Of a DNA stretch of 64,000 bases, positions 1-64,000 are shown piece by piece; positions within the stretch are counted from its first letter, which is position 1, and the number at the start of each line of letters is the position of its first letter. This stretch comes from Desulfovibrio sp. Its GTDB lineage: Bacteria; Desulfobacterota; Desulfovibrionia; Desulfovibrionales; Desulfovibrionaceae. The stretch spans positions 1 to 64,000 of the forward strand of contig JACQYS010000013.1 of NCBI GenBank assembly GCA_016208105.1, written 5' to 3'. A program made the translations under genes and the position numbers. The notes under the pieces were generated by a model, which did not search any database, was not told the origin of the DNA, and worked only from the letters and a program-made list of their open reading frames with translations.

Positions 1-35
1 AGTTCGCTGGGGCAACGTCCTCCAACGCCTGCGGC

Positions 36-59
36 CATCCTGCCCCTCGGGGCAGGATG
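36..59. other. Perfect inverted repeat (hairpin)
   Basis: Eleven bases CATCCTGCCCC are followed almost at once by their exact reverse complement, giving a GC-rich stem with a very tight loop. No T-run follows on either strand, so a standard Rho-independent terminator is not supported. It lies beyond the flagellin remnant described at 142-331. Confidence 0.5.
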
Positions 60-92
60 CCCCCCCTGGGGGCCACCGCTTGCACACAGAAT

Positions 93-126
93 GGAGTACA
101 GACTAACATAATGAGTGGTACAACTT
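93..126 (+). repeat. Copy 1 of a ~33-bp imperfect direct repeat
   Basis: The stretch starting GGAGTACAGACTAACATAAT and ending in GGTACAACTT recurs with a few changes at 1196-1227. This copy begins where the flagellin-like reading frame loses its homology. The two copies bracket the bacteriohemerythrin gene. It may be the scar or end of a mobile element, or a shared regulatory sequence; nothing decides between these. Confidence 0.6.
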
Positions 127-141
127 CTGGGGGCAGGTCAA

Positions 142-331
142 ATGAGTTTGCCGGGTCCAGCATCGCTGCCGCCGACTGCGCCAGAATTTGATTCGAAACC
201 ATTGTCGTCATCTCCTGGGAAACGTCGACGTCCGAGATACGCGATTCAGCCGCTTGGAGATTCTCGGCCTTGATTTGGAGATTCTGAATTGTGTTGGAGA
301 GGCGGTTTTGAGTTGCGCTAAGGGAGGCCCA
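142..331 (-). pseudogene. Flagellin C-terminal remnant
   Basis: Read on the minus strand, this stretch encodes the conserved C-terminal end of flagellin: A-S-L-S-A-T-Q-N-R-L, then N-L-Q-x-x-A-E-N-L-Q-A-A-E-S-R-I-S-D, then N-Q-I-L-A-Q-S-A-A-A-M-L and A-N-S. These match the D0/D1 helices that pack the filament core. No flagellin sequence precedes it: the upstream frame is unrelated or degenerate. The normal stop is lost and the frame runs on to the window edge. It is a 3' fragment of a flagellin gene, cut near the repeat at 93-126. The unrelated upstream residues slightly resemble an OmpA/MotB C-terminus, but that is weak. Confidence 0.7.
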
Positions 332-686
332 GCCCCTGTTCATCCTTCGGTCTTCATTCGTTTCCACGGGTGTACCGGAAATTTCCAAACCGAAGGATCC
401 GACCAGGAACAGAAAGAAGCGCGAGCACTCAAAGGTATGCTCTTTCTTCAAGTACGCCTTCGGCATAGTCGTCATGCCACTCCGCCGCACCATTCCTTCC
501 AGGAGAAATGCGCAGCGCAAGCTGCCACTAATAAACTGCCCAGTGAGGAGGGCAAACTTCGGACCACCCTAGGATAAGCCAGACGCGGGCTCCGAATGCT
601 AATGGCTATGACCTATTGAAATATAGGGAATTCCTACTTGTTCCGCTTGGAATTTAGGATAACGACTAGTCCAAGAGAATCACATC

Positions 687-702
687 TTGGCACTCCAGGA
701 GC
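687..702 (+). promoter_or_regulatory. Possible sigma-54 promoter
   Basis: TTGGCAC, five bases, then GAGC places the GG and GC dinucleotides at the spacing of a -24/-12 promoter, although the -12 half is GAGC rather than TTGC. It lies about 80 bases upstream of the bacteriohemerythrin start. Confidence 0.3.
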
Positions 703-779
703 AGAAAGCAGCGATTGCGCCTTGCAGCATCTGCCTCTGGAGAAAGTACTTGGACCTAAACCCTCAGAGGAGATACACA

Positions 780-1187
780 ATGGCGCTCATCGAGTGGGAG
801 GAGGATATGGGCATCGGGGTGCCTCTGATTGACGATCAGCACAGGGAACTGGTCGACCTGATCAACAACATTGATGAAGCCTCCAGACGAAATGTCAGAC
901 ATGCTGAGATGTCCGATTACATAAAGACACTCTACCACTATATCATGGTGCATTTCCAGGATGAAGAAGCTCTCATGGATCCAAAAACATACCCTGAGTA
1001 CTACATGCAAGTACATCAACACCTCGCTTTTTCACAGCGAATAATGGAATTCTACAAAGATTTTATAGATGGGAGTCAGGTGGACATGTCTGAGATACTC
1101 ACCTTTATCGCCACCTGGTTCAGGAAGCACACCACTGGTTTGGATAGAACCCTAATTCCTCATCTTCACAGCAAAGACTGTGGCTAA
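780..1187 (+). CDS. Bacteriohemerythrin
   Basis: A 135-residue single-domain hemerythrin that binds O2 at a non-heme di-iron centre, in the cytoplasm. All ligand motifs of the family are visible: the first His in D-D-Q-H, the H-x-x-x-x-H-F-x-x-E-E block, the H-x-H pair and the terminal H-x-x-x-x-D. Length is typical. The start at 780 is chosen because AGGAGAT precedes it and because the family begins at the I-x-W motif; the longer in-frame start at 687 would add 31 unrelated residues. In motile anaerobes such proteins are linked to oxygen sensing, storage or aerotaxis; a direct partner is not shown here. The gene stands alone between two direct repeats. Confidence 0.93.
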   Translation: MALIEWEEDMGIGVPLIDDQHRELVDLINNIDEASRRNVRHAEMSDYIKTLYHYIMVHFQDEEALMDPKTYPEYYMQVHQHLAFSQRIMEFYKDFIDGSQVDMSEILTFIATWFRKHTTGLDRTLIPHLHSKDCG

Positions 1188-1195
1188 TAAAATAC

Positions 1196-1227
1196 GGAGT
1201 ACAGACCAACATAATTGGTGATACAAC
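1196..1227 (+). repeat. Copy 2 of the ~33-bp imperfect direct repeat
   Basis: This matches the copy at 93-126, with the sequence shifted by one base in the middle and a few substitutions. It begins nine bases after the hemerythrin stop codon and upstream of the diguanylate cyclase gene. Confidence 0.6.
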
Positions 1228-1303
1228 TTTTTTAAAGAAAAAAATAATAAGACATTTTTATCTATGCTTTTTGCCTTAATACCTTTTCCAAACGGGTATT
1301 CAT

Positions 1304-2233
1304 ATGGATTTTAAAGTACATTTTGAACAAGGTGCAGACAGCGAATACATTTCAAGGTTATTTGATATTGAACGCTACGCCTGGATGACTCTATCCTATG
1401 ACATGACCATGATAGTCGGGTCGGACGGCTGTATCGTAGCTGCTAACGCAATTTGGCAACGCAGCGCAGGATACTCAAGAGAGGAATTACATGGTAAATA
1501 TCTTCTAGAGTTCATGGACTACGAGGATCGTGAACTCGTGCTGTTTAGATTCCAGCGTCTCATTACAAGTCATAAAGGAACCACTACTTTCGCCTTTCGT
1601 TTCCGATGTTCCGACGGCAGTTACAAGCGATTCAACTGGAATATGCATTTTTCCCCGGAGCACGATATAATATACTGCATTGTAAAAGATATTAGTGATG
1701 TAAAAGACTTTCACCACGCCGCATACCACGACACCTTGACCGGATTATCAAATCGACTTTTTCTCGTCGATACCTTGCCAGAATTTATTGAATCTGCAAA
1801 ACGATGCGGTCACAGCTCAGCCCTTTTCATGCTTGACCTTGATGGATTCAAGTTTATAAATGACAGCATGGGACATCAGGCTGGAGACTCTCTATTGCAG
1901 GCCGTGTCAGATCGTCTTTTACTTATTGCAAGTACTAAGGATTACTGCATTCGACTGGGAGGCGATGAATTCATAATTTTAGAAAATCCATGCGATGCCC
2001 ACAAGGCTGAATATTTGGCCACAACTATCATAGCCACTATAAATAAACCCGAATTCATTGACGGAATTGAGGTTCAAGTAGGTGCGTCAATCGGTATCGC
2101 ATTAGCACCACACGACGCTGATACTCCTAGGAAATTAATGACCTTGGCAGATAATGCCATGTACAAAGCCAAGCACAGCGGCAAGAACCGCTTTACTTTT
2201 GCTAGCAGTCTTCCTTCTCCAGAACAAGGATAA
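1304..2233 (+). CDS. PAS-GGDEF diguanylate cyclase
   Basis: A 309-residue soluble protein predicted to make cyclic di-GMP from two GTP. Residues ~25-135 form a PAS domain (S-x-G-C-I-V-A-A-N and a G-Y-S-R-E-E-L helix); ~145-300 form the GGDEF domain, starting D-T-L-T-G-L-x-N-R. The catalytic signature R-L-G-G-D-E-F is intact at 217-223. The usual inhibitory I-site RxxD just before it is replaced by S-T-K-D, so product inhibition at that site is probably lost. There is no signal peptide or membrane segment. Which signal the PAS domain senses is unknown. Confidence 0.92.
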   Translation: MDFKVHFEQGADSEYISRLFDIERYAWMTLSYDMTMIVGSDGCIVAANAIWQRSAGYSREELHGKYLLEFMDYEDRELVLFRFQRLITSHKGTTTFAFRFRCSDGSYKRFNWNMHFSPEHDIIYCIVKDISDVKDFHHAAYHDTLTGLSNRLFLVDTLPEFIESAKRCGHSSALFMLDLDGFKFINDSMGHQAGDSLLQAVSDRLLLIASTKDYCIRLGGDEFIILENPCDAHKAEYLATTIIATINKPEFIDGIEVQVGASIGIALAPHDADTPRKLMTLADNAMYKAKHSGKNRFTFASSLPSPEQG

Positions 2234-2638
2234 CAGCGCATACGGATGTTGCAAAGGATACATTCAGAGGAAGACCAGTCCTCGAGAATCCGAGGGGGAG
2301 GGGGGATCAGGGGAGTCCCAGCAAACAAAGCACAGAGAGTAAATTCCCACCTCCCTATGACTTTCCCCGGCCGTAAATGGATCATTCGCGCGTCAGCGCT
2401 CATTCAAGAAGAAAATGATGAGTAGCCCCGCCTCCCGTCATCCCTCGTCCTTCGACTTTCTTCCGGCGCATACAGTTGCGGTCCTGCCAACGTGACGCCA
2501 ACAGGGCTTTGATGCCAATGGTTGCGCAGCCACTGGGGCTATGGTTAGATAGCTAAAAAGCTGTCAACGAGGAAGTGGCACGTCCAGATTCAAAGACTCC
2601 TGTGATTATTGAAACCCCACAACCTTAACCTACGTAGG
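2234..2638. other. Intergenic region, no clear gene
   Basis: About 400 bases follow the cyclase stop. They contain a G-rich tract and short shadow reading frames without ribosome binding sites. I see no RNA gene or convincing promoter. Confidence 0.5.
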
Positions 2639-2875
2639 ATGATGGAACAAACCGATAAAACTCCTCCTGAAAAGCCTTGGGCTATCCTCGGCATCAGCCG
2701 CCGTCAGTATGACACCGCCAAACCCTGGAAACGAGCCAAAATGAGCAAAGAGAAATTCGCCAAGCTAGTCTGTATGGTGCCGCCTGAGGCGATCGCACGT
2801 CTGAAGGACGTTGCCGACGCTGAGGTGCTCCTCGAAGCTGCTTTCGGGAAGGATTGCTGCCAGGAAGATGAGTAG
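2639..2875 (+). CDS. Small hypothetical protein, possibly HTH-like
   Basis: About 78 residues from an ATG-ATG pair at 2639/2642; a TTG at 2609 would add ten residues. It is rich in Lys, Pro and Ala. The stretch K-P-W-A-I-L-G-I-S-R-R-Q-Y resembles the start of a small helix-turn-helix in which a specificity helix follows a glycine. I do not recognise a family. There is no strong ribosome binding site, so it may not be expressed. Confidence 0.4.
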   Translation: MMEQTDKTPPEKPWAILGISRRQYDTAKPWKRAKMSKEKFAKLVCMVPPEAIARLKDVADAEVLLEAAFGKDCCQEDE

Positions 2876-2984
2876 TATGCTGATCACCTCTTTTCAAAAG
2901 CGCAGGTTCCTGCACATTTTAATTCCAACACCTTCATTCACACCCGACAAACTAGCGACCTGCCCGACCAGAATTGACACCTCC

Positions 2985-3467
2985 TCATTGCTTTATATGG
3001 CTATACATCTTGTAATCTTTGACATTGGCTTCATTTGCCGCAGAAATAACAGTTATAATTTCCAAAAAATTAATCCCTGTCGCCTCACTGATTCTTAACA
3101 TTGCAGATTGAAATTCATCGTTACTGTTCGACTCATCAATATGATTGACATTAAGGACTCTTGCGAAACAAACTATCAATCGCCACCGTTCATTAACACA
3201 AGACAACCTCCAAATCTTCCCACAGATCTTTTTAAAAATATATGCACCTTTTGGGTGCGCAGTGAAAAGACCAGTACGAACCAGTACCTCTATCCACGTT
3301 CCAATTGAACTATTTGCACCAAACTCAATAGCGTCTATGTGGTCGTAGCTGGCTGCATCAAATATAGTCGCCAATTCTTGGGATATCCTGTTCCAGTCGC
3401 CTGACTCCAAGAGCGCCACAAAGTCTGGAAGGCTCTTCGGCTTCTTATCGCTGTTTTTGCTTCGCAC
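2985..3467 (-). CDS. Hypothetical protein
   Basis: 160 residues starting at a GTG seven bases after a clear GGAGG; an upstream in-frame GTG at 3500 has no such site. The sequence is mostly alpha-helical in character, with no signal peptide and no motif I recognise. Its base composition is more AT-rich than the flanking core genes, which suggests recent acquisition. It lies downstream of the hybrid kinase on the same strand, but about 155 bases separate them. Confidence 0.55.
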   Translation of the reverse strand: MRSKNSDKKPKSLPDFVALLESGDWNRISQELATIFDAASYDHIDAIEFGANSSIGTWIEVLVRTGLFTAHPKGAYIFKKICGKIWRLSCVNERWRLIVCFARVLNVNHIDESNSNDEFQSAMLRISEATGINFLEIITVISAANEANVKDYKMYSHIKQ

Positions 3468-3622
3468 AGGGAGTCCTCCAAATAAACGGGGCAATGTCAC
3501 TGGCTGTTATGGATAACATTACCACGGGAACGGCGGCAGCGGCGACCATCAAGATATCCATGCCTGTGGCGACCATCACCCTTGGAGATAGGCAGGCAGG
3601 TAATTTGCTGGGACATGCCCAC

Positions 3623-6600
3623 TCATAAAGCGTAGCGCTTCGCCATCACCCTCTCAATCACTTCCACCAGCGCCACCTTATCCACTGGCTTGGCAATATA
3701 GTCATCCATACCGGCAGCAAGGAACGTCTCCTTGTCTCCAGCCATAGCGTAGGCGGTCATGGCAATGATGGGTATGTTCGACTTCGTTCCCAGGGTGGTG
3801 GACCCCCTTAACGCTTTGGTAGCTACGACACCGTCCATGACTGGCATCTGGACGTCCATAAGAATCAAATCGAAATCCTGCTCTGCCAAAAGCTGAAGCG
3901 CCTCTTGACCATCATTCGCAGTGGTGACTGAGTAGCCGGATTTCTCAAGCATCCGTCTGCATGTGAGTGAGCTTACCGAATCGTCTTCTGCAATGAGTAT
4001 GTTCAAGGAAGATCGTGGAGGAGTCAGCAACGGATCCGAATTAAGCTCAACTGATTTCTGTTCGACCACGGGAAGCTTGAACGGCAGGGAGAGGTAGATG
4101 GTCGTTCCTTCACCCGGTGTGCTATCAATCGCAATCTCTCCTCCCAAGAGCTTCACAAGTCGCCGAACGATGGAAAGCCCTAGGCCAGCTCCTTGAAAGC
4201 GCCTGGTGTATGAACCCTCAGCCTGGACAAATGGCTCAAAAATATTCTTGAGGTACTCTTCGGGAATACCTATGCCTGTGTCCCGCACAGTTACCAACAC
4301 ACGGACTGAAGAATCTCCTGAACTTGGCAACATTGAGGCATCAATCCGGACTTCTCCTTTCTCCGTGAACTTAATGGCATTCCCGACAAGGTTGAAAAGG
4401 ATTTGTCTCAACCTAGCCTCATCACCTATCAATACCAGGGGCAGGTTCTCATCGCGCCCGAACTCCAAACGGAGCCCTTTCTCATTTGCCTCTAAGGCGA
4501 AAAGCTCCTTGATGGAATCCCGTGTCTGCTTAATGTTGAACTCGGTCTCAACGATTTGCATTTTCCCTGCTTCGATCCTTGATATGTCGAGAATATCTGA
4601 GAGCAGCCGAGTCAGGCGATTTGTGGACCGAATCGCTCCAAACAGGTACTCTTTTTGTTCCTCATTCGGGTCTGTAGTCTCAAGCAGCTGGAGCATACCG
4701 AGAACCCCGTTCAGAGGGGTGCGAATCTCGTGGCTCATGTTGGCCAGGAATTCATTTTTCGCAAGTGTTGCTATTTCAGCTTGTTCCTTTGCGCGTTGCA
4801 ATTCTATTTCAGACTTTTTGCGAGAAGTAATATCCATAAACATTACTGCTAGACGGTCATGTGAAAGCCTGAAACAAAGAATCTCATAAGTACCAGCCAC
4901 ATATTCGTCTTCATAGCCAACCTGTTCTGTGTGCCATGCTTTGCCACTTCGTAAAACATCAAGATAGTGCTCTGGGACGTCTGTTTCTTTTAGCATTGGA
5001 AACGCTTCGAATATATCTTTACCCATCAAGAGAGAGTGGTTTATCCCCAAAATCGTTTCTGCTGCGGGGTTAGCTCCACTGAAAACAAGTCGCTCGCCAA
5101 CCAATTCATAGAGGTGCATGCCTATTGGTGTCTGCTCTATGATTGACCGAAGTGTTTCTTCACTTTGCTTAAGAGCTTTTTCAGATTCTTTTTGGTCAAG
5201 CACTTTCCAGACAGAGTCCATCAGCAAGATTAACTGATGCACATCGGTACTTGTATAGCCTGACTCTTTGTTTGCCATTCCTACAACTGATATTATTTTA
5301 TCATTTTTAAAGACAGGGATTGTCATGAAAGAATGTAGCTGGACATGCCCCTCTGGATAGCCTCGTTTCAATGGATTTTGGGCCTGATAATCATTAACAA
5401 CGATTGGCGTGCGCTGCCGCACAGCCTCCCCCCATATGCCTGTCTTGTTTAGTTCATAACATGTTAAAGGCTTTGCTACACTGCATTCATGCATTACATC
5501 CTTAGACCATGTATTTAAAATAAAATGCCTCTCCTCTTCATCATAATGATAAATGTATCCTATTTTACTGTTTGTAATCCGTATGGCCTCTTCTAGTGCG
5601 AAATCCAAATAATTCTGTGCCGACGTAAATGGATGCTGAAGGATGTTTACAAGGCCCAGCAAACGCGCCTCGTTTAGACGATTTTCCTCTTCAACTCGTT
5701 TGCGTTCAGTTATGTCCACAAATGTCACAACAACCTGAAATACTCGTCCATCAGAATCGAATTCTGGGAACGCATTTACTAAAGCCCATATCTGGTCGTT
5801 TGTGCTCGGGCGTTTTATGCCAAGAATCAAGTTCTTGATTGGAGAGCGCGAGGCGAATACTTGGGAAACGGGGTAATCCTCGACAGCGACCGGTGACCCG
5901 TCTTCATGAATAAAACACCAAGCGGGATCGATGACTGTCTTGCCCCTGATCTGATCGCTAGTTAACCCAAGCAATTGAGCAGCCTGATCGTTCGCAATAA
6001 GTATGCGAGAGTCTGACGAATGAACGACAACACCTGCATGAAGATTCTGTATTAGCTGCTGGTTTTTCTTCTCGCTTTCCCGGAGTGCCTCTTCGGTCCG
6101 CTTGCGGTCGGTAATCTCAGACTTGAGCCTACGGTTCCAGAACCAGAGAGTGATGCTCACCAAAAAAACAATAGCTGTAATAATTCCTCCGACAAGCCTC
6201 CACTCCAAACCATGCTCAAATCGTATAGACATAGAGTGGTTAATAATCTGTTGGGCCTCGTCAGGTGTCAGTGCAAACAGGAACTTATCAATTATTGAAA
6301 CCAGCTCCGGCCAATCCGGACGTATTGCCATTGCCTGGCCCAGAGGTGGATAATTCGCTGGCGCAGCGATTTTGACATTTGTGTACCCATGCCTCTGAAT
6401 AACAAAGGTTCCGACAGAGAGATCGCCCGCATAAGCGTCAACTTGGCCTAAAGCGAGAGCCTCCAATGCCTTGTGGGAATCTGAATACTCGACAACTGAA
6501 ATGTCTGGATAATCCTTTACCAACATCTTTGTCAGTATGAAGTCAGTCTCTGCCGAAACCTTCTTGTTCTTAAAATCTGCTAAACCGTTTACAAAGGGGC

Positions 6601-7060
6601 TATCTACCCTTGTGAAAATGACCCACGGGGTAAATATATAGTCATGTGTGAAGAGCAGTTGGCTTTCTCGCTCTGGTGAACGCCGAAGCGTGGGCAAAAT
6701 GTCAATCATATTGCCTGATGCTAAGCTCTTCAGAGCCTCTGTGAATGTTCCTCCACCCTGGGGGATAAATTCGTGTTTAATGGCAAAAGCAGCAAAAATC
6801 ACTTGAAGGTAGTCGATGGAAAGACCGTATGGTTTCCCGTTAAGAGAAAAATGGTAAGGTGAAACTTCACCTACACGAACTCGAACTGAATGATTTCCGG
6901 CAAGCCATGCCTGTTCCGCTGGGGTAAGAACAACTCTCTGAGACACTCGAGTGGCTAAGTCCTGAATGAAGTCTGTCGGCGCTGTAGCAGAAGCCTGTCC
7001 AGAAAGAATTAAGGAACAAAATGCTGCCATAACAGCGCGTATGATCAATCCGGGGGACAT
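3623..7060 (-). CDS. BvgS/EvgS-like hybrid sensor histidine kinase
   Basis: A 1145-residue membrane sensor. In order: a signal peptide (1-25), a periplasmic solute-binding domain of the SBP_bac_3 type (~45-285), one membrane helix (~290-310), a PAS domain, a GAF-like domain (~445-600), a second PAS, a HisKA domain with phospho-acceptor His777 in H-E-I-R-T-P-L-N-G, a HATPase with N-x-x-G-N-A-I-K-F and G-I-G-I-P boxes, and a C-terminal receiver with phospho-acceptor Asp1069 in [11 protein letters not shown]. The design implies amino-acid-like ligand sensing outside the cell. There is no separate histidine phosphotransfer domain or cognate response regulator nearby, so the output partner lies elsewhere. 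The start at 7060 has AGGA upstream and exposes the signal peptide; 7123 would add 21 residues. Confidence 0.93.
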
Positions 7061-7369
7061 GTTGTTCCTGCGGTTAACGAGTTGTATTAATACAATGAGC
7101 GATAGCTTCGCCAACGCAGTCATGAACTAATCGCTACTGGTGCATGTACGGTTTCATCCATTGAACGTATCACCAAAGTGATCCTTCCCTGTCCGTCCTC
7201 AACCTGCCAATGTTCATGCACCCTAATTCGCAAAATCTTCATTATCCCCGCTCTGAAAAGGGAGTACCCGGGTTACCCACGCGAAACCTGGCCGGGAATC
7301 TTCCTGCCTTTGTGGCCATGTCTTCGGAGATCGGGCCAACCCGGCGGCATGCCCCCTGGGTTCGTTACG

Positions 7370-9535
7370 TCATGCCCCGAGCCGGGGCAGGGACTTTCGT
7401 CCGGCGTCCTCGCCATTCTGGAGCCCCTCGATAAGGCCCTGCAGCACTACGGCCTGTTGGGCGAGCTGGGCGACGGCTTGGGCCGCCTGAATCATGGCCT
7501 GGGAGGTCTCTGAGGAAATAGTGCTCACCTCTTCGATGGAGCGGTTTATCTCCTCGCTGGCAGCGGACTGCTGCTCCGAGGCCGCGGCGATGGAGCGCAC
7601 CTGGTCGGCCGCGGTGTCCACCATTTTGACGATCTCGGCCAGAGACTGGCCCGACTGGTTGGCGAGTTCGGTGGCCTCCTCGATGGAGGTCACCGCCTTA
7701 TCGACGTTCTCGATGTTATTGCGGGTCTCCAACTGGATCCCGGAGATGGCGTCTCCGACCTCCTTGGTGGCGTTCATGGTCTTCTCGGCCAGCTTGCGCA
7801 CCTCGTCGGCCACCACTGCGAAGCCGCGTCCTGCCTCACCCGCTCGGGCGGCCTCAATGGCAGCGTTCAAGGCCAGAAGATTAGTCTGATCGGCGATGTC
7901 GGAGATGACGTTCATAATTTGGCCGATCCCTTCCGCCTGGGTCCCCAAGACTCCCATGTTGGTTTTTAATCGCAAAGCCTGGCCTTCCGCTTCCTTTATG
8001 CCCTTCACCACACGCCCCACGATCGCCGCACCGTCCTCGGCGTTATGCTTGGCGTCCTCGGCGGATTGGGCGGCTTGGGACGCGTTGCGAGCGACCTCCA
8101 AGACCGTGGCGTTCATCTCTTCCATGGCGGTAGCGGTCTCGCCCACTCGCTCGGCCTGGTTCTCGGCCCCGCGGCTGGACTGCTCGACCTGGGCGGAGAG
8201 CTCTTCCGAGGCGGACGTCAGAACCTCTCCGACCTGCTGCAACTCGGCCGCCACGCGCAGCATGTTGCGCATGGATTCGTCGGTGCGCTTGCGTGATTCC
8301 TCGGCCTCGGCCATAGCCTCATTGGCTTTTTTGGCCTGGACTGCCGCTTCCTCCGACTTGGCGTTGGCCTCGGCGATCTTGTCCTTGAGGCTCCCCACCA
8401 TCACGTTCAGACTGCTTGACAGCTCGCCGATCTCATCCTTCTGGTTGATGTCGAGGGTGCGAGAGTAATCGCCGCCGGCCACGGCCTTTGCGAAGGTGAC
8501 TCCCTTAAGCACCGGACCCGTAATGATCCTGGTCATGAACACGGCGATGATGCATCCGGCCAGAAGGGCCACTCCCAGGCCCGCGCTCAACACAATCCGC
8601 GACTGCCCCAGCTTCTCATCCGCCTCGTTCGCCTGGTTGATCATCTGGGTCATGCCGGTCTGGGCCACCGCCTTGGCGACTTCAAGGACCTTTTCCGCCG
8701 TGGCGTTGCGCTCCTGGTTCAGTTCGAGACGCAGTTTCGTTAGCCCGGCCTGTTTTTCCAGGAGGGACTTGTACTTACCAGCTGCGGCCAAGAGCTCATC
8801 CATGCCCTGTATGTCAGCCGGGTCTAAGGAACTCGCCTTAAGCTGGGCCGCATCCGCCTCGATAGTGGGGAACAGCGCCTTGGCAGCCTCATATTGTTTG
8901 ATATCCGAAGTGGCGTCTCCGGTAAGCACTTTTATACGGATGTCTGCGGCAGTTTCGGATATCTCTGTTATGAGGCCGAGTTTCTGTAGCCGGGCGACGA
9001 GCTTCTCGTTTGCAACATCCTTTGTAATTTCACTCTTGAATTTAGCGTCTTGGCCCTTACGGTAATTCTGGCAAACGGCCACGAATTCCGCTGCAGCCTT
9101 GAATCGTTCAGCTTTGGCTTGCAGCTCATTGTCGACACCTTTTTTCGTTTCGGCGGCCAGCTTCTCGTATTCCAGGATTTTGTCCATGGCGGCGGAGGCG
9201 CCGTCGCGAAGCTTCACCAATAATGGATATTTACCGGCTAAGGCCTTGGCCTCCTCCAGGGACTTCTTCACCTCGGCGATGTCCTTCATGGCTTGGTCGT
9301 AATACTTCCCCTCGAAACTGTAGGCGTACCCCCGCATGTTGTACATGGTGGCCAGCACATGCATCTCCACCTCGTTGGCTATGCCCACTTCCGGGACCAG
9401 CTCAAGCTTCATTCGCTCAGAGCCTTCCTCGGCCGAACGCATGTTCACGATGGCCAGGACACCCAGCACGCAGGTAAGCAGCAGGACAAAGCCGAATCCG
9501 ATTCCCATCTTGACCCCCAGACGCAAATCCTTCAT
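7370..9535 (-). CDS. Methyl-accepting chemotaxis protein
   Basis: A 721-residue transmembrane chemoreceptor: an N-terminal membrane helix (~8-28), a long helical periplasmic sensor (~30-310), a second membrane helix (~315-335), a HAMP domain, and a cytoplasmic coiled coil with the invariant hairpin tip [16 protein letters not shown]. It has no C-terminal pentapeptide tether for CheR. The ATG at 9535 lies just after GAGAGGTGAG; a GTG three codons upstream falls inside that site. It resembles the second receptor at 15.2-17.2 kb in layout, but the sensor helices differ in sequence. Confidence 0.95.
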
Positions 9536-9737
9536 TTCGCTCACCTCTCCGTATGTTGTGATTGCTCCAGAGCTGCTTGCCTAAGAATTCGACTCACTAG
9601 GAAGTATCCTCTTATGTTTCCATACTGCGTTTTGAACAAGTAGGGACTCCCGCATTATTTTTCGATCCTCGCTACTCTTTCCGAAGAAAAGGCAGATATC
9701 AGTTTCTGGACGGCCCAAACCTGCTCACATGGCGACT

Positions 9738-9771
9738 TGAAAAAATTGCTCGCGTATTATATCAAAATAAA
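9738..9771 (+). promoter_or_regulatory. Possible promoter of the BLUF/c-di-GMP gene
   Basis: TTGAAA and TATCAA lie 17 bases apart, ending only six bases before the ATG at 9772. No Shine-Dalgarno sequence precedes that ATG. If this promoter is real, transcription would start at or next to the start codon and give a leaderless or nearly leaderless mRNA. Confidence 0.3.
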
Positions 9772-12700
9772 ATGAGAAAAATTTCTTCAGAATCTATTAG
9801 GTTAGGACTCCTTGCCCCACTCACGGGGATTGTTTCTATGTACGGGCAGGACATTGCCAGGGCAGGTCAAATCGCCACAGATTTGGTCAATGACTCAGGA
9901 GGAGTGCTAGGGAAAAAGCTGGAAATAATTATCTCTGATGATGGCAGTTTGCCAGAACACGCCGTTCCAGCTGCAAAAAAGCTAGTGCAAAAAGACAATT
10001 GTCATGCCCTCATTGGGAATCTATTGTCCAACTCTCGCATCGCCGTAGCTGAGCATGTCTCTGTGCCTTTCAAGATTCCCTATCTCAATTTTTCCTTTTA
10101 TGAAGGAAGCATTTATAACCGTTACTTCTTTCATTTTGCGGCGCTTCCGAACCAGCAAATCGATAAAATGATTCCCTACATGGCAGATAATTATGGGATG
10201 AAGATGTACTTTGCTGGGAATAACTACGAGTGGCCTCGCGGTTCGATTGATGCAGCTAAACAGTCTTTAGAGCGTATCGGTGGTGAAGTTGTAGGAGAGC
10301 AGTATCTATCTCTTGGGATAAGCAACGATGAAATTGAATGGGTCTTAGATAATGTTTCTCGTTCAGGAGCTGACGTTTTTGTTCCATATTTTGCCGGGTT
10401 AGATCAGTTGCTGATGCTCAATAAATTTCATGATCGTGGTTTAAAAAAACATATGGCTGTAGTCATGGGGCACTATGATGAGGTCATGGTGTCACATTTA
10501 ACTCCAGAAGTTCGCGAAGGGCTTTATTCATCAAATACGTACTTCATGTCGGTAAAAACAAAAGAAAACGCAATATTTCTCGACAGGCTAAAGCAGTTTC
10601 GTGGGGTTGATGGATTATGGCCTGATGGCAATGGAACGTTAACCAACTTTGGAGAAGCCACATATAATTGTGTTTTGGCATTCGTTGACGCGGTACATAG
10701 GTCTGGAACTCATGAGAGTGACACTGTGGTTGAAGCTTTGGAATCTACTCGGATATTTGGACCACAGGGTGAAATCATTATGAATGCAGACATCCATCAT
10801 GCCCACGTAAACAGCTATTTAGCTAAATGCAAAAGTGATGGTAGTTTTTCTATAGTCAAAAATTTTGGATGTATTGCACCAGAAATCCCTAAAAGATACA
10901 AAGAACTTTTTGAAACTCACAAGAGGGTTTCTCGAAGATCAGCCCCGAATGAGGCATCTCGACTAGCTCGTGATCTTGTTCAAGGTCAAAACAAGAAGGA
11001 CGACAGTAAGAAGATTCTGGATCTAGCTGGGATGGCCATACTGGCAACCGATTCTTCTGGAACTATAACGGCTGTAAATCGAGTTCTTTCCTCGCTTTTT
11101 GGGTATGCAGAAAGTGAATTGATTGGAATGAACATGTCTTTTCTTGTTCCTCCGCATTTGCGCCAACGACATAACAAATATATTGAAATGTTTCTTGAAA
11201 ATGAATTTAATGAAATGGTCATGGGAAAGAAGGGTGAAGGAATTGGATATAGAAAAGATGGCACTTTTTTCCCGATAGAAGCATCAATAGCCAAGTTCAG
11301 AAGTGGCGATGACTGGGTGTTGGTGGCAACACTACAGGACTTGACGGAAGTAAAAAAGCATCAGGAGATGCTCACAAAGCAGGCTTCTCACGACGTATTG
11401 ACGGGTCTACCTAATCGTGAACTCCTCCACGAACGAATTGAAAACGCTCTGGCCCGCTCGAAAAGAAGAGAAGAAAACATTGCCTTGCTATTTGTTGATC
11501 TCGACGACTTCAAATCTATAAATGACAGGCATGGACATAATGCTGGCGACCATCTGTTAAAGACTCTTTCTTCAAGGCTTATAGAAAATGTGCGACCAGG
11601 TGATACTGTGTCTCGTTTCTCTGGGGACGAGTTTGTAATCCTATGCGAATATGTTTCAGACCCATCTGACATGGCATCTCTTGCTGAACGCATTAACCAG
11701 GCAATTCGGCTACCTGTAGAGTATAAATCCACACTATTGGTTGTCACAGCGAGCATCGGGATAGCACTGGGGCATGGAACAACCCATTCATCCGAAGATC
11801 TGTTGCGCTCTGCAGACAATGCAATGCATACTGTGAAACAGAATAAGCGTGACGGTTGGAATTTCTTTAACGAATCACTACAACAAGCAGCAATTCAACG
11901 CATTTCTATATCTACAAATCTCCGCTTTGCACTTGAAAAAAATGAATTTCAAGTGGTTTTTCAGCCTATAGTATCTCTTGAAAGTGAATCTATTTCAGGA
12001 GCAGAAACGCTACTACGTTGGAACTCTCCAGATGGGCCGGTCTCTCCAGCAGTATTCATTCCGATCGCTGAAATGAATGGCAGCATCCTACAAATTGGAA
12101 GATGGGTGTTTGAGCAAGCATGCAAGACTCAACGACGCTGGGAGGCAAAGTTTGGCGATCAATCTCCATACATAACGTTCAACTTATCAGCCAGACAATT
12201 CGCTGATGAAAGTCTCGTCAACTTTTTTGAGAAAACGATTCGAACCACGGGAGCTAACTCAAACAAACTAGTACTCGAGATAACAGAAACAGCCTTGATG
12301 TCAGATGTTACGAGGAATATTAAAACGTTAGAGGAGTTTCGAAAGATTGGAATTAAAGTAGCTGTTGATGATTTTGGAACAGGCTATTCTTCCTTGGCTC
12401 AACTAGTACGACTCAATATAGACACTCTTAAAATTGACAGAATGTTTGTCTTAGACATCGACAAGAGCCAAGAGAACCACGCTATTGTTGCTGCAATCAG
12501 TCGAATGGCAAAATCTCTAAACATCCATATGGTCGCTGAAGGGATCGAGAATGAAGATCAACTAAATGAGATGCTTACTTTGGGTGTACAATCCGGACAA
12601 GGCTATCTCTTTTGCAAGCCGATGCCAGAGAAAGAACTGCATAAAATAATCACAAAAAGCGTCAGTAACATTTGTGTTACAAATGATGATGTACATTTCA

Positions 12701-13101
12701 TTATATACGCAAGCGTCTCGGATTCGATTGTTGACGAGAATGAGATACGGAATATTCAAAAACAATCACAGAATCATAACAGATTGAACAGGATTACAGG
12801 GCACTTAATCTATCACCATGGAGTTTTCATCCAGTACATTGAAGGACCTAAAGTCAACGTAAAAAAACTCTATGAAAAAATATCAAACGACTCTCGGCAT
12901 CACAATATTACTCTCATGGCAGAAGGCACCTCTCCAAACCGTTTGTTCATTGGGTGGTCAATGAATTGTCATATACTGAGCAAGAATGATCTGGCCAGTC
13001 TAGCCGGTTATGACCTTGATACAATTTCTTTGTTTGAAAAGTGTAAAAACAATCCAGAACTATGCATAGCTTTTTTTGATCTTTTATCAAAATCACATTA
13101 G
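9772..13101 (+). CDS. Ligand-binding/PAS/GGDEF/EAL/BLUF c-di-GMP protein
   Basis: A 1109-residue protein with no signal peptide. Residues ~8-370 form a type I periplasmic-binding fold (AmiC/urea-binder class), here cytoplasmic; ~413-530 PAS; ~545-700 GGDEF with S-G-D-E-F at 617-621 and an R-x-x-D I-site just before; ~720-960 EAL with E-T-L-L-R-W at 745, E-x-T-E, D-D-F-G-T-G and V-A-E-G; ~974-1065 BLUF. In BLUF, Tyr979, Asn1003, Gln1021, Trp1062 and Met1064 have exactly the spacing of AppA Tyr21/Asn45/Gln63/Trp104/Met106, so flavin-based blue-light sensing is likely. The EAL residues look complete (phosphodiesterase); the SGDEF variant may or may not still make c-di-GMP. The gene is AT-rich against its neighbours, which suggests transfer. 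Confidence 0.92.
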   Translation: MRKISSESIRLGLLAPLTGIVSMYGQDIARAGQIATDLVNDSGGVLGKKLEIIISDDGSLPEHAVPAAKKLVQKDNCHALIGNLLSNSRIAVAEHVSVPFKIPYLNFSFYEGSIYNRYFFHFAALPNQQIDKMIPYMADNYGMKMYFAGNNYEWPRGSIDAAKQSLERIGGEVVGEQYLSLGISNDEIEWVLDNVSRSGADVFVPYFAGLDQLLMLNKFHDRGLKKHMAVVMGHYDEVMVSHLTPEVREGLYSSNTYFMSVKTKENAIFLDRLKQFRGVDGLWPDGNGTLTNFGEATYNCVLAFVDAVHRSGTHESDTVVEALESTRIFGPQGEIIMNADIHHAHVNSYLAKCKSDGSFSIVKNFGCIAPEIPKRYKELFETHKRVSRRSAPNEASRLARDLVQGQNKKDDSKKILDLAGMAILATDSSGTITAVNRVLSSLFGYAESELIGMNMSFLVPPHLRQRHNKYIEMFLENEFNEMVMGKKGEGIGYRKDGTFFPIEASIAKFRSGDDWVLVATLQDLTEVKKHQEMLTKQASHDVLTGLPNRELLHERIENALARSKRREENIALLFVDLDDFKSINDRHGHNAGDHLLKTLSSRLIENVRPGDTVSRFSGDEFVILCEYVSDPSDMASLAERINQAIRLPVEYKSTLLVVTASIGIALGHGTTHSSEDLLRSADNAMHTVKQNKRDGWNFFNESLQQAAIQRISISTNLRFALEKNEFQVVFQPIVSLESESISGAETLLRWNSPDGPVSPAVFIPIAEMNGSILQIGRWVFEQACKTQRRWEAKFGDQSPYITFNLSARQFADESLVNFFEKTIRTTGANSNKLVLEITETALMSDVTRNIKTLEEFRKIGIKVAVDDFGTGYSSLAQLVRLNIDTLKIDRMFVLDIDKSQENHAIVAAISRMAKSLNIHMVAEGIENEDQLNEMLTLGVQSGQGYLFCKPMPEKELHKIITKSVSNICVTNDDVHFIIYASVSDSIVDENEIRNIQKQSQNHNRLNRITGHLIYHHGVFIQYIEGPKVNVKKLYEKISNDSRHHNITLMAEGTSPNRLFIGWSMNCHILSKNDLASLAGYDLDTISLFEKCKNNPELCIAFFDLLSKSH

Positions 13102-13298
13102 TTTTAACAAATAGTTTTTTGTTTCTTATACAATATAAAATTTTTTATTCAAAAACGACTAATACTTTGCTTTTTTGCCAACTAATGAAACTACTTTATT
13201 TATAGATTCCTTTGTGTTTGTTGGGGCTGATTTTTAACGATCGGTGAACAAGACTATGCTGCATGCCGTTCATCCTGGGAGTATACAGTTCAAGAAAC

Positions 13299-14555
13299 TT
13301 ACCCGCCCATACGTTTTATGTCGTTACTGAGGTGATCAAATGCTTTTCGCACCTTGCCTCTGAGAGCTTCCTGTTGGGAACCAAGACTCCCAAGTTTCCA
13401 AAACAACAAACTAAAGCAAATGATGCTCAGAACGACAAGTGACCCGAGCGTCCAGAACATCCAATTGGCCGACGATTCGAACGAGGCGAACCTTGTTTCA
13501 ATTCCTGCCTTGAGATTCTTCAAGTCAGAGGAGAGAGCCTTACTCGTTTCTGAACCTGTATCGCCAGTGCTTACCTTCCCGGGATTAGTCATACTCTTCA
13601 ACTGTGCTGCCAGCGAATCAATCTTGTCCTTGACATCTTTCAATTCCGAGGCAGCTTCAGCCGTCTTAGAGTCAAGCTTGGTCGCAAGTTCTCTAACCTT
13701 TGGAGCCAGCGACTGATCCTCGGAAGACACCGTTGGCTTGTTCTCTGTTGGCTTCTCAGCAACATGACTGCTCTGTTCATACATAGCCCCGATAGCTCTG
13801 TCCGGAGAAGCTTCCACTTCTTTCAGGATCGCCGGTACTTTTTCGGCGGGCAGCCAGTTAACTTTTCCAGTGTCCATGTCATAGATCGCACCTACGACCT
13901 TTGCCTTGCCATTTTTTACAAGGTCACGGACTGCCGGACTTTTGAGAAATAAATTCCTAACCACTTCCCAAACGTTCGTCTCGATGGCCCGTTTGATAAG
14001 GGAATCGTCTTTAAGGTCTGGGTGCTCAGCGATGGCACGGTGAACAGCAGGAATAATTGAAGACACCAGTGGTGGGATATTGCGCTCCAAGGGATGGCCA
14101 TGACCGGTAACTTCTTGAGTAACGGCTGTAACCGCTCCGCATTGGGTATGGCCCAGAACGACCAGCACTGGGGTATTCACATGGCACAACCCATATTCCG
14201 CGGTACCGATCTCATCCGTATTGGCCACGTTTCCAGCCACCCGTATCACGAAGAGATCCATTATTCCTGTATCGAATACAATCTCTGGCGGCACTCGTGA
14301 GTCTGAGCAGGACAAAACGGTGGCTAAGGCATGCTTTCCCTGACTTTCCGTACTCGCCTGCATGATACGTTTTGAATCCATGTGAGGATGCTTGCTTTTT
14401 CCAAGTACGAATCGACTGTTCCCCTCGTTGAGCCACGCAATAATTTTATCAGGTGGCGGCTTGCCAGAGGTATCGCTGGGACTAGCAAGTGATGCGTTGC
14501 TGGAGAAAACCATCATACAAATCACTATAAAAAGGGTAGCCGGTATTGATTTCAT
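13299..14555 (-). CDS. Exported beta-carbonic anhydrase with membrane anchor
   Basis: A 418-residue protein predicted to interconvert CO2 and bicarbonate outside the cytoplasm. Residues 1-25 form a signal peptide. The zinc ligands and catalytic dyad of the beta class are present: Cys83, Asp85, Arg87 in C-S-D-S-R, then His136 and Cys139 in G-H-T-Q-C-G. After the catalytic part (ends ~240) comes a charged, heptad-rich region (~270-360) and a single membrane helix (~365-390) with a short basic tail. Ordinary beta-enzymes have about 200-230 residues, so the C-terminal half is an addition. GGAGAG lies just upstream of the start. Confidence 0.9.
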   Translation of the reverse strand: MKSIPATLFIVICMMVFSSNASLASPSDTSGKPPPDKIIAWLNEGNSRFVLGKSKHPHMDSKRIMQASTESQGKHALATVLSCSDSRVPPEIVFDTGIMDLFVIRVAGNVANTDEIGTAEYGLCHVNTPVLVVLGHTQCGAVTAVTQEVTGHGHPLERNIPPLVSSIIPAVHRAIAEHPDLKDDSLIKRAIETNVWEVVRNLFLKSPAVRDLVKNGKAKVVGAIYDMDTGKVNWLPAEKVPAILKEVEASPDRAIGAMYEQSSHVAEKPTENKPTVSSEDQSLAPKVRELATKLDSKTAEAASELKDVKDKIDSLAAQLKSMTNPGKVSTGDTGSETSKALSSDLKNLKAGIETRFASFESSANWMFWTLGSLVVLSIICFSLLFWKLGSLGSQQEALRGKVRKAFDHLSNDIKRMGG

Positions 14556-14689
14556 ATGCTCTCCGATGATTATCTTCGGAACAAAGCCTTTTTACCCTCA
14601 ACACACTTCCCCTGAACATTCCAAAGGAATAGTTGCTCAATCATTTTGGCTATGTGATCTAAACGTTGTGTAACTTCCCCAGATTATGA

Positions 14690-15181
14690 TCACGCCGCAG
14701 CCTGCCCACCCGAGTCTGATGCAGCTATCTCTGCAAGCTCGACCTCATTAAAGATCTTATTGATGTCGAGAATGATTATAAAGCCATCAGCATGCCTTCC
14801 GATACCTCTTATAAAGTCTGTCTGGACAGAAGTACCCATCTTGGGGGCTGGCTCAATATCATTAGGTTCGATGTCCATAACTTCTTTAACAGAGTCTGCA
14901 AGAGCTCCAAGGACGACCTCATCTCCAGCGAGTCGGACTTCAACAATGATTATACAAGTATCAACCGTGTGCTCCGTCTCTGACATCCCGAACTTAAGCC
15001 GCATGTCTACAACGGGTACAGCCCGCCCTCTCAGGTTGATTACGCCCCTGATGTACTCGGGAGTACGGGGCATCTTGGTGATGGTGGTGTACTCCAGGAC
15101 TTCCCGGACGGACGAGATATCCAGCGCGAATACCTCATCCGCAAGGGTGAAGGTCAAGAATTGGTTTGTGGTGTCACTCAC
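14690..15181 (-). CDS. cheW: CheW chemotaxis coupling protein
   Basis: A 163-residue CheW domain that joins chemoreceptors to the CheA kinase. Family landmarks are visible: F-x-L-x-x-x-x-F-A-L-D-I near the N-terminus, I-x-G-V-I-N-L-R-G-R-A-V-P-V-V-D in the middle, and I-x-x-I-x-x-D-G-F-I-I-I-L-D-I. The start is a GTG preceded by AAGGAGG. It begins 14 bases after the stop of the upstream receptor gene, so the two form an operon and this CheW probably serves that receptor. Confidence 0.94.
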   Translation of the reverse strand: MSDTTNQFLTFTLADEVFALDISSVREVLEYTTITKMPRTPEYIRGVINLRGRAVPVVDMRLKFGMSETEHTVDTCIIIVEVRLAGDEVVLGALADSVKEVMDIEPNDIEPAPKMGTSVQTDFIRGIGRHADGFIIILDINKIFNEVELAEIAASDSGGQAAA

Positions 15182-15195
15182 GGGCGCCTCCTTCG

Positions 15196-17226
15196 CTAGA
15201 ATTTTTCGAAATCAGCGTCGTGCGTTTCCTCAGCCAGATCTAGGACCACTCCGCCCTTGGGAGAGACCGGACGCTTCAGCGTGGTTTTGGGCCTGGGTGT
15301 TGACGGACCGGCCGGAAGGGCTTTGGGAGCTTGGCGGCGCATGCCGTGGGTTCCCTTTAGCCTGAAGAAGCTCACTGTGGAGAGCAGTTGTTCGGCTTGG
15401 CTGGAGAGTTCCTCCGAGGTGGAGGCCATCTCTTCCGACGCCGAGGCGTTCTGCTGGATGACTTGGTCGAGTTGCTGAATTGCCTTGTTAATCTGGTCGG
15501 CTCCAGCGTTTTGCTCGCGCGAGGCGGCCGATATTTCCTGGACCAACTCGGCGGTCTTCTTGATGTCCGGAACGATGGCCGTGAGCATGACACCGGCTTT
15601 TTCTGCAACAGCCACGGAGTCTGAGGAGAGAGCAGAGATTTCCGCTGCAGCGTGCCCGGAACGTTCGGCCAGTTTGCGCACTTCGGCTGCCACAACCGCG
15701 AAGCCCTTGCCGTGCTCTCCGGCCCGGGCCGCCTCGATAGCGGCGTTCAAAGCCAGGAGGTTGGTCTGGCGAGCGATCTCCTCGATGATGGAGATCTTTT
15801 CGGCGATCTGCTTCATGGCTCCCACGGTCTGGGCCACGGCCTGACCGCCTTCCTCGGCGTCCTTTGCGGCCTTCAGAGCCATGGACTCGGTCTGCACAGA
15901 GTTGTCCGCGTTCTGCTGGATGTTTGAGGCCATCTCTTCCATGGAAGAGGAGACTTCCTCGACGCTGGCTGCTTGTTCTGAAGCCCCCTGGGAGAGCGAT
16001 TCCGAGGTAGCCGAGAGCTGCTGCGAGCCTGAGGCCACGTTATTGGCCCCTTCTACTACCTCGCCCATCACTTCGTTCAGGCGGCTAGTCATCTCTCGAA
16101 GAGCATCCGCCAGCATACCAATCTCGTCCTTCTGGTTCACGTCCAACTCGAGCGTCATGTCTCCCTCGGACATCTTTTGCGCGAAGGTGACTCCCTGGAT
16201 TACCGGACCTGTGATGCCCTTGGTGATGAATACGGCCACGACAATACCGATGATGAGCGCGATCACCAAGCCGATTGCCATGACGGTTGAAGAAGTGGAC
16301 AGGCTTTTTGAAGCCTCATGGGTGAGTTCCTCTGTGGTCTTCACACCATAGGTAGATGTTTCCTCCGCTGCCTTGAGGACAGCATCGGCGGCAGCACCGC
16401 GCTTTTTGCCAATCTCTTCCATGAGCATGTAGTTCTTCAGGAAAGCTGTCATAGCCTCTTTGTAGCCGTCGGCCGCTTTCTTTATGTCGTCTAGTTCCCG
16501 AAGGTCGGCATCTATCTTTGTTAGCGTGCGAATCTTGGTTAACTTGGTGTCGATCTCTTCAAAATGCTTCAACGCCTCCTGCATAATGGCGGGGCTGCGC
16601 AGGGCTTGCGATTTGAAGTTGGCAACGCGAATATTGCCTCCGGTTTCCATAACATCCGCCATCGTGGATACTTTATCCAATCGTTCTTTGAGTCTAGCGG
16701 GCTCAAGTTTCCCATCGATCTCCTTGGCGAACTTATCCTGCTGGGTATCCATGTACCCCATACCGTGCTTGACGAACGCTTGGGCTGTGCTGTCCATCAT
16801 CTTCCGTTCTTCATCCATCGCCTTTTCAATGTCGTGCGTCTGCGTTGCAAGGCGTTTGTACTCGGATACAGCCGCACTAGCTTTGTCTGCATTTTCCCGA
16901 AGTTTAACGAGCTTGGGATACTTCTGCGCAAGATCTCGTGCCCGCGCCAAGTCTTTCTCTACATCAGCCAAGCTTTTCTCAGACTGTGCCCAGAAAGCCT
17001 CCTGACCGGTAAATGCATACCCGCGCATGGCATACATTGTATGGAGAGAATCCCGCTCTACATCATTGGCGATGGCCACTTCAGGTGCTATTTCTTGGGC
17101 AAGGCGTTCCGCCTGAGTACCTACGGAGAGCATGTTCACCATGGCCATGCCACCTAGCAGGGCTGCTATGAGTATAAGAATGCCGAATCCCAGGCCGATC
17201 TTCATGCCAAGCTTCAGGTTTTTCAT
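15196..17226 (-). CDS. Methyl-accepting chemotaxis protein (operon with cheW)
   Basis: A 676-residue transmembrane receptor: a membrane helix at ~8-28, a helical periplasmic sensor of about 270 residues, a second membrane helix (~315-335), HAMP, then the cytoplasmic signalling domain with [18 protein letters not shown] at the tip. The C-terminus past the coiled coil is a basic, Pro-rich tail of about 50 residues ending in acidic residues, with no canonical CheR pentapeptide. GAGGAGCAGG precedes the ATG. It is the first gene of a two-gene operon with cheW. Confidence 0.95.
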
Positions 17227-17284
17227 TACCTGCTCCTCTGTTTAATCCTTCAATTATGCTAACCGCAGCAAACCCCATGGGTCG

Positions 17285-17893
17285 TTAACAAACCATTCTG
17301 GCTTCAATGGATTCAACAAGCTGACGTCTAAGGATTCTGATATCAGAGCCTTCTCCCACAAGAACCGATACACCCCTTAAGGTTGCCCAAATTAAAGCAG
17401 CGAATTCCTTGGGGTCTATGTCTTTAAAGCGTCCAGAGCTGACACCTTCCTGAAGGCAAGTCACCATTAGAGCAAGATATCTATCTCTTACTAAAGCCAA
17501 ATCTGCGCTAGGAAATTCTTTCAAATCCAATGAAAAAAACGGATCTAGCCGTGATACATATATTATTTTTTCAATATTGCTTTCTGCGTAGTCAAAGTAT
17601 GAGTTTAAAAATTTAATTATTGACTCACAATCACCACCAGAACCAATAGCAATTGTAGCATTATCAAAGAGTTCGTAAAACACACTCCTTGCTGCAACAA
17701 ATAGAAGGTTATTCTTTGTTTTGAAATGATACATTACTGTCCCAGCAGCAATGCCAGCTTTCTCTGAAATGTCGTTAATGCTGACATTAGCAATCCCTTT
17801 GTTTGCACAAAGCTTAATTGCACAACTAACAATCTTTCCAATGGTCTCTTTAGGCACGACCTTCCCCCACGTAAAATTCGACTGAATATTCAT
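17285..17893 (-). CDS. TetR-family transcriptional regulator
   Basis: A 202-residue regulator. The N-terminal DNA-binding domain shows the family pattern: A-x-x-L-C-A-N-K-G-I-A-N-V-S-I-N-D-I, then A-G-I-A-A-G-T-V-M-Y-H-F-K-x-K-x-x-L. The C-terminal ligand domain is not assignable. It is AT-rich and has no strong ribosome binding site. The stop is about 58 bases from the receptor gene start, on the same strand, so it could affect the MCP-cheW operon or be an unrelated insertion at the edge of the island. Confidence 0.9.
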   Translation of the reverse strand: MNIQSNFTWGKVVPKETIGKIVSCAIKLCANKGIANVSINDISEKAGIAAGTVMYHFKTKNNLLFVAARSVFYELFDNATIAIGSGGDCESIIKFLNSYFDYAESNIEKIIYVSRLDPFFSLDLKEFPSADLALVRDRYLALMVTCLQEGVSSGRFKDIDPKEFAALIWATLRGVSVLVGEGSDIRILRRQLVESIEARMVC

Positions 17894-18110
17894 TCAATCA
17901 GATGCCAGTTTTTTAAAATTTTGCAATAGGAATAATGAATTTTCTTACTTAGCATTCTTTGTGAAACCGACGACACAAACATCATTGGTCCAAAGACTCT
18001 GGCAAACCTTTGTAGCCGAGTTCGAGGGCATCCCCCCGTCCTGTTCAAGCCTCAAACGTATCCGCCTATTCTTTACTCCCACCTTACCCTTTCGTTCGGG
18101 GTAAATAAAA

Positions 18111-18141
18111 GGGGACCAGACCGCACACCGGCCTGATCCCC
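18111..18141 (-). terminator. Rho-independent terminator after the zinc-ribbon gene
   Basis: On the minus strand a GC-rich stem of about 13 positions (GGGGATCAGGCCG paired with CGGTCTGGTCCCC) is followed directly by TTTTATTTA. It closes the zinc-ribbon gene and marks the left limit of recognisable island genes. Confidence 0.75.
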
Positions 18142-18157
18142 CTTCGCTCAAACGCAA

Positions 18158-18403
18158 TTACACAAGCATTTCATCAATAAGCTGGAACCTCGACATCTTC
18201 TCTCTTTCGGCGCGCCCCCCATGAACATTAATGAACTCTTTCCACCACCTGAGGCCATAGCTACGCGACTCATCTCCAGCGACATAGCCCTCAAATTCCA
18301 TGTTGCACTTGGGACAAAGAATAACTTCGCTGTCGTCGTCAAAGTGTCCCGTGAACTCTCGTAAACAATCCATACATTGACTAGTTTCGCCATATCTCAC
18401 CAT
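18158..18403 (-). CDS. Small zinc-ribbon protein
   Basis: An 81-residue protein with two Cys pairs, C-M-D-C near residue 10 and C-P-K-C near residue 29, spaced as in a zinc ribbon. The C-terminal half is helical and charged. The ATG at 18403 is six bases from GAGGAGAA; longer in-frame starts read into the terminator of the integrase gene. It lies just downstream of the integrase, with its own terminator on each side, so it is probably separately expressed. Function unknown; a small regulator or excision cofactor is possible but not shown. Confidence 0.65.
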   Translation of the reverse strand: MVRYGETSQCMDCLREFTGHFDDDSEVILCPKCNMEFEGYVAGDESRSYGLRWWKEFINVHGGRAEREKMSRFQLIDEMLV

Positions 18404-18426
18404 GACAGTTCTCCTCATCAAAAATA

Positions 18427-18459
18427 GGGGCAGGAATCCCTTTACAAGACTCCTGCCCC
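18427..18459 (-). terminator. Rho-independent terminator of the island integrase
   Basis: A perfect 9-bp stem (GGGGCAGGA paired with TCCTGCCCC) is followed on the minus strand by TATTTTTG, just after the integrase stop codon. Confidence 0.8.
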
Positions 18460-18467
18460 GGTTCATG

Positions 18468-19643
18468 TTAAACGGCAATCAAGCTGGGCAACTTGCTAAC
18501 AGCCCGTTCTTTCTCACCTTCCAAGTAGTGATAGTAGACATCGGCGGTCATCTTCACTGTCGAGTGACCCATCAGCTTCGACACCGCCGCCAAGTCTGCT
18601 CCATTCGCCAACATCGTCGTCGCGAAGAGATGGCGTAGGTCATACATCCTGACATCCACGGTGATTCCAGCCTTCACGCAGGCCTTGTTGAAGCTCTTCC
18701 GGATCGTCGTCACCGGCTTCCCGTCATATTCAACGATGTACCCAGACCTTGAAAACCTCCTCATCTCTCGAAGGCGATCCAGAAATGCCGCCGTTACCGG
18801 GACAGTCCGATAGGTCTGCGTTTTGGTAGCGAAAATCCGCACCGTGCCAGCGCCGAAATCCACATTTTCATAGCGCAGTGCGAAAAGCTCCGAAGGACCA
18901 GGCCGAGTCCCGAGGTTAAAGCAGACCTCCATGGCCCACCGGACATGAGGTTCAGCGCACTCCATGATCCGGCGCAGGTCATCAACGCCGACCTGGACGT
19001 CCCGAGGTTTCTCCTTGGCTTTCTTCCGACCCTTCATCGGGTTCCTGGCAATGAGTTCCATCTCGATGCCGAAGTTGAATATCGCGTCGAGGTAGTCGCA
19101 GTAGCGATTGACGCAGGACTGGGACCGTGGCCTTTTCGTCTGATGACTGATCCCTTGCATCTCCTTGATGAACGGGACGATGTCCTTCAGGTACGTCATG
19201 CCCTCGACCAGGGTGTCACGACCAAGGATGTCGAAGAACATGCTATTGAGCAGGTTCTCGAGGTTGGCGATGTGCTTCGGCGTCCGACCCGACACCCGAA
19301 GGTGATCCAGGTACATCATCGACAACTGACCAAAGGTGACCCCCTTGGCAGGGATGACGACAGCAGCCACCGTCGCTACCGACGTCGCCAGCGGCATTTC
19401 AGCCTGGATTTCTCCAGGCCTAGTCCCCGGCTCATCCTGGTGCGCAACCGGGTCCGCCCCCGGCTCAGTGACCTGCGCCTCCTGAACAGGCACATTCAGA
19501 TTCGCTTTCGCTTCCTGAATCGCAAGATCAAACGCCTCAGCCTGGAGACGGGCCACTTCGCCCCTACCGAAGGACTTGTCCCGCCTCTTACCTTCTTCGT
19601 GCCAATAGACCATGAACCGTCCATCGCGTTGATAGACGCCCAT
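18468..19643 (-). CDS. Tyrosine site-specific integrase
   Basis: A 391-residue tyrosine recombinase. The N-terminal ~30 residues resemble the arm-binding domain of phage integrases (aromatic-rich, W-H-E-E-G-K-R). A SAM-like core-binding domain follows (~100-200). The catalytic domain carries the first Arg in N-L-G-T-R-P-G, then L-R-H-L-F, G-H-S and the nucleophile region V-Y-Y-H-Y near the C-terminus. It is related to the integrase at 40,648-41,721. It presumably moves the 18-34 kb island, but I could not find matching attachment repeats for it. Confidence 0.93.
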   Translation of the reverse strand: MGVYQRDGRFMVYWHEEGKRRDKSFGRGEVARLQAEAFDLAIQEAKANLNVPVQEAQVTEPGADPVAHQDEPGTRPGEIQAEMPLATSVATVAAVVIPAKGVTFGQLSMMYLDHLRVSGRTPKHIANLENLLNSMFFDILGRDTLVEGMTYLKDIVPFIKEMQGISHQTKRPRSQSCVNRYCDYLDAIFNFGIEMELIARNPMKGRKKAKEKPRDVQVGVDDLRRIMECAEPHVRWAMEVCFNLGTRPGPSELFALRYENVDFGAGTVRIFATKTQTYRTVPVTAAFLDRLREMRRFSRSGYIVEYDGKPVTTIRKSFNKACVKAGITVDVRMYDLRHLFATTMLANGADLAAVSKLMGHSTVKMTADVYYHYLEGEKERAVSKLPSLIAV

Positions 19644-19733
19644 TTGAGCACCCTCCGTTGGTGGTGATTGCAGATGACTATTGAAGAGAAAGGGACGACC
19701 AGATCGATCGCCCCGGAATCGGATAACTAGACC

Positions 19734-19949
19734 TTACACATCAAGACAGAACTTGATCGTCAAACTATGGCCTCCGAGAAGCAGTTCAGAATAATGTCCG
19801 TCTTCACTAGATTCGAACGGATAGTCATGTTCTTCATTCATCTTAACCAGAATCTGAAGATTCGGAATCATGCACAACAAACGCAACATATTCTCGATAT
19901 TAGAGGCGTGCTGCAAAGTTTCCAACGATGTATAGCGGTTAGTACTCAT
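19734..19949 (-). CDS. Small hypothetical protein
   Basis: 71 residues, starting at an ATG six bases after AGGAGAA. Acidic, with a run of hydrophobic residues in the N-terminal half and no recognisable motif. It sits between the two recombinase genes on the same strand. Confidence 0.5.
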   Translation of the reverse strand: MSTNRYTSLETLQHASNIENMLRLLCMIPNLQILVKMNEEHDYPFESSEDGHYSELLLGGHSLTIKFCLDV

Positions 19950-20003
19950 GGCGATTCTCCTGATAATGAAAAGGGCCATTTCTGACCCTGCTAAAGTGTT
20001 TGA

Positions 20004-20561
20004 TCACAATGCGTTGAGGAGGATTTCTTCCACCTCTTCATCCTGCACCCCAAGATACCTTCGCGTTATCGAGGGGCTACTGTGATTGAGCCTCTTGGCC
20101 AACAACTCCCATGAAACGCCAAATGTTTTGCGTTGATGGTAACACCACGTCTTTCGCAATGTATGTGCTCCAAAGTTGCCTTGAAGATTGATCTCGTCGC
20201 ACCAGCGCTGTACCATCATCGTGACAGCATACGTGGTCAGCGGATAATTCTTCCCCTTGCGACTCTTGAACAGGAAATGCTCATCTTCGAGTTTCGAAGT
20301 TGCAAGGTGCTCAGTGAGAGCATACTTGATTTCCTTGTTCATTATGAAGATGTTCTCTTTGCCAGTTTTCTTTTCCTTGAGGCAGACGCGGTCGCCAATT
20401 TTGCAATACTTCACGTCTGATACTTTCAAGGCCAATATATCTTGGACCCTGAGCCCAGAGTTCACCCCCATGGTAAAGAGTAGCCGGTTACGCGGCTGAT
20501 CCGCCAAGAGCTTCTTGATGCTCTTGATGTTCTTGAGGTCGATAATGGGCTCAACTTTCAT
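20004..20561 (-). CDS. Second tyrosine recombinase, short form
   Basis: A 185-residue protein that is nearly only a catalytic domain: the first Arg in S-G-L-R-V-Q-D, H-T-L-R-K-T, then L-N-H-S-S-P-S-I-T-R-R-Y with the presumed nucleophile Tyr. The core-binding N-terminal domain is missing. Start at 20561 with AAAGGAGGTG; a longer start at 20603 lacks support. It resembles phage-integrase-like inversion or resolution enzymes more than the main integrase. It may resolve multimers or invert DNA of the element. Its target is not visible. Confidence 0.82.
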   Translation of the reverse strand: MKVEPIIDLKNIKSIKKLLADQPRNRLLFTMGVNSGLRVQDILALKVSDVKYCKIGDRVCLKEKKTGKENIFIMNKEIKYALTEHLATSKLEDEHFLFKSRKGKNYPLTTYAVTMMVQRWCDEINLQGNFGAHTLRKTWCYHQRKTFGVSWELLAKRLNHSSPSITRRYLGVQDEEVEEILLNAL

Positions 20562-20603
20562 GAGCACCTCCTTTGCAACGTTGTTTTTCGCTTCCAAACC
20601 CAA

Positions 20604-20875
20604 CTAAATCGTAGATTCAAAACAGGGGTTGGCTGGGACCGTCCAGCTAAGCCTGGAGTATCCCGTTGCAATACAACACCTTATGCCGTAACGCGCCTCC
20701 AATGTACGATTCTATCTATTATCGTTCTTTCCTCCGTTGTAGAGTTGTCACATTATACCAATGATATCTGTATTACTTTGTGCATTCTGCCAGAAAATCG
20801 GAGTGACCATTCTGAAGGCTGCGAATCAGAAGTTATGTTGCACGGAGGAGAGAAGGCAGGATTCAAACAGAAGAA
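20604..20875. other. Intergenic region with no gene
   Basis: About 270 bases with AT-rich stretches upstream of the short recombinase. Promoters for that gene probably lie here, but I could not fix one. Confidence 0.4.
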
Positions 20876-20902
20876 AATGCCACCTCTCTAGAGCATGGCA
20901 TT
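20876..20902 (-). terminator. Rho-independent terminator of the AbrB-like gene
   Basis: The stem AATGCCA/TGGCATT with a loop of about 13 bases is followed on the minus strand by a T-rich run (TTTTCTTC), just past the stop of the HTH-AbrB gene. Confidence 0.6.
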
Positions 20903-20917
20903 CGTAGATGGTTGATT

Positions 20918-21301
20918 TCAGATCACCGTCAGGATGATCCGATTGTCTTCGACAGTGACGGCGAACTCGTCGCCTTCATTGACGTCGAGGCTTCCCAGAT
21001 CAAGCTTGTTGACGTTGATCCGCACCTCGCCCTTCTTGTTGACGTAGGGACGTGCAGAACTCTTGAGATAGAGTCCTTTGACGTCGTAAAACTGCCTGTC
21101 CTGGCTGATGAGCTTGAGGACGAAGTGCTTCAGAGTCGGCTTGTGCGTAATGTTCATCTTTTCCATGATGGACTTCGCGTCGAGACCTTCCCTGATGCAC
21201 TCCCTGAGAAGCGAAGCATTGTACTTCGACTCAGGGCGCTTCTTTTCGCCCACGCCATCGAACTCTTCACCCTCAATGGGCTGAACCTTATTCGCTGACA
21301 T
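20918..21301 (-). CDS. HTH-AbrB type regulator
   Basis: A 127-residue protein. Residues ~25-75 look like a helix-turn-helix segment. The last ~45 residues read like an AbrB/SpoVT swapped-hairpin: K-K-G-E-V-R-I-N, L-x-V-N-E-G-D-E-F-A-V and I-I-L-T. AGGAGG lies just before the ATG. Its own terminator and a ~900-base upstream region suggest it is transcribed alone. It is the best candidate for the regulator of the island. The assignment rests on pattern, not on an alignment. Confidence 0.65.
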   Translation of the reverse strand: MSANKVQPIEGEEFDGVGEKKRPESKYNASLLRECIREGLDAKSIMEKMNITHKPTLKHFVLKLISQDRQFYDVKGLYLKSSARPYVNKKGEVRINVNKLDLGSLDVNEGDEFAVTVEDNRIILTVI

Positions 21302-22217
21302 ATTGCCTCCTTTGTTTTAGGCGGTGGTATAAGAATCTAATATCTATATGATATGACTCGAATAATGTCATAGGGAGGAAGAAGCTTTCCCGTTGCGACA
21401 GGCGGAAACGTTCGTTGGGCCGAGGATCGCTCCTACGGGGTTTTCGGGTCCGGGGCAGGGTCAACCCTGGGGAAGCCCCAGAAAGAGCAGGAGGCTGGAG
21501 ATTTGGAGGAGTGTCTGTGGAGCTGGTGGCGTGGACGGAGATTGAAGCAACTGCGCCGAGGCAATCTGGACAAGAAGCTCTTTGTCACTTTTGCTTGCTA
21601 CGACTTACTAGAACTATTTCACTGGATACTTTTCGTCCACATTTGCCTTGTGATAAGCCTTATATTCAACATAAGGCTGATATTTCCAGTCAACAATAAA
21701 CAAGATAGATACAAAGAGACGGAGAGGACAAACCCCTCCGTGCTGAAACGGGGTCAGATTGATCTTTTAATGACAACGATTAGGGCTTGCTTCAGTATTT
21801 CCCTCGCAAGCTTTGATTCAATGAGAACCATGACGACTCTCAAAACCATAGTGCCTCCTTTTCGTCAGTTGTCCTGTTCTCCATCGCATTCCTGTAAAGA
21901 ACAAAGCCCTTGACTCCGAAAAGCCAAGGGCCTTGCTCAGCCACCGTACGATACCCTCTAATATCTCTATGAACGCGACTCAAAATGACATCGTATTTGT
22001 CATTGACATCGTCGCAATTCAAAATAGATATACAGAATTTGCAGGCGCAGACGCGACATAATTGTTATTTTGTTAAGCGAGGCAAAACTTTCGACGATGT
22101 CGATGACTCAAATACTGGCGACCTGGGAGGACATCTTTCGCTTTATGTTATCAAAATGCCTCAAATCTCGCAGACCACGAATCTTTCAACCCAGCTGCAG
22201 GACACCCGCTAGCTGCG
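21302..22217. other. Gene-poor stretch
   Basis: About 900 bases. The part next to the AbrB-like gene (21,320-21,375) is AT-rich and contains ATGAC/GTCAT half-sites, a plausible promoter-operator. Several reading frames of 60-136 codons on both strands lack ribosome binding sites and recognisable motifs, so I do not call them genes. Confidence 0.4.
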
Positions 22218-22631
22218 TCACATATCCTCAACTGGCTCAGGACAGTAATAGCTCGAACACGTTGAAGCACATTGTTTGGCGTCGGCAATAACAAAACCCA
22301 TGACAGAGCAACGCATCCCATCAGACCCTGTTTCGAAATCTTCATCAGGCTGACAGAAATCACAGTCCGAGCAGGACCTGTCATTCGGAACCATATTTGG
22401 CGCAGACGACTGAACATTACTGGCCTGATCAACTTGGACACGATTCATTTGAAGCTCATCACCACTGGCAAGAGCCATACTGTTTGCATAATAATCTTTA
22501 TGAAACGAATTGACACTTTCTATGTCGTCATCGCAAGAGACACCTGACTCGGCATTGACCACTTCAATGTCGAATGGGCAGAACGTCTCTAGGTCAAGTC
22601 CTAAACCTTTTAGGAAGTTCAAGAAGACCAT
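22218..22631 (-). CDS. Cysteine-rich hypothetical protein
   Basis: 137 residues with an acidic N-terminal half and a Cys-rich C-terminus: C-S-D-C-D-F-C, then C-S-V-M, C-A-S-T-C and C-P. The pattern could bind zinc or an iron-sulfur cluster. GAAGGAGAAAG lies upstream of the ATG. It is downstream of the DUF927 gene on the same strand, across 263 AT-rich bases. No family recognised. Confidence 0.55.
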   Translation of the reverse strand: MVFLNFLKGLGLDLETFCPFDIEVVNAESGVSCDDDIESVNSFHKDYYANSMALASGDELQMNRVQVDQASNVQSSAPNMVPNDRSCSDCDFCQPDEDFETGSDGMRCSVMGFVIADAKQCASTCSSYYCPEPVEDM

Positions 22632-22739
22632 GTCGCTTTCTCCTTCGCATAGTTATTATTCAAAAGCTTCATCTCCATAGAACTGGAATCGCCAGCGGCT
22701 TCGACGTTCCAAATACCCAACAAAAATCTGCCACCACCG

Positions 22740-22894
22740 TCGCTATTTATATTATAATGATATCATAATAATAATTATATATAATAAATATATTTTAGTT
22801 ATTTGGAACGTACAATAAGAATAAGAATTACATGTACACATTGAACAGTCACAGGAGCAGGGTGGCTGGGATGCAAAAATTTGGAACGTACAAG
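22740..22894. repeat. AT-rich segment with direct repeat of TTTGGAACGTACAA
   Basis: The segment 22,745-22,800 is almost pure A/T. The 14-mer TTTGGAACGTACAA occurs at 22,802-22,815 and again at 22,880-22,893, with GTTATTT next to each copy, on opposite sides. The second copy abuts the DUF927 stop codon. It could be a protein-binding repeat, a crossover site or a replication-associated region. Confidence 0.45.
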
Positions 22895-24769
22895 TTATTT
22901 AGGACTGGTCCTTCCCCGTCCGTCCCAAAAGGATTTGGCACTGAAGCAGTACATTGGCACTATTACGTTCTTCGACTCGCCAGCAGTTTTAGGGATGACG
23001 ACCTTTCGCTGATACCCTTTGGACCAGTCATCGGTGATGAGCCAGCCTTTGTCCTTCCAGAGACGGACCACTTCTAAGGCTTTAAATCCATTCTTTCTAA
23101 GTATATCATCCAGAATCGTTTTCGTTAACCCTGCGAATGTCCATTCTCCATCGTCAGTCACGTCGCAATACGCTCCATGCATGTCACCAGACCAAGGGAT
23201 ATTTTGACGCGCCTCGGCTGGTAAATACACTCGATTCTGATTACTGCTAATCCATTCCTCTACGCACCCAAACGCCTGAGAAGCAATATCTGCAGATTTT
23301 GCTTCATTCATTGCCCTGGACCAGACTGAATCGAGTAGGTTTCGTACTGGCGTGCTCCGTTTCAGTTCAGGTAGAGCCGCATGGATGACTGCAATCGCAG
23401 TAGCGACAGCGGCAAAGTATTCACCAAGTCGCATTTCAACAGGCGTCAAACCCGGCGATTTCGTAAGAAGCTCATTCGCTTCGGCATACGCTTCCTTCCA
23501 GAGAGGCCATTGGTCCCGATGGTCCAGGATGAACTGAACCATGCGAGGTCCAGCATGGCCGAAGTGGTCAGTGACCCCTGTCTTGGTCCTGGTGACAACA
23601 GCTTTGCTCTCAGCGTCTGTCCTGAGGAAAGGGTTGCCCCAAAGGTCGATGATCCTGCCCCTGGCACCACCGTCTGTACTCAGGTCCAGGCTTGGCGTCT
23701 CTCCAGTTGAGAAGAGGATGGTCCTGAACGGTTGCACCCGTTCAGAGCCACGGAGGGTCGCTCGGCCCTTATCCATGCCGGATGCGATCATGTAGATGGT
23801 GTCAGTGACGAGGTCACTGCCGTACTTGTTCTTTTTGTTCTGCAATCTAGCTAGTTTGGTTTCGTCCAGGAACAACGGCAGTCCATTAAGTAGAGCCGCC
23901 ATCCTACCGATCCTGTTGTCAGTCCCGTTCCATGTGTTGATGAATGAACCCGCATGGAACGAAGGATTCCCCCATGCCGATGCCGCCAGCATCAGCGCGG
24001 TGGTTTTCCCTGAGGAGCTTGGAGCGCAGAGTTCGAGGGTGAAATTGTCCACCCCCAGGATCGGAAGCAATGGCGCGGCCAAGGACGTGTACAGCGCAAA
24101 GGCGACGTCAGCGTACTCCAGGGCTTCATTGACGATGGAGGCCCAGGCGGCGAAGCTTCCCTTCTGAGCAAAGCCATTGGCAAATTGCTCATCTCCCTGG
24201 TCAGCACCCTTGAAACGAACCACCGGGGCCTGGCCGGGAAGTTTACTGGCGGAAGTCCCACTCAAGTACGAGTGCCCCCAGAGGAACCCCGCCATGTCCT
24301 CGGTCCAACCCAGGCGGCCGTCCACAAACGTCTTCGGGATGTTGCCACTGTTAACCCGATCATATTCTTGAAGATACTCGATGATTCCATTTGCGTTAAT
24401 GCTCGTGACGGGGAAGTTGTAATTTGCCAATCCGACAATGCTGGTCTTGCTTGCGATGACTCCGCGTTCAATTTGATGCTGATGCCACCTCCCGTCGCGC
24501 ATCCAGGCCAATGTGACATAATGCAACCCCGTAGACCTGTTCTCCGAACATTCGCTAATCACGATTGGGCATGGTGAAAGCCGTATCCCGCCTGCATCAG
24601 TCGATTTCACAAGGCTCAGGTCCTTCGCAAACAGATACCGATGCGGCAATTCAGACGCATTTGATACTGGCGCATTGGGGATACGCTGTTGAATGTTAAT
24701 CGTCTTAAGATCTGTATCTTGAGCGACTGCGCTCTTACTGCTTGTATTGACGGTTTGATTAGTATTCAT
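22895..24769 (-). CDS. DUF927-domain ATPase/helicase
   Basis: A 624-residue protein of the DUF927 family, found in mobile elements and thought to act in element replication. The N-terminal third holds the DUF927 region (G-x-L-G-W-T-E-D near residue 140). A P-loop reading S-S-S-G-K-T-T is at about residue 255, followed by W-N-G-T-D and F-L-D-E motifs of an AAA-like core. Start at 24769 follows AAAGGAAA; a GTG at 24832 overlapping the stop of the upstream gene would add 21 residues but has no ribosome binding site. The upstream neighbour is the first radical SAM gene. Confidence 0.85.
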   Translation of the reverse strand: MNTNQTVNTSSKSAVAQDTDLKTINIQQRIPNAPVSNASELPHRYLFAKDLSLVKSTDAGGIRLSPCPIVISECSENRSTGLHYVTLAWMRDGRWHQHQIERGVIASKTSIVGLANYNFPVTSINANGIIEYLQEYDRVNSGNIPKTFVDGRLGWTEDMAGFLWGHSYLSGTSASKLPGQAPVVRFKGADQGDEQFANGFAQKGSFAAWASIVNEALEYADVAFALYTSLAAPLLPILGVDNFTLELCAPSSSGKTTALMLAASAWGNPSFHAGSFINTWNGTDNRIGRMAALLNGLPLFLDETKLARLQNKKNKYGSDLVTDTIYMIASGMDKGRATLRGSERVQPFRTILFSTGETPSLDLSTDGGARGRIIDLWGNPFLRTDAESKAVVTRTKTGVTDHFGHAGPRMVQFILDHRDQWPLWKEAYAEANELLTKSPGLTPVEMRLGEYFAAVATAIAVIHAALPELKRSTPVRNLLDSVWSRAMNEAKSADIASQAFGCVEEWISSNQNRVYLPAEARQNIPWSGDMHGAYCDVTDDGEWTFAGLTKTILDDILRKNGFKALEVVRLWKDKGWLITDDWSKGYQRKVVIPKTAGESKNVIVPMYCFSAKSFWDGRGRTSPK

Positions 24770-24788
24770 TTCGGATTTCCTTTGAAGA

Positions 24789-24818
24789 AGGGCCACCAAT
24801 TTTTCACTTGATGGCCCT
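24789..24818 (-). other. Intercistronic hairpin
   Basis: AGGGCCACCAA and TTGATGGCCCT form an 11-position stem with one mismatch between the first radical SAM gene and the DUF927 start. There is no long T-run, so it may tune mRNA stability or coupling rather than terminate. Confidence 0.5.
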
Positions 24819-24828
24819 CTTTTAACGC

Positions 24829-25770
24829 TCACCGCTTCAGCCAGATCACTGCTGCGTCATTGACACTGTATCCGTCACCATCAGAGTAAACCAAAATCTT
24901 GAGCTGATCCAAGCAACCCCTGGAGATGGCGGCATTGGTTGCGGTATTGATCAAGTCTTCAACGTACAATTGATGAAAGTGAGATGACCGGATCATATCG
25001 AATTCGTGAGCATGCAATCCATACCCTTTCTGTTGAAGCGCCTTGGCGCAGTTGACGATCCCAGGCCCTCGCGCATTCAAAGGTTCAGTCCAAATCGTTT
25101 CAGGTTTTGCAGCCAAAACAGAATCGAGCATGCATTCGTAGTCTGATTGCGACGTGCCAATACCAGGCAGAACTGGACATATCATTCCGTAGGTTCGAAT
25201 GCCCATGTCCCGAGCCAGATGCAGTGCTTGCAAGCGTTCGGTGATGCTGGAGGCATTCGGCTCGATGATCTTCGCGAGGTGCTCATTGTGAACCGGAGCA
25301 GTAATGCTCAAACCAACCATCACCCTATTGCGATATTTCGATATCAGGTCAAAATCATACGCGATAGAAGCGCTCTTCGTGAGAATCCGTACGGAGCAGG
25401 CGCTCTTGGACAAAATCGTCGACAAAAGATGACGCCCAAGATCGTGCGCTCGTGCCTCTGGAGCCCAGCAATCCGTAAGCGTGCTCATCATCACGACATC
25501 GTTACTATCAAGCTTCATGCTCTGGCGTTGAACACGCAAATGTGTCCACAAGTCGACAATAGCCGTTCCGCTTTCAAGGGCAGCAAAAGACGTGATCTTG
25601 TTCTCCTTGAAAAATCTATGCGTTCTTATCAGCGACGGTGTTGAACAATACTTGCACGCATGACCGCAAATCAGTCCGCAATTTACAGCATGTGTGGCCA
25701 ATTGCTTTTTTGCAAACTCATTCGAAAGAGTGATTCCGATGTTCCTTTGGCATGTTAAGACGTTACTCAT
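24829..25770 (-). CDS. Radical SAM protein, SPL/COG1533-like, copy 1
   Basis: A 313-residue radical SAM enzyme. Cys35, Cys39 and Cys42 (C-G-H-A-C-K-Y-C) form the CxxxCxxC motif for the 4Fe-4S cluster that cleaves S-adenosylmethionine. Downstream, R-I-L-T-K-S, L-S-I-T-A-P and a P-N-A-S-x-x-x-E-R-L-Q-A-L block match the spore-photoproduct-lyase/Rv2578c-like group. No SPASM-type extra cluster domain is present. The substrate is unknown. The start at 25770 is preceded by GGGGGTG; the ATG twelve bases upstream is part of that site. Its paralog at 27,702-28,643 has the same length, with the three Cys at identical positions. Confidence 0.85.
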   Translation of the reverse strand: MSNVLTCQRNIGITLSNEFAKKQLATHAVNCGLICGHACKYCSTPSLIRTHRFFKENKITSFAALESGTAIVDLWTHLRVQRQSMKLDSNDVVMMSTLTDCWAPEARAHDLGRHLLSTILSKSACSVRILTKSASIAYDFDLISKYRNRVMVGLSITAPVHNEHLAKIIEPNASSITERLQALHLARDMGIRTYGMICPVLPGIGTSQSDYECMLDSVLAAKPETIWTEPLNARGPGIVNCAKALQQKGYGLHAHEFDMIRSSHFHQLYVEDLINTATNAAISRGCLDQLKILVYSDGDGYSVNDAAVIWLKR

Positions 25771-26242
25771 TAGCACCCCCATTGATTATTGTTTCCTGAC
25801 ACTGGCCGACGCAATTGATCCTTGCGACCAGATTTCAGCACTCTAATGGGGTTATATCTTTATTGCTTTGCTCCGTTAGAACATCAGCGAGGGGTGAGGC
25901 CGATGAGGTGCTCGGTGCCTGAATGAGTCTGAGGGAGCGGACCAGGGGCAACCCTGACCTCGGAGACATTGGCGGAAACGAGTTACCACCTGCCCCCTGG
26001 AAATGAAGGGGCGGTGCGAAAAATGCCGGGGTTTGACTTTGTGCGTTCCCACACGGGGACAGGGCCGCGCAGGACATTCGGTGATCACTCCCACCTTGGC
26101 TCAAATTGAAACGCGGCGAATTCATACCAATTCCAGATGAATTGCGTGAGATTCATCCCTGACCGACACGATCCAGCCTCCCTAAATCATGTACGATTTA
26201 TGCCAGATGATTCCTAACGGCGATTCTGATACGCATGAGGGC
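25771..26242. other. Intergenic region, no supported gene
   Basis: About 470 bases upstream of radical SAM copy 1. A 96-codon minus-strand frame is Pro/Ser-rich and lacks a ribosome binding site, so I reject it. Promoters for the minus-strand block and for the small plus-strand gene should lie here. Confidence 0.4.
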
Positions 26243-26416
26243 ATGGAATGGTTCATCATCGGCGGCGGCGTATTGGTCGCCATCGCCGTCGGAGTTGTCA
26301 TTTTCGGCGGCAAATCCAGGGGAAACGGATCAGTCCCTGGCCGATTCGATTTCGACAGCTACAAGGATCGCGAGTTTCCTCAGCGAGGATTACTCGATAA
26401 GGCGAAATGGCGGTGA
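26243..26416 (+). CDS. Small single-pass membrane protein
   Basis: 57 residues from the ATG at 26243: W-F-I-I-G-G-G-V-L-V-A-I-A-V-G-V-V-I-F forms one membrane helix (~3-21), followed by a basic, polar tail. An upstream ATG at 26189 would add 18 polar residues. Ribosome binding is weak (GAGGG). It is the only plus-strand gene I accept in the island and is followed by a terminator-like hairpin. Confidence 0.45.
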   Translation: MEWFIIGGGVLVAIAVGVVIFGGKSRGNGSVPGRFDFDSYKDREFPQRGLLDKAKWR

Positions 26417-26477
26417 ATGATCAGGCCCTGTCAGATGTGAACCACAGCGAGCGGGACGGGAAGCCCTAGGTGACGAA

Positions 26478-26502
26478 GGGGGCAGGGTTGATTCCCGCCC
26501 CC
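26478..26502 (+). terminator. Terminator-like hairpin
   Basis: GGGGGCAGGG and CCCGCCCCC form a strong stem with loop TTGATT, followed by CTGGTTCTCTTT. It lies about 60 bases downstream of the small membrane-protein gene. Confidence 0.5.
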
Positions 26503-26614
26503 CTGGTTCTCTTTCAGGCAGGGTCTACGTCTTTCCTTGGGCTGGCGTCAGGCAAGATGCCCACTGAGCAGGGGCGGCGATTCGGTCATGTGGTGGAACT
26601 ATCCCTGGAACATG

Positions 26615-26842
26615 TCAGTGGTTCTTGAGAACACGCTCCAGGGTTTCCCGGAACTGCACCGACAGGTTCAGCCCGATTTCAGAACAGCCCCTGACCAGTG
26701 AAGCTCCTCCGAAAGCATCCGGGGCAACAGCCCCCATCACCAGAAATAGTTGCTCAATGGGCCGAAAGTGCTCAATGAGGGCATCCAACTGATCCAGGTG
26801 GTCCGGCTTCCCCGGCTCCCTTTCTTCTTCCAGTGTGCTCAC
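26615..26842 (-). CDS. Small hypothetical protein
   Basis: 75 residues starting at a GTG whose bases overlap the TGA of the upstream DUF6573 gene, with GGAGGACCT just ahead, a classic translational coupling. The protein is acidic at the N-terminus (T-L-E-E-E-R-E-P) and helical after that. No family recognised. Confidence 0.6.
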   Translation of the reverse strand: MSTLEEEREPGKPDHLDQLDALIEHFRPIEQLFLVMGAVAPDAFGGASLVRGCSEIGLNLSVQFRETLERVLKNH

Positions 26843-27222
26843 AGGTCCTCCGGAAGACACAAGGTCAGAACAGGCTCGCCACGATCGCCAGGGCCAACAT
26901 GGAGGACGCACCGGACCTTTTCGTGCTTCCCTGGCTTCATCAGAAACAGCACTTCGAAGTAGGCGCGATCCTGCTGGAGCCCCTTCCGGGCTGAAAGAGC
27001 CGCAAGGGTCATCAAGTCGTGCAGTCGTCCAGACAGAGACTGTCCCTCCCCTTCCAATCCAGGTGGAGGGGTGACGTAGCGATTGAACAGGTTGTCGCCA
27101 ATGGCAAAGGGTAGCTTGAACCCGTATCCTTTCGCCTCGGCGGTGACGTCGACCAAGACCCCATCCTCTATTGCCTGTGCGCGGGTGTAACTGAATATGG
27201 TGGGCCAGGATTCGTCAGGCAT
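26839..27222 (-). CDS. DUF6573 family protein
   Basis: 127 residues. The N-terminal motif I-F-S-Y-T-R-A-Q-A-I-E-D-G-V-L-V-D-V-T is the hallmark of DUF6573 proteins, small proteins of phages and conjugative elements whose function is unknown. The rest is mixed alpha/beta and ends in a charged strand region. Upstream bases GGAACTACC give only a weak ribosome site. It is coupled to the 75-residue gene downstream. Confidence 0.75.
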   Translation of the reverse strand: MPDESWPTIFSYTRAQAIEDGVLVDVTAEAKGYGFKLPFAIGDNLFNRYVTPPPGLEGEGQSLSGRLHDLMTLAALSARKGLQQDRAYFEVLFLMKPGKHEKVRCVLHVGPGDRGEPVLTLCLPEDL

Positions 27223-27253
27223 GGTAGTTCCTTCTAGTTTTCGCTTTCTGGTT

Positions 27254-27496
27254 CTACAGGTACGCCTTCAAACAAAAGCACTTGAGCGACATGACAATCC
27301 TATTGATCTTCTTGTCAGAGAAGTCCTCGGCAAGGATTATGCGCAAATTTGACAATGCGATGGTGCTGGCATCCGGCAAAGACGTTTTTATCGCCATGAT
27401 GACTCGGTTGATGGTTTTGATGGAGAAGTCCTCTGACAGAATTGTTCTGACGTCGGCGACTTGAACATTTTCAGCGTGCATAGAGTGCATATACAT
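27254..27496 (-). CDS. Small protein made of two tandem ~30-residue repeats
   Basis: An 80-residue protein with an obvious internal duplication: V-R-T-I-L-S-E-D-F-S-I-K-T-I-N-R-V-I-M (residues ~16-34) recurs as L-R-I-I-L-A-E-D-F-S-D-K-K-I-N-R-I-V-M (~51-69). The DNA of the two halves has diverged while the protein pattern is kept, so selection on the protein is likely. AAGGATGG precedes the ATG. Each repeat would form a helix-turn-helix-like hairpin. Function unknown. Confidence 0.65.
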   Translation of the reverse strand: MYMHSMHAENVQVADVRTILSEDFSIKTINRVIMAIKTSLPDASTIALSNLRIILAEDFSDKKINRIVMSLKCFCLKAYL

Positions 27497-27643
27497 CCAT
27501 CCTTTCTCATGTTGAAGATTATTGGGAGAGAAGTGGAGGATAGCCTGGGGTAGGCGGGTCGGTCACGGGCGGGGGAGAGATTGCGGGGATAGGGCGGGCC
27601 AGGGACCGGGTAAGGCTCTCACTTCCTCGTCCTGAAAAGCAAA

Positions 27644-27663
27644 GGGAGGGGTTTCCCCCTCCC
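27644..27663 (-). terminator. Terminator after radical SAM copy 2
   Basis: GGGAGGGG pairs with CCCCTCCC across a short loop. On the minus strand it is followed by TTTGCTTTT, about 40 bases past the stop codon. Confidence 0.7.
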
Positions 27664-27701
27664 GTCAATTACCCTTTTCGGTGGCTGCGAAGCGGGATGG
27701 C

Positions 27702-28643
27702 TCAGCGCTTGAGCCAGATCACCGCCTCATCGTTGCAACAGTATCCACTCCCGTCGCTGTAGACGAGAATTTTGAGTTTGTTGAGGCATCCAAGGTCTCG
27801 TGCGACGTTCGTAGCTGTATCGATCAAGTCGTCTACGTAGAGCTGATGCAACTCGCGGCTCCGAATTTCATCCACCCGGTAGGATTCTGCTCCCCAACCT
27901 CCAGCCGCCAACGCATCCCGGCACTGGATGAGTCCGTCTCCCCAAGGGTTCACGGGTTCCAACCAAATCGTCTCAGGTTCAAACTCCAAGGTGGTCTCCA
28001 TCATCTCATGGATGTCCTTGTAGCTCGAAGCGATGCCGGGCAGCAGAGGGCAAAGCATCCCATAGCTCCGCAGCCCAAGCTTCTTCGCCTGTCGATACAC
28101 GTCCAGCCGTTCAGATATCTTGGAGGCATTTGGCTCCAGGAGGGCCACCACCTCCTCCTTGGACGCGGGGGCGGTGACGCTCAATCCTAGCATTATCCGG
28201 TCCTTATGTTCCTCGAACAGATCAAGGTCCTTCGCGACCGCCGCATTCTTGGTCAAGATGCGAAGGCTCGCTTGGGAATGCTCAAGCACCGCCTGAGCGC
28301 AGGACCGGCCAAGGCCATGCACCTGGGCCTCCGGTGAATACGCGTCCGTAGTCGTCGCCAGCATCACGATATCACCTTGCTTGAGCCTGACGGCATCTTT
28401 GGCTGCACGCGCCGGAGTTGACGGGTCAACAACAGCAGCGCCGGATTGGAGCGCCTGGAACGATGTCATTCCCATGTCTTTGAACACTTTGTTGTAACGC
28501 AAGACAGCCGGTGTACTACAATATTTGCAACTATGCCCGCAAAGGAGCCCCACATTCATTCCGTGGGAAGCCAATTGCTTTTTCTGAAATTCATGGCTTT
28601 CCTTTATGGTAACTGTTCGCGTGACTTCGATTATATTGCTCAT
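27702..28643 (-). CDS. Radical SAM protein, SPL/COG1533-like, copy 2
   Basis: A 313-residue paralog of the gene at 24,829-25,770. Cys35, Cys39 and Cys42 (C-G-H-S-C-K-Y-C) are in the same places, and the two proteins share long blocks, among them E-P-N-A-S, the P-E-T-I-W segment and the identical C-terminus A-V-I-W-L-K-R. By eye they are about half identical. The start at 28643 follows GGTGGAG; 28715 would add 24 residues. It is the last gene of the block that begins with the D5 helicase, directly after the TGT-like gene. Two equal-length copies suggest split or paired roles, for example two substrates or a heterodimer. Confidence 0.85.
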   Translation of the reverse strand: MSNIIEVTRTVTIKESHEFQKKQLASHGMNVGLLCGHSCKYCSTPAVLRYNKVFKDMGMTSFQALQSGAAVVDPSTPARAAKDAVRLKQGDIVMLATTTDAYSPEAQVHGLGRSCAQAVLEHSQASLRILTKNAAVAKDLDLFEEHKDRIMLGLSVTAPASKEEVVALLEPNASKISERLDVYRQAKKLGLRSYGMLCPLLPGIASSYKDIHEMMETTLEFEPETIWLEPVNPWGDGLIQCRDALAAGGWGAESYRVDEIRSRELHQLYVDDLIDTATNVARDLGCLNKLKILVYSDGSGYCCNDEAVIWLKR

Positions 28644-28723
28644 GTTATCTCCACCTTCAATTTTGACAGGAAATTTGAACATAAAATGATCGTTGCTCTC
28701 TTTGGAACTATCCACCCGAACTT

Positions 28724-30031
28724 CTATCGCAGGTGCGCCGGAAAATTTATCGACTGAATTTCTTGAGCCATGTAAAGGTCAAGTTTAGCCTCGTCGCGTT
28801 TTCCGACAAACCACCGATGCCAATACCACGTACGCTCTAGGGACAATGCAATGCTGGACTTCATGTGAGGAGAAAATGCTTTTGGATACAGTTTTTCAAT
28901 GTCATCGAATATGCGATTGATGCGCCCGGCTAGATTAGTGTGGCTTGTCGCCGCATGCAGTTCACCCACAAGATCGTACTGGCCAATGACCATTTCAAAA
29001 AACTTATCCAGCTCAAGATTACTAAACACGTTCAAGGGGCTCAACGACGCCGAACTCTCCAAACGTAGACCCTTGCGCCGACGATCTATTTCCGACAGCA
29101 TAAAACTCGCATGATTGTCATCAACAGCGATACTACGCAACACATCTTCAGGAGCCTCTAACAAAGAAGGAAAGATCTTAAACTCTTCACCAAACATGCA
29201 ATACAAAGGGACATCGGCGTTCATTCTAACGGTATGCACAGGGTTAATTGAATCATATGTCATGACAACGCCACCCTTGCCGCTGAGATATTCGTTAAAT
29301 AACTTTTCCAAAAACGTAATATAGAATCTGTCATTCTTTGTGTACACGCCAAGAAAATGCATCCTGAAACCAGCATCACAAAATGAACTTTGAATATGCT
29401 TATTCAGGACATAATAACTTATCCCCGTAAACGGAGCGAACTGAATCCTTGCCGCCTCTTTAATGCCAACCAGACCGCCTACAGCATGATTACGGACCAG
29501 GCCACCTAGCCCATGGTTGGCATACAAATGCTTCCAAATGACAAACTGTTCTCGCATCTTGAAGTGCCAAACGAAAAAATATTTATCTTTCAAAGACTCA
29601 CAGTTAGATATGACAAACTTCGACGAACATATTGATGAATTATTCGCCGCGAAAACGCTTTCTATCGTATTGAACTTTTCATGCTTAATGCTGAAGGGTA
29701 TGTCTAGAGAAAATATATAATCAAACCTATCTCTTTCGCTCTCAAGGTATGATGAATAGCAATCAATCATCACCGGAAGATCTTTAGGCTCTTTGTCCCC
29801 GACTATGAAAGAATACCCTCCTGAATCAATTGCAATTTTTCCACCGACTGGCATCATATTCAATTCTTTGAATGTTTCGATATGATGGGCAGTGTTCGCT
29901 GTTGTGTGCAAACCAAAGTCCTTCTGCCTAAAACCTCCGATAAGCGATATCAGGGCCAATCCCGTTTGCTGAGTTATCGCCCTGTCGACGGCGTCGTTAG
30001 TGCCGCCTCCTGCCACATAAACGTATCGCAC
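28724..30031 (-). CDS. TGT/DpdA-like TIM-barrel protein
   Basis: A 435-residue protein that reads like the tRNA-guanine transglycosylase superfamily. Blocks in order: Asp69 in I-D-S-G-G-Y (TGT D-S-G-G-F), Asp110 in F-S-L-D-I-P-F, W-H-F-K-M-R at ~155 in place of the V-Q-G-G loop, A-V-G-G-L-V-G-I-K-E at ~183 (TGT G-G-L-A-V-G-E), F-L-G-V-Y-T at ~227 (M-G-V-G-T), and Asp260 in T-Y-D-S-I-N-P at the place of the nucleophile Asp. The TGT zinc motif CxCxxC is absent, as in divergent DNA-modifying relatives. Predicted role: exchange or binding of a modified base in DNA or RNA. The start is GTG with AAAGGAGAG. The gene is AT-rich. Confidence 0.65.
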   Translation of the reverse strand: MRYVYVAGGGTNDAVDRAITQQTGLALISLIGGFRQKDFGLHTTANTAHHIETFKELNMMPVGGKIAIDSGGYSFIVGDKEPKDLPVMIDCYSSYLESERDRFDYIFSLDIPFSIKHEKFNTIESVFAANNSSICSSKFVISNCESLKDKYFFVWHFKMREQFVIWKHLYANHGLGGLVRNHAVGGLVGIKEAARIQFAPFTGISYYVLNKHIQSSFCDAGFRMHFLGVYTKNDRFYITFLEKLFNEYLSGKGGVVMTYDSINPVHTVRMNADVPLYCMFGEEFKIFPSLLEAPEDVLRSIAVDDNHASFMLSEIDRRRKGLRLESSASLSPLNVFSNLELDKFFEMVIGQYDLVGELHAATSHTNLAGRINRIFDDIEKLYPKAFSPHMKSSIALSLERTWYWHRWFVGKRDEAKLDLYMAQEIQSINFPAHLR

Positions 30032-30047
30032 ATGCTCTCCTTTAGCC

Positions 30048-30074
30048 GGGGAAGGGGGAGGCTCCCCCCTCCCC
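30048..30074 (-). other. Intercistronic G/C-rich hairpin
   Basis: A purine-rich and a pyrimidine-rich arm (GGGGAAGGGGG and CCCCCTCCCC) form a strong stem between the clamp-like gene and the TGT-like gene, ending next to the ribosome binding site of the latter. There is no T-run. Confidence 0.5.
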
Positions 30075-30080
30075 CTGTTG

Positions 30081-30923
30081 CTAGCGAATACTGCCCTCGT
30101 ACAGGCATTCGTAAGTTGTGAGGTGGTCGATCAGACTCGCTCGCGACGAGGTCTTGAGCCAGAGCCCGTGTTCATTTCGAAACAAGCTCATCCGGAGGTC
30201 CAGTTGCCCAGCCAAGGCCAAAAAGTGCTGGCTGACGCACGCCAAGTCCGGCTTCTTATCCTCCAGGGCCGGGGTAGAGGCTTCATGGAGGGTGAACGGC
30301 GATTTTCCTTGCACCTGGACTTGCTCCAATTGACCTGCGCAGCACAGCAGCGTGACGTAACGGGACTTGCCAATGTAAGCCTTGAGGTCGGCGAGGTCGG
30401 CGGACCTGACCCCTCCCTTGGCCTGGCCCTGCAACTTGACCTCTTCCCCAATCCGGTGCTCGTCGGCGGGCACCGCCAAGGTAAAAGGCGGAGAGGGAGG
30501 AACCGCCTTCAACAGCCGCGCCTGCGTGTGGGCGTTGGCAAACACAAGCTCGTCACCCTGGTCAAAGATACTGACCTGCGCACCTCCCGCCACGGCAAGG
30601 AGCCTCCGAAGGTCCTCCTCTATGGCCTGGAACGCGAAGCTGACCCCCTGCCCCTGGCCAGTCTCCGAAACAGAGGGGCCTTTCTCCCCACCGACCGGCG
30701 AGAGGATTTTGCCCAGATCAATGTCCACCAAGAAACCATGGTGACCTATCGGTTGGCTCAGCCGCGAGTTCTGGACGTAAATCGGACGCGGGCAATGGAG
30801 CTTGACCACCTCGATGGCTAGGCGAACGAAGGCCTTGGCGCGTGCCGGTTGAAGGGTTATGAGTTGAGATCTCGCAGGCGCTGGGGCCTCCAACTCTGCC
30901 AAAACAGACGCGAGTTCGTTCAT
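30081..30923 (-). CDS. Unknown protein, possibly sliding-clamp-like
   Basis: A 280-residue protein with alternating strand-rich segments and two similar halves in outline, each with a helix followed by V-x-L/I strands (for example V-S-I-F-D-Q-G-D-E-L-V-F and V-T-L-L-C-C-A-G-Q-L-E). The spacing loosely recalls a DNA sliding clamp, and the neighbours are replication-type genes, but no clamp signature is decisive. AAGGAGAAAA lies before the ATG at 30923. Treat the clamp idea as a hypothesis for structure prediction. Confidence 0.45.
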   Translation of the reverse strand: MNELASVLAELEAPAPARSQLITLQPARAKAFVRLAIEVVKLHCPRPIYVQNSRLSQPIGHHGFLVDIDLGKILSPVGGEKGPSVSETGQGQGVSFAFQAIEEDLRRLLAVAGGAQVSIFDQGDELVFANAHTQARLLKAVPPSPPFTLAVPADEHRIGEEVKLQGQAKGGVRSADLADLKAYIGKSRYVTLLCCAGQLEQVQVQGKSPFTLHEASTPALEDKKPDLACVSQHFLALAGQLDLRMSLFRNEHGLWLKTSSRASLIDHLTTYECLYEGSIR

Positions 30924-30938
30924 AGTTTTCTCCTTGTC

Positions 30939-30965
30939 AGGCGGAGCCCACACCGGGCCCCGCCT
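30939..30965 (-). other. Intercistronic hairpin
   Basis: AGGCGGAGCCC and GGGCCCCGCCT form an 11-position stem with one mismatch in the short gap between the D5 helicase and the clamp-like gene. No T-run follows. Confidence 0.55.
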
Positions 30966-30977
30966 ACATGTTCATCG

Positions 30978-32402
30978 TTAAGGGAGCCGCAGGCCAATAC
31001 AGTTCCAGACCCTGCCGGAGTGGACACGGCCTTGAGTCTTACCTCGGGCTTTGAGCTGGTCGCTGAACTGGTGCAGGCTCACGGCCTTCACCCCAGCCCC
31101 TTTGGCCCATGCTGCGTAGTCCTCGAAAAGCAGGCGAATCGGGGTCTTCAGACTCGGGTCGTCGATGGTACGTTCCGAAAGGTACTCTCCGAGCTGGTCC
31201 TCCTGCTGGAGATACTCATCAGTCGCCTTGAGGACGACCTCAGGTGGGTTCAACCCCTGACTCTTCCAATCCGCGAAACCGCGGACCATCCAGGCGAAAA
31301 TACCATCCCTTTCAGACTGGATCTTGCGTTCGATCTCCTCTTTCTTCACCTTGCCGTCGAACCGCTTTCTAAACGGCACAACCTGGATGCGGCGCTGGAT
31401 GCCATGGTCGTTTCCGACAAGCCCGGGGAGATGGTTGACCGCCATGATGATCTTCGCCTGTGGCACAAACTGCACCGGGTTTTGACGAAGTGCCCGAGCG
31501 GAGATCTCGTCGGCGGCGACGATGGATTTGACCACAGCTTCATCTAAGGTAGCCTCTTGGTTCGTTTCGATTGCGAAGGCTGTCCGAATGGCTTCCAACA
31601 GCCGAAGGTCGCACCGGATGCCGTGATATTTTGAGTTAAGGATCGAGCCAGTTCCCAGGGTCAGCGCATACTCACCAGAGCCCAAGATATCCCGCAGGGC
31701 AGCCAGAAACCTGCTCTTTCCATTTGCTCCTCCACCGTAGAGAATAGGCATGACCTCTTCTTCGGTTGAGCCAGTGAGGCAGTAGCCGCACAAGCGCTGG
31801 AGATAGGCGGCCAATTCCTTGTCGTGGTCGGTAATGTCATCGATAAAACCATGCCAATAGGGACAAAGAGCCTCTGGGTTCCAGGAAACAGGGGCCAGTT
31901 TTGTTACTAACTGTGTAGGGGCGTGCGGTGCCAACTCCAGTGTTTCCAGGTTAAGCAACCCATTGAGAAGGTTGATCTCATACGGGTTGGCATCGAACTT
32001 GTTGGAGCGGACATGTACACGAGGGTCAAGCCGGACAAACTTCAAAACCTGCGCGATCATGCTCGGTGTCCTAAGCTTCGCCTGAAACTTGCGCATGGTT
32101 TCCTGTTCGACCGGTTGTCCGTCTTCGGTCACGTGGAGCATGCCGGGCACGAACTCACGGTGGACGCCAACGAGCACATCCAGGGCAGCTTTCTCGGCGA
32201 GGTTAGCCAGGGGGCTGTAACGCTGACCGTCATGCGTCCAGAGGGTTTGTAATTCTTGAATGAACCTAAGCTGATCGCCCTTAGCATCGACAACACGATC
32301 CGCAGCGCCTAGCGGGTCTAGAGCGCGTAGGACGATCTTACGGATACCGTGATTCGTGTCTTGGGTGGCCGACAATTCGGCAAAAACGGTTTCCCTTGCC
32401 AT
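30978..32402 (-). CDS. Phage/plasmid P4-type D5 helicase
   Basis: A 474-residue superfamily 3 helicase of the D5/P4 class used to start replication of phages and plasmids. The Walker A box G-G-G-A-N-G-K-S is at 223-230, followed by the A/B' and C motif regions, including an A-V-N-H-L-P-G-L sensor block and the R-R-I-Q-V-V-P-F arginine segment. The N-terminal ~180 residues are the D5 N-terminal region; there is no primase domain. The ATG at 32402 lies just after AGAAGGAGG; the longer frame from 32552 adds 50 Pro-rich residues and is rejected. Confidence 0.93.
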   Translation of the reverse strand: MARETVFAELSATQDTNHGIRKIVLRALDPLGAADRVVDAKGDQLRFIQELQTLWTHDGQRYSPLANLAEKAALDVLVGVHREFVPGMLHVTEDGQPVEQETMRKFQAKLRTPSMIAQVLKFVRLDPRVHVRSNKFDANPYEINLLNGLLNLETLELAPHAPTQLVTKLAPVSWNPEALCPYWHGFIDDITDHDKELAAYLQRLCGYCLTGSTEEEVMPILYGGGANGKSRFLAALRDILGSGEYALTLGTGSILNSKYHGIRCDLRLLEAIRTAFAIETNQEATLDEAVVKSIVAADEISARALRQNPVQFVPQAKIIMAVNHLPGLVGNDHGIQRRIQVVPFRKRFDGKVKKEEIERKIQSERDGIFAWMVRGFADWKSQGLNPPEVVLKATDEYLQQEDQLGEYLSERTIDDPSLKTPIRLLFEDYAAWAKGAGVKAVSLHQFSDQLKARGKTQGRVHSGRVWNCIGLRLP

Positions 32403-32684
32403 GCTATCCTCCTTCTCGTCCGGGCGATGCCGAGACGATGGGCGGACACTGACAGGGGTGAGGGAAAAAGGGACGATGCCCTTGAGGATGGGTAGGGGGG
32501 TTGGTGGCCTGAATGCTGGCGAAAGAATTAGCGGACGGGGATGGCCGGCCAAAGCACTTCTGAGTCGCTAGGGAGCAAATGTCACAAAAGTCACACCAGT
32601 AAAAATTATTTTAATTCAAGGCGTTAGCGGATTTCTGCAGCTTGCTGCCGCGACATTTTGAGCAACAAACTAATATCATTACAA
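32403..32684. other. Intergenic leader, G-rich then AT-rich
   Basis: About 280 bases upstream of the D5 helicase. The half nearer the gene is G-rich on the plus strand, the far half AT-rich, as expected for a promoter region, but I could not fix -35/-10 boxes. Confidence 0.35.
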
Positions 32685-33641
32685 TTATTTCTTCAATGAC
32701 GGATCAAGCTTGATGTATTCTTTATAATCATACCTATTAACGAGAGGGCAACCGCCACTGTCTTTACAAACACAGCCATCTATCTGCTTTTTGCCGCCTT
32801 CTCCAAATCTAAAATTCACAGGTGCAACTCCATGAAGCCTGGACTTGAGACGCTTTGCATCATCAGTATTGAGCTTTTCCAGTTTAACAAAAAGTGATAG
32901 CATTTGAGTGTGCAGCAATTTGCATCCATAACCCCATGTTTGACCTGCTATCAGTTTGATACTAGAGAATTTTTCGTCTTCGCGCTCTTTTCTGTTGGCA
33001 CGCGCCCCAACCGTGTGCATTTTTTTTAAAAATGATTCCGTACTCAGATTTCGACACATTTCAATACTTTTCAGTGCAATTCCAATGCAATATCCGCCCT
33101 TAGCGAATTCTATTAAATTGTTCGATCGCCCTGAAGACATTTTTCCAAGAAGGTTGATGACGTATAATCTTAAAAGTGCCATATGTGCCGTGGCTGGCTT
33201 GTTTATTATACCGCCATGCTCTTTATGAGACAGTTTTAAAACCTTAATAAAAACATCGTGGCTTGCCCGCTTCAACTCCCATATGTTTTTTGGGCGAGGG
33301 ACTATTTGATCTATCGCGTTCGCAATCTCTAGCGCCTCCGAGTACTTTTTTTCTAAATTCCTCTGTGACGTATAAAATATTTCGCGTAAATCTTTTCTAT
33401 CTCTAGTGTAGCCATTCAGTATGTCAACTATTTTGACAGATAACCCAGCACTAATAAAACAATCCAATCTCAATATTATAATTTTGGAAAATTCTTCCAT
33501 GGTTGCAGCATTTCCAGCTTCAAGTAAATCAAGATAGTTTACTGCCAATGCTGCATGATTCTGCTCTTCGGCCAACAGGGTTTCTGCCTCCAGCATGAGT
33601 TCATTCGAAATTTCAGCTATTGAATTATTATCATCGTTCAT
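32685..33641 (-). CDS. Unknown AT-rich protein
   Basis: A 318-residue, mostly helical, acidic protein with a Cys pair region C-V-C-K-D-S-G-G-C near the C-terminus that might bind a metal. The start at 33641 follows AGAGGTGG; the longer frame from 33674 lacks support. Base composition is far more AT-rich than the core genes. It is the first gene of the minus-strand block. I do not recognise a family. Confidence 0.6.
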   Translation of the reverse strand: MNDDNNSIAEISNELMLEAETLLAEEQNHAALAVNYLDLLEAGNAATMEEFSKIIILRLDCFISAGLSVKIVDILNGYTRDRKDLREIFYTSQRNLEKKYSEALEIANAIDQIVPRPKNIWELKRASHDVFIKVLKLSHKEHGGIINKPATAHMALLRLYVINLLGKMSSGRSNNLIEFAKGGYCIGIALKSIEMCRNLSTESFLKKMHTVGARANRKEREDEKFSSIKLIAGQTWGYGCKLLHTQMLSLFVKLEKLNTDDAKRLKSRLHGVAPVNFRFGEGGKKQIDGCVCKDSGGCPLVNRYDYKEYIKLDPSLKK

Positions 33642-34137
33642 ACCCACCTCTTGCGTAGGAAAACAAGCCACCAATATGGTGACATAGATGCACTACCAAG
33701 CAGACGCGTTAATGCTTTTGCTTAATGAAACACGTCCCTCTTGGAAAGGGAATGTCTACACGCAGCGTAAGTTCCTGCAAAAACGCACATTCCCCCATAC
33801 ATGCCCCCTCCTGGACGAAGGACTGTCCCAGGCCCAAACCCAAAGGGGCCGCAGGGAAAATCCCAGGAAGGGGCCTGCCCGCGCGAACCCGAGGGTCAGG
33901 GGAAGGTGACGGGGTGGGGAGGATCGGGACAGCTCTAGAGGGTCAAGGGTGCCGGGTGAAATCCCGTCGCAGTAGTGCTCGCTCCGGCTGCCCCTGAGTC
34001 AAACCCCGAGTCAATGCTCAGTCTAGCAGCCACGGAGGCGTGGCCCATGGGGATGGTATCCACCCTCAAGCTTGAATCTCTGGATTTTCCTGGAGATGCA
34101 CTTGGGATGTCCGAATGTCCAAACAGGGGGCGACCCC

Positions 34138-34151
34138 TTGAAAATTTTCAA
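34138..34151. repeat. 14-bp palindrome flanked by direct repeats
   Basis: The perfect palindrome TTGAAAATTTTCAA is bracketed on both sides by the same 8-mer GCGACCCC in direct orientation. The palindrome could bind a dimeric regulator; the flanks may be a recombination or duplication trace. Confidence 0.5.
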
Positions 34152-34214
34152 GCGACCCCACCTGGGGGTGATCAGGCTGGATTGATGGTGCGAAACATCG
34201 TACTGCTCCGCCGG

Positions 34215-34254
34215 GGCCGCCAACAAAGAACGTAGGCGCAGTGTTGGCGGGGCC
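34215..34254. other. Hairpin
   Basis: CGCCAACA and TGTTGGCG pair, extended by GGCC on each outer side, with a loop of about 16 bases. It lies just upstream of the terminator-like hairpin beside the tRNA fragment. Confidence 0.45.
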
Positions 34255-34262
34255 AAAACACT

Positions 34263-34292
34263 AAGGGGTTACCCATTTCTGGATAACCCCTT
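34263..34292 (-). terminator. Probable original terminator of tRNA-Ala
   Basis: AAGGGGTTA/CCCATTTCTGGA/TAACCCCTT forms a stem-loop directly 3' (minus strand) of the partial tRNA copy. Its position relative to the 45-bp repeat equals that of the hairpin at 41,755 relative to the intact tRNA. It was probably the chromosomal tRNA terminator before the 7.5-kb element inserted. Confidence 0.65.
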
Positions 34293-34300
34293 GAAAAGTG

Positions 34301-34345
34301 TGGTGGAGCTGGACGGAATCGAACCGACGACCTCTTGAATGCCAT
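34301..34345 (-). repeat. Left attachment repeat: 3' part of tRNA-Ala
   Basis: These 45 bases are identical to 41,792-41,836, the 3' part of the intact tRNA-Ala gene from the CCA end into the anticodon loop. Identity stops exactly at both edges. This is the displaced tRNA 3' end left by tRNA-directed integration. Confidence 0.95.
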
Positions 34346-34573
34346 GCCTCAAACCCTTCGAAACAAGCTGAAATTACTGAACAAAAAACAGCTTCGAATA
34401 ACAATTTTAACCCAACTTTTGTCGAGCGAGCAACAGAAAGGTTCTTCCGTTGTTAGCCCTGCTCGGCAACCAAGCCGCCTATCGCCTTCGGCTCGTCTAT
34501 CCCAAAGTAGCCCTTAACTCTCGAATCCTTTGCTGATAGGGAGTTTCAGGTCTTAAAACTGCAACCTCCATAA

Positions 34574-37500
34574 ATGCTGGGAAAAACGATGCCGACTGAA
34601 AACGATATCGTGCTGGCAGCCCTTAAAGATTTCTCGGGCGAGGTTAAAACCCGTTTAACAGCTACAATCGTGGGTGAGCCGGAAGATCAACTGCGCGGTC
34701 CCTTTGAGCATTTTCTTGGTGACTCTCAGATCGTTTTTCGGCTTCAAGTAACACCTGTAGGGGAGGTTCTCCTGCCTCGATTGGGCAAACCCGATTACGC
34801 ACTCCACGTTGATGGGGTTCTTGCTGGCTATGCCGAGCTAAAAGCGCCAGGGAAAGGGGCAAACCCTGACCGGTATCGAGGGCACGACAAAAGACAATGG
34901 GAGCGCTTTAAGGACCTCCCCAACATTCTCTACTCCGACGGAAACGAGTGGGCGCTCTACAGAAATGGAGAACGAATTGGCAATCTTATCCGATTTTCTG
35001 GCGATATCGTCACCGATGGTCGGGAGGCCGTTGCCCAGCAAGATGCGCAACAACTGACTGACCTTCTGCGGAACTTCCTCATGTGGGAGCCGCAGATGCC
35101 TTCCTCACCACGAGAATTGGCGTCAATCCTGGCACCTCTTTGCCGGATGCTCCGAGACGATGTCATCGAAGCCTTACATGAACCGGAATCCTCTTTACAG
35201 GATGTCGCCCAAGAGTGGCGGGTGCTGTTATTCCCTGATGCCGATGATAGGCGTTTTGCGGATGCATACGCCCAGACTGTCACCTTTTCTCTTCTGCTTG
35301 CCAAAAGTTATCAAGCAGATACGCTTTCTCTTGAAGATTCCATTGGTAAATTACGTGGAGGGAATGGGCTACTTGCCAAAGCCTTACAGGTTCTTTCATC
35401 CGATATCGCGCGTGGAGAAATCATCGCGCCCTTGTCAATGCTTCAACGAGTTATCGCGCGGATTCCGGATAGCGCCTTAAGCAGGGGCCGGCAGGATCCA
35501 TGGTTATATTTTTATGAGGATTTTCTTGCTGAATATGATCCAAATCTCCGGAAAAATGCCGGAGCCTATTACACCCCAGTTGAAGTCGTTCGATGTCAAG
35601 TTCGATTGGTGGATTCGCTCTTATCCGAAAAATTGGGAAAACGTTTAGGATTTGCAGATCCCGAGGTTGTGACCCTTGATCCGGCAGTCGGTACAGGAAC
35701 TTACCTGCTTGGCGTCGTCGAGCATGCGTTAGCGAAGATCGAAGCCGAAGAGGGGCCAGGAGCTGTCGCGCCTAGAGCCGAGTCATTGGCGAATAATATT
35801 TATGGATTTGAGTATCTTGTTGGGCCATATGCCGTTGCAGAATTACGACTTTCGCGGATGATCCATGATTATTCAGGACATCTCCCTCAAGGGGGGGTCC
35901 ATGTATACCTGACGGACACCCTGGAATCTCCTTTTGCCGAGCCGCCTCAGCGGTTCCTCCTTTACAGAGAAATGGCGGAACAACATATCCACGCGCTTAA
36001 GGTGAAGGACGAGGTTCCGGTTATTGTTTGCATCGGAAATCCACCTTATGACAGGCACGATGCCAACGACCGAGCCGCGGGGGGATGGGTTCGCCATGGA
36101 GACAGTGGGACCGGCGCTCAACCTCCTATTTTAGACGCCTTTATCAGGCCCGCCAGTGAAGCGGGCCTGGGGGTTCACCTGAAGAACCTTTACAATTTAT
36201 ATGCTTACTTCTGGCGATGGGCTTTGTGGAAAATCTTTGAGTCCCGCACAGCTCAAGGTCCGGGCATTGTCTCATTTATCACTGCGTCGAGCTACCTGGA
36301 CGGCCCGGCTTTTGCGGGGATGCGTAAGCATATCAGGGAGATTTGCGACGAGGTGTGGATAGTCGACCTGGGTGGCGATAACAGGGGAACAACACCAGAG
36401 GAGAACGTTTTTGATATCCAAACCCCTGTCGCTATTGCAATCGCAATCCGACAAAGAGAACCACGGCCTGACTTACCGGCATTAGTCCGATACACCAGGA
36501 TTCGCGGAAGCCGAGAGGAAAAGCTAACCTCTTTGAATAGTTTCCAGCAGATAGACAGCATAATTTGGGAAGAATGCCCTTCCGGCTGGCTTGATTCTTT
36601 CAAACCGGCAGGAACTGGAGAATACTTTTCTTGGCCGCTTTTGACCGATTTGTTCCCGTGGCAACATACGGGCGTCCAGCTTAAGCGAACCTGGCCAATT
36701 GGACCGGATAAAGAAACACTGTCGAGAAGATGGTCCGCTCTTTGTTTGGCTGAGGACAAAGGGCAAGCATTGAGAGAAACTGGATTTCGTACGATTCATG
36801 GCAGTTACGCCCCTTTGTTCCCAAACCAAAGTCCCGGAGAGCCAATTGCGAATGTAAAGCCAAGTTCTGACGTTCCGCTACTGCGCAGATATGCCTACCG
36901 GTCTTTTGACCGCCAATGGGTTTTCGCGGATAGTAGGCTTGGAGATCGTCTTAGACCGCCGCTCTGGCTCACTTACGGGCCGCGACAACTTTTTCTTTCT
37001 TGCTTTACCAATCATCCCTTGGGAAATGGCCCCGCACTTACCTGTAGTGCCGAAGTGCCAGATATTCACCAATTCCGGGGGTCATATGGTGGCAAAGACA
37101 TAATTCCGCTGTTTCTTGACAAGGAAGGCAGCAATTCCAATATATTGCCAGGAGTTTTTGATACTTTGGGCGCTTTCTTGAACTCAGATAGGCTTACCCC
37201 TGAGAACCTTGCCGCGTATTGTTACGCAATGATGGCTCATCCTGGATATACCGCGAGGTTTCGAAGGGAGCTTGAAAGGCGTGAACTTAGGGTGCCTATC
37301 ACAAAAAATCCTGAATTATTTAATAAGGCTGTGAAAATTGGTCGAAAACTCATCTGGCTGCACACCTATGGTTCTCGGCTCGCTCCCGAAGGGGCCATGG
37401 CTCATATCCAATCTGGGCAGGCCAGAGTTGTACGGCCTATCCCGAGCAGTCCGTCGGAGTACCCTGAGGAATTCTCTTATGACGTCTCAAGTCTAGGGTT

Positions 37501-37858
37501 ATCCATCAGCTCTGGGCTCATTGCCCCGGTCGCCCCTGAAATATGGGACTTCGACGTTTCGGGGTTGAAACCGCTTCACTCGTGGCTGAAATACAGGATG
37601 AAAGGTGGTGCAGGGCGTACTTCCTCTCCTCTTGACGATATTAGACCGCAGGCCTGGACGCCAGAGTTTACCCGAGAGCTCTTGGAATTGATCTGGGTGT
37701 TGGAGGAGACTACCGGTATGTATTCGGTGATGGATGACCTTCTTGCGGAAATCTTGGCAGGGGAGACATTCATTGCCTCCGAACTTCCCGCCGTTCCTGA
37801 CGCTTCTCGACAACCGCCTGTAACCCGACCTGTCCAGCAACAGGGAGTCTTGGCATAA
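34574..37858 (+). CDS. Single-chain Type IIG/ISP-like restriction-modification enzyme
   Basis: A 1094-residue protein (1089 from the second ATG at 34589). Residues ~40-120 look like a PD-(D/E)xK nuclease: G-K-P-D-Y with Asp74, then A-E-L-K-A-P with Glu88 and Lys90. The middle is an adenine N6-methyltransferase: D-P-A-V-G-T-G-T at 369 (SAM-binding motif I) and N-P-P-Y-D at 489 (catalytic motif IV). The last ~500 residues should recognise DNA, resembling the C-terminal part of type ISP enzymes. LlaBIII-like ISP enzymes are nearer 1600 residues because they also carry a helicase, which is missing here. It would protect the element and host from foreign DNA. The ribosome binding site is weak at both starts. 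Confidence 0.88.
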   Translation: MLGKTMPTENDIVLAALKDFSGEVKTRLTATIVGEPEDQLRGPFEHFLGDSQIVFRLQVTPVGEVLLPRLGKPDYALHVDGVLAGYAELKAPGKGANPDRYRGHDKRQWERFKDLPNILYSDGNEWALYRNGERIGNLIRFSGDIVTDGREAVAQQDAQQLTDLLRNFLMWEPQMPSSPRELASILAPLCRMLRDDVIEALHEPESSLQDVAQEWRVLLFPDADDRRFADAYAQTVTFSLLLAKSYQADTLSLEDSIGKLRGGNGLLAKALQVLSSDIARGEIIAPLSMLQRVIARIPDSALSRGRQDPWLYFYEDFLAEYDPNLRKNAGAYYTPVEVVRCQVRLVDSLLSEKLGKRLGFADPEVVTLDPAVGTGTYLLGVVEHALAKIEAEEGPGAVAPRAESLANNIYGFEYLVGPYAVAELRLSRMIHDYSGHLPQGGVHVYLTDTLESPFAEPPQRFLLYREMAEQHIHALKVKDEVPVIVCIGNPPYDRHDANDRAAGGWVRHGDSGTGAQPPILDAFIRPASEAGLGVHLKNLYNLYAYFWRWALWKIFESRTAQGPGIVSFITASSYLDGPAFAGMRKHIREICDEVWIVDLGGDNRGTTPEENVFDIQTPVAIAIAIRQREPRPDLPALVRYTRIRGSREEKLTSLNSFQQIDSIIWEECPSGWLDSFKPAGTGEYFSWPLLTDLFPWQHTGVQLKRTWPIGPDKETLSRRWSALCLAEDKGQALRETGFRTIHGSYAPLFPNQSPGEPIANVKPSSDVPLLRRYAYRSFDRQWVFADSRLGDRLRPPLWLTYGPRQLFLSCFTNHPLGNGPALTCSAEVPDIHQFRGSYGGKDIIPLFLDKEGSNSNILPGVFDTLGAFLNSDRLTPENLAAYCYAMMAHPGYTARFRRELERRELRVPITKNPELFNKAVKIGRKLIWLHTYGSRLAPEGAMAHIQSGQARVVRPIPSSPSEYPEEFSYDVSSLGLSISSGLIAPVAPEIWDFDVSGLKPLHSWLKYRMKGGAGRTSSPLDDIRPQAWTPEFTRELLELIWVLEETTGMYSVMDDLLAEILAGETFIASELPAVPDASRQPPVTRPVQQQGVLA

Positions 37859-38361
37859 GCTTTGCCGAGAGGTGGTATATTATTAAAATATTATAAAAAA
37901 TATTTTTGGAGTGGAAAAAGCCCAAGGAATATTTCCTAAAATCCTAAAAAGTCTTCGGGATGCCTGCCAGTTTTAGGAGTGGCACACACCCATGAAATAA
38001 CCATGTAATAATACATGATAAGAACTTTTTTGGAGTCAAAAAGCACAGAAGGGGTGATATTACAACCCACTATCCTACCAACGGTCTTTGTTTTAAATCA
38101 CTATATTTATTTAATAATTTGTCAGTTTATAGAGAAATTGTCTTAGTGAGGTTCCCCATATCGGCCCCCCTGGATCCTAAAAGACATACGTCGGGGGCGA
38201 TCTGGAAGCATGTGCGCCCTTAAAGAGCTCGTTGGGGAATCAAATGAAGTTGGTCAATAGAGATAATTGGGCTTCCAGTTGCGGGCTCTGGTTTGAGGGG
38301 GGGGATGCCGTGAGGTATCCCCCTGAGCAGTTTTTGTTCGTAAAATCAGGCCGTTGAATAT
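37859..38361. other. Non-coding region with candidate origin
   Basis: About 500 bases, AT-rich in its first half. It contains the iteron-like cluster and palindrome listed separately. The rest, 38,050-38,361, holds nothing I can name. Confidence 0.45.
37903..38036. repeat. Iteron-like cluster and palindrome (possible origin)
   Basis: The 8-mer TTTT(T/A)GGA occurs five times in 134 bases: forward at 37,903, 37,971 and 38,027, each followed by GT, and reversed as a tandem TCCTAAAA pair at 37,934 and 37,942. Among them is the perfect inverted repeat CATGTAATAATACATG (38,002-38,017). Repeats of this kind near an AT-rich tract are typical of Rep-dependent origins. Confidence 0.5.
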
Positions 38362-39354
38362 TCATACAAAATGCCGACCATGAAGAGCTGCGTAAAGTCG
38401 CGCCTGGAATGGATGAGTTTCTGAATATGCATTTTTTCCAAGAAGATTGTTCATAAACTTCAGTACATGACGAATACCTAGTTTAAAATCTTTTGATATC
38501 TGATATCTGAAGTAGAATGTTGATAAAAATATTTTATAAACATCTTCATCAAACAGATCCATAAACACTTTTTTGTATCTTCTTATGATTAATGACATCT
38601 TCAACTGCTTAAATTGCAATATTTTAAAAATATTTTTTGCGTCTATCGTGTTTAACAAATTCAAGGTGCCTGGACACGTTTTTTTGACCATCTCTCTCTT
38701 GAAGACCAACTCCAGACGAACAGCTACATGGCCGTTGATCTCCTTGAGATAGACCCGTCCTCCCTTGCTGCTCCCCTTACGAATATTGTTGAGGTAGTGA
38801 GTGGGGAAGGAAAGCTTGAGGTCGGCTCCCGCCTTTGGCAGAAAAGCCGAGCAGGTGATAAGGGTGAATAACTCTCCAGAATCTCTGCAGAATAAATCCA
38901 CGGTGAATTCAATCTGATTGATTAGGTACCTACCTGCCAACACTTGGTCTAAATGACATAGGACGCTATGGTCTGGATGGAAAATACATATTAAGCAACC
39001 AAAATATCCTAGTTTAGAGAAAATAAATTCAAATCTAATTGTGTATGTTCTATTGTTCAGACGAAATGAAAATATACCTTTTCTATTTGCAATCATATTT
39101 GATGGACATCTTAAAGAACGTAATGATTTTGAAACATTCGTGGAATTCGCCAATGAGGGGGAGATAAATACTCGAACGAAATCTAATGATAAATCACATG
39201 AAAAATGGGCGCTGGTCGAAAATTTACAATTGACCACATAATTATCGTAATCCCGAAGGGAGCGGATTGGCCGAAGATTCTGGTAGACGAGATCGACAGC
39301 CGTTGGAGGCGGTGTCTGCGGGTTGTTTACCGGGGGCGGAGGAAGGAGAGCCAT
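38362..39354 (-). CDS. Possible replication initiator
   Basis: A 330-residue, AT-rich, basic protein. The segments N-Q-I-E-F-T-V-D-L-F (~145) and V-A-V-R-L-E-L-V-F-K-R (~210) resemble the two characteristic strands of rolling-circle-type Rep proteins (an R-x-D-x-x-x-D strand and an R-x-E strand), and the C-terminus is helical and basic. I could not find a clear catalytic Tyr/HUH motif, so the assignment is tentative. It lies next to the iteron-like cluster. The ATG has only AGAGGA very close by. Confidence 0.45.
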   Translation of the reverse strand: MALLPPPPVNNPQTPPPTAVDLVYQNLRPIRSLRDYDNYVVNCKFSTSAHFSCDLSLDFVRVFISPSLANSTNVSKSLRSLRCPSNMIANRKGIFSFRLNNRTYTIRFEFIFSKLGYFGCLICIFHPDHSVLCHLDQVLAGRYLINQIEFTVDLFCRDSGELFTLITCSAFLPKAGADLKLSFPTHYLNNIRKGSSKGGRVYLKEINGHVAVRLELVFKREMVKKTCPGTLNLLNTIDAKNIFKILQFKQLKMSLIIRRYKKVFMDLFDEDVYKIFLSTFYFRYQISKDFKLGIRHVLKFMNNLLGKNAYSETHPFQARLYAALHGRHFV

Positions 39355-39477
39355 GTCCTCTGGTTATGCTGACGGCGCGGCATGGTCAAGATGAGGGATT
39401 GGCCGGAAATCTGGCTGAAATCTGCCGGAATAGAGAGAAAAACGACCAGATAAACGTCTAAAACTCCTAACAAAAAT

Positions 39478-39546
39478 CTAGAGACCTCCTTCTCTAGGCA
39501 GGGTAGAAAAAAACCATCTCGAACGGTTTCTTCCCTAAGGAGGTCC
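39478..39546 (+). promoter_or_regulatory. Structured leader that can mask the recombinase ribosome binding site
   Basis: A hairpin with stem CTAGAG/CTCTAG (39,478-39,497) presents the 8-base loop ACCTCCTT, the exact complement of the AAGGAGGT ribosome binding site at 39,537-39,544. A second, longer hairpin (39,500-39,535, AGGG.../...CCCT with an AAACC/GGTTT inner stem) lies between them and would bring loop and site together. Pairing would block translation of the serine recombinase. Confidence 0.55.
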
Positions 39547-39551
39547 TCACC

Positions 39552-40157
39552 ATGTCCAGCATCACCGCCTACCTGCGAGTCTCCACAGACGGCCAGGATC
39601 TGAATAACCAACGTTACGCGATTCTCGACTACGCCGACCGGCAAGGTCTCCGCGTCGACACCTGGATGGAAGTGAAGATGTCTTCTCGTAGAACTCCCAA
39701 GGAACGCCGGATTGACGATCTGGTCAACTCTCTGAACCCTGGCGATGTTCTGATCGTCTCCGAGCTCTCTCGTCTGGGCCGCAGCGTCGGGCAGATCATC
39801 ACCTTGATTGATGAACTGGTGAAGAAGCAGGTCTCCGTGACCGTCATCAAGCAAGGGATCGTAGTGAATGGCAAGCGAGACATCGCCACCACCACCTTGA
39901 TAACTATGTTGGGTCTCTTCGCCGAAATCGAACGCGAGTTGATCTCTGAACGCACCCGTATGGGCCTGGCAAAGGCGCGGGCCGAGGGAAAGCTGATAGG
40001 CCGCCCCAAGGGCTCTCGCAACTCTCAGCTTGATGAACGCCTTCCCGAGATCAAGGAATTCCTGGCCAAGGGCATTAGCCGCGCCAGCATCGCCAAGCTC
40101 TTGGGCGTGAAGTGGTCCAGCCTACAATACTACCTCAAAAGCCGATCCCTGGTTTGA
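39552..40157 (+). CDS. Serine recombinase (resolvase/invertase)
   Basis: A 201-residue small serine recombinase. The N-terminus Y-L-R-V-S-T-D-G-Q has the nucleophile Ser, followed by the S-R-L-G-R-S block and the long E helix (E-R-E-L-I-S-E-R). The C-terminal ~45 residues form an HTH (I-S-R-A-S-I-A-K-L-L-G-V). AAGGAGGT precedes the ATG by seven bases and lies in a structured leader. It probably resolves dimers of the element or inverts a segment. No crossover pair is obvious. Confidence 0.93.
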   Translation: MSSITAYLRVSTDGQDLNNQRYAILDYADRQGLRVDTWMEVKMSSRRTPKERRIDDLVNSLNPGDVLIVSELSRLGRSVGQIITLIDELVKKQVSVTVIKQGIVVNGKRDIATTTLITMLGLFAEIERELISERTRMGLAKARAEGKLIGRPKGSRNSQLDERLPEIKEFLAKGISRASIAKLLGVKWSSLQYYLKSRSLV

Positions 40158-40418
40158 TACAACCGAAAATCTCAGTGGAGGCCTACCCGATCACCTGGGC
40201 AAGGCCCCGGTGTCCTCTGATCCAGACCCGCTGAAAAATAATTTCAAACTATTTTTGCGTGCTGAAACTCGAATTTTCGCCTCTGTATCATCTCGCCTGA
40301 CGTATGCAAATTTAACTTCCCCTTTTATGGCAGGTAGTTGCACTCGCTTCAAACCGGTCTTACAAGCTAGTCACCCGTCTCGCATAGACGGCGAAGACCA
40401 TCAGAAGGAGCAACGACG
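40158..40418. other. Intergenic region
   Basis: About 260 bases between the serine recombinase and the excisionase gene. No gene seen. AT-rich bases around 40,230-40,330 may hold the promoter of the excisionase-integrase pair. Confidence 0.4.
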
Positions 40419-40646
40419 ATGAACGGCGAAGGACCCTACCTAACCATGAAGGAGGCGGCGAAATTCTGTGGCTATGCCGCCGCTACCTTCAGAAGAACTA
40501 TCAAGGAGTACCGAATCGGACGCTACGGCCCAAAACTGAACAAGTTCTCACAACCTGAGCTTGAGGCCTGGATGCAGAATCCCCAGGGCCTCTTGGACGA
40601 GCCCAGGATAACCTCCTCCAGGAAACCAAAACCGCTGGAGGTGTAG
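40419..40646 (+). CDS. AlpA/MerR-like excisionase (DNA-binding)
   Basis: 75 residues with a winged-helix pattern of the excisionase/AlpA group: Y-L-T-M-K-E-A-A-K-F-C-G-Y near the N-terminus and F-S-Q-P-E-L-E-A-W-M at ~45-54, then a Pro/Lys tail. GAAGGAGC precedes the ATG. Its stop lies one base before the integrase ATG, so the two genes are co-expressed and it probably directs excision. Confidence 0.82.
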   Translation: MNGEGPYLTMKEAAKFCGYAAATFRRTIKEYRIGRYGPKLNKFSQPELEAWMQNPQGLLDEPRITSSRKPKPLEV

Positions 40647-40647
40647 A

Positions 40648-41721
40648 ATGAGTGTTCACCAAAGAGCCCGTGACGGCGCCTGGTTTGTTTCCTGGCGTGA
40701 CGAGAACGGCAAGCAGCACAACAAGGTCACTGGCAAGGGCAGGGCTGGCCAGAGAGACGCCAACGACTTGGACAAGGACATCAAGGCCAAAAAACGCGTA
40801 GGCCTTGAATCAACCCCTGCCCGAGCCGGACACCCCTATCTTGACGACATCGCCCAAGCCTTCATCGACGCGAAAAAGGCCGAAGTCAAAAAGGCGAGTT
40901 GGCTGAAGCCATTCGCTTCCATGGTGCAGGCTAACTTTTATGAGACCCACTGCCAGCGCCCGGCCAAGGATCTGACCTACTCCGACATCGTGAACGTCAT
41001 AACGAACAACTACGCTGACAAGAGCCCGACAACTAGATCCCGATACCTATCATACTTGAAGATCATGTTTAGATTTGCAGTCGACCACGGATATCTTGAG
41101 AAGAACCCCCTAGCGCTCTGGAAAAAGCCGAAAGAGAAACCCAGACGCTCAATGCTGACAGTCTCCGACCTGGGCAAGATTATGGACAAAGCACTTCCCC
41201 ATCTACGTTGGGCCATGGAGCTGGCTTTCAACCTGGGAGTCCGCACCGGCGAGTCTGAGCTGCTGGCTCTCACTTGGGCCAACGTGGACTTCGAAAGCGG
41301 CCTCATTCGAGTCTATGCCACCAAAACCAACACCTGGCGCAACGTACATGTCTCTGACGCGTTCCTAGCCCGCCTGAAGCAAATGAAGGCACAGGCCTTG
41401 ACCGACCATCTGGTGGAATACAGGGGCAAGCCCGTGGCCTGTCTTCGCCGATCCTTCAGGACGGCATGCAAACTGGCCGAAATAACCTACGATGTTATCC
41501 TGTACGACATCCGACACCTGTACGCGACGACGCTCCTCTCTCGCGGTGGCGACCTTGTGGCCGTCTCCAAACAGATGGGGCACTCCAGCACCGTAATGAC
41601 GGCTAACGTCTACTATCAGGAAATGGCCGGGGAAAGGAAACGAGCGGTAGAACTTCTGCCCAAGCTGACGCCGGTCTCTGGAGCGCCGGAAGGTCCGAAA
41701 TTCCTAAAAGTGCAGGCCTGA
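40648..41721 (+). CDS. Tyrosine integrase of the tRNA-Ala element
   Basis: A 357-residue tyrosine recombinase: an N-terminal arm-binding part (W-F-V-S-W-R-D-E-N-G-K-Q), a core-binding domain (~70-165), and a catalytic domain with the first Arg in N-L-G-V-R-T-G, then I-R-H-L-Y, G-H-S and the Tyr region in V-Y-Y-Q-E. It ends 70 bases from the tRNA-Ala gene, the usual place for a tRNA-targeting integrase. It is clearly related to the integrase at 18,468-19,643. Confidence 0.95.
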   Translation: MSVHQRARDGAWFVSWRDENGKQHNKVTGKGRAGQRDANDLDKDIKAKKRVGLESTPARAGHPYLDDIAQAFIDAKKAEVKKASWLKPFASMVQANFYETHCQRPAKDLTYSDIVNVITNNYADKSPTTRSRYLSYLKIMFRFAVDHGYLEKNPLALWKKPKEKPRRSMLTVSDLGKIMDKALPHLRWAMELAFNLGVRTGESELLALTWANVDFESGLIRVYATKTNTWRNVHVSDAFLARLKQMKAQALTDHLVEYRGKPVACLRRSFRTACKLAEITYDVILYDIRHLYATTLLSRGGDLVAVSKQMGHSSTVMTANVYYQEMAGERKRAVELLPKLTPVSGAPEGPKFLKVQA

Positions 41722-41754
41722 ATGTTATCCTGGGTGTTATCTACATAAAGAAGA

Positions 41755-41782
41755 GGGGGTTAGACCTTGTGATCTAACCCCC
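41755..41782 (-). terminator. Terminator carried by the element, 3' of tRNA-Ala
   Basis: GGGGGTTAGA and TCTAACCCCC form a perfect 10-bp stem with an 8-base loop. It lies between the integrase stop and the tRNA and can end both transcripts. It replaces the chromosomal terminator now displaced to 34,263. Confidence 0.75.
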
Positions 41783-41791
41783 TGAAATCTT

Positions 41792-41867
<76 letters not shown>

Positions 41868-41881
41868 ATCCGGGAAGAAAG

Positions 41882-41910
41882 CAATTGCCCGAAGCCGGCC
41901 GTCCCGTCAA
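41882..41910 (-). promoter_or_regulatory. Probable tRNA-Ala promoter
   Basis: On the minus strand TTGACG and CAATTG are separated by 17 bases, ending 14 bases upstream of the tRNA 5' end. The -35 box is good, the -10 box weak. Confidence 0.5.
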
Positions 41911-42002
41911 CCAATTTTTTTCCTGTGGCGAAAATACACCTCCACCCCTCTTCCCGAGCCGTGGCCAGGCCTGATACACACACCCAGTCCGGAGGCCTCA
42001 TT

Positions 42003-42998
42003 GTGCTAGCCTTACTGCAAAGACTGTTCATCAAATCTCTCTGGCTCGTGGTGGTGTTCCTTGGGATCACCCTTGTGAGCTTCTGGGTCATGCATTTGGC
42101 CCCGGGAAAGCCTACCGACCTCCAAACCGACCTGAATCCTCTTATCACACCCGAGGCCGTGGCCCGCCTGGAAAAACTCTACGGTCTGGACCAGCCCGTT
42201 CACATCCAATACTGGCTCTGGCTGAAACGCCTCTCCCAGCTCGATTTCGGCAATGCCCTCACCGGCGACCGCCGCCCGGTCTGGGACAAGATCAAGGAAC
42301 GCCTGCCACTCACCTTTGGCATGAACCTGGCTGCCCTCATTTTAACTCTTTCACTTTCTATCCCCATCGGCGTCACTGCGGCCGCCCGGCAGAACGGATT
42401 CTTCGACAGGGCGTCCACAGTTTTCGTGTTCCTGGGCTTTGCCATGCCCGGATTTTGGCTGGCCCTTTTGCTCATGCTCCTTTTCGGCATCGTCTGGCCG
42501 GTGCTGCCCATCTCAGGACTTACATCCCTGGATTATGCCCAGATGCCCTGGTGGCGCCAAGTATGGGACATATGTTCTCATCTGGCCATTCCCATGTTCA
42601 TCTACGTTTTCGGCGGCCTGGCCGGCATGAGCCGCTACATGCGCTCGGCCATGCTGGAGGTGCTCAGGCAGGATTACATCCTCACCGCCAGAGCCAAGGG
42701 CCTTCCCGAGCGCGACGTGATCTACCGCCATGCCCTGCGCAACGCGCTCCTGCCCGTGATCACCCTGCTCGGACTCTCCATTCCCGGGCTCATTGGCGGC
42801 TCGGTAATCATCGAACAGATTTTTTCCCTGCCAGGCCTCGGCCAACTCTTTTATCAGGCGGTGATGTCCCGGGATTACCCGCTCATCATGGCCAACCTTG
42901 TGCTGGGTGCGGCTCTGACCCTGGCTGGAAACATGCTCGCGGACGTGGGCTATTCCCTGGCTGACCCGCGCATCCGCTCCGGAAACCGCCATGGCTAA
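42003..42998 (+). CDS. Dipeptide/oligopeptide ABC permease, DppB type
   Basis: A 331-residue inner-membrane permease of the DppB/OppB family with six hydrophobic segments and the EAA-loop region (R-A-K-G-L-P-E-R, then R-N-A-L-L-P-V). It imports short peptides, nickel complexes or related solutes with a partner permease, ATPases and a binding protein. The GTG start at 42003 follows GGAGG; the frame upstream runs into the tRNA gene. It overlaps the dppC-type gene by eight bases. No ATPase or binding-protein gene is adjacent. Confidence 0.9.
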   Translation: MLALLQRLFIKSLWLVVVFLGITLVSFWVMHLAPGKPTDLQTDLNPLITPEAVARLEKLYGLDQPVHIQYWLWLKRLSQLDFGNALTGDRRPVWDKIKERLPLTFGMNLAALILTLSLSIPIGVTAAARQNGFFDRASTVFVFLGFAMPGFWLALLLMLLFGIVWPVLPISGLTSLDYAQMPWWRQVWDICSHLAIPMFIYVFGGLAGMSRYMRSAMLEVLRQDYILTARAKGLPERDVIYRHALRNALLPVITLLGLSIPGLIGGSVIIEQIFSLPGLGQLFYQAVMSRDYPLIMANLVLGAALTLAGNMLADVGYSLADPRIRSGNRHG

Positions 42999-43824
42999 CA
43001 CGTTTGCGCAAAGGGCCTGCGCCCACCCAATGTTCGTAGCTGGAATCGCCCTGGTGGGACTCATTTCCTTGGCCGCCATACTGGCTCCTCTCATCACTCC
43101 GTACGATCCCACGGCCCTTGACGTGAACCATGTGCTCCAGGCCCCCAGCGCTGCGCACCCCCTGGGCACGGACGCTCTGGGCCGCGATGTTCTCTCACGC
43201 GTGCTTTTCGGCGGACGGGTCTCTTTATGGGTAGGCTTTCTGGCCGTTGGCCTCTCGGTGGCCTTGGGTCTTTTTTTCGGACTCATCGCCGGCTATTTCG
43301 GCGGCTTTGTGGACGAACTCATCATGCGCGGCGTGGATGTGATGCTCTGCTTCCCGTCTTTTTTCCTGATCCTGGCGGTGATCGCCTTTTTGGAGCCTTC
43401 GCTCACGAACATCATGATCATCATCGGCCTGACCTCATGGATGGGCGTGGCCCGGCTGGTGCGCGCCGAGGCGCTCACACTCAAACACCGGGATTTCGTG
43501 CGCGCGGCCAAACTGGCCGGTGCAGGGAGCACGCGGATCTTAAGCCGTCATATTCTGCCCAACGCGGCTGCGCCGGTGCTGGTTTCGGCCACACTCGGGG
43601 TGGCTGGCGCAATTCTCACCGAGTCCTCCCTGTCGTTTCTGGGGCTCGGGGTACAACCCCCCATGCCCTCGTGGGGCAACATGCTCCTGGAGGGAAAAGA
43701 GGTCCTGGAGATCGCGCCGTGGCTCTCCATTTTTCCCGGCATGGCCATTTTGCTCACGGTGCTGGGCTACAACCTGTTGGGTGAGTCCTTGCGGGATCTC
43801 TTGGACCCGAGGTTGAGACAATAA
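42991..43824 (+). CDS. Dipeptide/oligopeptide ABC permease, DppC type
   Basis: A 277-residue inner-membrane permease of the DppC/OppC family. The family marks L-G-T-D-x-L-G-R-D-V-L-S-R and R-A-A-K-L-A-G-A-G, and the C-terminal W-G-N-M-L block, are intact. It begins inside the dppB-type gene (overlap of eight bases), so translation is coupled. The next gene downstream is recN, not the expected ATPases, so this transporter must borrow ATPases and a binding protein from another locus. Confidence 0.92.
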   Translation: MANTFAQRACAHPMFVAGIALVGLISLAAILAPLITPYDPTALDVNHVLQAPSAAHPLGTDALGRDVLSRVLFGGRVSLWVGFLAVGLSVALGLFFGLIAGYFGGFVDELIMRGVDVMLCFPSFFLILAVIAFLEPSLTNIMIIIGLTSWMGVARLVRAEALTLKHRDFVRAAKLAGAGSTRILSRHILPNAAAPVLVSATLGVAGAILTESSLSFLGLGVQPPMPSWGNMLLEGKEVLEIAPWLSIFPGMAILLTVLGYNLLGESLRDLLDPRLRQ

Positions 43825-43825
43825 T

Positions 43826-43973
43826 TATGGTCGGGGCTCTGCCCCGAACCCCGCCGGGGGGAGAGCCTCCCCCCGGACCTCGGCAATGTATTGCGCATGA
43901 ACGCGAAGCTCGTTGAAAGTTTTTGAATGGGGGTCCAGGGGGAAAACTTTTCCCAAAAAGTTTTCCCCCTGGC
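43826..43973. repeat. Intergenic hairpin-rich repeat (REP-like)
   Basis: Two palindromic parts: a G/C-rich block around 43,833-43,881 and a near-perfect 17-bp stem, CCAGGGGGAAAACTTTT paired with its complement across a short loop, at 43,935-43,972. The form is typical of REP-like intergenic elements; whether further copies exist needs the rest of the genome. The recN ribosome binding site begins just after it. Confidence 0.6.
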
Positions 43974-43991
43974 CGCCGGAGGCTTCTCCCT

Positions 43992-45605
43992 TTGATTGAA
44001 CTCCTGCGCATCAAAAACCTGGCCCTCATAGCCGACGTGGAGCTCGAATTCGGCCCAGGGCTCAACGTGCTGACCGGCGAAACCGGCGCAGGCAAAACAT
44101 TCGTGCTCAAAGCCCTGGAATTCTTGACCGGAGAACGTTTGAGCCCGGACATGGTCCGCCCTGGCGCTGAAAAAGCTCAGGTGGAGGCCCTTTTCATCCT
44201 GGACGGACAAGACCTCATCCTGCGCAGGGAGCTTTCCGTCCAGACTGGGCGGGCGCGCATATACATAAACGACCAACTGGCCACCCAGGAAGCCGTACGT
44301 GAGCTCAAGCCGAAGCTCACCCTCCACGCCAGCCAACACGGCCAGCAGAAGCTCCTTTCCCCGGTGTTCCAGGCCAAACTCCTGGACCATTTCCTTCCCA
44401 ACCCGTCGCTTACCGAGAACCGACGCAACCTTGTCCGGCAATTGACCGACCTCGAACGAGACATTCAATCCTTGCATGACCGCGTGGCCCATCTGGAAGA
44501 GCGCCGGGAAGTACTTGAGATGAAACGCGCCGAGATTGACAAGGTGGCCCCACGCGAAGGCGAGGAAGAAGACCTTTTGGAGCGCCAACAGGCTCTGCGC
44601 CATGCACGCAAGGCCAGGGAGGCAACCGACGCAGCCCTGAGCATGCTCTACGGGGAGGAAGGGATCACCTCGGGCCTTGGCAGATTGGAGCGGGAGTTTT
44701 CCACCCTGGGGCAGGTTACGGAGGCCTTTCAGGCAGACCTGGAGACCGTGCGAGAAGCCAGGCACGCCCTGACGGAGCTTGCTGAGCGCCTGCGCGCTGG
44801 AGTTCCTGGTCTGGAAGACGACCCTGAGGAGGTGGAATCCAGACTCTGGGAACTGGCCCAGTTGAAGCGCAAGCTCAAGCTCACCATGCCAGAGGTGCTG
44901 GTTCTGGGACGCGAGATTGAAGACAACCTGAGCTTTCTAGACAACGCCGGGCTCGACCTCAAACGGTTGAACCGTCAGCGGGCGCAGCTCAGGGTCATGC
45001 TTGACGAGGTGCTGGGCCGCCTCGACGCCGCCCGCCAGGAAACGGCGACGGGCCTCTGCGCCCGCATTGAGGAAGAGCTGCGTGGGCTGGGTTTTTCCGA
45101 GCACGTCCGGGTGTTGTTCGAATTCACGCCCATAGAAGTCTTTCCATCCGATGAATCCTCTCCGGCCCTGACAGAGCTTTCCGCCCGGCTCCTTTTCGCA
45201 CCAAACCCCGGCCAGCCACCAAGGGCATTGGACCGCATCGCCTCTGGCGGCGAATTGTCGCGCTTCCTGTTGGCCCTGACCAGCATGAAATCCGAGAACG
45301 ATCAGGCCACGCTCATCTTCGATGAAGTCGATGCGGGCATTGGCGGACTGACCTTAAAGAGCGTGGGCGAGAGGCTCAAAGAACTGGCCAAAGATCGTCA
45401 GATGCTGCTCATCACCCACTGGCCGCAACTGGCCGCCCTGGCGGGGCGTCACTTCCTGGTGGCCAAGCATGTTACTGACGGCCAGACCGAGACCACCGTG
45501 TCCAGTCTGGAAGGCCAGCGTGTGAGCGAGGAGCTCTCCCGCATGGCCGGCGGCGGCGAGCAGGGGCAAGCCATGGCCGAGAAACTTCTGATCCCAAGGA
45601 GCTGA
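43992..45605 (+). CDS. recN: DNA repair protein RecN
   Basis: A 537-residue SMC-like ATPase for double-strand break repair. The N-terminal L-R-I-K-N-L-A-L-I motif is followed by the Walker A box G-E-T-G-A-G-K-T (29-36), a long coiled coil (~150-370), the signature region S-G-G-E-L-S-R, and Walker B F-D-E-V-D-A-G-I-G-G. The length matches the family (about 550). The start is a TTG with GGAGG ahead; the ATG at 43923 lies inside the hairpin repeat and is rejected. Confidence 0.93.
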   Translation: MIELLRIKNLALIADVELEFGPGLNVLTGETGAGKTFVLKALEFLTGERLSPDMVRPGAEKAQVEALFILDGQDLILRRELSVQTGRARIYINDQLATQEAVRELKPKLTLHASQHGQQKLLSPVFQAKLLDHFLPNPSLTENRRNLVRQLTDLERDIQSLHDRVAHLEERREVLEMKRAEIDKVAPREGEEEDLLERQQALRHARKAREATDAALSMLYGEEGITSGLGRLEREFSTLGQVTEAFQADLETVREARHALTELAERLRAGVPGLEDDPEEVESRLWELAQLKRKLKLTMPEVLVLGREIEDNLSFLDNAGLDLKRLNRQRAQLRVMLDEVLGRLDAARQETATGLCARIEEELRGLGFSEHVRVLFEFTPIEVFPSDESSPALTELSARLLFAPNPGQPPRALDRIASGGELSRFLLALTSMKSENDQATLIFDEVDAGIGGLTLKSVGERLKELAKDRQMLLITHWPQLAALAGRHFLVAKHVTDGQTETTVSSLEGQRVSEELSRMAGGGEQGQAMAEKLLIPRS

Positions 45606-45607
45606 GT

Positions 45608-46132
45608 TTACATCTCTCTGCGATCCTGGCTGCTTGCGAACTCCTTGATCGGCCCAAGGTATTTCCGAAAAGCCTGCACGGCCGCATGCCCGAGTACGCC
45701 CACTCGCGGATTCGAGGCCATGGGCAGGCTTCCGGCAATGAGTTCCGCCGCCCCTTCCAGCCGGGCGGCGGCGTCAGCCAGCCGTTTGATCGAGGCGGCC
45801 CTTAGGGCAGGGCATTCCTGAATCTCAGCGGAACGGATGAGCGAAATCGTGTCCTGGCACAGTTCATACTGCAACCGGGCTATGACCATTCCATAAAACA
45901 CATGAAGATCGGCCTTGCCGTCCAGCACGTCGCGACTCATGGGACCGGCCATTGCGTCGAGTTCCGGAAGCACCCTGGCCAAGGCGTCGCGGCCTGGCCG
46001 CGTGGCCTTTTCCAACGTTTCCGCTTCAGATGCGTACGCATTGCCTGCTGTCAGGACAATCGGACCTGTCAGCATCACTCCCAACAGAACAATCCATGCG
46101 GCAACTGCTGCGCCGCACACCCGCGTCCTCAT
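45608..46132 (-). CDS. Exported hypothetical protein
   Basis: A 174-residue protein with a signal peptide (residues 1-35: basic start, hydrophobic core, A-Y-A-S-E end). The mature part is helical with two Cys (C-Q-D and C-P-A) that could form a disulfide in the periplasm. GGGGGAAG precedes the ATG at 46132. It lies convergent with recN and divergent from the glycosyltransferase operon. No family recognised. Confidence 0.65.
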   Translation of the reverse strand: MRTRVCGAAVAAWIVLLGVMLTGPIVLTAGNAYASEAETLEKATRPGRDALARVLPELDAMAGPMSRDVLDGKADLHVFYGMVIARLQYELCQDTISLIRSAEIQECPALRAASIKRLADAAARLEGAAELIAGSLPMASNPRVGVLGHAAVQAFRKYLGPIKEFASSQDRREM

Positions 46133-46195
46133 TGACTTCCCCCCGCTTCGGCCGTAAGCCGTGTGCCGGTCATCATCCCTTCTTTTGGAGCCTTC

Positions 46196-47692
46196 ATGTT
46201 CGATTTCATCATCGCCTTGGGTATCAGCCTGGCTGGTTTCGCCCTTCAGGTCTGGCCCCGGCTGATCAACAGATATTTCGGCATCGACACCTGGCGCTTC
46301 ACATTGTTGGCCCAGTACATCCGCGACAACAAGAAGCTCCCCGACAGCCTGCCCCACAAGTACATCGTTCCGGGCTCAGTGGACAACCCGCCGCTTCTGC
46401 CCTGGCTGTGCTCGTTTCTTCCCAAGGATTGGCTGGATCGCAACCAGGGGCTCGTTTCCCCGGCCTTCGATGTGCTTGGAAGCCTTACCGTCTTTTTCAT
46501 GGGGTACGCCGCAACCGGCCAGGCCGCCGGGGGCCACTTCGCCCAGATGGCCTACCTGCTTACCCCGGTGGTTCCGCTTGAAGCCTCAAATCTGTCGCTT
46601 CGCACACTGGGGAGCCTCATCTTCACCTGGTCAATGCTCATGGTGCAGAGCTATGTTCTCCACCCTGCCTGGTGGACGTTCCTTATAGGTGTGGCGGGCG
46701 TGATGCTTCTGTCCATGACCCACCGCATGGCCATGCAGGTGTTCTTCTTCACCTTGTTCTGGATGGCCATTGTCTCGCGCGACGTGAACCACCTGCTGGT
46801 GTTCGCTTTGGGCATCCTTGGTGCGGTTTTTCTCACCAAGGGGCTCTACCTGCGGTATCTGCGCGGCCACATGCTCATGATCTGCTTCTGGATGTACAAC
46901 ATCCACAACCGCCTAGCCCATCAGGTACGGGGCAACCCCACAGCAGAGCGCAAGCACACCGACTTCGTGCGGCGAATCGAATATCTCATCTGGAAGATTC
47001 CGGTAGCTCCCTTCCTTGCTGTGAATCCCTGGATACTCTACTCGTTCTGCGCCGTGTTCAGCGTGCTTCCCCAGGCGGCCGATCCGCTTCTTAAGACCTA
47101 TGTGCTCTGGAGTGTGACCCTCTTCTTCCTGGGCATCTTGTTCAACCTGCCACTTTTACGCTTCCTGGGCGAAGGACAACGCTACCTGGAATTCGGCACC
47201 TCGGCGGCTGCGGCCGTTGCAGGGGCCATGATCCTCAGGTTCCAGTCCAACCCCGATGTGTGGGGAGTGGTCCGCTATATGCCGTGCATCATCGGCCTTG
47301 GCTGCCTGATCTTGGTCCTCTTTTTCCAACTCAAACTGGTGGTCAAGAATCCGGACAAATCTATCACACCGGCCCTGCGGGAACTTCTCGACTACCTGAA
47401 CTCGCGGCCACACGAGATCCGGCTGGCCTGCCTGCCGCACGGCCTGGCCGACGCCGTGACCTACTTCCTGGACAACGGCAAGGTACTCCTCTCGGACAAC
47501 TCGGTAGGCGTATGGGAACTGGTGGACTGGTTCCCGCTCATCACCAAGCCGCTTACGGAAATCGCCGAGAAGTACTCGCTCAACGCGTTCCTGGTGAGCA
47601 CGAACTTCGTGAAGCCGGAAGAACTGGACCTGCCCGGCTATGAGGTTACTTTCCGGCGGGACAACCTGATATTGTTTGAGCGCCTAGTATAG
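46196..47692 (+). CDS. GT-C type membrane glycosyltransferase
   Basis: A 498-residue integral membrane protein with about 11-12 hydrophobic helices. The first loop reads F-G-I-D-T-W-R-F, then Y-I-V-P-G-S-V-D-N-P-P-L-L-P-W, the acidic loop arrangement of GT-C enzymes that use polyprenyl-phosphate sugars. The last ~130 residues form a soluble domain. Start at 46196 after TTGGAG. It is the first gene of a five-gene run with intergenic gaps of 3, 5 and 49 bases and then an overlap. The exact sugar is unknown. Confidence 0.7.
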   Translation: MFDFIIALGISLAGFALQVWPRLINRYFGIDTWRFTLLAQYIRDNKKLPDSLPHKYIVPGSVDNPPLLPWLCSFLPKDWLDRNQGLVSPAFDVLGSLTVFFMGYAATGQAAGGHFAQMAYLLTPVVPLEASNLSLRTLGSLIFTWSMLMVQSYVLHPAWWTFLIGVAGVMLLSMTHRMAMQVFFFTLFWMAIVSRDVNHLLVFALGILGAVFLTKGLYLRYLRGHMLMICFWMYNIHNRLAHQVRGNPTAERKHTDFVRRIEYLIWKIPVAPFLAVNPWILYSFCAVFSVLPQAADPLLKTYVLWSVTLFFLGILFNLPLLRFLGEGQRYLEFGTSAAAAVAGAMILRFQSNPDVWGVVRYMPCIIGLGCLILVLFFQLKLVVKNPDKSITPALRELLDYLNSRPHEIRLACLPHGLADAVTYFLDNGKVLLSDNSVGVWELVDWFPLITKPLTEIAEKYSLNAFLVSTNFVKPEELDLPGYEVTFRRDNLILFERLV

Positions 47693-47695
47693 CAC

Positions 47696-48964
47696 ATGGC
47701 CAAACGACTTGAATCAGCTCTCATTGCCACCTTTTCGGATATCGTGGATGAATCCGGGGAGCGTATCCGCCACAATGGGCCCGCATGGCCACTTATTGAG
47801 TTTTTCTCCCAGCATTGCCGCCAGTTGACGGTTCTGGAGCTTTCCCAGCCCCGAAAGGGCATGCTCAATCGCCCGCAGGCTCTTCGCTTTGTGGATGGAT
47901 CGTTTCAAGGGATGAAGACGTGGGGCCCGCTCACTACCCGTCCCTTTGCCGTCGATCCGGCAACGGCCGCTCCGCGCACGTACATGCGTATGAAGCTCCG
48001 GGATATGTTGGCTTGTTTCTGGGCTGGCTGGTCGTTCAGACAGCGCTACGATCTGTTCATCGGTGTGGAATCCCTGCTGGCCATATGCGGTGGCTGGCTT
48101 AAAAAGATGGGAATGGTGCGCGAGAGCGTCTACTACATCTCGGACTGGTCTCCCTGGAAGTTCCAAAGCAAAATCCTCAATAAGATCTACCTTGAAATGG
48201 ACCGCATGGCCTGTCTCATGTCCGACCACATCTGGAACTACACGTACGCCATCGCGGCCGCACGCCGTGACATCCTGAGATTCGATGACACTCATTTCGG
48301 CCGCCAGCACTGGGTTCCGTTCGGATTCATCCCCGACGGGGTGGTGCTCCCTCCCGACAAGGCCGTAGACCTGAACCGACTGGTTTTCTGCGGCGGTGTT
48401 GGGCCTGAAAATGGCCTGGACATTGTGATCGAAGCTCTGCCTGCCATCCGCAAGGTTCTGCCGGGAATCCGGCTGGATGTTCTTGGCGACGGGCCTGACC
48501 TTGCCCGGCTTAAGGCTCGCGCTTCAGAGCTGGGGCTGGGCTCCGCGATAACTTGGCACGGATTTGTCACTGATCGCCGCCGCATTCTCGACGCCCAATT
48601 GGGTGCGGCGCTTGCCCTGGCCCCCTATGCTCCGCTGGAGACAAGCGTCAAACGCTTCGGCGACGTAATCAAGATTCGCGAAGCCATCGGTTGCGGCTTG
48701 CCCATCATCACCACGGATGTGCCCCCCTCCCATGTGGAAGTACGCGACAAGAACCTGGGGCGCGTGATCGAGTACACCCCAGATGCCCTGGTTCAGGCCG
48801 TGACCGACCTTCTCTCCGCTCCGGAAAAGTATTTTGCGGTGCGGAACAACGTGGTGGCCGCCTCCGGGGACAACCTTTGGGAGAATATCTACGGCAGAAC
48901 TCTGGCGGCCATGGGGTACGGCTGTGGTGCGCTTGACCATTCTCTTAGTCAAAGGCTAGGCTGA
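47696..48964 (+). CDS. Glycosyltransferase, GT4-like (GT-B fold)
   Basis: A 422-residue cytoplasmic glycosyltransferase. The C-terminal half has the GT4 shape: V-L-G-D-G-P-D-L-A-R-L, W-H-G-F-V, then an E-x-x-x-x-G-L-P-I-I-T-T-D-V-P nucleotide-sugar block. The N-terminal half is the acceptor domain. It starts three bases after the preceding gene, so translation is coupled. The product is likely part of a surface polysaccharide. Confidence 0.85.
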   Translation: MAKRLESALIATFSDIVDESGERIRHNGPAWPLIEFFSQHCRQLTVLELSQPRKGMLNRPQALRFVDGSFQGMKTWGPLTTRPFAVDPATAAPRTYMRMKLRDMLACFWAGWSFRQRYDLFIGVESLLAICGGWLKKMGMVRESVYYISDWSPWKFQSKILNKIYLEMDRMACLMSDHIWNYTYAIAAARRDILRFDDTHFGRQHWVPFGFIPDGVVLPPDKAVDLNRLVFCGGVGPENGLDIVIEALPAIRKVLPGIRLDVLGDGPDLARLKARASELGLGSAITWHGFVTDRRRILDAQLGAALALAPYAPLETSVKRFGDVIKIREAIGCGLPIITTDVPPSHVEVRDKNLGRVIEYTPDALVQAVTDLLSAPEKYFAVRNNVVAASGDNLWENIYGRTLAAMGYGCGALDHSLSQRLG

Positions 48965-48969
48965 GTTAG

Positions 48970-49845
48970 ATGACTCATTCCCTTTCACCAAGCCCCGTCT
49001 GCCCTGTCTGCTCTTCAAAAGAGGCGACAGAGTACCACTCGGATGTATCTGTACGGCTCGTCCGATGCTCGGAATGCGGTCTTAAATACCAGAACCCTAT
49101 GCCAAGTCTGGATGCCCTGAACGCGCTCTACGCCTCACAAGAGTATTACGACGACCAGTATTTTCCTGCCCAGTTTGCTGAGCGTAAAGCTATGTTTTCC
49201 TATCGGTTGTCCGAGCTCGAACCTCTTGTCGGCGGTCCGGGCCGACTGCTGGAGATCGGATGCGGACGTGGTCAATTTCTTGAAGCGGCACTTGAGCGCG
49301 GCTGGCAAGTATCCGGCCAGGAATTCGCTGAAAGCACAGTTGAAGTCCTAAAAGGTTCCGTTCCACAGGCCGAACTTGCCCATGGTGTGTTTCCTGAAGA
49401 ATGTCCTTACCCTGCAGGAACCTTCGACTTGGTTCATCTCAACCATGTGTTGGAACATTTTTTCGACCCTTTAGCTGCCTTGCGCCGCATCTGGACGCTC
49501 CTGAAGCCTGATGGTGTTTTGTATTGTGAGGTACCCCGGCAATCCACTCTTCAAAACACTCTTTCGAACGCCATTGGCCGCAAGGATTTCGCTGTCCACT
49601 TTTTTCTTGAGCATATCTGCTATTTCGACAAACCCTCCATGACCGTTGCTCTACGAGCCTCTGGCTTCACTCCTCTTACCCTTCGCATCGAAGGCATGGG
49701 CGATCCCCATCGATTCGTTCGGGGAGTGCACTACACATCCGCCTGGACGCACCTTCTAGCGCTGGTCGTTGGCGGTTTAAAGCTCCAAGGTCCACTGGGG
49801 GGTGGAAACCTCGTGGCCATTGCCCGCAAAGGGGCGCCGGAATGA
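48970..49845 (+). CDS. SAM-dependent methyltransferase with zinc finger
   Basis: A 291-residue protein. The N-terminal ~40 residues carry two C-x-x-C pairs (C-P-V-C and C-S-E-C), a small zinc ribbon; then a class I methyltransferase domain with motif I L-L-E-I-G-C-G-R-G and a V-H-L-N-H-V-L-E-H post-II region. This layout is common among sugar- or polysaccharide-modifying methyltransferases. It is part of the glycosyltransferase operon. Confidence 0.85.
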   Translation: MTHSLSPSPVCPVCSSKEATEYHSDVSVRLVRCSECGLKYQNPMPSLDALNALYASQEYYDDQYFPAQFAERKAMFSYRLSELEPLVGGPGRLLEIGCGRGQFLEAALERGWQVSGQEFAESTVEVLKGSVPQAELAHGVFPEECPYPAGTFDLVHLNHVLEHFFDPLAALRRIWTLLKPDGVLYCEVPRQSTLQNTLSNAIGRKDFAVHFFLEHICYFDKPSMTVALRASGFTPLTLRIEGMGDPHRFVRGVHYTSAWTHLLALVVGGLKLQGPLGGGNLVAIARKGAPE

Positions 49846-49894
49846 ACACTGCTCTCCGACATATATTTCTCCTGCCTACTTCACCGAGTAGTCC

Positions 49895-51184
49895 ATGACC
49901 TCCTTCAGAAAAACCGCATCCCAAAACGTCCCTTCGGGCTTCGATCTTGAAAACCACCCCAAGGTGGCGATCATCGTCGAAACCACCATCCCTCCGGTAT
50001 CGCGGGCGAATCTGCGTATGTACTGGTTGGCCAGGGAGATCATCGCCCAGAAGAAGGCGCTGGTGAACATGATCGCGCCTAGCCGGGATATCAGCTCGCG
50101 CCGGTCATACTTTACCGAATGGATCTGGATGAACCAATATCCGGGATTTGGAAAACACCTCTACGGGGCATTTCGACTTCCGGTTCGTGTATGGCACTTC
50201 CTGGCCTCCATCATCTCCATCATCATCCTGGAGATATGGTACCGCCGCTCCGGAGCGCGCGGTTTTTGCGCAATCCATGCTTGGAACCCTCTGGCCGGTA
50301 TGGCTGCAGTGGTTGCTGGCCTCATTATCAGAAGGCCAATCTTTCTCGATTTTACCGACTTCTATTCTGATATAGCCCGGACAGACCTGCCTCTTCTCTC
50401 CAAACCGCTCGTATGGATGGAGAACCTGGTATTGAGCCGGGCCCGCAAGGTCTTCGTGGTTTCTGACGTGATGCGTGACCACCTGATTGCCAACAAGGGT
50501 CTTGCGCCGGACAAGGTGGTCGTGGTCCCAGACGGCACGGATGCCCAGACCTTCCGGCCCGGTCTGGACGGATCGAGCGTGCGTTTAAAACTCGGACTCA
50601 CGGACACCACTCCGCTCATCATCTTCCACGGCGACATCAAGCATGACGACGGAGTGGACATCCTGCTGCATGTGCTGGCCGAGGTCGCCAAGGTTCGCCC
50701 GGACGTTCGTCTGCTTATCCTTGGCGGCGGGGGACCGTATTTCGATAGCGTGATCAAGCCCCTCATCTCGGAGCTTGGGCTCGCAAGCAACATTATTTCT
50801 CCTGGCTGGATTTCCCACCAAGAGGTGCCCGCCTATCTCAACGCCTGCGACATCGGGGCCATGACCCTGCGGGCAACCCTAAACCACGACAACTACCTAT
50901 CCTTCAAGCTCTTCGAATACTGGGGGTGCGGACTGCCCGTGGTGGTGACCAAGCTCAAGGCCATCGGGCGAATCGTCAAAGACGGTGAGAACGGCCTGGT
51001 GTGTCCATCTGAAGACATCCAGGCATACGCGAAAGCATTCCTCCGGCTCATCGAGGATCGCGCGTTCGCCCGCAGCCTGGGTGCGGCCGGACGCGAACTG
51101 GTGGAACGCGAATACGATTGGCGTCAGATCATGAAACGGGAGGTGGCGGAATACTCCCCGGATATTCTCTCCCTAGCAAAGTGA
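49895..51184 (+). CDS. Glycosyltransferase, GT4-like
   Basis: A 429-residue GT-B glycosyltransferase. An N-terminal Rossmann domain has a hydrophobic helix (~95-115) that may lie on the membrane; the C-terminal domain contains V-V-P-D-G-T-D, L-I-L-G-G-G-G-P-Y and F-E-Y-W-G-C-G-L-P-V-V-V-T, the sugar-nucleotide signature. Its TGA overlaps the GTG of the next gene. Confidence 0.85.
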   Translation: MTSFRKTASQNVPSGFDLENHPKVAIIVETTIPPVSRANLRMYWLAREIIAQKKALVNMIAPSRDISSRRSYFTEWIWMNQYPGFGKHLYGAFRLPVRVWHFLASIISIIILEIWYRRSGARGFCAIHAWNPLAGMAAVVAGLIIRRPIFLDFTDFYSDIARTDLPLLSKPLVWMENLVLSRARKVFVVSDVMRDHLIANKGLAPDKVVVVPDGTDAQTFRPGLDGSSVRLKLGLTDTTPLIIFHGDIKHDDGVDILLHVLAEVAKVRPDVRLLILGGGGPYFDSVIKPLISELGLASNIISPGWISHQEVPAYLNACDIGAMTLRATLNHDNYLSFKLFEYWGCGLPVVVTKLKAIGRIVKDGENGLVCPSEDIQAYAKAFLRLIEDRAFARSLGAAGRELVEREYDWRQIMKREVAEYSPDILSLAK

Positions 51185-54100
51185 ACCACCAAAGCACTTC
51201 TCCCGGTACCGGGCGCCGCTCATTTTGGCTTTTGCTGGCCACAGCCCTGGCCCTGGTGATCGGCATCTATGTTTCAGCTTACTGGAATATCTTGTGGAAT
51301 CCAGGCCACATATACCAAAACTGGGACCAGTCCTTCCCTCCATTTCCTGAACAAGTCCGGGTGTACGGCAGCATTCCCAACTCCACGTGGAACAGCATTT
51401 TCGAATTGGGTTCTCCCGGCCCAATGACAGGAATCACTTACTATTTCGACAAGATAGTGCGGCAGAGTTTAGCCTTGCTTGGAGGGGATTTTTTAGCCCG
51501 ATGGCTGAACTTGGCGTATGCCCTCATCGGCACAATTGGTTTTTTTGCTCTCGCCAGGCGGTTGGGACTTTCCGGCCTGCCAACACTGGTTCTCTGCTTA
51601 GTCGCGCAATTTAATCCGAAAACGTACTCCGTGGCCTTGAGCGGTCATACGGATGCGTTGTTCGCCTATTCCCTGGCCCCGTGGCTGGTCGTTCTCGCGG
51701 ATGCAGCAGTATTCAGCCATGGGCTGCGACGCTTCCTGGCTCTCGGGCTCGGTGCCGGGATGCTCACCGCATTGGCTTGTTCCAGCACCTTCGGAATAGT
51801 GCAATCCACCCCCCTCCTTGTTGCGTATGCCCTGGCAGCGGCATGGCGCCGCCCCGGGAGAATCGCCGCATTGCTGGGCCTCATTGGCATGGTGGTGCTG
51901 GTCCTTCAAATCCACTGGGTCATTCCGACTGCCATGGGGGCTGCCGATAACGGCGCCATAAAATACAACCAGACTGTCGCCGAGGTGCAGGCCGAGTACG
52001 TCCACAAATATCGCGAGTATTCCGTTCCCCCACGCCAAGCCATGATCGGCCATACAAACAACCTCGGGATGGGCACCGAATACGCATACCCTGTCGAAGA
52101 GCCTAAGGATTCCTGGTGGAAGCCATCCGCGTATTTCCTGCTGGCAGTGGCATTGTTGGGGCTCTTGTGCAGGGTCCCTCATCCAGCTTTGAAGTGGGCC
52201 GCTGGGCTTTGCCTTCTCTTCGGTTTCGTCATGCTCACCGGTTCCAAGACGCTTCCTGGCGCGTACCTCTACGAGGTTCTTTTGGCACGGGTGAAAATGG
52301 TCTTCTTTCTCATGGCCCGCCCCACGCGCTGGCTCCTCATCTACTATACCGGTTTAGCCATACTTGTTGGCCTCGGGCTCGAATGCGTGCGGCGCAGGAA
52401 CTTTTGGACAGGCCGGAGCTGGCCGGATATCGTTGCATCCAGCCTGACCCTGCTGGCAGTAACAGTCTACATATGGCCCTGGTGGTCAGGACAACTGACG
52501 ATTCCTAAGAACGAGACCACCCAGACATCGGCTCTCATGCTCCAACCGCTGGACGACGAGGAGACACAGCTGGCCACGGCTCTGGCCAAGGATCCGGGCA
52601 CGTACCGCATCACCGTTTTCCCGACCATCTCAAGCCCCACGGGAAACATCCCGTTCCCCCCATCTTCCAGCCTCACCCGCAACTTCGGCATGATGGGCAA
52701 GGATTCCCTGGTGGGCCCGGCCTTCATCGGCAACCCGTACGGCCGGTTTCTTCTGTCACTCGCCCACCGGCGAAGCATATCCACGGACGAATACGGCCGC
52801 CTGCTCGGGCTCGGAGCCGTTCGCAGAGTGATATGGGACAAAGAGCAACCCTATCTTTCCTACCTGGACTTCGGCTGGATGCCTTCCACCAAACGCGGTT
52901 CAGAAACCCTCCCTGATCCTCAGGGAATACTACGCCCTTTTCTGGAAAGCCAAGGGGACCTTGTTTTTGATCCCGCGTGGTCCTACGGCCCATTTGTGAC
53001 CCTGGAGAACAAGGACTACCTGCCAAGAGTGCGCTCCGTGTCCATGGCCTCTCTGGCGGCCGGGGGCCTTCCCCTTCTGGAGAGCCTCGCGCAGACAGAG
53101 AACAATCCCTTTGCCAATGAGGCGTTCTTCTTCTCCACGGACGTATCTCCCTCCGATATCCAACGGCTGGGACACGCCAAGGCCGGCCTTCGGATACTAA
53201 ACAACGCCTGGCCGGAGCTCTTACTCCCCTTCCTGGCAGCCGAGCGTTGGCACCCCGCCCTCTCACCGGGGCAAGCCGTGCCAGAAGGATGGACCAGGAC
53301 GTCTGACGCTTGGCACCGTACGCTCTGGTTCGAAGGATCCCCCTTGAACGCTTTGGCTCTCCAGTCGCAAAACCAGACCACCTTGAGGATTCCTTTGACC
53401 GGAACCGGCCAGCACCGCCTCTTCTTGCGAATGGCCAGCCTTCCTTATCAGCATGGGATGACCGCAGCTCTAGCTGGAAATAATGTAGCCAGCACCACTT
53501 CAGGTGACCAGTTCGACCGGGGATGGCACTGGATCGACCTCGGGCTGCACTCCCTTTCTGGTGAGCAGCCATTGACCGTGACTGCTCAAGGGCGCGGAGC
53601 AGTTGTATCCGGAGTCTTGGCTCTACCGGAGTACGAATTCGCTGCTGCCACTCAGGCGCTGTACCAGGCCTTTGCTCCCTCAGCTTCGAGCACGATCACC
53701 TTAGCAGAAGCTGAAGCTTGCGTGGAGAAAGCGCCAGGGGTGTATTCCTTGGTTCGCGATATTCCGCTTCTGGCCCGGACGCCTGGAGTAACATTGACGA
53801 CAGAACATCTTCGACTGGAGGGTTTGGAGGGATCAGGCGTCGGGACCCTGGTGGCCGAGGGTGAACAAGAGGGCCAAGCGCTTTTCTGCCTGGATTTCCC
53901 TCAACCCATTTCCGGTTTTGCCCTGACAAGCTATCCGAGACTCTTCGGGGACACTGGCGGCCAAGCCTTCGTAGAGGCCCAATGGTCCAAGGACGGCAGG
54001 GATTTCCTGCCTCTCTATAATCTTCATGGGGCTACAGACGGGAAATGGGAGGACGTTTACGGGCGCCGCCAGGAAGTCGCGGTTCGAGACAGACTCGACA

Positions 54101-54777
54101 GCGTGTGGGTACGCTTCAGGCTTCGCCAGGCCCAACTGGGTTCGCTCGGCAATGCCCCCAATCAGCCTATGACCGTCAGCGTCACTCCGGCGAGAGCCTA
54201 TCCTGGCGCTCCCTCAATGGGACAAGCCGTAGTGCTCCCGGCGAGATTCACTCCGAGTGTGTTCAGGCCCGGCCCATACCAGGTTCGGGCAAGGATGCTC
54301 ACCCAGGATGGCCCACAGTGGATTGATTTGGGAAGGAGAGAGGCTGACGAAGAACACCGTATCGTGCTGGATATCGACGGCCCTGCGGGCGCAGCCTGCG
54401 ATCTGTTCGAACTTTCAAGCCTCCCGGAAAGAAAGCCTGCGCACACGTTGCCCGTGCCTAACACGCAGCGCCTGAGTCCGGCACGCTATCACAGCGAAGG
54501 TCCTTTCCCGGCCGGAGGCCTGCTGCTCTTTTCCGAAGCCTATCATCCCTCATGGCAAGCACGTCTTGCTGGCAACGCCCTGAGCCCTCTAAAAGCATAC
54601 GGCTTTATGAACGCATACCCATTGCCGGACATGCCGCCTCAGGCTCTGCAGCTTGAATTCAAACCGGAACAATACCGCGAGTTGGGAATGACCATCAGTC
54701 TCACCGGTTGGACTTTGTTCCTGCTCGCAATGGCACTACTCCTGCTCTGGCCAGACGGGAAAACGCATAGAGACTGA
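51181..54777 (+). CDS. Large GT-C-like membrane protein with C-terminal beta domains
   Basis: A 1198-residue protein. The N-terminal ~430 residues hold about 11-13 membrane helices with an early acidic loop (N-W-D-Q-S) of GT-C type. From ~480 to 1160 it is a soluble, strand-rich region with several beta-sandwich-like parts, then one last C-terminal helix. The end (S-E-A-Y-H-P-S-W-Q-A-R) resembles YfhO-like and arabinofuranosyltransferase-like proteins. It probably adds sugars to a lipid-linked polymer outside the cytoplasm. GTG start at 51181 overlaps the TGA of the previous gene; a 21-residue longer start is also open. Confidence 0.75.
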   Translation: MNHQSTSPGTGRRSFWLLLATALALVIGIYVSAYWNILWNPGHIYQNWDQSFPPFPEQVRVYGSIPNSTWNSIFELGSPGPMTGITYYFDKIVRQSLALLGGDFLARWLNLAYALIGTIGFFALARRLGLSGLPTLVLCLVAQFNPKTYSVALSGHTDALFAYSLAPWLVVLADAAVFSHGLRRFLALGLGAGMLTALACSSTFGIVQSTPLLVAYALAAAWRRPGRIAALLGLIGMVVLVLQIHWVIPTAMGAADNGAIKYNQTVAEVQAEYVHKYREYSVPPRQAMIGHTNNLGMGTEYAYPVEEPKDSWWKPSAYFLLAVALLGLLCRVPHPALKWAAGLCLLFGFVMLTGSKTLPGAYLYEVLLARVKMVFFLMARPTRWLLIYYTGLAILVGLGLECVRRRNFWTGRSWPDIVASSLTLLAVTVYIWPWWSGQLTIPKNETTQTSALMLQPLDDEETQLATALAKDPGTYRITVFPTISSPTGNIPFPPSSSLTRNFGMMGKDSLVGPAFIGNPYGRFLLSLAHRRSISTDEYGRLLGLGAVRRVIWDKEQPYLSYLDFGWMPSTKRGSETLPDPQGILRPFLESQGDLVFDPAWSYGPFVTLENKDYLPRVRSVSMASLAAGGLPLLESLAQTENNPFANEAFFFSTDVSPSDIQRLGHAKAGLRILNNAWPELLLPFLAAERWHPALSPGQAVPEGWTRTSDAWHRTLWFEGSPLNALALQSQNQTTLRIPLTGTGQHRLFLRMASLPYQHGMTAALAGNNVASTTSGDQFDRGWHWIDLGLHSLSGEQPLTVTAQGRGAVVSGVLALPEYEFAAATQALYQAFAPSASSTITLAEAEACVEKAPGVYSLVRDIPLLARTPGVTLTTEHLRLEGLEGSGVGTLVAEGEQEGQALFCLDFPQPISGFALTSYPRLFGDTGGQAFVEAQWSKDGRDFLPLYNLHGATDGKWEDVYGRRQEVAVRDRLDSVWVRFRLRQAQLGSLGNAPNQPMTVSVTPARAYPGAPSMGQAVVLPARFTPSVFRPGPYQVRARMLTQDGPQWIDLGRREADEEHRIVLDIDGPAGAACDLFELSSLPERKPAHTLPVPNTQRLSPARYHSEGPFPAGGLLLFSEAYHPSWQARLAGNALSPLKAYGFMNAYPLPDMPPQALQLEFKPEQYRELGMTISLTGWTLFLLAMALLLLWPDGKTHRD

Positions 54778-54827
54778 CTCTGGATCTCTACCGGATGCAT
54801 AAGAGCAAAAAAGCAGCAGAAGAGATG

Positions 54828-55847
54828 CTATTGAGGAGTCTTTTCGCGGAAGAACGGTGTCCGGAAGTATGCGATACTCCCCAACTGGTTGACCAATGAA
54901 GACATCAAGTTTTCTCCCCCCCTGCATATACGGCAGTACGGAGTGGGGAGAACGCACCAGCGCATCAAATCTTTGAAACGGATCGCCTGCGGAGATTCAA
55001 GAATCTCCAGTATTGACGATCCTGCAACATTTCCAAGCACGTTGTTGCCATCATAGTCCTTGCAACACGTCGTCACATCGCCGTTGTACAAGATTCCTAT
55101 GTGGCCCCTCATCCCGTCGCATGCTCCGACTACTCCCCGGACAAAGCCCTTCCCCCCCGCATTGTCTGGCGTATCATTCCATCTCGCGATACTCTCTAGC
55201 CTGACGACGATGTTGTTTCCTAAATCGATGGTATTGTGAAAGGCTGTCTTGCTGCTTCTTACGGTCTGTTTCATTCCTATGCTTTTCAAAAGCAGATTCA
55301 CATACTCCGCGCTTTGATCCGCCTTAACATTCTTGGCCATACCGCTGGTCTTTACCACCGCATCAACCAGACTCGGCTTGAAGCACTTGATGATTACCTT
55401 TTTCTTGTCGAAGGTTCCGGCAAGGGTGAGCAACTCCCTGATTCCAGAAATATACCGTTCATAATCCATAGTGGATATCGAAGAGAAAGCCTGGGCATCC
55501 ACGCCGCGATAGCTGATGTAGAGTTCGTCAATTTTCGACGCTGCGAACGAGGCGATATTTTTGCTCGTCAGCAGGCTTCCGTTGGTGAAGCAACGCACAG
55601 TCAGCCCCGACTCGGAAGCCAGCTCAGCGAATTCGAACACCCTTTTGTTCATAAAGGGTTCGCCCATCAAACCGAACTGTATCGTCTCGGTCAGACCCGC
55701 GCTTTTGATTTCCCGAACAATCTTGGCGAAGATGTCCAGGCTCATATGCCCTTTTTCCCGTGTTATGGCTTCGCTCGGACAAAATGGGCACTTGAAGTTG
55801 CAGACGTTGGTCAACTCCAAGATGATGCTCTCGAAACGGTGAGTCAT
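54828..55847 (-). CDS. Radical SAM protein with SPASM-like C-terminus
   Basis: A 339-residue radical SAM enzyme. The motif C-N-F-K-C-P-F-C (residues ~16-23) binds the catalytic 4Fe-4S cluster; the C-terminal third has further Cys (C-D-G-M-R, T-T-C-C-K-D-Y, Y-C-R-I-C) suited to an auxiliary cluster, with G-D-V-T-T-C-C as in SPASM proteins. It is convergent with the polysaccharide operon, so a role in modifying a sugar or peptide there is possible but not shown. It is not closely related to the island pair at 24.8 and 27.7 kb. Confidence 0.85.
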   Translation of the reverse strand: MTHRFESIILELTNVCNFKCPFCPSEAITREKGHMSLDIFAKIVREIKSAGLTETIQFGLMGEPFMNKRVFEFAELASESGLTVRCFTNGSLLTSKNIASFAASKIDELYISYRGVDAQAFSSISTMDYERYISGIRELLTLAGTFDKKKVIIKCFKPSLVDAVVKTSGMAKNVKADQSAEYVNLLLKSIGMKQTVRSSKTAFHNTIDLGNNIVVRLESIARWNDTPDNAGGKGFVRGVVGACDGMRGHIGILYNGDVTTCCKDYDGNNVLGNVAGSSILEILESPQAIRFKDLMRWCVLPTPYCRICRGGENLMSSLVNQLGSIAYFRTPFFREKTPQ

Positions 55848-56024
55848 TGTTTTTGCCTGGATATCCTGATGATCTGCTCAATGCGGGGCAGAGGCGCTAT
55901 TTAGTAAGAGGTTTTCATGGGCTATGCAACCGTTGCACCCCGCAGGGTCAGGGCCTCCAGGCGCACCCGTACCCCCGAGAGGTTCTTGACGAGGTTGTCT
56001 TCGTCCCTGAATCCAAAGCACAAC

Positions 56025-57449
56025 TCAAAGCCTTGCCACCCCGAGAAACACCGCGTGCAGGCTCACCGCCAGCACGATGAACGCCGCCCGGATTCCTGGA
56101 CCGCTCTGGCCCAGAAATGAGAACTCCATTTCCCCTTTGGGACAGCTCTCAAGGCAATCGCCGCACAGGGAGCAGGACACCCCGGGCCTGCGCGCGGCCA
56201 GGTCCTCCGGGCGCAAGGCGTCGTACCGGCAAGCCAGGGCGCACGTTGCGCAACCAGCGCACCCCTCCTTGATGCGCAGGCGCCAGGGTGAGACCTTCCC
56301 GAGAAGACCCGCAACCAAGCCCATAGGACAATACCCGGTGCAATGAGTCATGACCCCGTGCTTTCGGGACAGCAGAACCATGATCACCACTCCGGCGAGG
56401 CCGAACCCTGCAGCCAACAAGGCCGCATCCATCCCCGGCACGCCAATGCGCCCCATGAGCCAGGCCGAGACAAAAATCAGCCCAGCCAGAGCCATGCGCG
56501 CAGGACGCACCCAGCCGGGCAATGCTCCCGGTCGCTTTTTTGCTCGCGACATCCATGAGTCCCAGGCCCCAATGTAGCACAAATGGCTGCACCAGGCCGG
56601 CCCTACGAGGCACACTGTGATGCCGAAAAGAATGGGCATGAAAAGCCCTTCTCCCCCTCTGAAGAGCGGCCCTGCCACAATGAGCGCAGGAACTGGTAGG
56701 TGTAACGTTCCACTCATGAGAAAATGTCCGAACCCGGCCAAGCCCAGTGCCAGTTGTGCGAAAAAGACAAAAGAGAAAAGCCCCCAGATAAAACGGCGCA
56801 CCCGGGAGGATTGTCTGGATTGCAGCATGGCCTCAGTGGCAAACCCCGCATAGACGGCCAGCAACGAAGCCTCAAGCCAGCCGGCTCCGGGAACAAAACG
56901 CTCAGCCATGAGCATGGGTGTGGGTACTTTCATCTGGACCATGGCCAAACTCAGAAAGGTCAAGGTACATGCTGCCACCGCGGGCCAGGGCGAGGCCGGA
57001 CCGGCCACTCCCAGAACCACCAGCTGTTTGTTCTCATCTCCCATGATCGCACCTGGCGCCCCACTGGAGTCCGGCTTCACCAGCGAGGTGAGCGACTCAC
57101 GCTCTTTTTTGCGAACGCTCATTCTCGTGAAAAACGGATTTTGCATGACCCAAGCCGCAAGGACAGGCACCATGGCGGCCAGACTCAAGATCACAGCCAG
57201 ACGAAGCCAGGGCGTCCCCATGGACATTCGCAGCTTGATGAAAAAAAGCATTGAATTGAGCGTCACGAGAGCCCCGGCAACCATCACCGCCTGGCTCAGG
57301 CGGCGCACGAAGTCACGACCCGTGGCAAAGAGAACCACCACGGGGACGAGCCAGGCCAGAGCTTCCGGCAGCCCGTACCATCGGTGGGCATGGGCTGCCG
57401 GGATAAGCCCCCCCAGAACAACCACCAGGATCATCATCGTTTTCTTCAT
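56025..57449 (-). CDS. NapH/polyferredoxin-like 4Fe-4S membrane protein
   Basis: A 474-residue protein with about nine membrane helices. One cytoplasmic loop has C-T-G-Y-C-P-M-G, then two ferredoxin-type clusters near the C-terminus: C-A-G-C-A-T-C-A-L-A-C and C-S-L-C-G-D-C-L-E-S-C-P-K. This fits an electron-transfer module of the NapH/YccM kind. GGAGATG precedes the start at 57449; a start at 57497 would add 16 residues. It is divergent from the Crp/Fnr gene, which probably controls it through the box between them. Confidence 0.85.
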   Translation of the reverse strand: MKKTMMILVVVLGGLIPAAHAHRWYGLPEALAWLVPVVVLFATGRDFVRRLSQAVMVAGALVTLNSMLFFIKLRMSMGTPWLRLAVILSLAAMVPVLAAWVMQNPFFTRMSVRKKERESLTSLVKPDSSGAPGAIMGDENKQLVVLGVAGPASPWPAVAACTLTFLSLAMVQMKVPTPMLMAERFVPGAGWLEASLLAVYAGFATEAMLQSRQSSRVRRFIWGLFSFVFFAQLALGLAGFGHFLMSGTLHLPVPALIVAGPLFRGGEGLFMPILFGITVCLVGPAWCSHLCYIGAWDSWMSRAKKRPGALPGWVRPARMALAGLIFVSAWLMGRIGVPGMDAALLAAGFGLAGVVIMVLLSRKHGVMTHCTGYCPMGLVAGLLGKVSPWRLRIKEGCAGCATCALACRYDALRPEDLAARRPGVSCSLCGDCLESCPKGEMEFSFLGQSGPGIRAAFIVLAVSLHAVFLGVARL

Positions 57450-57530
57450 TGAACATCTCCACGCGCCCAAGAGCTGAACAAAGCGGGCGTACTCCATAAT
57501 ACTTCCTACTTGTCAGGGCTTCCAAGGGGT

Positions 57531-57544
57531 TTGATTTGGGTCAA
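57531..57544. promoter_or_regulatory. FNR/HcpR-like operator
   Basis: TTGATTTGGGTCAA is an inverted repeat (TTGA...TCAA) with the length and half-sites of FNR-family operators. It lies in the 117-base region between the two divergent genes, 22 bases before the regulator's start codon. Confidence 0.65.
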
Positions 57545-57566
57545 AATCGCGCTAACATCGTCTCCC

Positions 57567-58265
57567 ATGAAGCAAAAACCCAGTTCAACCCAGACCATCC
57601 TGGCCACGGTACCGCTTTTTTCGAGTCTGAGTACTCCACAGCTGGCTACTCTCGAAAACAACTCCGCGGTTCTCAAAGTCGAAAAGGGGCAGATCATTTT
57701 CTTCGAAGGGGTCGATGCCAAGGGTCTTTACGTGCTTCTTTCCGGTCAGGTGAAAATCTACAAATCATCACCTGAGGGCAAAGAGCAGATACTTCATGTT
57801 CTTGGTCCGGGAGAGCCCTTCGCGGAAGTACCCATGTTCCAGGGGTCAAAATTCCCGGCCAATGCCATGGCCATCCAGCCCAGTAGTGTTTTGTATATCG
57901 AGAAATCGGTACTTACCCGCCTGATGGAGCGCGATGCGGGTCTGGCCATGGCCATGCTGGCCGCGCTTTCACAGCGCCTGCGGCAGATGTCCACCATGAT
58001 CGGCCAGCTCACTCTGCGTGAGGTACCGGCTCGTTTAGCTGCCTATCTGTTGCATCAGGCCTCGGAGAAGGAGGCCGACACGTTCATGCTGGATATGAGC
58101 AAGGGCCATCTGGCCGGTTTTCTGGGTGCTACGCGCGAAGCCCTTTCCAGGGCTCTGGCCAAACTGGAAGACCAGGGGTTCATCTCCATGGACAACCGGA
58201 CCATCACCATCACCGACCGCGACCGCCTCGAGGACTTGTCCGAGGGCGACACCAAGCTCAAATAG
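57567..58265 (+). CDS. Crp/Fnr-family regulator (HcpR-like)
   Basis: A 232-residue transcription factor: a cyclic-nucleotide-binding-type sensor domain (~10-125), a dimer helix (~130-150) and a winged helix with recognition helix A-T-R-E-A-L-S-R-A-L, where the E and S-R pair fits TTGA half-sites. The N-terminal Cys cluster of true FNR is absent, so it does not carry that oxygen-sensing 4Fe-4S cluster. HcpR of sulfate reducers, which senses nitrosative stress, is the closest known type by pattern. Start at 57567; 57510 would put the operator inside the gene. Confidence 0.88.
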   Translation: MKQKPSSTQTILATVPLFSSLSTPQLATLENNSAVLKVEKGQIIFFEGVDAKGLYVLLSGQVKIYKSSPEGKEQILHVLGPGEPFAEVPMFQGSKFPANAMAIQPSSVLYIEKSVLTRLMERDAGLAMAMLAALSQRLRQMSTMIGQLTLREVPARLAAYLLHQASEKEADTFMLDMSKGHLAGFLGATREALSRALAKLEDQGFISMDNRTITITDRDRLEDLSEGDTKLK

Positions 58266-58398
58266 ACGCCTATCCGGGCTTCAGCCACTCCGTCCCGGAA
58301 GAGGTAGAGTATTCCCAATCTCGCGCGTTCGAATACAACGAAACCCTGCCTCTTCCCCTCCCACTATGTGGCCCGGTTGTTGCTAACCACGTCTTGTC

Positions 58399-58842
58399 AT
58401 GCCCAGAGCGTTCCGCTTCAACCTGCAGAAGGTTCTCGACTACCGGTCCCAGCTGGAAGACCAGGCCAAGCTCGCCCTGACCAAGGCCCAGCAGGCGCAC
58501 CAGCAGCAGATTACACTGATAGCGGAGATCAACCGGAATCTGGTGGAGCACCTGGAAAGCATGGCTCACGCCACTGATCTGACAGCGGCCGACATCTGGC
58601 TGAGCCGCAATTATGCCAACAGGCTAGCGGGTGATCTGTTCCAAGCCCGACAGAGGGAGGCCCAACTGGCCCAGGATGTGCAAACGCGTAGGCTGGAGCT
58701 GGTGGAGAAGGCCAAGGAACGCAAGCTCTTAGAAAAACTCAAGGAAACACAGGCCATACGTCATGAACGAGAAGAGAACCGCAAGGAACAGGCTGAATTC
58801 GACGAAATGGCAACACTTCGCTACCAGGCTCCGGCTTTCTAA
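58399..58842 (+). CDS. fliJ: Flagellar export protein FliJ
   Basis: A 147-residue, almost wholly coiled-coil protein, the size of FliJ, which helps the flagellar type III export ATPase. The N-terminal F-x-F-x-L-Q-K-V-L-D-Y-R is the FliJ start pattern. Its 3' end overlaps the MotE-like gene by 80 bases. The ribosome site is weak. Confidence 0.85.
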   Translation: MPRAFRFNLQKVLDYRSQLEDQAKLALTKAQQAHQQQITLIAEINRNLVEHLESMAHATDLTAADIWLSRNYANRLAGDLFQARQREAQLAQDVQTRRLELVEKAKERKLLEKLKETQAIRHEREENRKEQAEFDEMATLRYQAPAF

Positions 58843-59488
58843 GCTGGCCATTGGCGTCGCCATTCTGGCGGGCGCGAAGCTTGCGGTTCTTTTGGTCATG
58901 GGTTTTGGCACCCCTGCCCCTTCGATGAACCAAGCCAAAACGACGAACAGCCTTCAGCCGCAAACCGTGGTCTCCCAGGCCCCGGGCAGGGCCGCCGAAG
59001 CGGTCAAGGCCGCGATTTTAGACACTCCGGCCCAGGCCGCCCAACAAGCTCCGGCTCCGGCCCCGGAGAAGAAAGCCGCGCCGCAGTCTCAGCCGGAGTC
59101 CGTGCTTTCCATCCAGCAGCTCAAGACTCGCGCCGAAGCCCTGGACCGCCAGGAGCAGGCCCTGAAGACCATGGAAGCTGACTTGAACGCGAGGGTAGCC
59201 AAGCTCCAGGAATTGGAAACCATACTCAAAGGGATGCTGAGCGAAGCCAAGTCCATCAAAGAAGAGAAGATGCGCCACCTGATCGACGTGTACACCAACA
59301 TGAAACCAAAGCAGGCCGCATCTGTGCTGGAGACCCTGGACGAGACCATTGCCGTCAAGATTCTGGCGGGAATGAAGGGTCGTCAGGCTGGCGAGATCCT
59401 CACCGGGGTCACTGCCAAAAAGGCGGCCAAGCTTTCAGAAGAACTTACAAAGCTTCAGATCGGACCAGAGCTTCCCGAGAAACCCTGA
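58763..59488 (+). CDS. MotE-like flagellar/MgtE-N-terminal domain protein
   Basis: A 241-residue protein: an N-terminal membrane helix (~28-48), a Pro/Ala-rich linker, a coiled coil (~110-165) and a C-terminal MgtE-N-like domain (M-K-P-K-Q-A-A-S-V-L-E-x-L near 185). This fits MotE, a periplasmic chaperone of flagellar motor proteins, usually found beside fliJ. It overlaps fliJ by 80 bases. No better in-frame ATG exists, though a later non-ATG start is possible. Confidence 0.8.
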   Translation: MNEKRTARNRLNSTKWQHFATRLRLSKLAIGVAILAGAKLAVLLVMGFGTPAPSMNQAKTTNSLQPQTVVSQAPGRAAEAVKAAILDTPAQAAQQAPAPAPEKKAAPQSQPESVLSIQQLKTRAEALDRQEQALKTMEADLNARVAKLQELETILKGMLSEAKSIKEEKMRHLIDVYTNMKPKQAASVLETLDETIAVKILAGMKGRQAGEILTGVTAKKAAKLSEELTKLQIGPELPEKP

Positions 59489-59543
59489 CACGCCGGGTTC
59501 GCTTATCCCAGGCGCACCTGCTACAACACCACAAGACTCTTCT

Positions 59544-59569
59544 CCCCGGGCTCTCCGTTGAGCCCGGGG
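59544..59569 (+). terminator. Rho-independent terminator after the motE-like gene
   Basis: CCCCGGGCTC and GAGCCCGGGG form a perfect 10-bp stem with loop TCCGTT, followed by ATTTTCT. It closes the fliJ-motE transcript. Confidence 0.88.
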
Positions 59570-59650
59570 ATTTTCTAGTTCGTAGTATTATCGGCCAGGT
59601 CGCACCAGATGGTCTTCCCTCCCGGCCCGCCCCGGTGTAGATGGCGGCCC

Positions 59651-60511
59651 ATGAAAGACACCGTCCGTCTGAAAATCACCCTGGCCTACCAGGGAACGGA
59701 CTTTGCCGGCTGGCAGATACAGGCCAAGGGTCGCGGCCGCAGCGTCCAGGCCTGCCTGGAAGAGGCTTTAACCGAACTGGCTGGGACCTTCGTACGCGCC
59801 CATGGAGCCTCGCGCACCGACTCCGGGGTTCACGCGCTCCATCAGGTGGCCCACGCGGACGTACCGGCTTCCCGGGCCCACCTTCCCTGGCACCGGGCCT
59901 TGAACGCCATCCTCCCCCGAGACATCACCGTTATCCAGGTGGAAAAGGTGTCCCGCGATTTCCACGCCCGCATCTCAGCCTCATCCAAGACATACACATA
60001 CTGTCTCTGGCACGAGAACACCTTTCTGCTACCGCAGCGCCGGCCGTTCGTCTGGGCCGTGGGTCCGCTCGACATTGAAGCCATGGAGGAAGCGTCCCAG
60101 GAATTCGTGGGGACTCATGATTTCGCAGCTTTTCAGAACACCGGGACTCACGTGAAAGGGACGATACGCACCGTGGACTCCATCTTCCTGCGCGAACGTC
60201 CCTCTCCTGAGGAAACTCTCTGGGCGGTTACCGGCGAGGGGTTCCTCAAGCAGATGGTGCGCAATATCATGGGCTGCCTGGTGGAGGTGGGCAGGGGTAA
60301 AGCAAATGCCCAAACCATCCGATCACTCCTTTCGACGAAGGACAGGACCCTTGCTCCGGCAACCGCGCCGGCAAGCGGACTGTGCCTCGAAAAGATGGAG
60401 TTCGGCGCGCGTGAGCAACGACCCGGTAAAACCGGTCCAGACCGAGGGCCTTCAGGCAACCGTCCAGGCAAAGAGGAACTGGGCGGCGCAGGAGGTATTG
60501 GGCAGGACTGA
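59651..60511 (+). CDS. truA: tRNA pseudouridine synthase A
   Basis: A 286-residue enzyme that makes pseudouridine at positions 38-40 of tRNA anticodon arms. The catalytic Asp57 lies in R-T-D-S-G-V-H-A. Other marks: Y-x-G-T-D-F-A-G-W at the start and M-V-R-N-I-M-G-C-L-V-E-V-G later. The C-terminal ~30 residues are a low-complexity Gly/Pro-rich tail, because the frame overlaps the next gene by 101 bases; the tail may be dispensable. Start at 59651; an upstream ATG at 59609 lies near the previous terminator. Confidence 0.93.
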   Translation: MKDTVRLKITLAYQGTDFAGWQIQAKGRGRSVQACLEEALTELAGTFVRAHGASRTDSGVHALHQVAHADVPASRAHLPWHRALNAILPRDITVIQVEKVSRDFHARISASSKTYTYCLWHENTFLLPQRRPFVWAVGPLDIEAMEEASQEFVGTHDFAAFQNTGTHVKGTIRTVDSIFLRERPSPEETLWAVTGEGFLKQMVRNIMGCLVEVGRGKANAQTIRSLLSTKDRTLAPATAPASGLCLEKMEFGAREQRPGKTGPDRGPSGNRPGKEELGGAGGIGQD

Positions 60512-62486
60512 AGAAGCCCTCAACCGCCAGTTACGCAACAACTGGTCCACGCCCGTACTGGAGGGGCTCGACCGCAAACTCGCCGCTTTCGAAAGCGCCT
60601 TGGGTTCCTTCTCCTGGCCTACGGATCCGCCTCCCTGGTTCCAGGCCCGGTTGGTGACCGGATCTTCCGAGACTCAAGGAAAGGTGAGCGGCACTGTACG
60701 CAGCGCCGCCCGCTCCACTCCGGAAGTGAAGATCGTGTCCGGAGGGTTCGACGCTTCCTCGCCCACAAGCATCTCAGCCGGAGACTACACGTTCAATCTC
60801 TCCAACGGTGGCTACACCGAAGCCCTGTCCGTGAACGTCTCCTCGAGCGATTCCTGGGGTGACGTTCTGGGCAAGGTGAAAAACGCGGTCAATGCCGCAC
60901 CGCTGGCTGTCAGGGCTGACGTGGTCTACCAGAACGCCGCCTTCCAGTTGAATCCGGACATGGCAGGCACGGGCTCGGTTCTGGCCCTTTCGGTGAACCC
61001 GAATCGTCCGGCCCAAGACTTAAGCATTAAGGACACCTCAGGCTCGCTTCTTTCACAGCTGCGGCTGAGGGCCGCCGGGAACCCCATAGGCCCGGCCGAA
61101 GAAACCGGTTACCAGGTGACAGGGCTCCAACAGGCCCGGCCTACCATGTTCTCTTCCACCCCCGTGGACCCGCGCGCCGCGACCTCTCTCGCCCTGGGCC
61201 GCCACGATCTGGCCTACAGCGTAGGCAATTCTGATCAGCCTTCCACGTACATCTCAAAAGTTTACGATCCGTCCCAGGCCACCACCTTGGCCGCCGGCAC
61301 CTACAGCTTCACCTCTACATATGCCGGAGAGCAACGGGCCCATAGTGTGACCATAGGCACAGGCTGGACCTGGGGTGATGTGCTGCGCACAGTGGGTGCC
61401 GAGGTGAACGCCCATAATTCGTGGGTGAACACGTCCAGCCCGACCTTGGCCGGACCGTCCACCACCTATTCGCAACCTGGAGTTGAGGCGTCCGTGGGGA
61501 ATTGGCCGATTCCCTCCACCACCCAGCCTGGGGTGAACACCGACGGCCAGTCCCTTACCATCACCGGAGCGGCAGGCCAGGAGTTTTCCTTGTCGGACAC
61601 CTCGGGCGGGCTGCTTAACGCGTTGGGACTCACCACTAAGCTCACAGGCACTCCCGTGAGTTTCAATGTGAATTCCGGCGACACATGGCAGGACGTCTAC
61701 GACAGCATGTCCACTTCGATAAACGGCTCCCAGCTCTCCTTCAGCGCCAAAACGATAGACAAGCGCATCCCCTCCACCGTGACTCCGGGGAAGAACCTCT
61801 GGCACCAGGGAGTCTCCCTGGCGCTCATCCAGGAGAATCAACGCATCGGTGAGAGAGTAAGCCTCTCTGATGGCCGTACCGGGGCATTGGACTCCATTGG
61901 CATACTCAGTAGGGAACGCCCCGGCCAGGATGGAAAGCTCATAGTGAACGGGCGCGAACAGGTCTCAGAGAACGGCACTTTCAGCCAGGGCCAGGGACGG
62001 GTACTCTTGAACCTGGAGCAGAATTTCGGAGAGACGCTGCCGCTTTCCGTCACCTCGGGCATGGACGAGGTGGAAAAGGGATGGGGCAGGATAACGGATG
62101 CCTGGAACGGTCTGGCAAAATATCTCAGCAACAATTCCGACATGTTGGACCATTCGCTCGGCGCGAAACTGGAAGCGCCTCTGGCAGCCCAGAAGCAGAA
62201 CCTGGGTTGGCTGGGGGTTTCCTCGGCAGGCAAACAAGGACAATTGTGGACCAACCTGGACAGCTTCTGGAAGTCGCTCTACGCCGACACGGACCGGGCC
62301 AAAACCACGCTGTGGGAGTACCCTGACGGGCTTGTTCCGGCATGGCAGGACGCGATGAAATCCGTCCGCTCAGCCGGGCTCGACTCCTGGCTCAAGCCCA
62401 AGACCGCCTTCGACGAGTACCGTCCGAACATCACAAGCGAGTTCGAGTTGGAGCAGAAACACCGGCTGGTAAAACTGCTGGGATAG
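60411..62486 (+). CDS. FliD-like flagellar/secreted protein
   Basis: A 691-residue protein without a signal peptide. Repeated units of about 60-100 residues contain a G-x-Y-x-F strand, then W-G-D-V-L or W-Q-D-V-Y followed by V-x-x-x-I/V-N (~150, ~350, ~465). Such repeats and blocks like S-L-S-D-T-S-G-G-L-L-N-A-L-G-L recall flagellar cap (FliD) and hook-associated proteins. Next to fliJ and motE-like genes, a flagellum-exported product is likely. The GTG at 60411 follows GGAG and overlaps truA in another frame. Confidence 0.65.
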   Translation: MSNDPVKPVQTEGLQATVQAKRNWAAQEVLGRTEEALNRQLRNNWSTPVLEGLDRKLAAFESALGSFSWPTDPPPWFQARLVTGSSETQGKVSGTVRSAARSTPEVKIVSGGFDASSPTSISAGDYTFNLSNGGYTEALSVNVSSSDSWGDVLGKVKNAVNAAPLAVRADVVYQNAAFQLNPDMAGTGSVLALSVNPNRPAQDLSIKDTSGSLLSQLRLRAAGNPIGPAEETGYQVTGLQQARPTMFSSTPVDPRAATSLALGRHDLAYSVGNSDQPSTYISKVYDPSQATTLAAGTYSFTSTYAGEQRAHSVTIGTGWTWGDVLRTVGAEVNAHNSWVNTSSPTLAGPSTTYSQPGVEASVGNWPIPSTTQPGVNTDGQSLTITGAAGQEFSLSDTSGGLLNALGLTTKLTGTPVSFNVNSGDTWQDVYDSMSTSINGSQLSFSAKTIDKRIPSTVTPGKNLWHQGVSLALIQENQRIGERVSLSDGRTGALDSIGILSRERPGQDGKLIVNGREQVSENGTFSQGQGRVLLNLEQNFGETLPLSVTSGMDEVEKGWGRITDAWNGLAKYLSNNSDMLDHSLGAKLEAPLAAQKQNLGWLGVSSAGKQGQLWTNLDSFWKSLYADTDRAKTTLWEYPDGLVPAWQDAMKSVRSAGLDSWLKPKTAFDEYRPNITSEFELEQKHRLVKLLG

Positions 62487-62541
62487 ACAGTCCAGGACCC
62501 GCGGGGTAGAAAGCCTTTCACTACTTTTGTACGGGAATACC

Positions 62542-63387
62542 ATGCAAATCATCACTTCTCCCAAAGAATTCCAATCCTTGTGCTGGTCCTGGCGCGCCCA
62601 GGCAATAACAAGCTCCTTCGTGCCCACCATGGGTTCGCTCCACCAGGGCCATCTTTCCCTCATGGAATGGGGACGTTCCAACGCGCAGAAACTCGCGGTG
62701 AGCATCTTCGTCAATCCCACCCAGTTCGGCCCAAACGAGGACCTGGCCCGCTATCCCCGCGACCCCAAGGGCGACGCAGCCAAGGCCGAAGCGGCCGGAG
62801 CGGATGTGCTGTTTATGCCCGAGCCCGGCGACATGTATCCTGACGGATTCGCCACCTCCGTGCGCGTTTCCGGGTTGACGGGCGGGCTGTGCGGACGCTC
62901 ACGGCCCGGACATTTCGACGGAGTGGCCGTGGTTGTCACCAAGCTCCTCATGCTCTCCATGCCCACCGTTGCGGTTTTTGGCCAAAAGGACTGGCAACAA
63001 CTGGCCGTGATCCGGCGCATGGTCCGCGACCTGGACATCCCCGTGGCCATCGAAGGACTCCCCATCCACCGGGAGCCGGACGGATTGGCCATGAGCTCGC
63101 GCAACATCTATCTTTCGCCAGGGGAGCGGGCCCAGGCTCCGCACATCCACAAGGGGCTGCTCTTGGCCCGCGACATGGTAACCGCAGGCGAACGATCGCC
63201 CCATAAAGTCCTGGCGGCCGTGTCCGATTATTTCCGGAAGAACATCCCCGACGCGAGCGTGGACTATATCGAATGCGTCCACCCCGAGACCACTCAGCCC
63301 GTGGGCGACGTGAGCGGCCCGGCCCTGCTGGCTGTGGCGGTGCAGTTCCCAAAAGCCAGGCTCATCGACAACATGCTTTTGGGCTAA
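62542..63387 (+). CDS. panC: Pantothenate synthetase
   Basis: A 281-residue enzyme that joins pantoate and beta-alanine with ATP to make pantothenate. The family signatures P-T-M-G-S-L-H-Q-G-H, F-V-N-P-x-Q-F and S-R-N-x-Y-L are present. The ATG at 62542 begins at the usual place. No strong ribosome site. It lies between the FliD-like gene and metK. Confidence 0.96.
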   Translation: MQIITSPKEFQSLCWSWRAQAITSSFVPTMGSLHQGHLSLMEWGRSNAQKLAVSIFVNPTQFGPNEDLARYPRDPKGDAAKAEAAGADVLFMPEPGDMYPDGFATSVRVSGLTGGLCGRSRPGHFDGVAVVVTKLLMLSMPTVAVFGQKDWQQLAVIRRMVRDLDIPVAIEGLPIHREPDGLAMSSRNIYLSPGERAQAPHIHKGLLLARDMVTAGERSPHKVLAAVSDYFRKNIPDASVDYIECVHPETTQPVGDVSGPALLAVAVQFPKARLIDNMLLG

Positions 63388-63510
63388 CTGGCTTCACCTC
63401 CCGGAAATGACCTGCGGCTGTTTGAGGCTCACAGACTACGAAATGTGTTGTTTATACAATTCCAGCCGCGAATCCGCATGCCGCGGCTTACAAAAACCAG
63501 GAGTCGGTGT

Positions 63511-63564
63511 TTGACAACCCTTCCCGACTTGTGACACATGGCCTAGCGGCCTTTATCGGCCGCA
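63511..63564 (+). promoter_or_regulatory. Possible metK promoter and leader hairpin
   Basis: TTGACA at 63,511 has only a poor -10 match near 63,534. A hairpin GCGGCC/TTTATC/GGCCGC follows at about 63,547-63,564 in the leader. I see no SAM riboswitch. Confidence 0.35.
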
Positions 63565-63621
63565 AATCGCATTTGCATCAATCGCCGGATCGGCGAATTT
63601 TCTTCCCTGGGAGGAACCTTC

Positions 63622-64000
63622 ATGGTCGCTGCTTCTAAAGGCAAGTATCTCTTCACTTCCGAATCCGTCACCGAGGGACACCCCGACAAGGTCGCGGACC
63701 AGATTTCCGACGCCGTCCTGGACGCCATCTTCAAGCAGGATCCCAATGCCCGCGTTGCCTGCGAAACCCTGGTCACCACGGGTCTGGCCTTCATCGCCGG
63801 TGAGATCACCACCTCCGCCTTCGCCGATTTCGCCGGCATCGTGCGCGAGACCGTGAAGAACGTAGGCTACAACAGCTCGCAGATGGGTTTCGACTGGGAG
63901 ACCTGCGCCGTCATTTCCTCCGTGGACAAGCAGTCCGCGGACATCGCCCAGGGCGTTGACCGGACCAAGCCCGAAGAGCAGGGCGCTGGCGACCAGGGCA
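63622..64000 (+). CDS. metK: S-adenosylmethionine synthetase (5' part)
   Basis: The first ~126 residues are in the window; the gene continues past the edge. The motif [13 protein letters not shown] and the later G-D-Q-G are those of MetK, which makes S-adenosylmethionine from methionine and ATP. GGGAGGAACC precedes the ATG. Confidence 0.96.

Follow-up and report, generated by a model that had tools for sequence, protein, structure and literature searches.

A single gene from a Desulfovibrio genome raises the question of what is sensed, and to what end, by a protein that joins a ligand-binding fold, a PAS domain, both domains of c-di-GMP metabolism and a blue-light photoreceptor in one chain. 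It lies at 9772-13101 (+ strand) of the window, i.e. the whole 64,000-nucleotide stretch of DNA analyzed here. The initial annotation proposed blue-light control of c-di-GMP integrated with a metabolite sensor in a likely anaerobe, and regarded this arrangement as uncommon. According to our analyses, its 1109-residue product is best read as a BldP-type phosphodiesterase that hydrolyses c-di-GMP in the cytoplasm and whose EAL domain would be activated by blue light and gated by a putative haem-PAS and by the periplasmic-binding-protein (PBP) domain, a reading to which we give a probability of about 0.7.

The open reading frame starts with ATG and is intact, with no internal stop. The five domain types claimed at first were all retrieved by a Pfam search above the curated cut-offs. 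From the N-terminus, these are an AmiC/UrtA-like type I PBP fold (residues 8-364, 9793-10863; Peripla_BP_6 at 8-357, 4.9e-62; Peripla_BP_5 at 9-364), a PAS domain of FixL/DosP type (411-527, 11002-11352; PAS_9 at 422-526, 2.4e-12), a GGDEF domain (538-694, 11383-11853; 2e-44, 151.7 bits), an EAL phosphodiesterase domain (716-950, 11917-12621; 9.9e-70) and a BLUF domain (976-1065, 12697-12966; 2.4e-26), all on the + strand. The BLUF profile, on which the light-sensing proposal had been made to depend, scored 92.1 bits for a cut-off of 25. Hydropathy revealed neither a signal peptide nor a transmembrane segment (best 19-residue Kyte-Doolittle mean 1.27), in agreement with the claim of a binding-protein fold devoid of a signal peptide. 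The AlphaFold2 model of the full-length protein (mean pLDDT 85, pTM 0.62) appears reliable for the domains and not for their mutual arrangement; its best structural matches are PAS-GGDEF-EAL or GGDEF-EAL proteins (PA0861, DosP, MorA), and UrtA and AmiC for the N-terminus. Following the BLUF domain (residues 1071-1109, 12982-13098, + strand), helices are predicted at 1071-1078, 1084-1093 and 1095-1108, which may correspond to the capping helices of BLUF proteins, proposed for BlrP1 and BluF/YcgF to act at the EAL dimer interface (PMC3989770).

Both flanking genes, coding for a chemoreceptor upstream (7370-9544) and a carbonic anhydrase downstream (13299-14555), are on the opposite strand, and the five-domain gene is therefore probably transcribed alone. 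The carbonic anhydrase is itself an unusual-looking protein, whose beta-type domain is preceded by an N-terminus resembling a signal peptide and followed by a long extension with a probable membrane segment at its end. A hybrid histidine kinase composed of SBP_bac_3, PAS, GAF, HisKA, HATPase and receiver domains is encoded nearby, at 3623-7123.

BldP is said to have been defined by Ryu et al. in 2017 by a C-terminal EAL-BLUF module; its light activation is reportedly oxygen-dependent, and EB1, the EAL-BLUF piece of the Magnetococcus marinus protein, is reported as strongly light-activated. The same order, EAL and then BLUF at the C-terminus, is found in the window protein. Two homologues match it almost end to end, one from a genome that we take to be Magnetococcus marinus MC-1 (G767:C1, 3339187-3342489; 53% identity over residues 6-1106), the other from one presumed to be Allochromatium vinosum DSM 180 (G900:C1, 1190645-1193935; 50% over residues 5-1102), both with an identical Pfam architecture. 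Each is the sole large BLUF protein in its genome, the other BLUFs there being found in frames of 144-261 residues; considering this uniqueness and the presumed species, the two loci are probably the published BldPs. The BldPs of these two species (Ryu et al. 2017, J Bacteriol 199:e00014-17) are listed as BLUF/FAD phosphodiesterases activated by blue light in direct assays (PMC8846402, Table 1). The window protein shares with them its full-length homology, the PBP-PAS-GGDEF-EAL-BLUF order and the conserved residues, and differs by its DsrA-bearing host of sulfate-reducing type and by a Lys instead of an Arg at PAS position 487.

This homology backs the initial proposal, in which blue light controls c-di-GMP and a small molecule is sensed in the cytoplasm by the same protein; it is probably right and remains the best reading. 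Its uncommon character holds within the bacterial order, where a BLUF domain is present in 5 of 348 genomes, but the arrangement is of a known kind, since over 50 proteins show the same five-domain order, their hosts being many Proteobacteria and members of a few further phyla, and two of these proteins have apparently already been characterised (PMC8846402, Table 1). The present analysis adds the likeness of the PAS domain to haem sensors with a conserved His467, the conservation of the AmiC/UrtA-like PBP domain and the DsrA-bearing host, with a likely horizontal acquisition of the gene. The haem-PAS and the PBP ligand are the points that deserve a second look.

Other couplings of BLUF to EAL are built differently. 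Klebsiella BlrP1 (BLUF-EAL) and E. coli BluF/YcgF also link a BLUF domain to an EAL domain, but there the BLUF precedes the EAL domain and is accompanied by neither PBP, PAS nor GGDEF, whereas it is C-terminal to the EAL domain in the window protein. BLUF control of an EAL phosphodiesterase is likewise the principle of PapB-PapA in Rhodopseudomonas palustris, in which the two are separate proteins and PapA is a solo EAL (PMC8846402). No PapB-like split, with a BLUF-less member adjacent to a separate BLUF gene, was encountered in the family, the two separate hits, L040 and L058, being frame-broken copies of the same protein. The BLUF-GGDEF/EAL protein recorded in Methylomicrobium alcaliphilum by a 2014 survey (PMC4844311) probably belongs to the BldP-like family.

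The extent of this family was assessed with a profile derived from the PBP alignment of two orthologs. In a scan of 84,980 species genomes it retrieved 77 loci with 51-65% identity, of which 37 have all five domains intact and another two are frame-broken; as the search rested on two short peptide patterns only, these counts are lower bounds and not frequencies. An earlier scan of genome contigs with the BLUF end as query had found no relative. Including the loci from the whole-genome search, the family set comprises 53 BLUF-bearing and 25 BLUF-less PBP-PAS-GGDEF-EAL proteins (rows L074 and L128 being one gene). Magnetospirillum, Desulfamplus, Sideroxydans, Methylomonas, Azoarcus, Azonexus, Thiorhodospira and Ectothiorhodospira are among the named hosts, several of which live in oxygen gradients. 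In five proteins of about 1170-1192 residues from the family of Thiorhodovibrio (L153, L154, L155, L156 and L158), around 85 or more extra residues separate PBP and PAS, and their genome-search match to the window protein spans PAS to BLUF only.

In a maximum-likelihood tree built on the PBP-PAS-GGDEF-EAL part and rooted at its midpoint, all the BLUF proteins fall within one 64-row group (support 99), which also holds 11 members devoid of BLUF; explaining the presence and absence of the domain takes 8 changes. The domain was probably gained once and then lost several times, a direction that the midpoint root does not prove; such losses suggest that the core of the protein can do without light. 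The window protein belongs to a 12-member clade (SH-aLRT 99) together with L127, the apparent Magnetococcus protein.

The oxygen part of the proposed function relies on the PAS domain, for which haem domains of FixL rank first among PDB matches (4e-15, plus another six FixL entries), with DosP among the lower matches and LOV proteins weaker; a flavin-binding PAS of the LOV or NifL type is less likely, as the best matches are haem-PAS domains. His467 (codon 11170-11172, + strand), absent from the initial annotation, aligns with His200 of BjFixL (His194 of SmFixL), the haem-iron ligand (PMC10765370), and adds a probable O2 input to the protein. It is conserved in 77 of the 78 family members (53/53 with BLUF, 24/25 without), though most PAS positions around it vary; the background level is low, since among 24 comparable PAS-GGDEF-EAL proteins from the host's bacterial family, only 2 have a His at the equivalent position and five are gapped there. 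Both observations argue against a PAS domain without haem, in which the FixL likeness and His467 would be a trace of ancestry in a mere dimerisation or relay module. In favour of haem, too, a PAS survey identifies this F-alpha histidine as the primary determinant of haem binding (PMC10468136). A haem-less module would be consistent with the Lys at position 487 and with the lack of the His in 40% of the FixL-cluster PAS domains of that survey. We regard haem binding as reasonably probable and a haem-less PAS as rather unlikely; the latter would affect only the O2 part and is compatible with a light-activated phosphodiesterase.

An Arg occupies position 487 in 50 of the 53 BLUF-bearing members, at the same spacing from the His, and the HMMER alignment to FixL shifts by one residue. 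It may correspond to the distal arginine of FixL, presumably R220 in BjFixL. As this position is a Lys in the window protein and its ortholog, their O2 affinity may differ. The haem-PAS oxygen-sensing phosphodiesterases DosP/PdeO and AxPDEA1 are also built on a PAS-GGDEF-EAL core in which the F-alpha haem histidine is present, but possess neither PBP nor BLUF, and the score of the window protein against the DosP equivalog (338.8 bits) is far under the cut-off of 857.

The two catalytic domains bear on the direction of c-di-GMP turnover. The GGDEF signature reads SGDEF (residues 617-621, 11620-11634, + strand) and is preceded by an RxxD product-inhibition motif, the I-site R608-P-G-D611 (11593-11604, + strand). 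The protein could be mainly a light- and ligand-regulated diguanylate cyclase, or a bifunctional switch with net c-di-GMP synthesis under some conditions, given its GGDEF profile score of 151.7 bits and the conservation of the metal residues D619/E620 (52 of 53 BLUF-bearing members) and of the Arg (49/53) and Asp (53/53) of the I-site. We consider this improbable. In 35 of these 53 proteins the motif begins with Ser or Ala; the catalytic residues known for EAL domains are all present (E745, N804, E836, E839, D866, D867, K887, E923 and Q943) and are, together with L747, invariant in all 53; and the related BldPs are recorded as phosphodiesterases (PMC8846402).

The residues of BLUF photochemistry are likewise preserved. 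The initial annotation had pointed out Tyr979, Asn1003, Gln1021, Trp1062 and Met1064 at the spacing of AppA, a pattern that occurs once in the protein for about 1e-5 occurrences expected from composition (photoactive Tyr979, codon 12706-12708, and Gln1021, codon 12832-12834, both + strand). A control of the EAL domain mainly by PBP and PAS, with the BLUF as a vestigial or purely structural tail without signalling, is improbable. In its favour, BLUF shows the lowest conservation of all folded domains (34-42% to more distant homologues) and was probably lost several times, and the PBP domain is the most conserved one in five of six compared homologues. Against it, none of the 53 BLUF-bearing members deviates at Tyr, Gln, Asn or Met, the Trp is conserved in 52, and relatives in two genera are reported as light-activated (PMC8846402). 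Taken together, the conservation of the EAL and BLUF residues leads us to expect a working phosphodiesterase with a light input; a cyclase activity may or may not be retained.

The closest solved relatives of the PBP domain are urea-binding proteins (UrtA) and AmiC, with TM-scores of 0.85-0.91 for the model and a sequence identity of about 24-28%; the UrtA family cut-off (TIGR03407) is missed, with 155 bits for 492.75. The domain, which ranks first in conservation in five of the six homologue pairs (59-76%), displays strongly conserved motifs, including NNYEWPRG and GHYDE, which suggests one specific ligand. AmiC, also a cytoplasmic sensor, shares the type I fold devoid of a signal peptide, but the family-conserved N106, E153, W154 and H234 of the window protein are not matched in the sequence alignment with it; Ser86 aligns with what we take to be the pocket residue Ser85 of AmiC, and the other presumed pocket positions differ. 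No amidase, urease or ABC-transporter gene is widely recurrent around the family loci, and one broad cluster of signalling proteins recurs in the neighbourhood of 23 loci; the gene neighbourhood thus does not reveal the ligand. Four relatives (L045, L070, L099 and L110) combine this AmiC/UrtA-like domain with PAS and a histidine-kinase output in one chain, some of them including a receiver, which suggests a reusable cytoplasmic sensor module serving more than one type of output. Within the PBP clan, only SBP_bac_3 had been studied in c-di-GMP networks (PMC8846402).

The host genome contains this BLUF domain as its only one and encodes a DsrA (602 bits, cut-off 393), which makes a sulfate or sulfite reducer very likely and supports the early mention of a likely anaerobe. 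A full-length ortholog (70% identity) is present in one other genus of the bacterial family and, among the matches listed for 199 genomes of this family, no other one begins in the PBP domain. The gene has a [G + C] content of 0.41 (0.37 at third codon positions), in a window where values of about 0.54-0.62 are found to the right of a tRNA-Ala gene and 0.45-0.58 are common to its left. Its detection in two genera only and the AT-richness make a horizontal acquisition likely, though not proved.

Mobile elements occur elsewhere in the window. The 3' end of the tRNA-Ala gene (41792-41867, - strand) is exactly duplicated over at least 45 bp at 34301, so that att-like repeats bound a 7.5-kb element (34301-41836), on which one ORF is integrase-like (40648-41721, +) and another is of the Type ISP restriction-modification kind (34574-37858, +). 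The region 18468-33000 resembles another mobile element: it encodes a second integrase, of the tyrosine type (18468-19643, -), a primase-like product with D5_N/DUF5906 (30978-32552, -) and a pair of similar ORFs that look like radical-SAM proteins (24829-25782, -, and 27702-28715, -).

In the proposed mechanism, an FAD bound to the C-terminal BLUF would absorb blue light and the adjoining EAL domain would be switched on; c-di-GMP would then fall, favouring a motile, non-attached state. The PAS domain, probably haem-bound, would sense O2 (or CO or NO), the AmiC/UrtA-like domain would sense a small cytoplasmic molecule, and both would gate this output; the GGDEF domain would either be catalytically active in its own right or regulate the protein by binding GTP or c-di-GMP. 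More tentatively, c-di-GMP turnover in this sulfate-reducing anaerobe could be set by a small molecule, O2 and blue light together, allowing the approach to lit and oxic zones to be detected. The haem-PAS, if real, would physically underlie the oxygen-dependence reported for the light activation of BldP.

With these results, the BldP family now reaches into a lineage of sulfate reducers, and haem in the PAS domain offers a concrete hypothesis on how oxygen and blue light may be combined in one phosphodiesterase. As EB1, derived from BldP, is already an optogenetics tool (PMC8892541, PMC8846402), knowledge of the other two inputs would aid both its design and the interpretation of its use.
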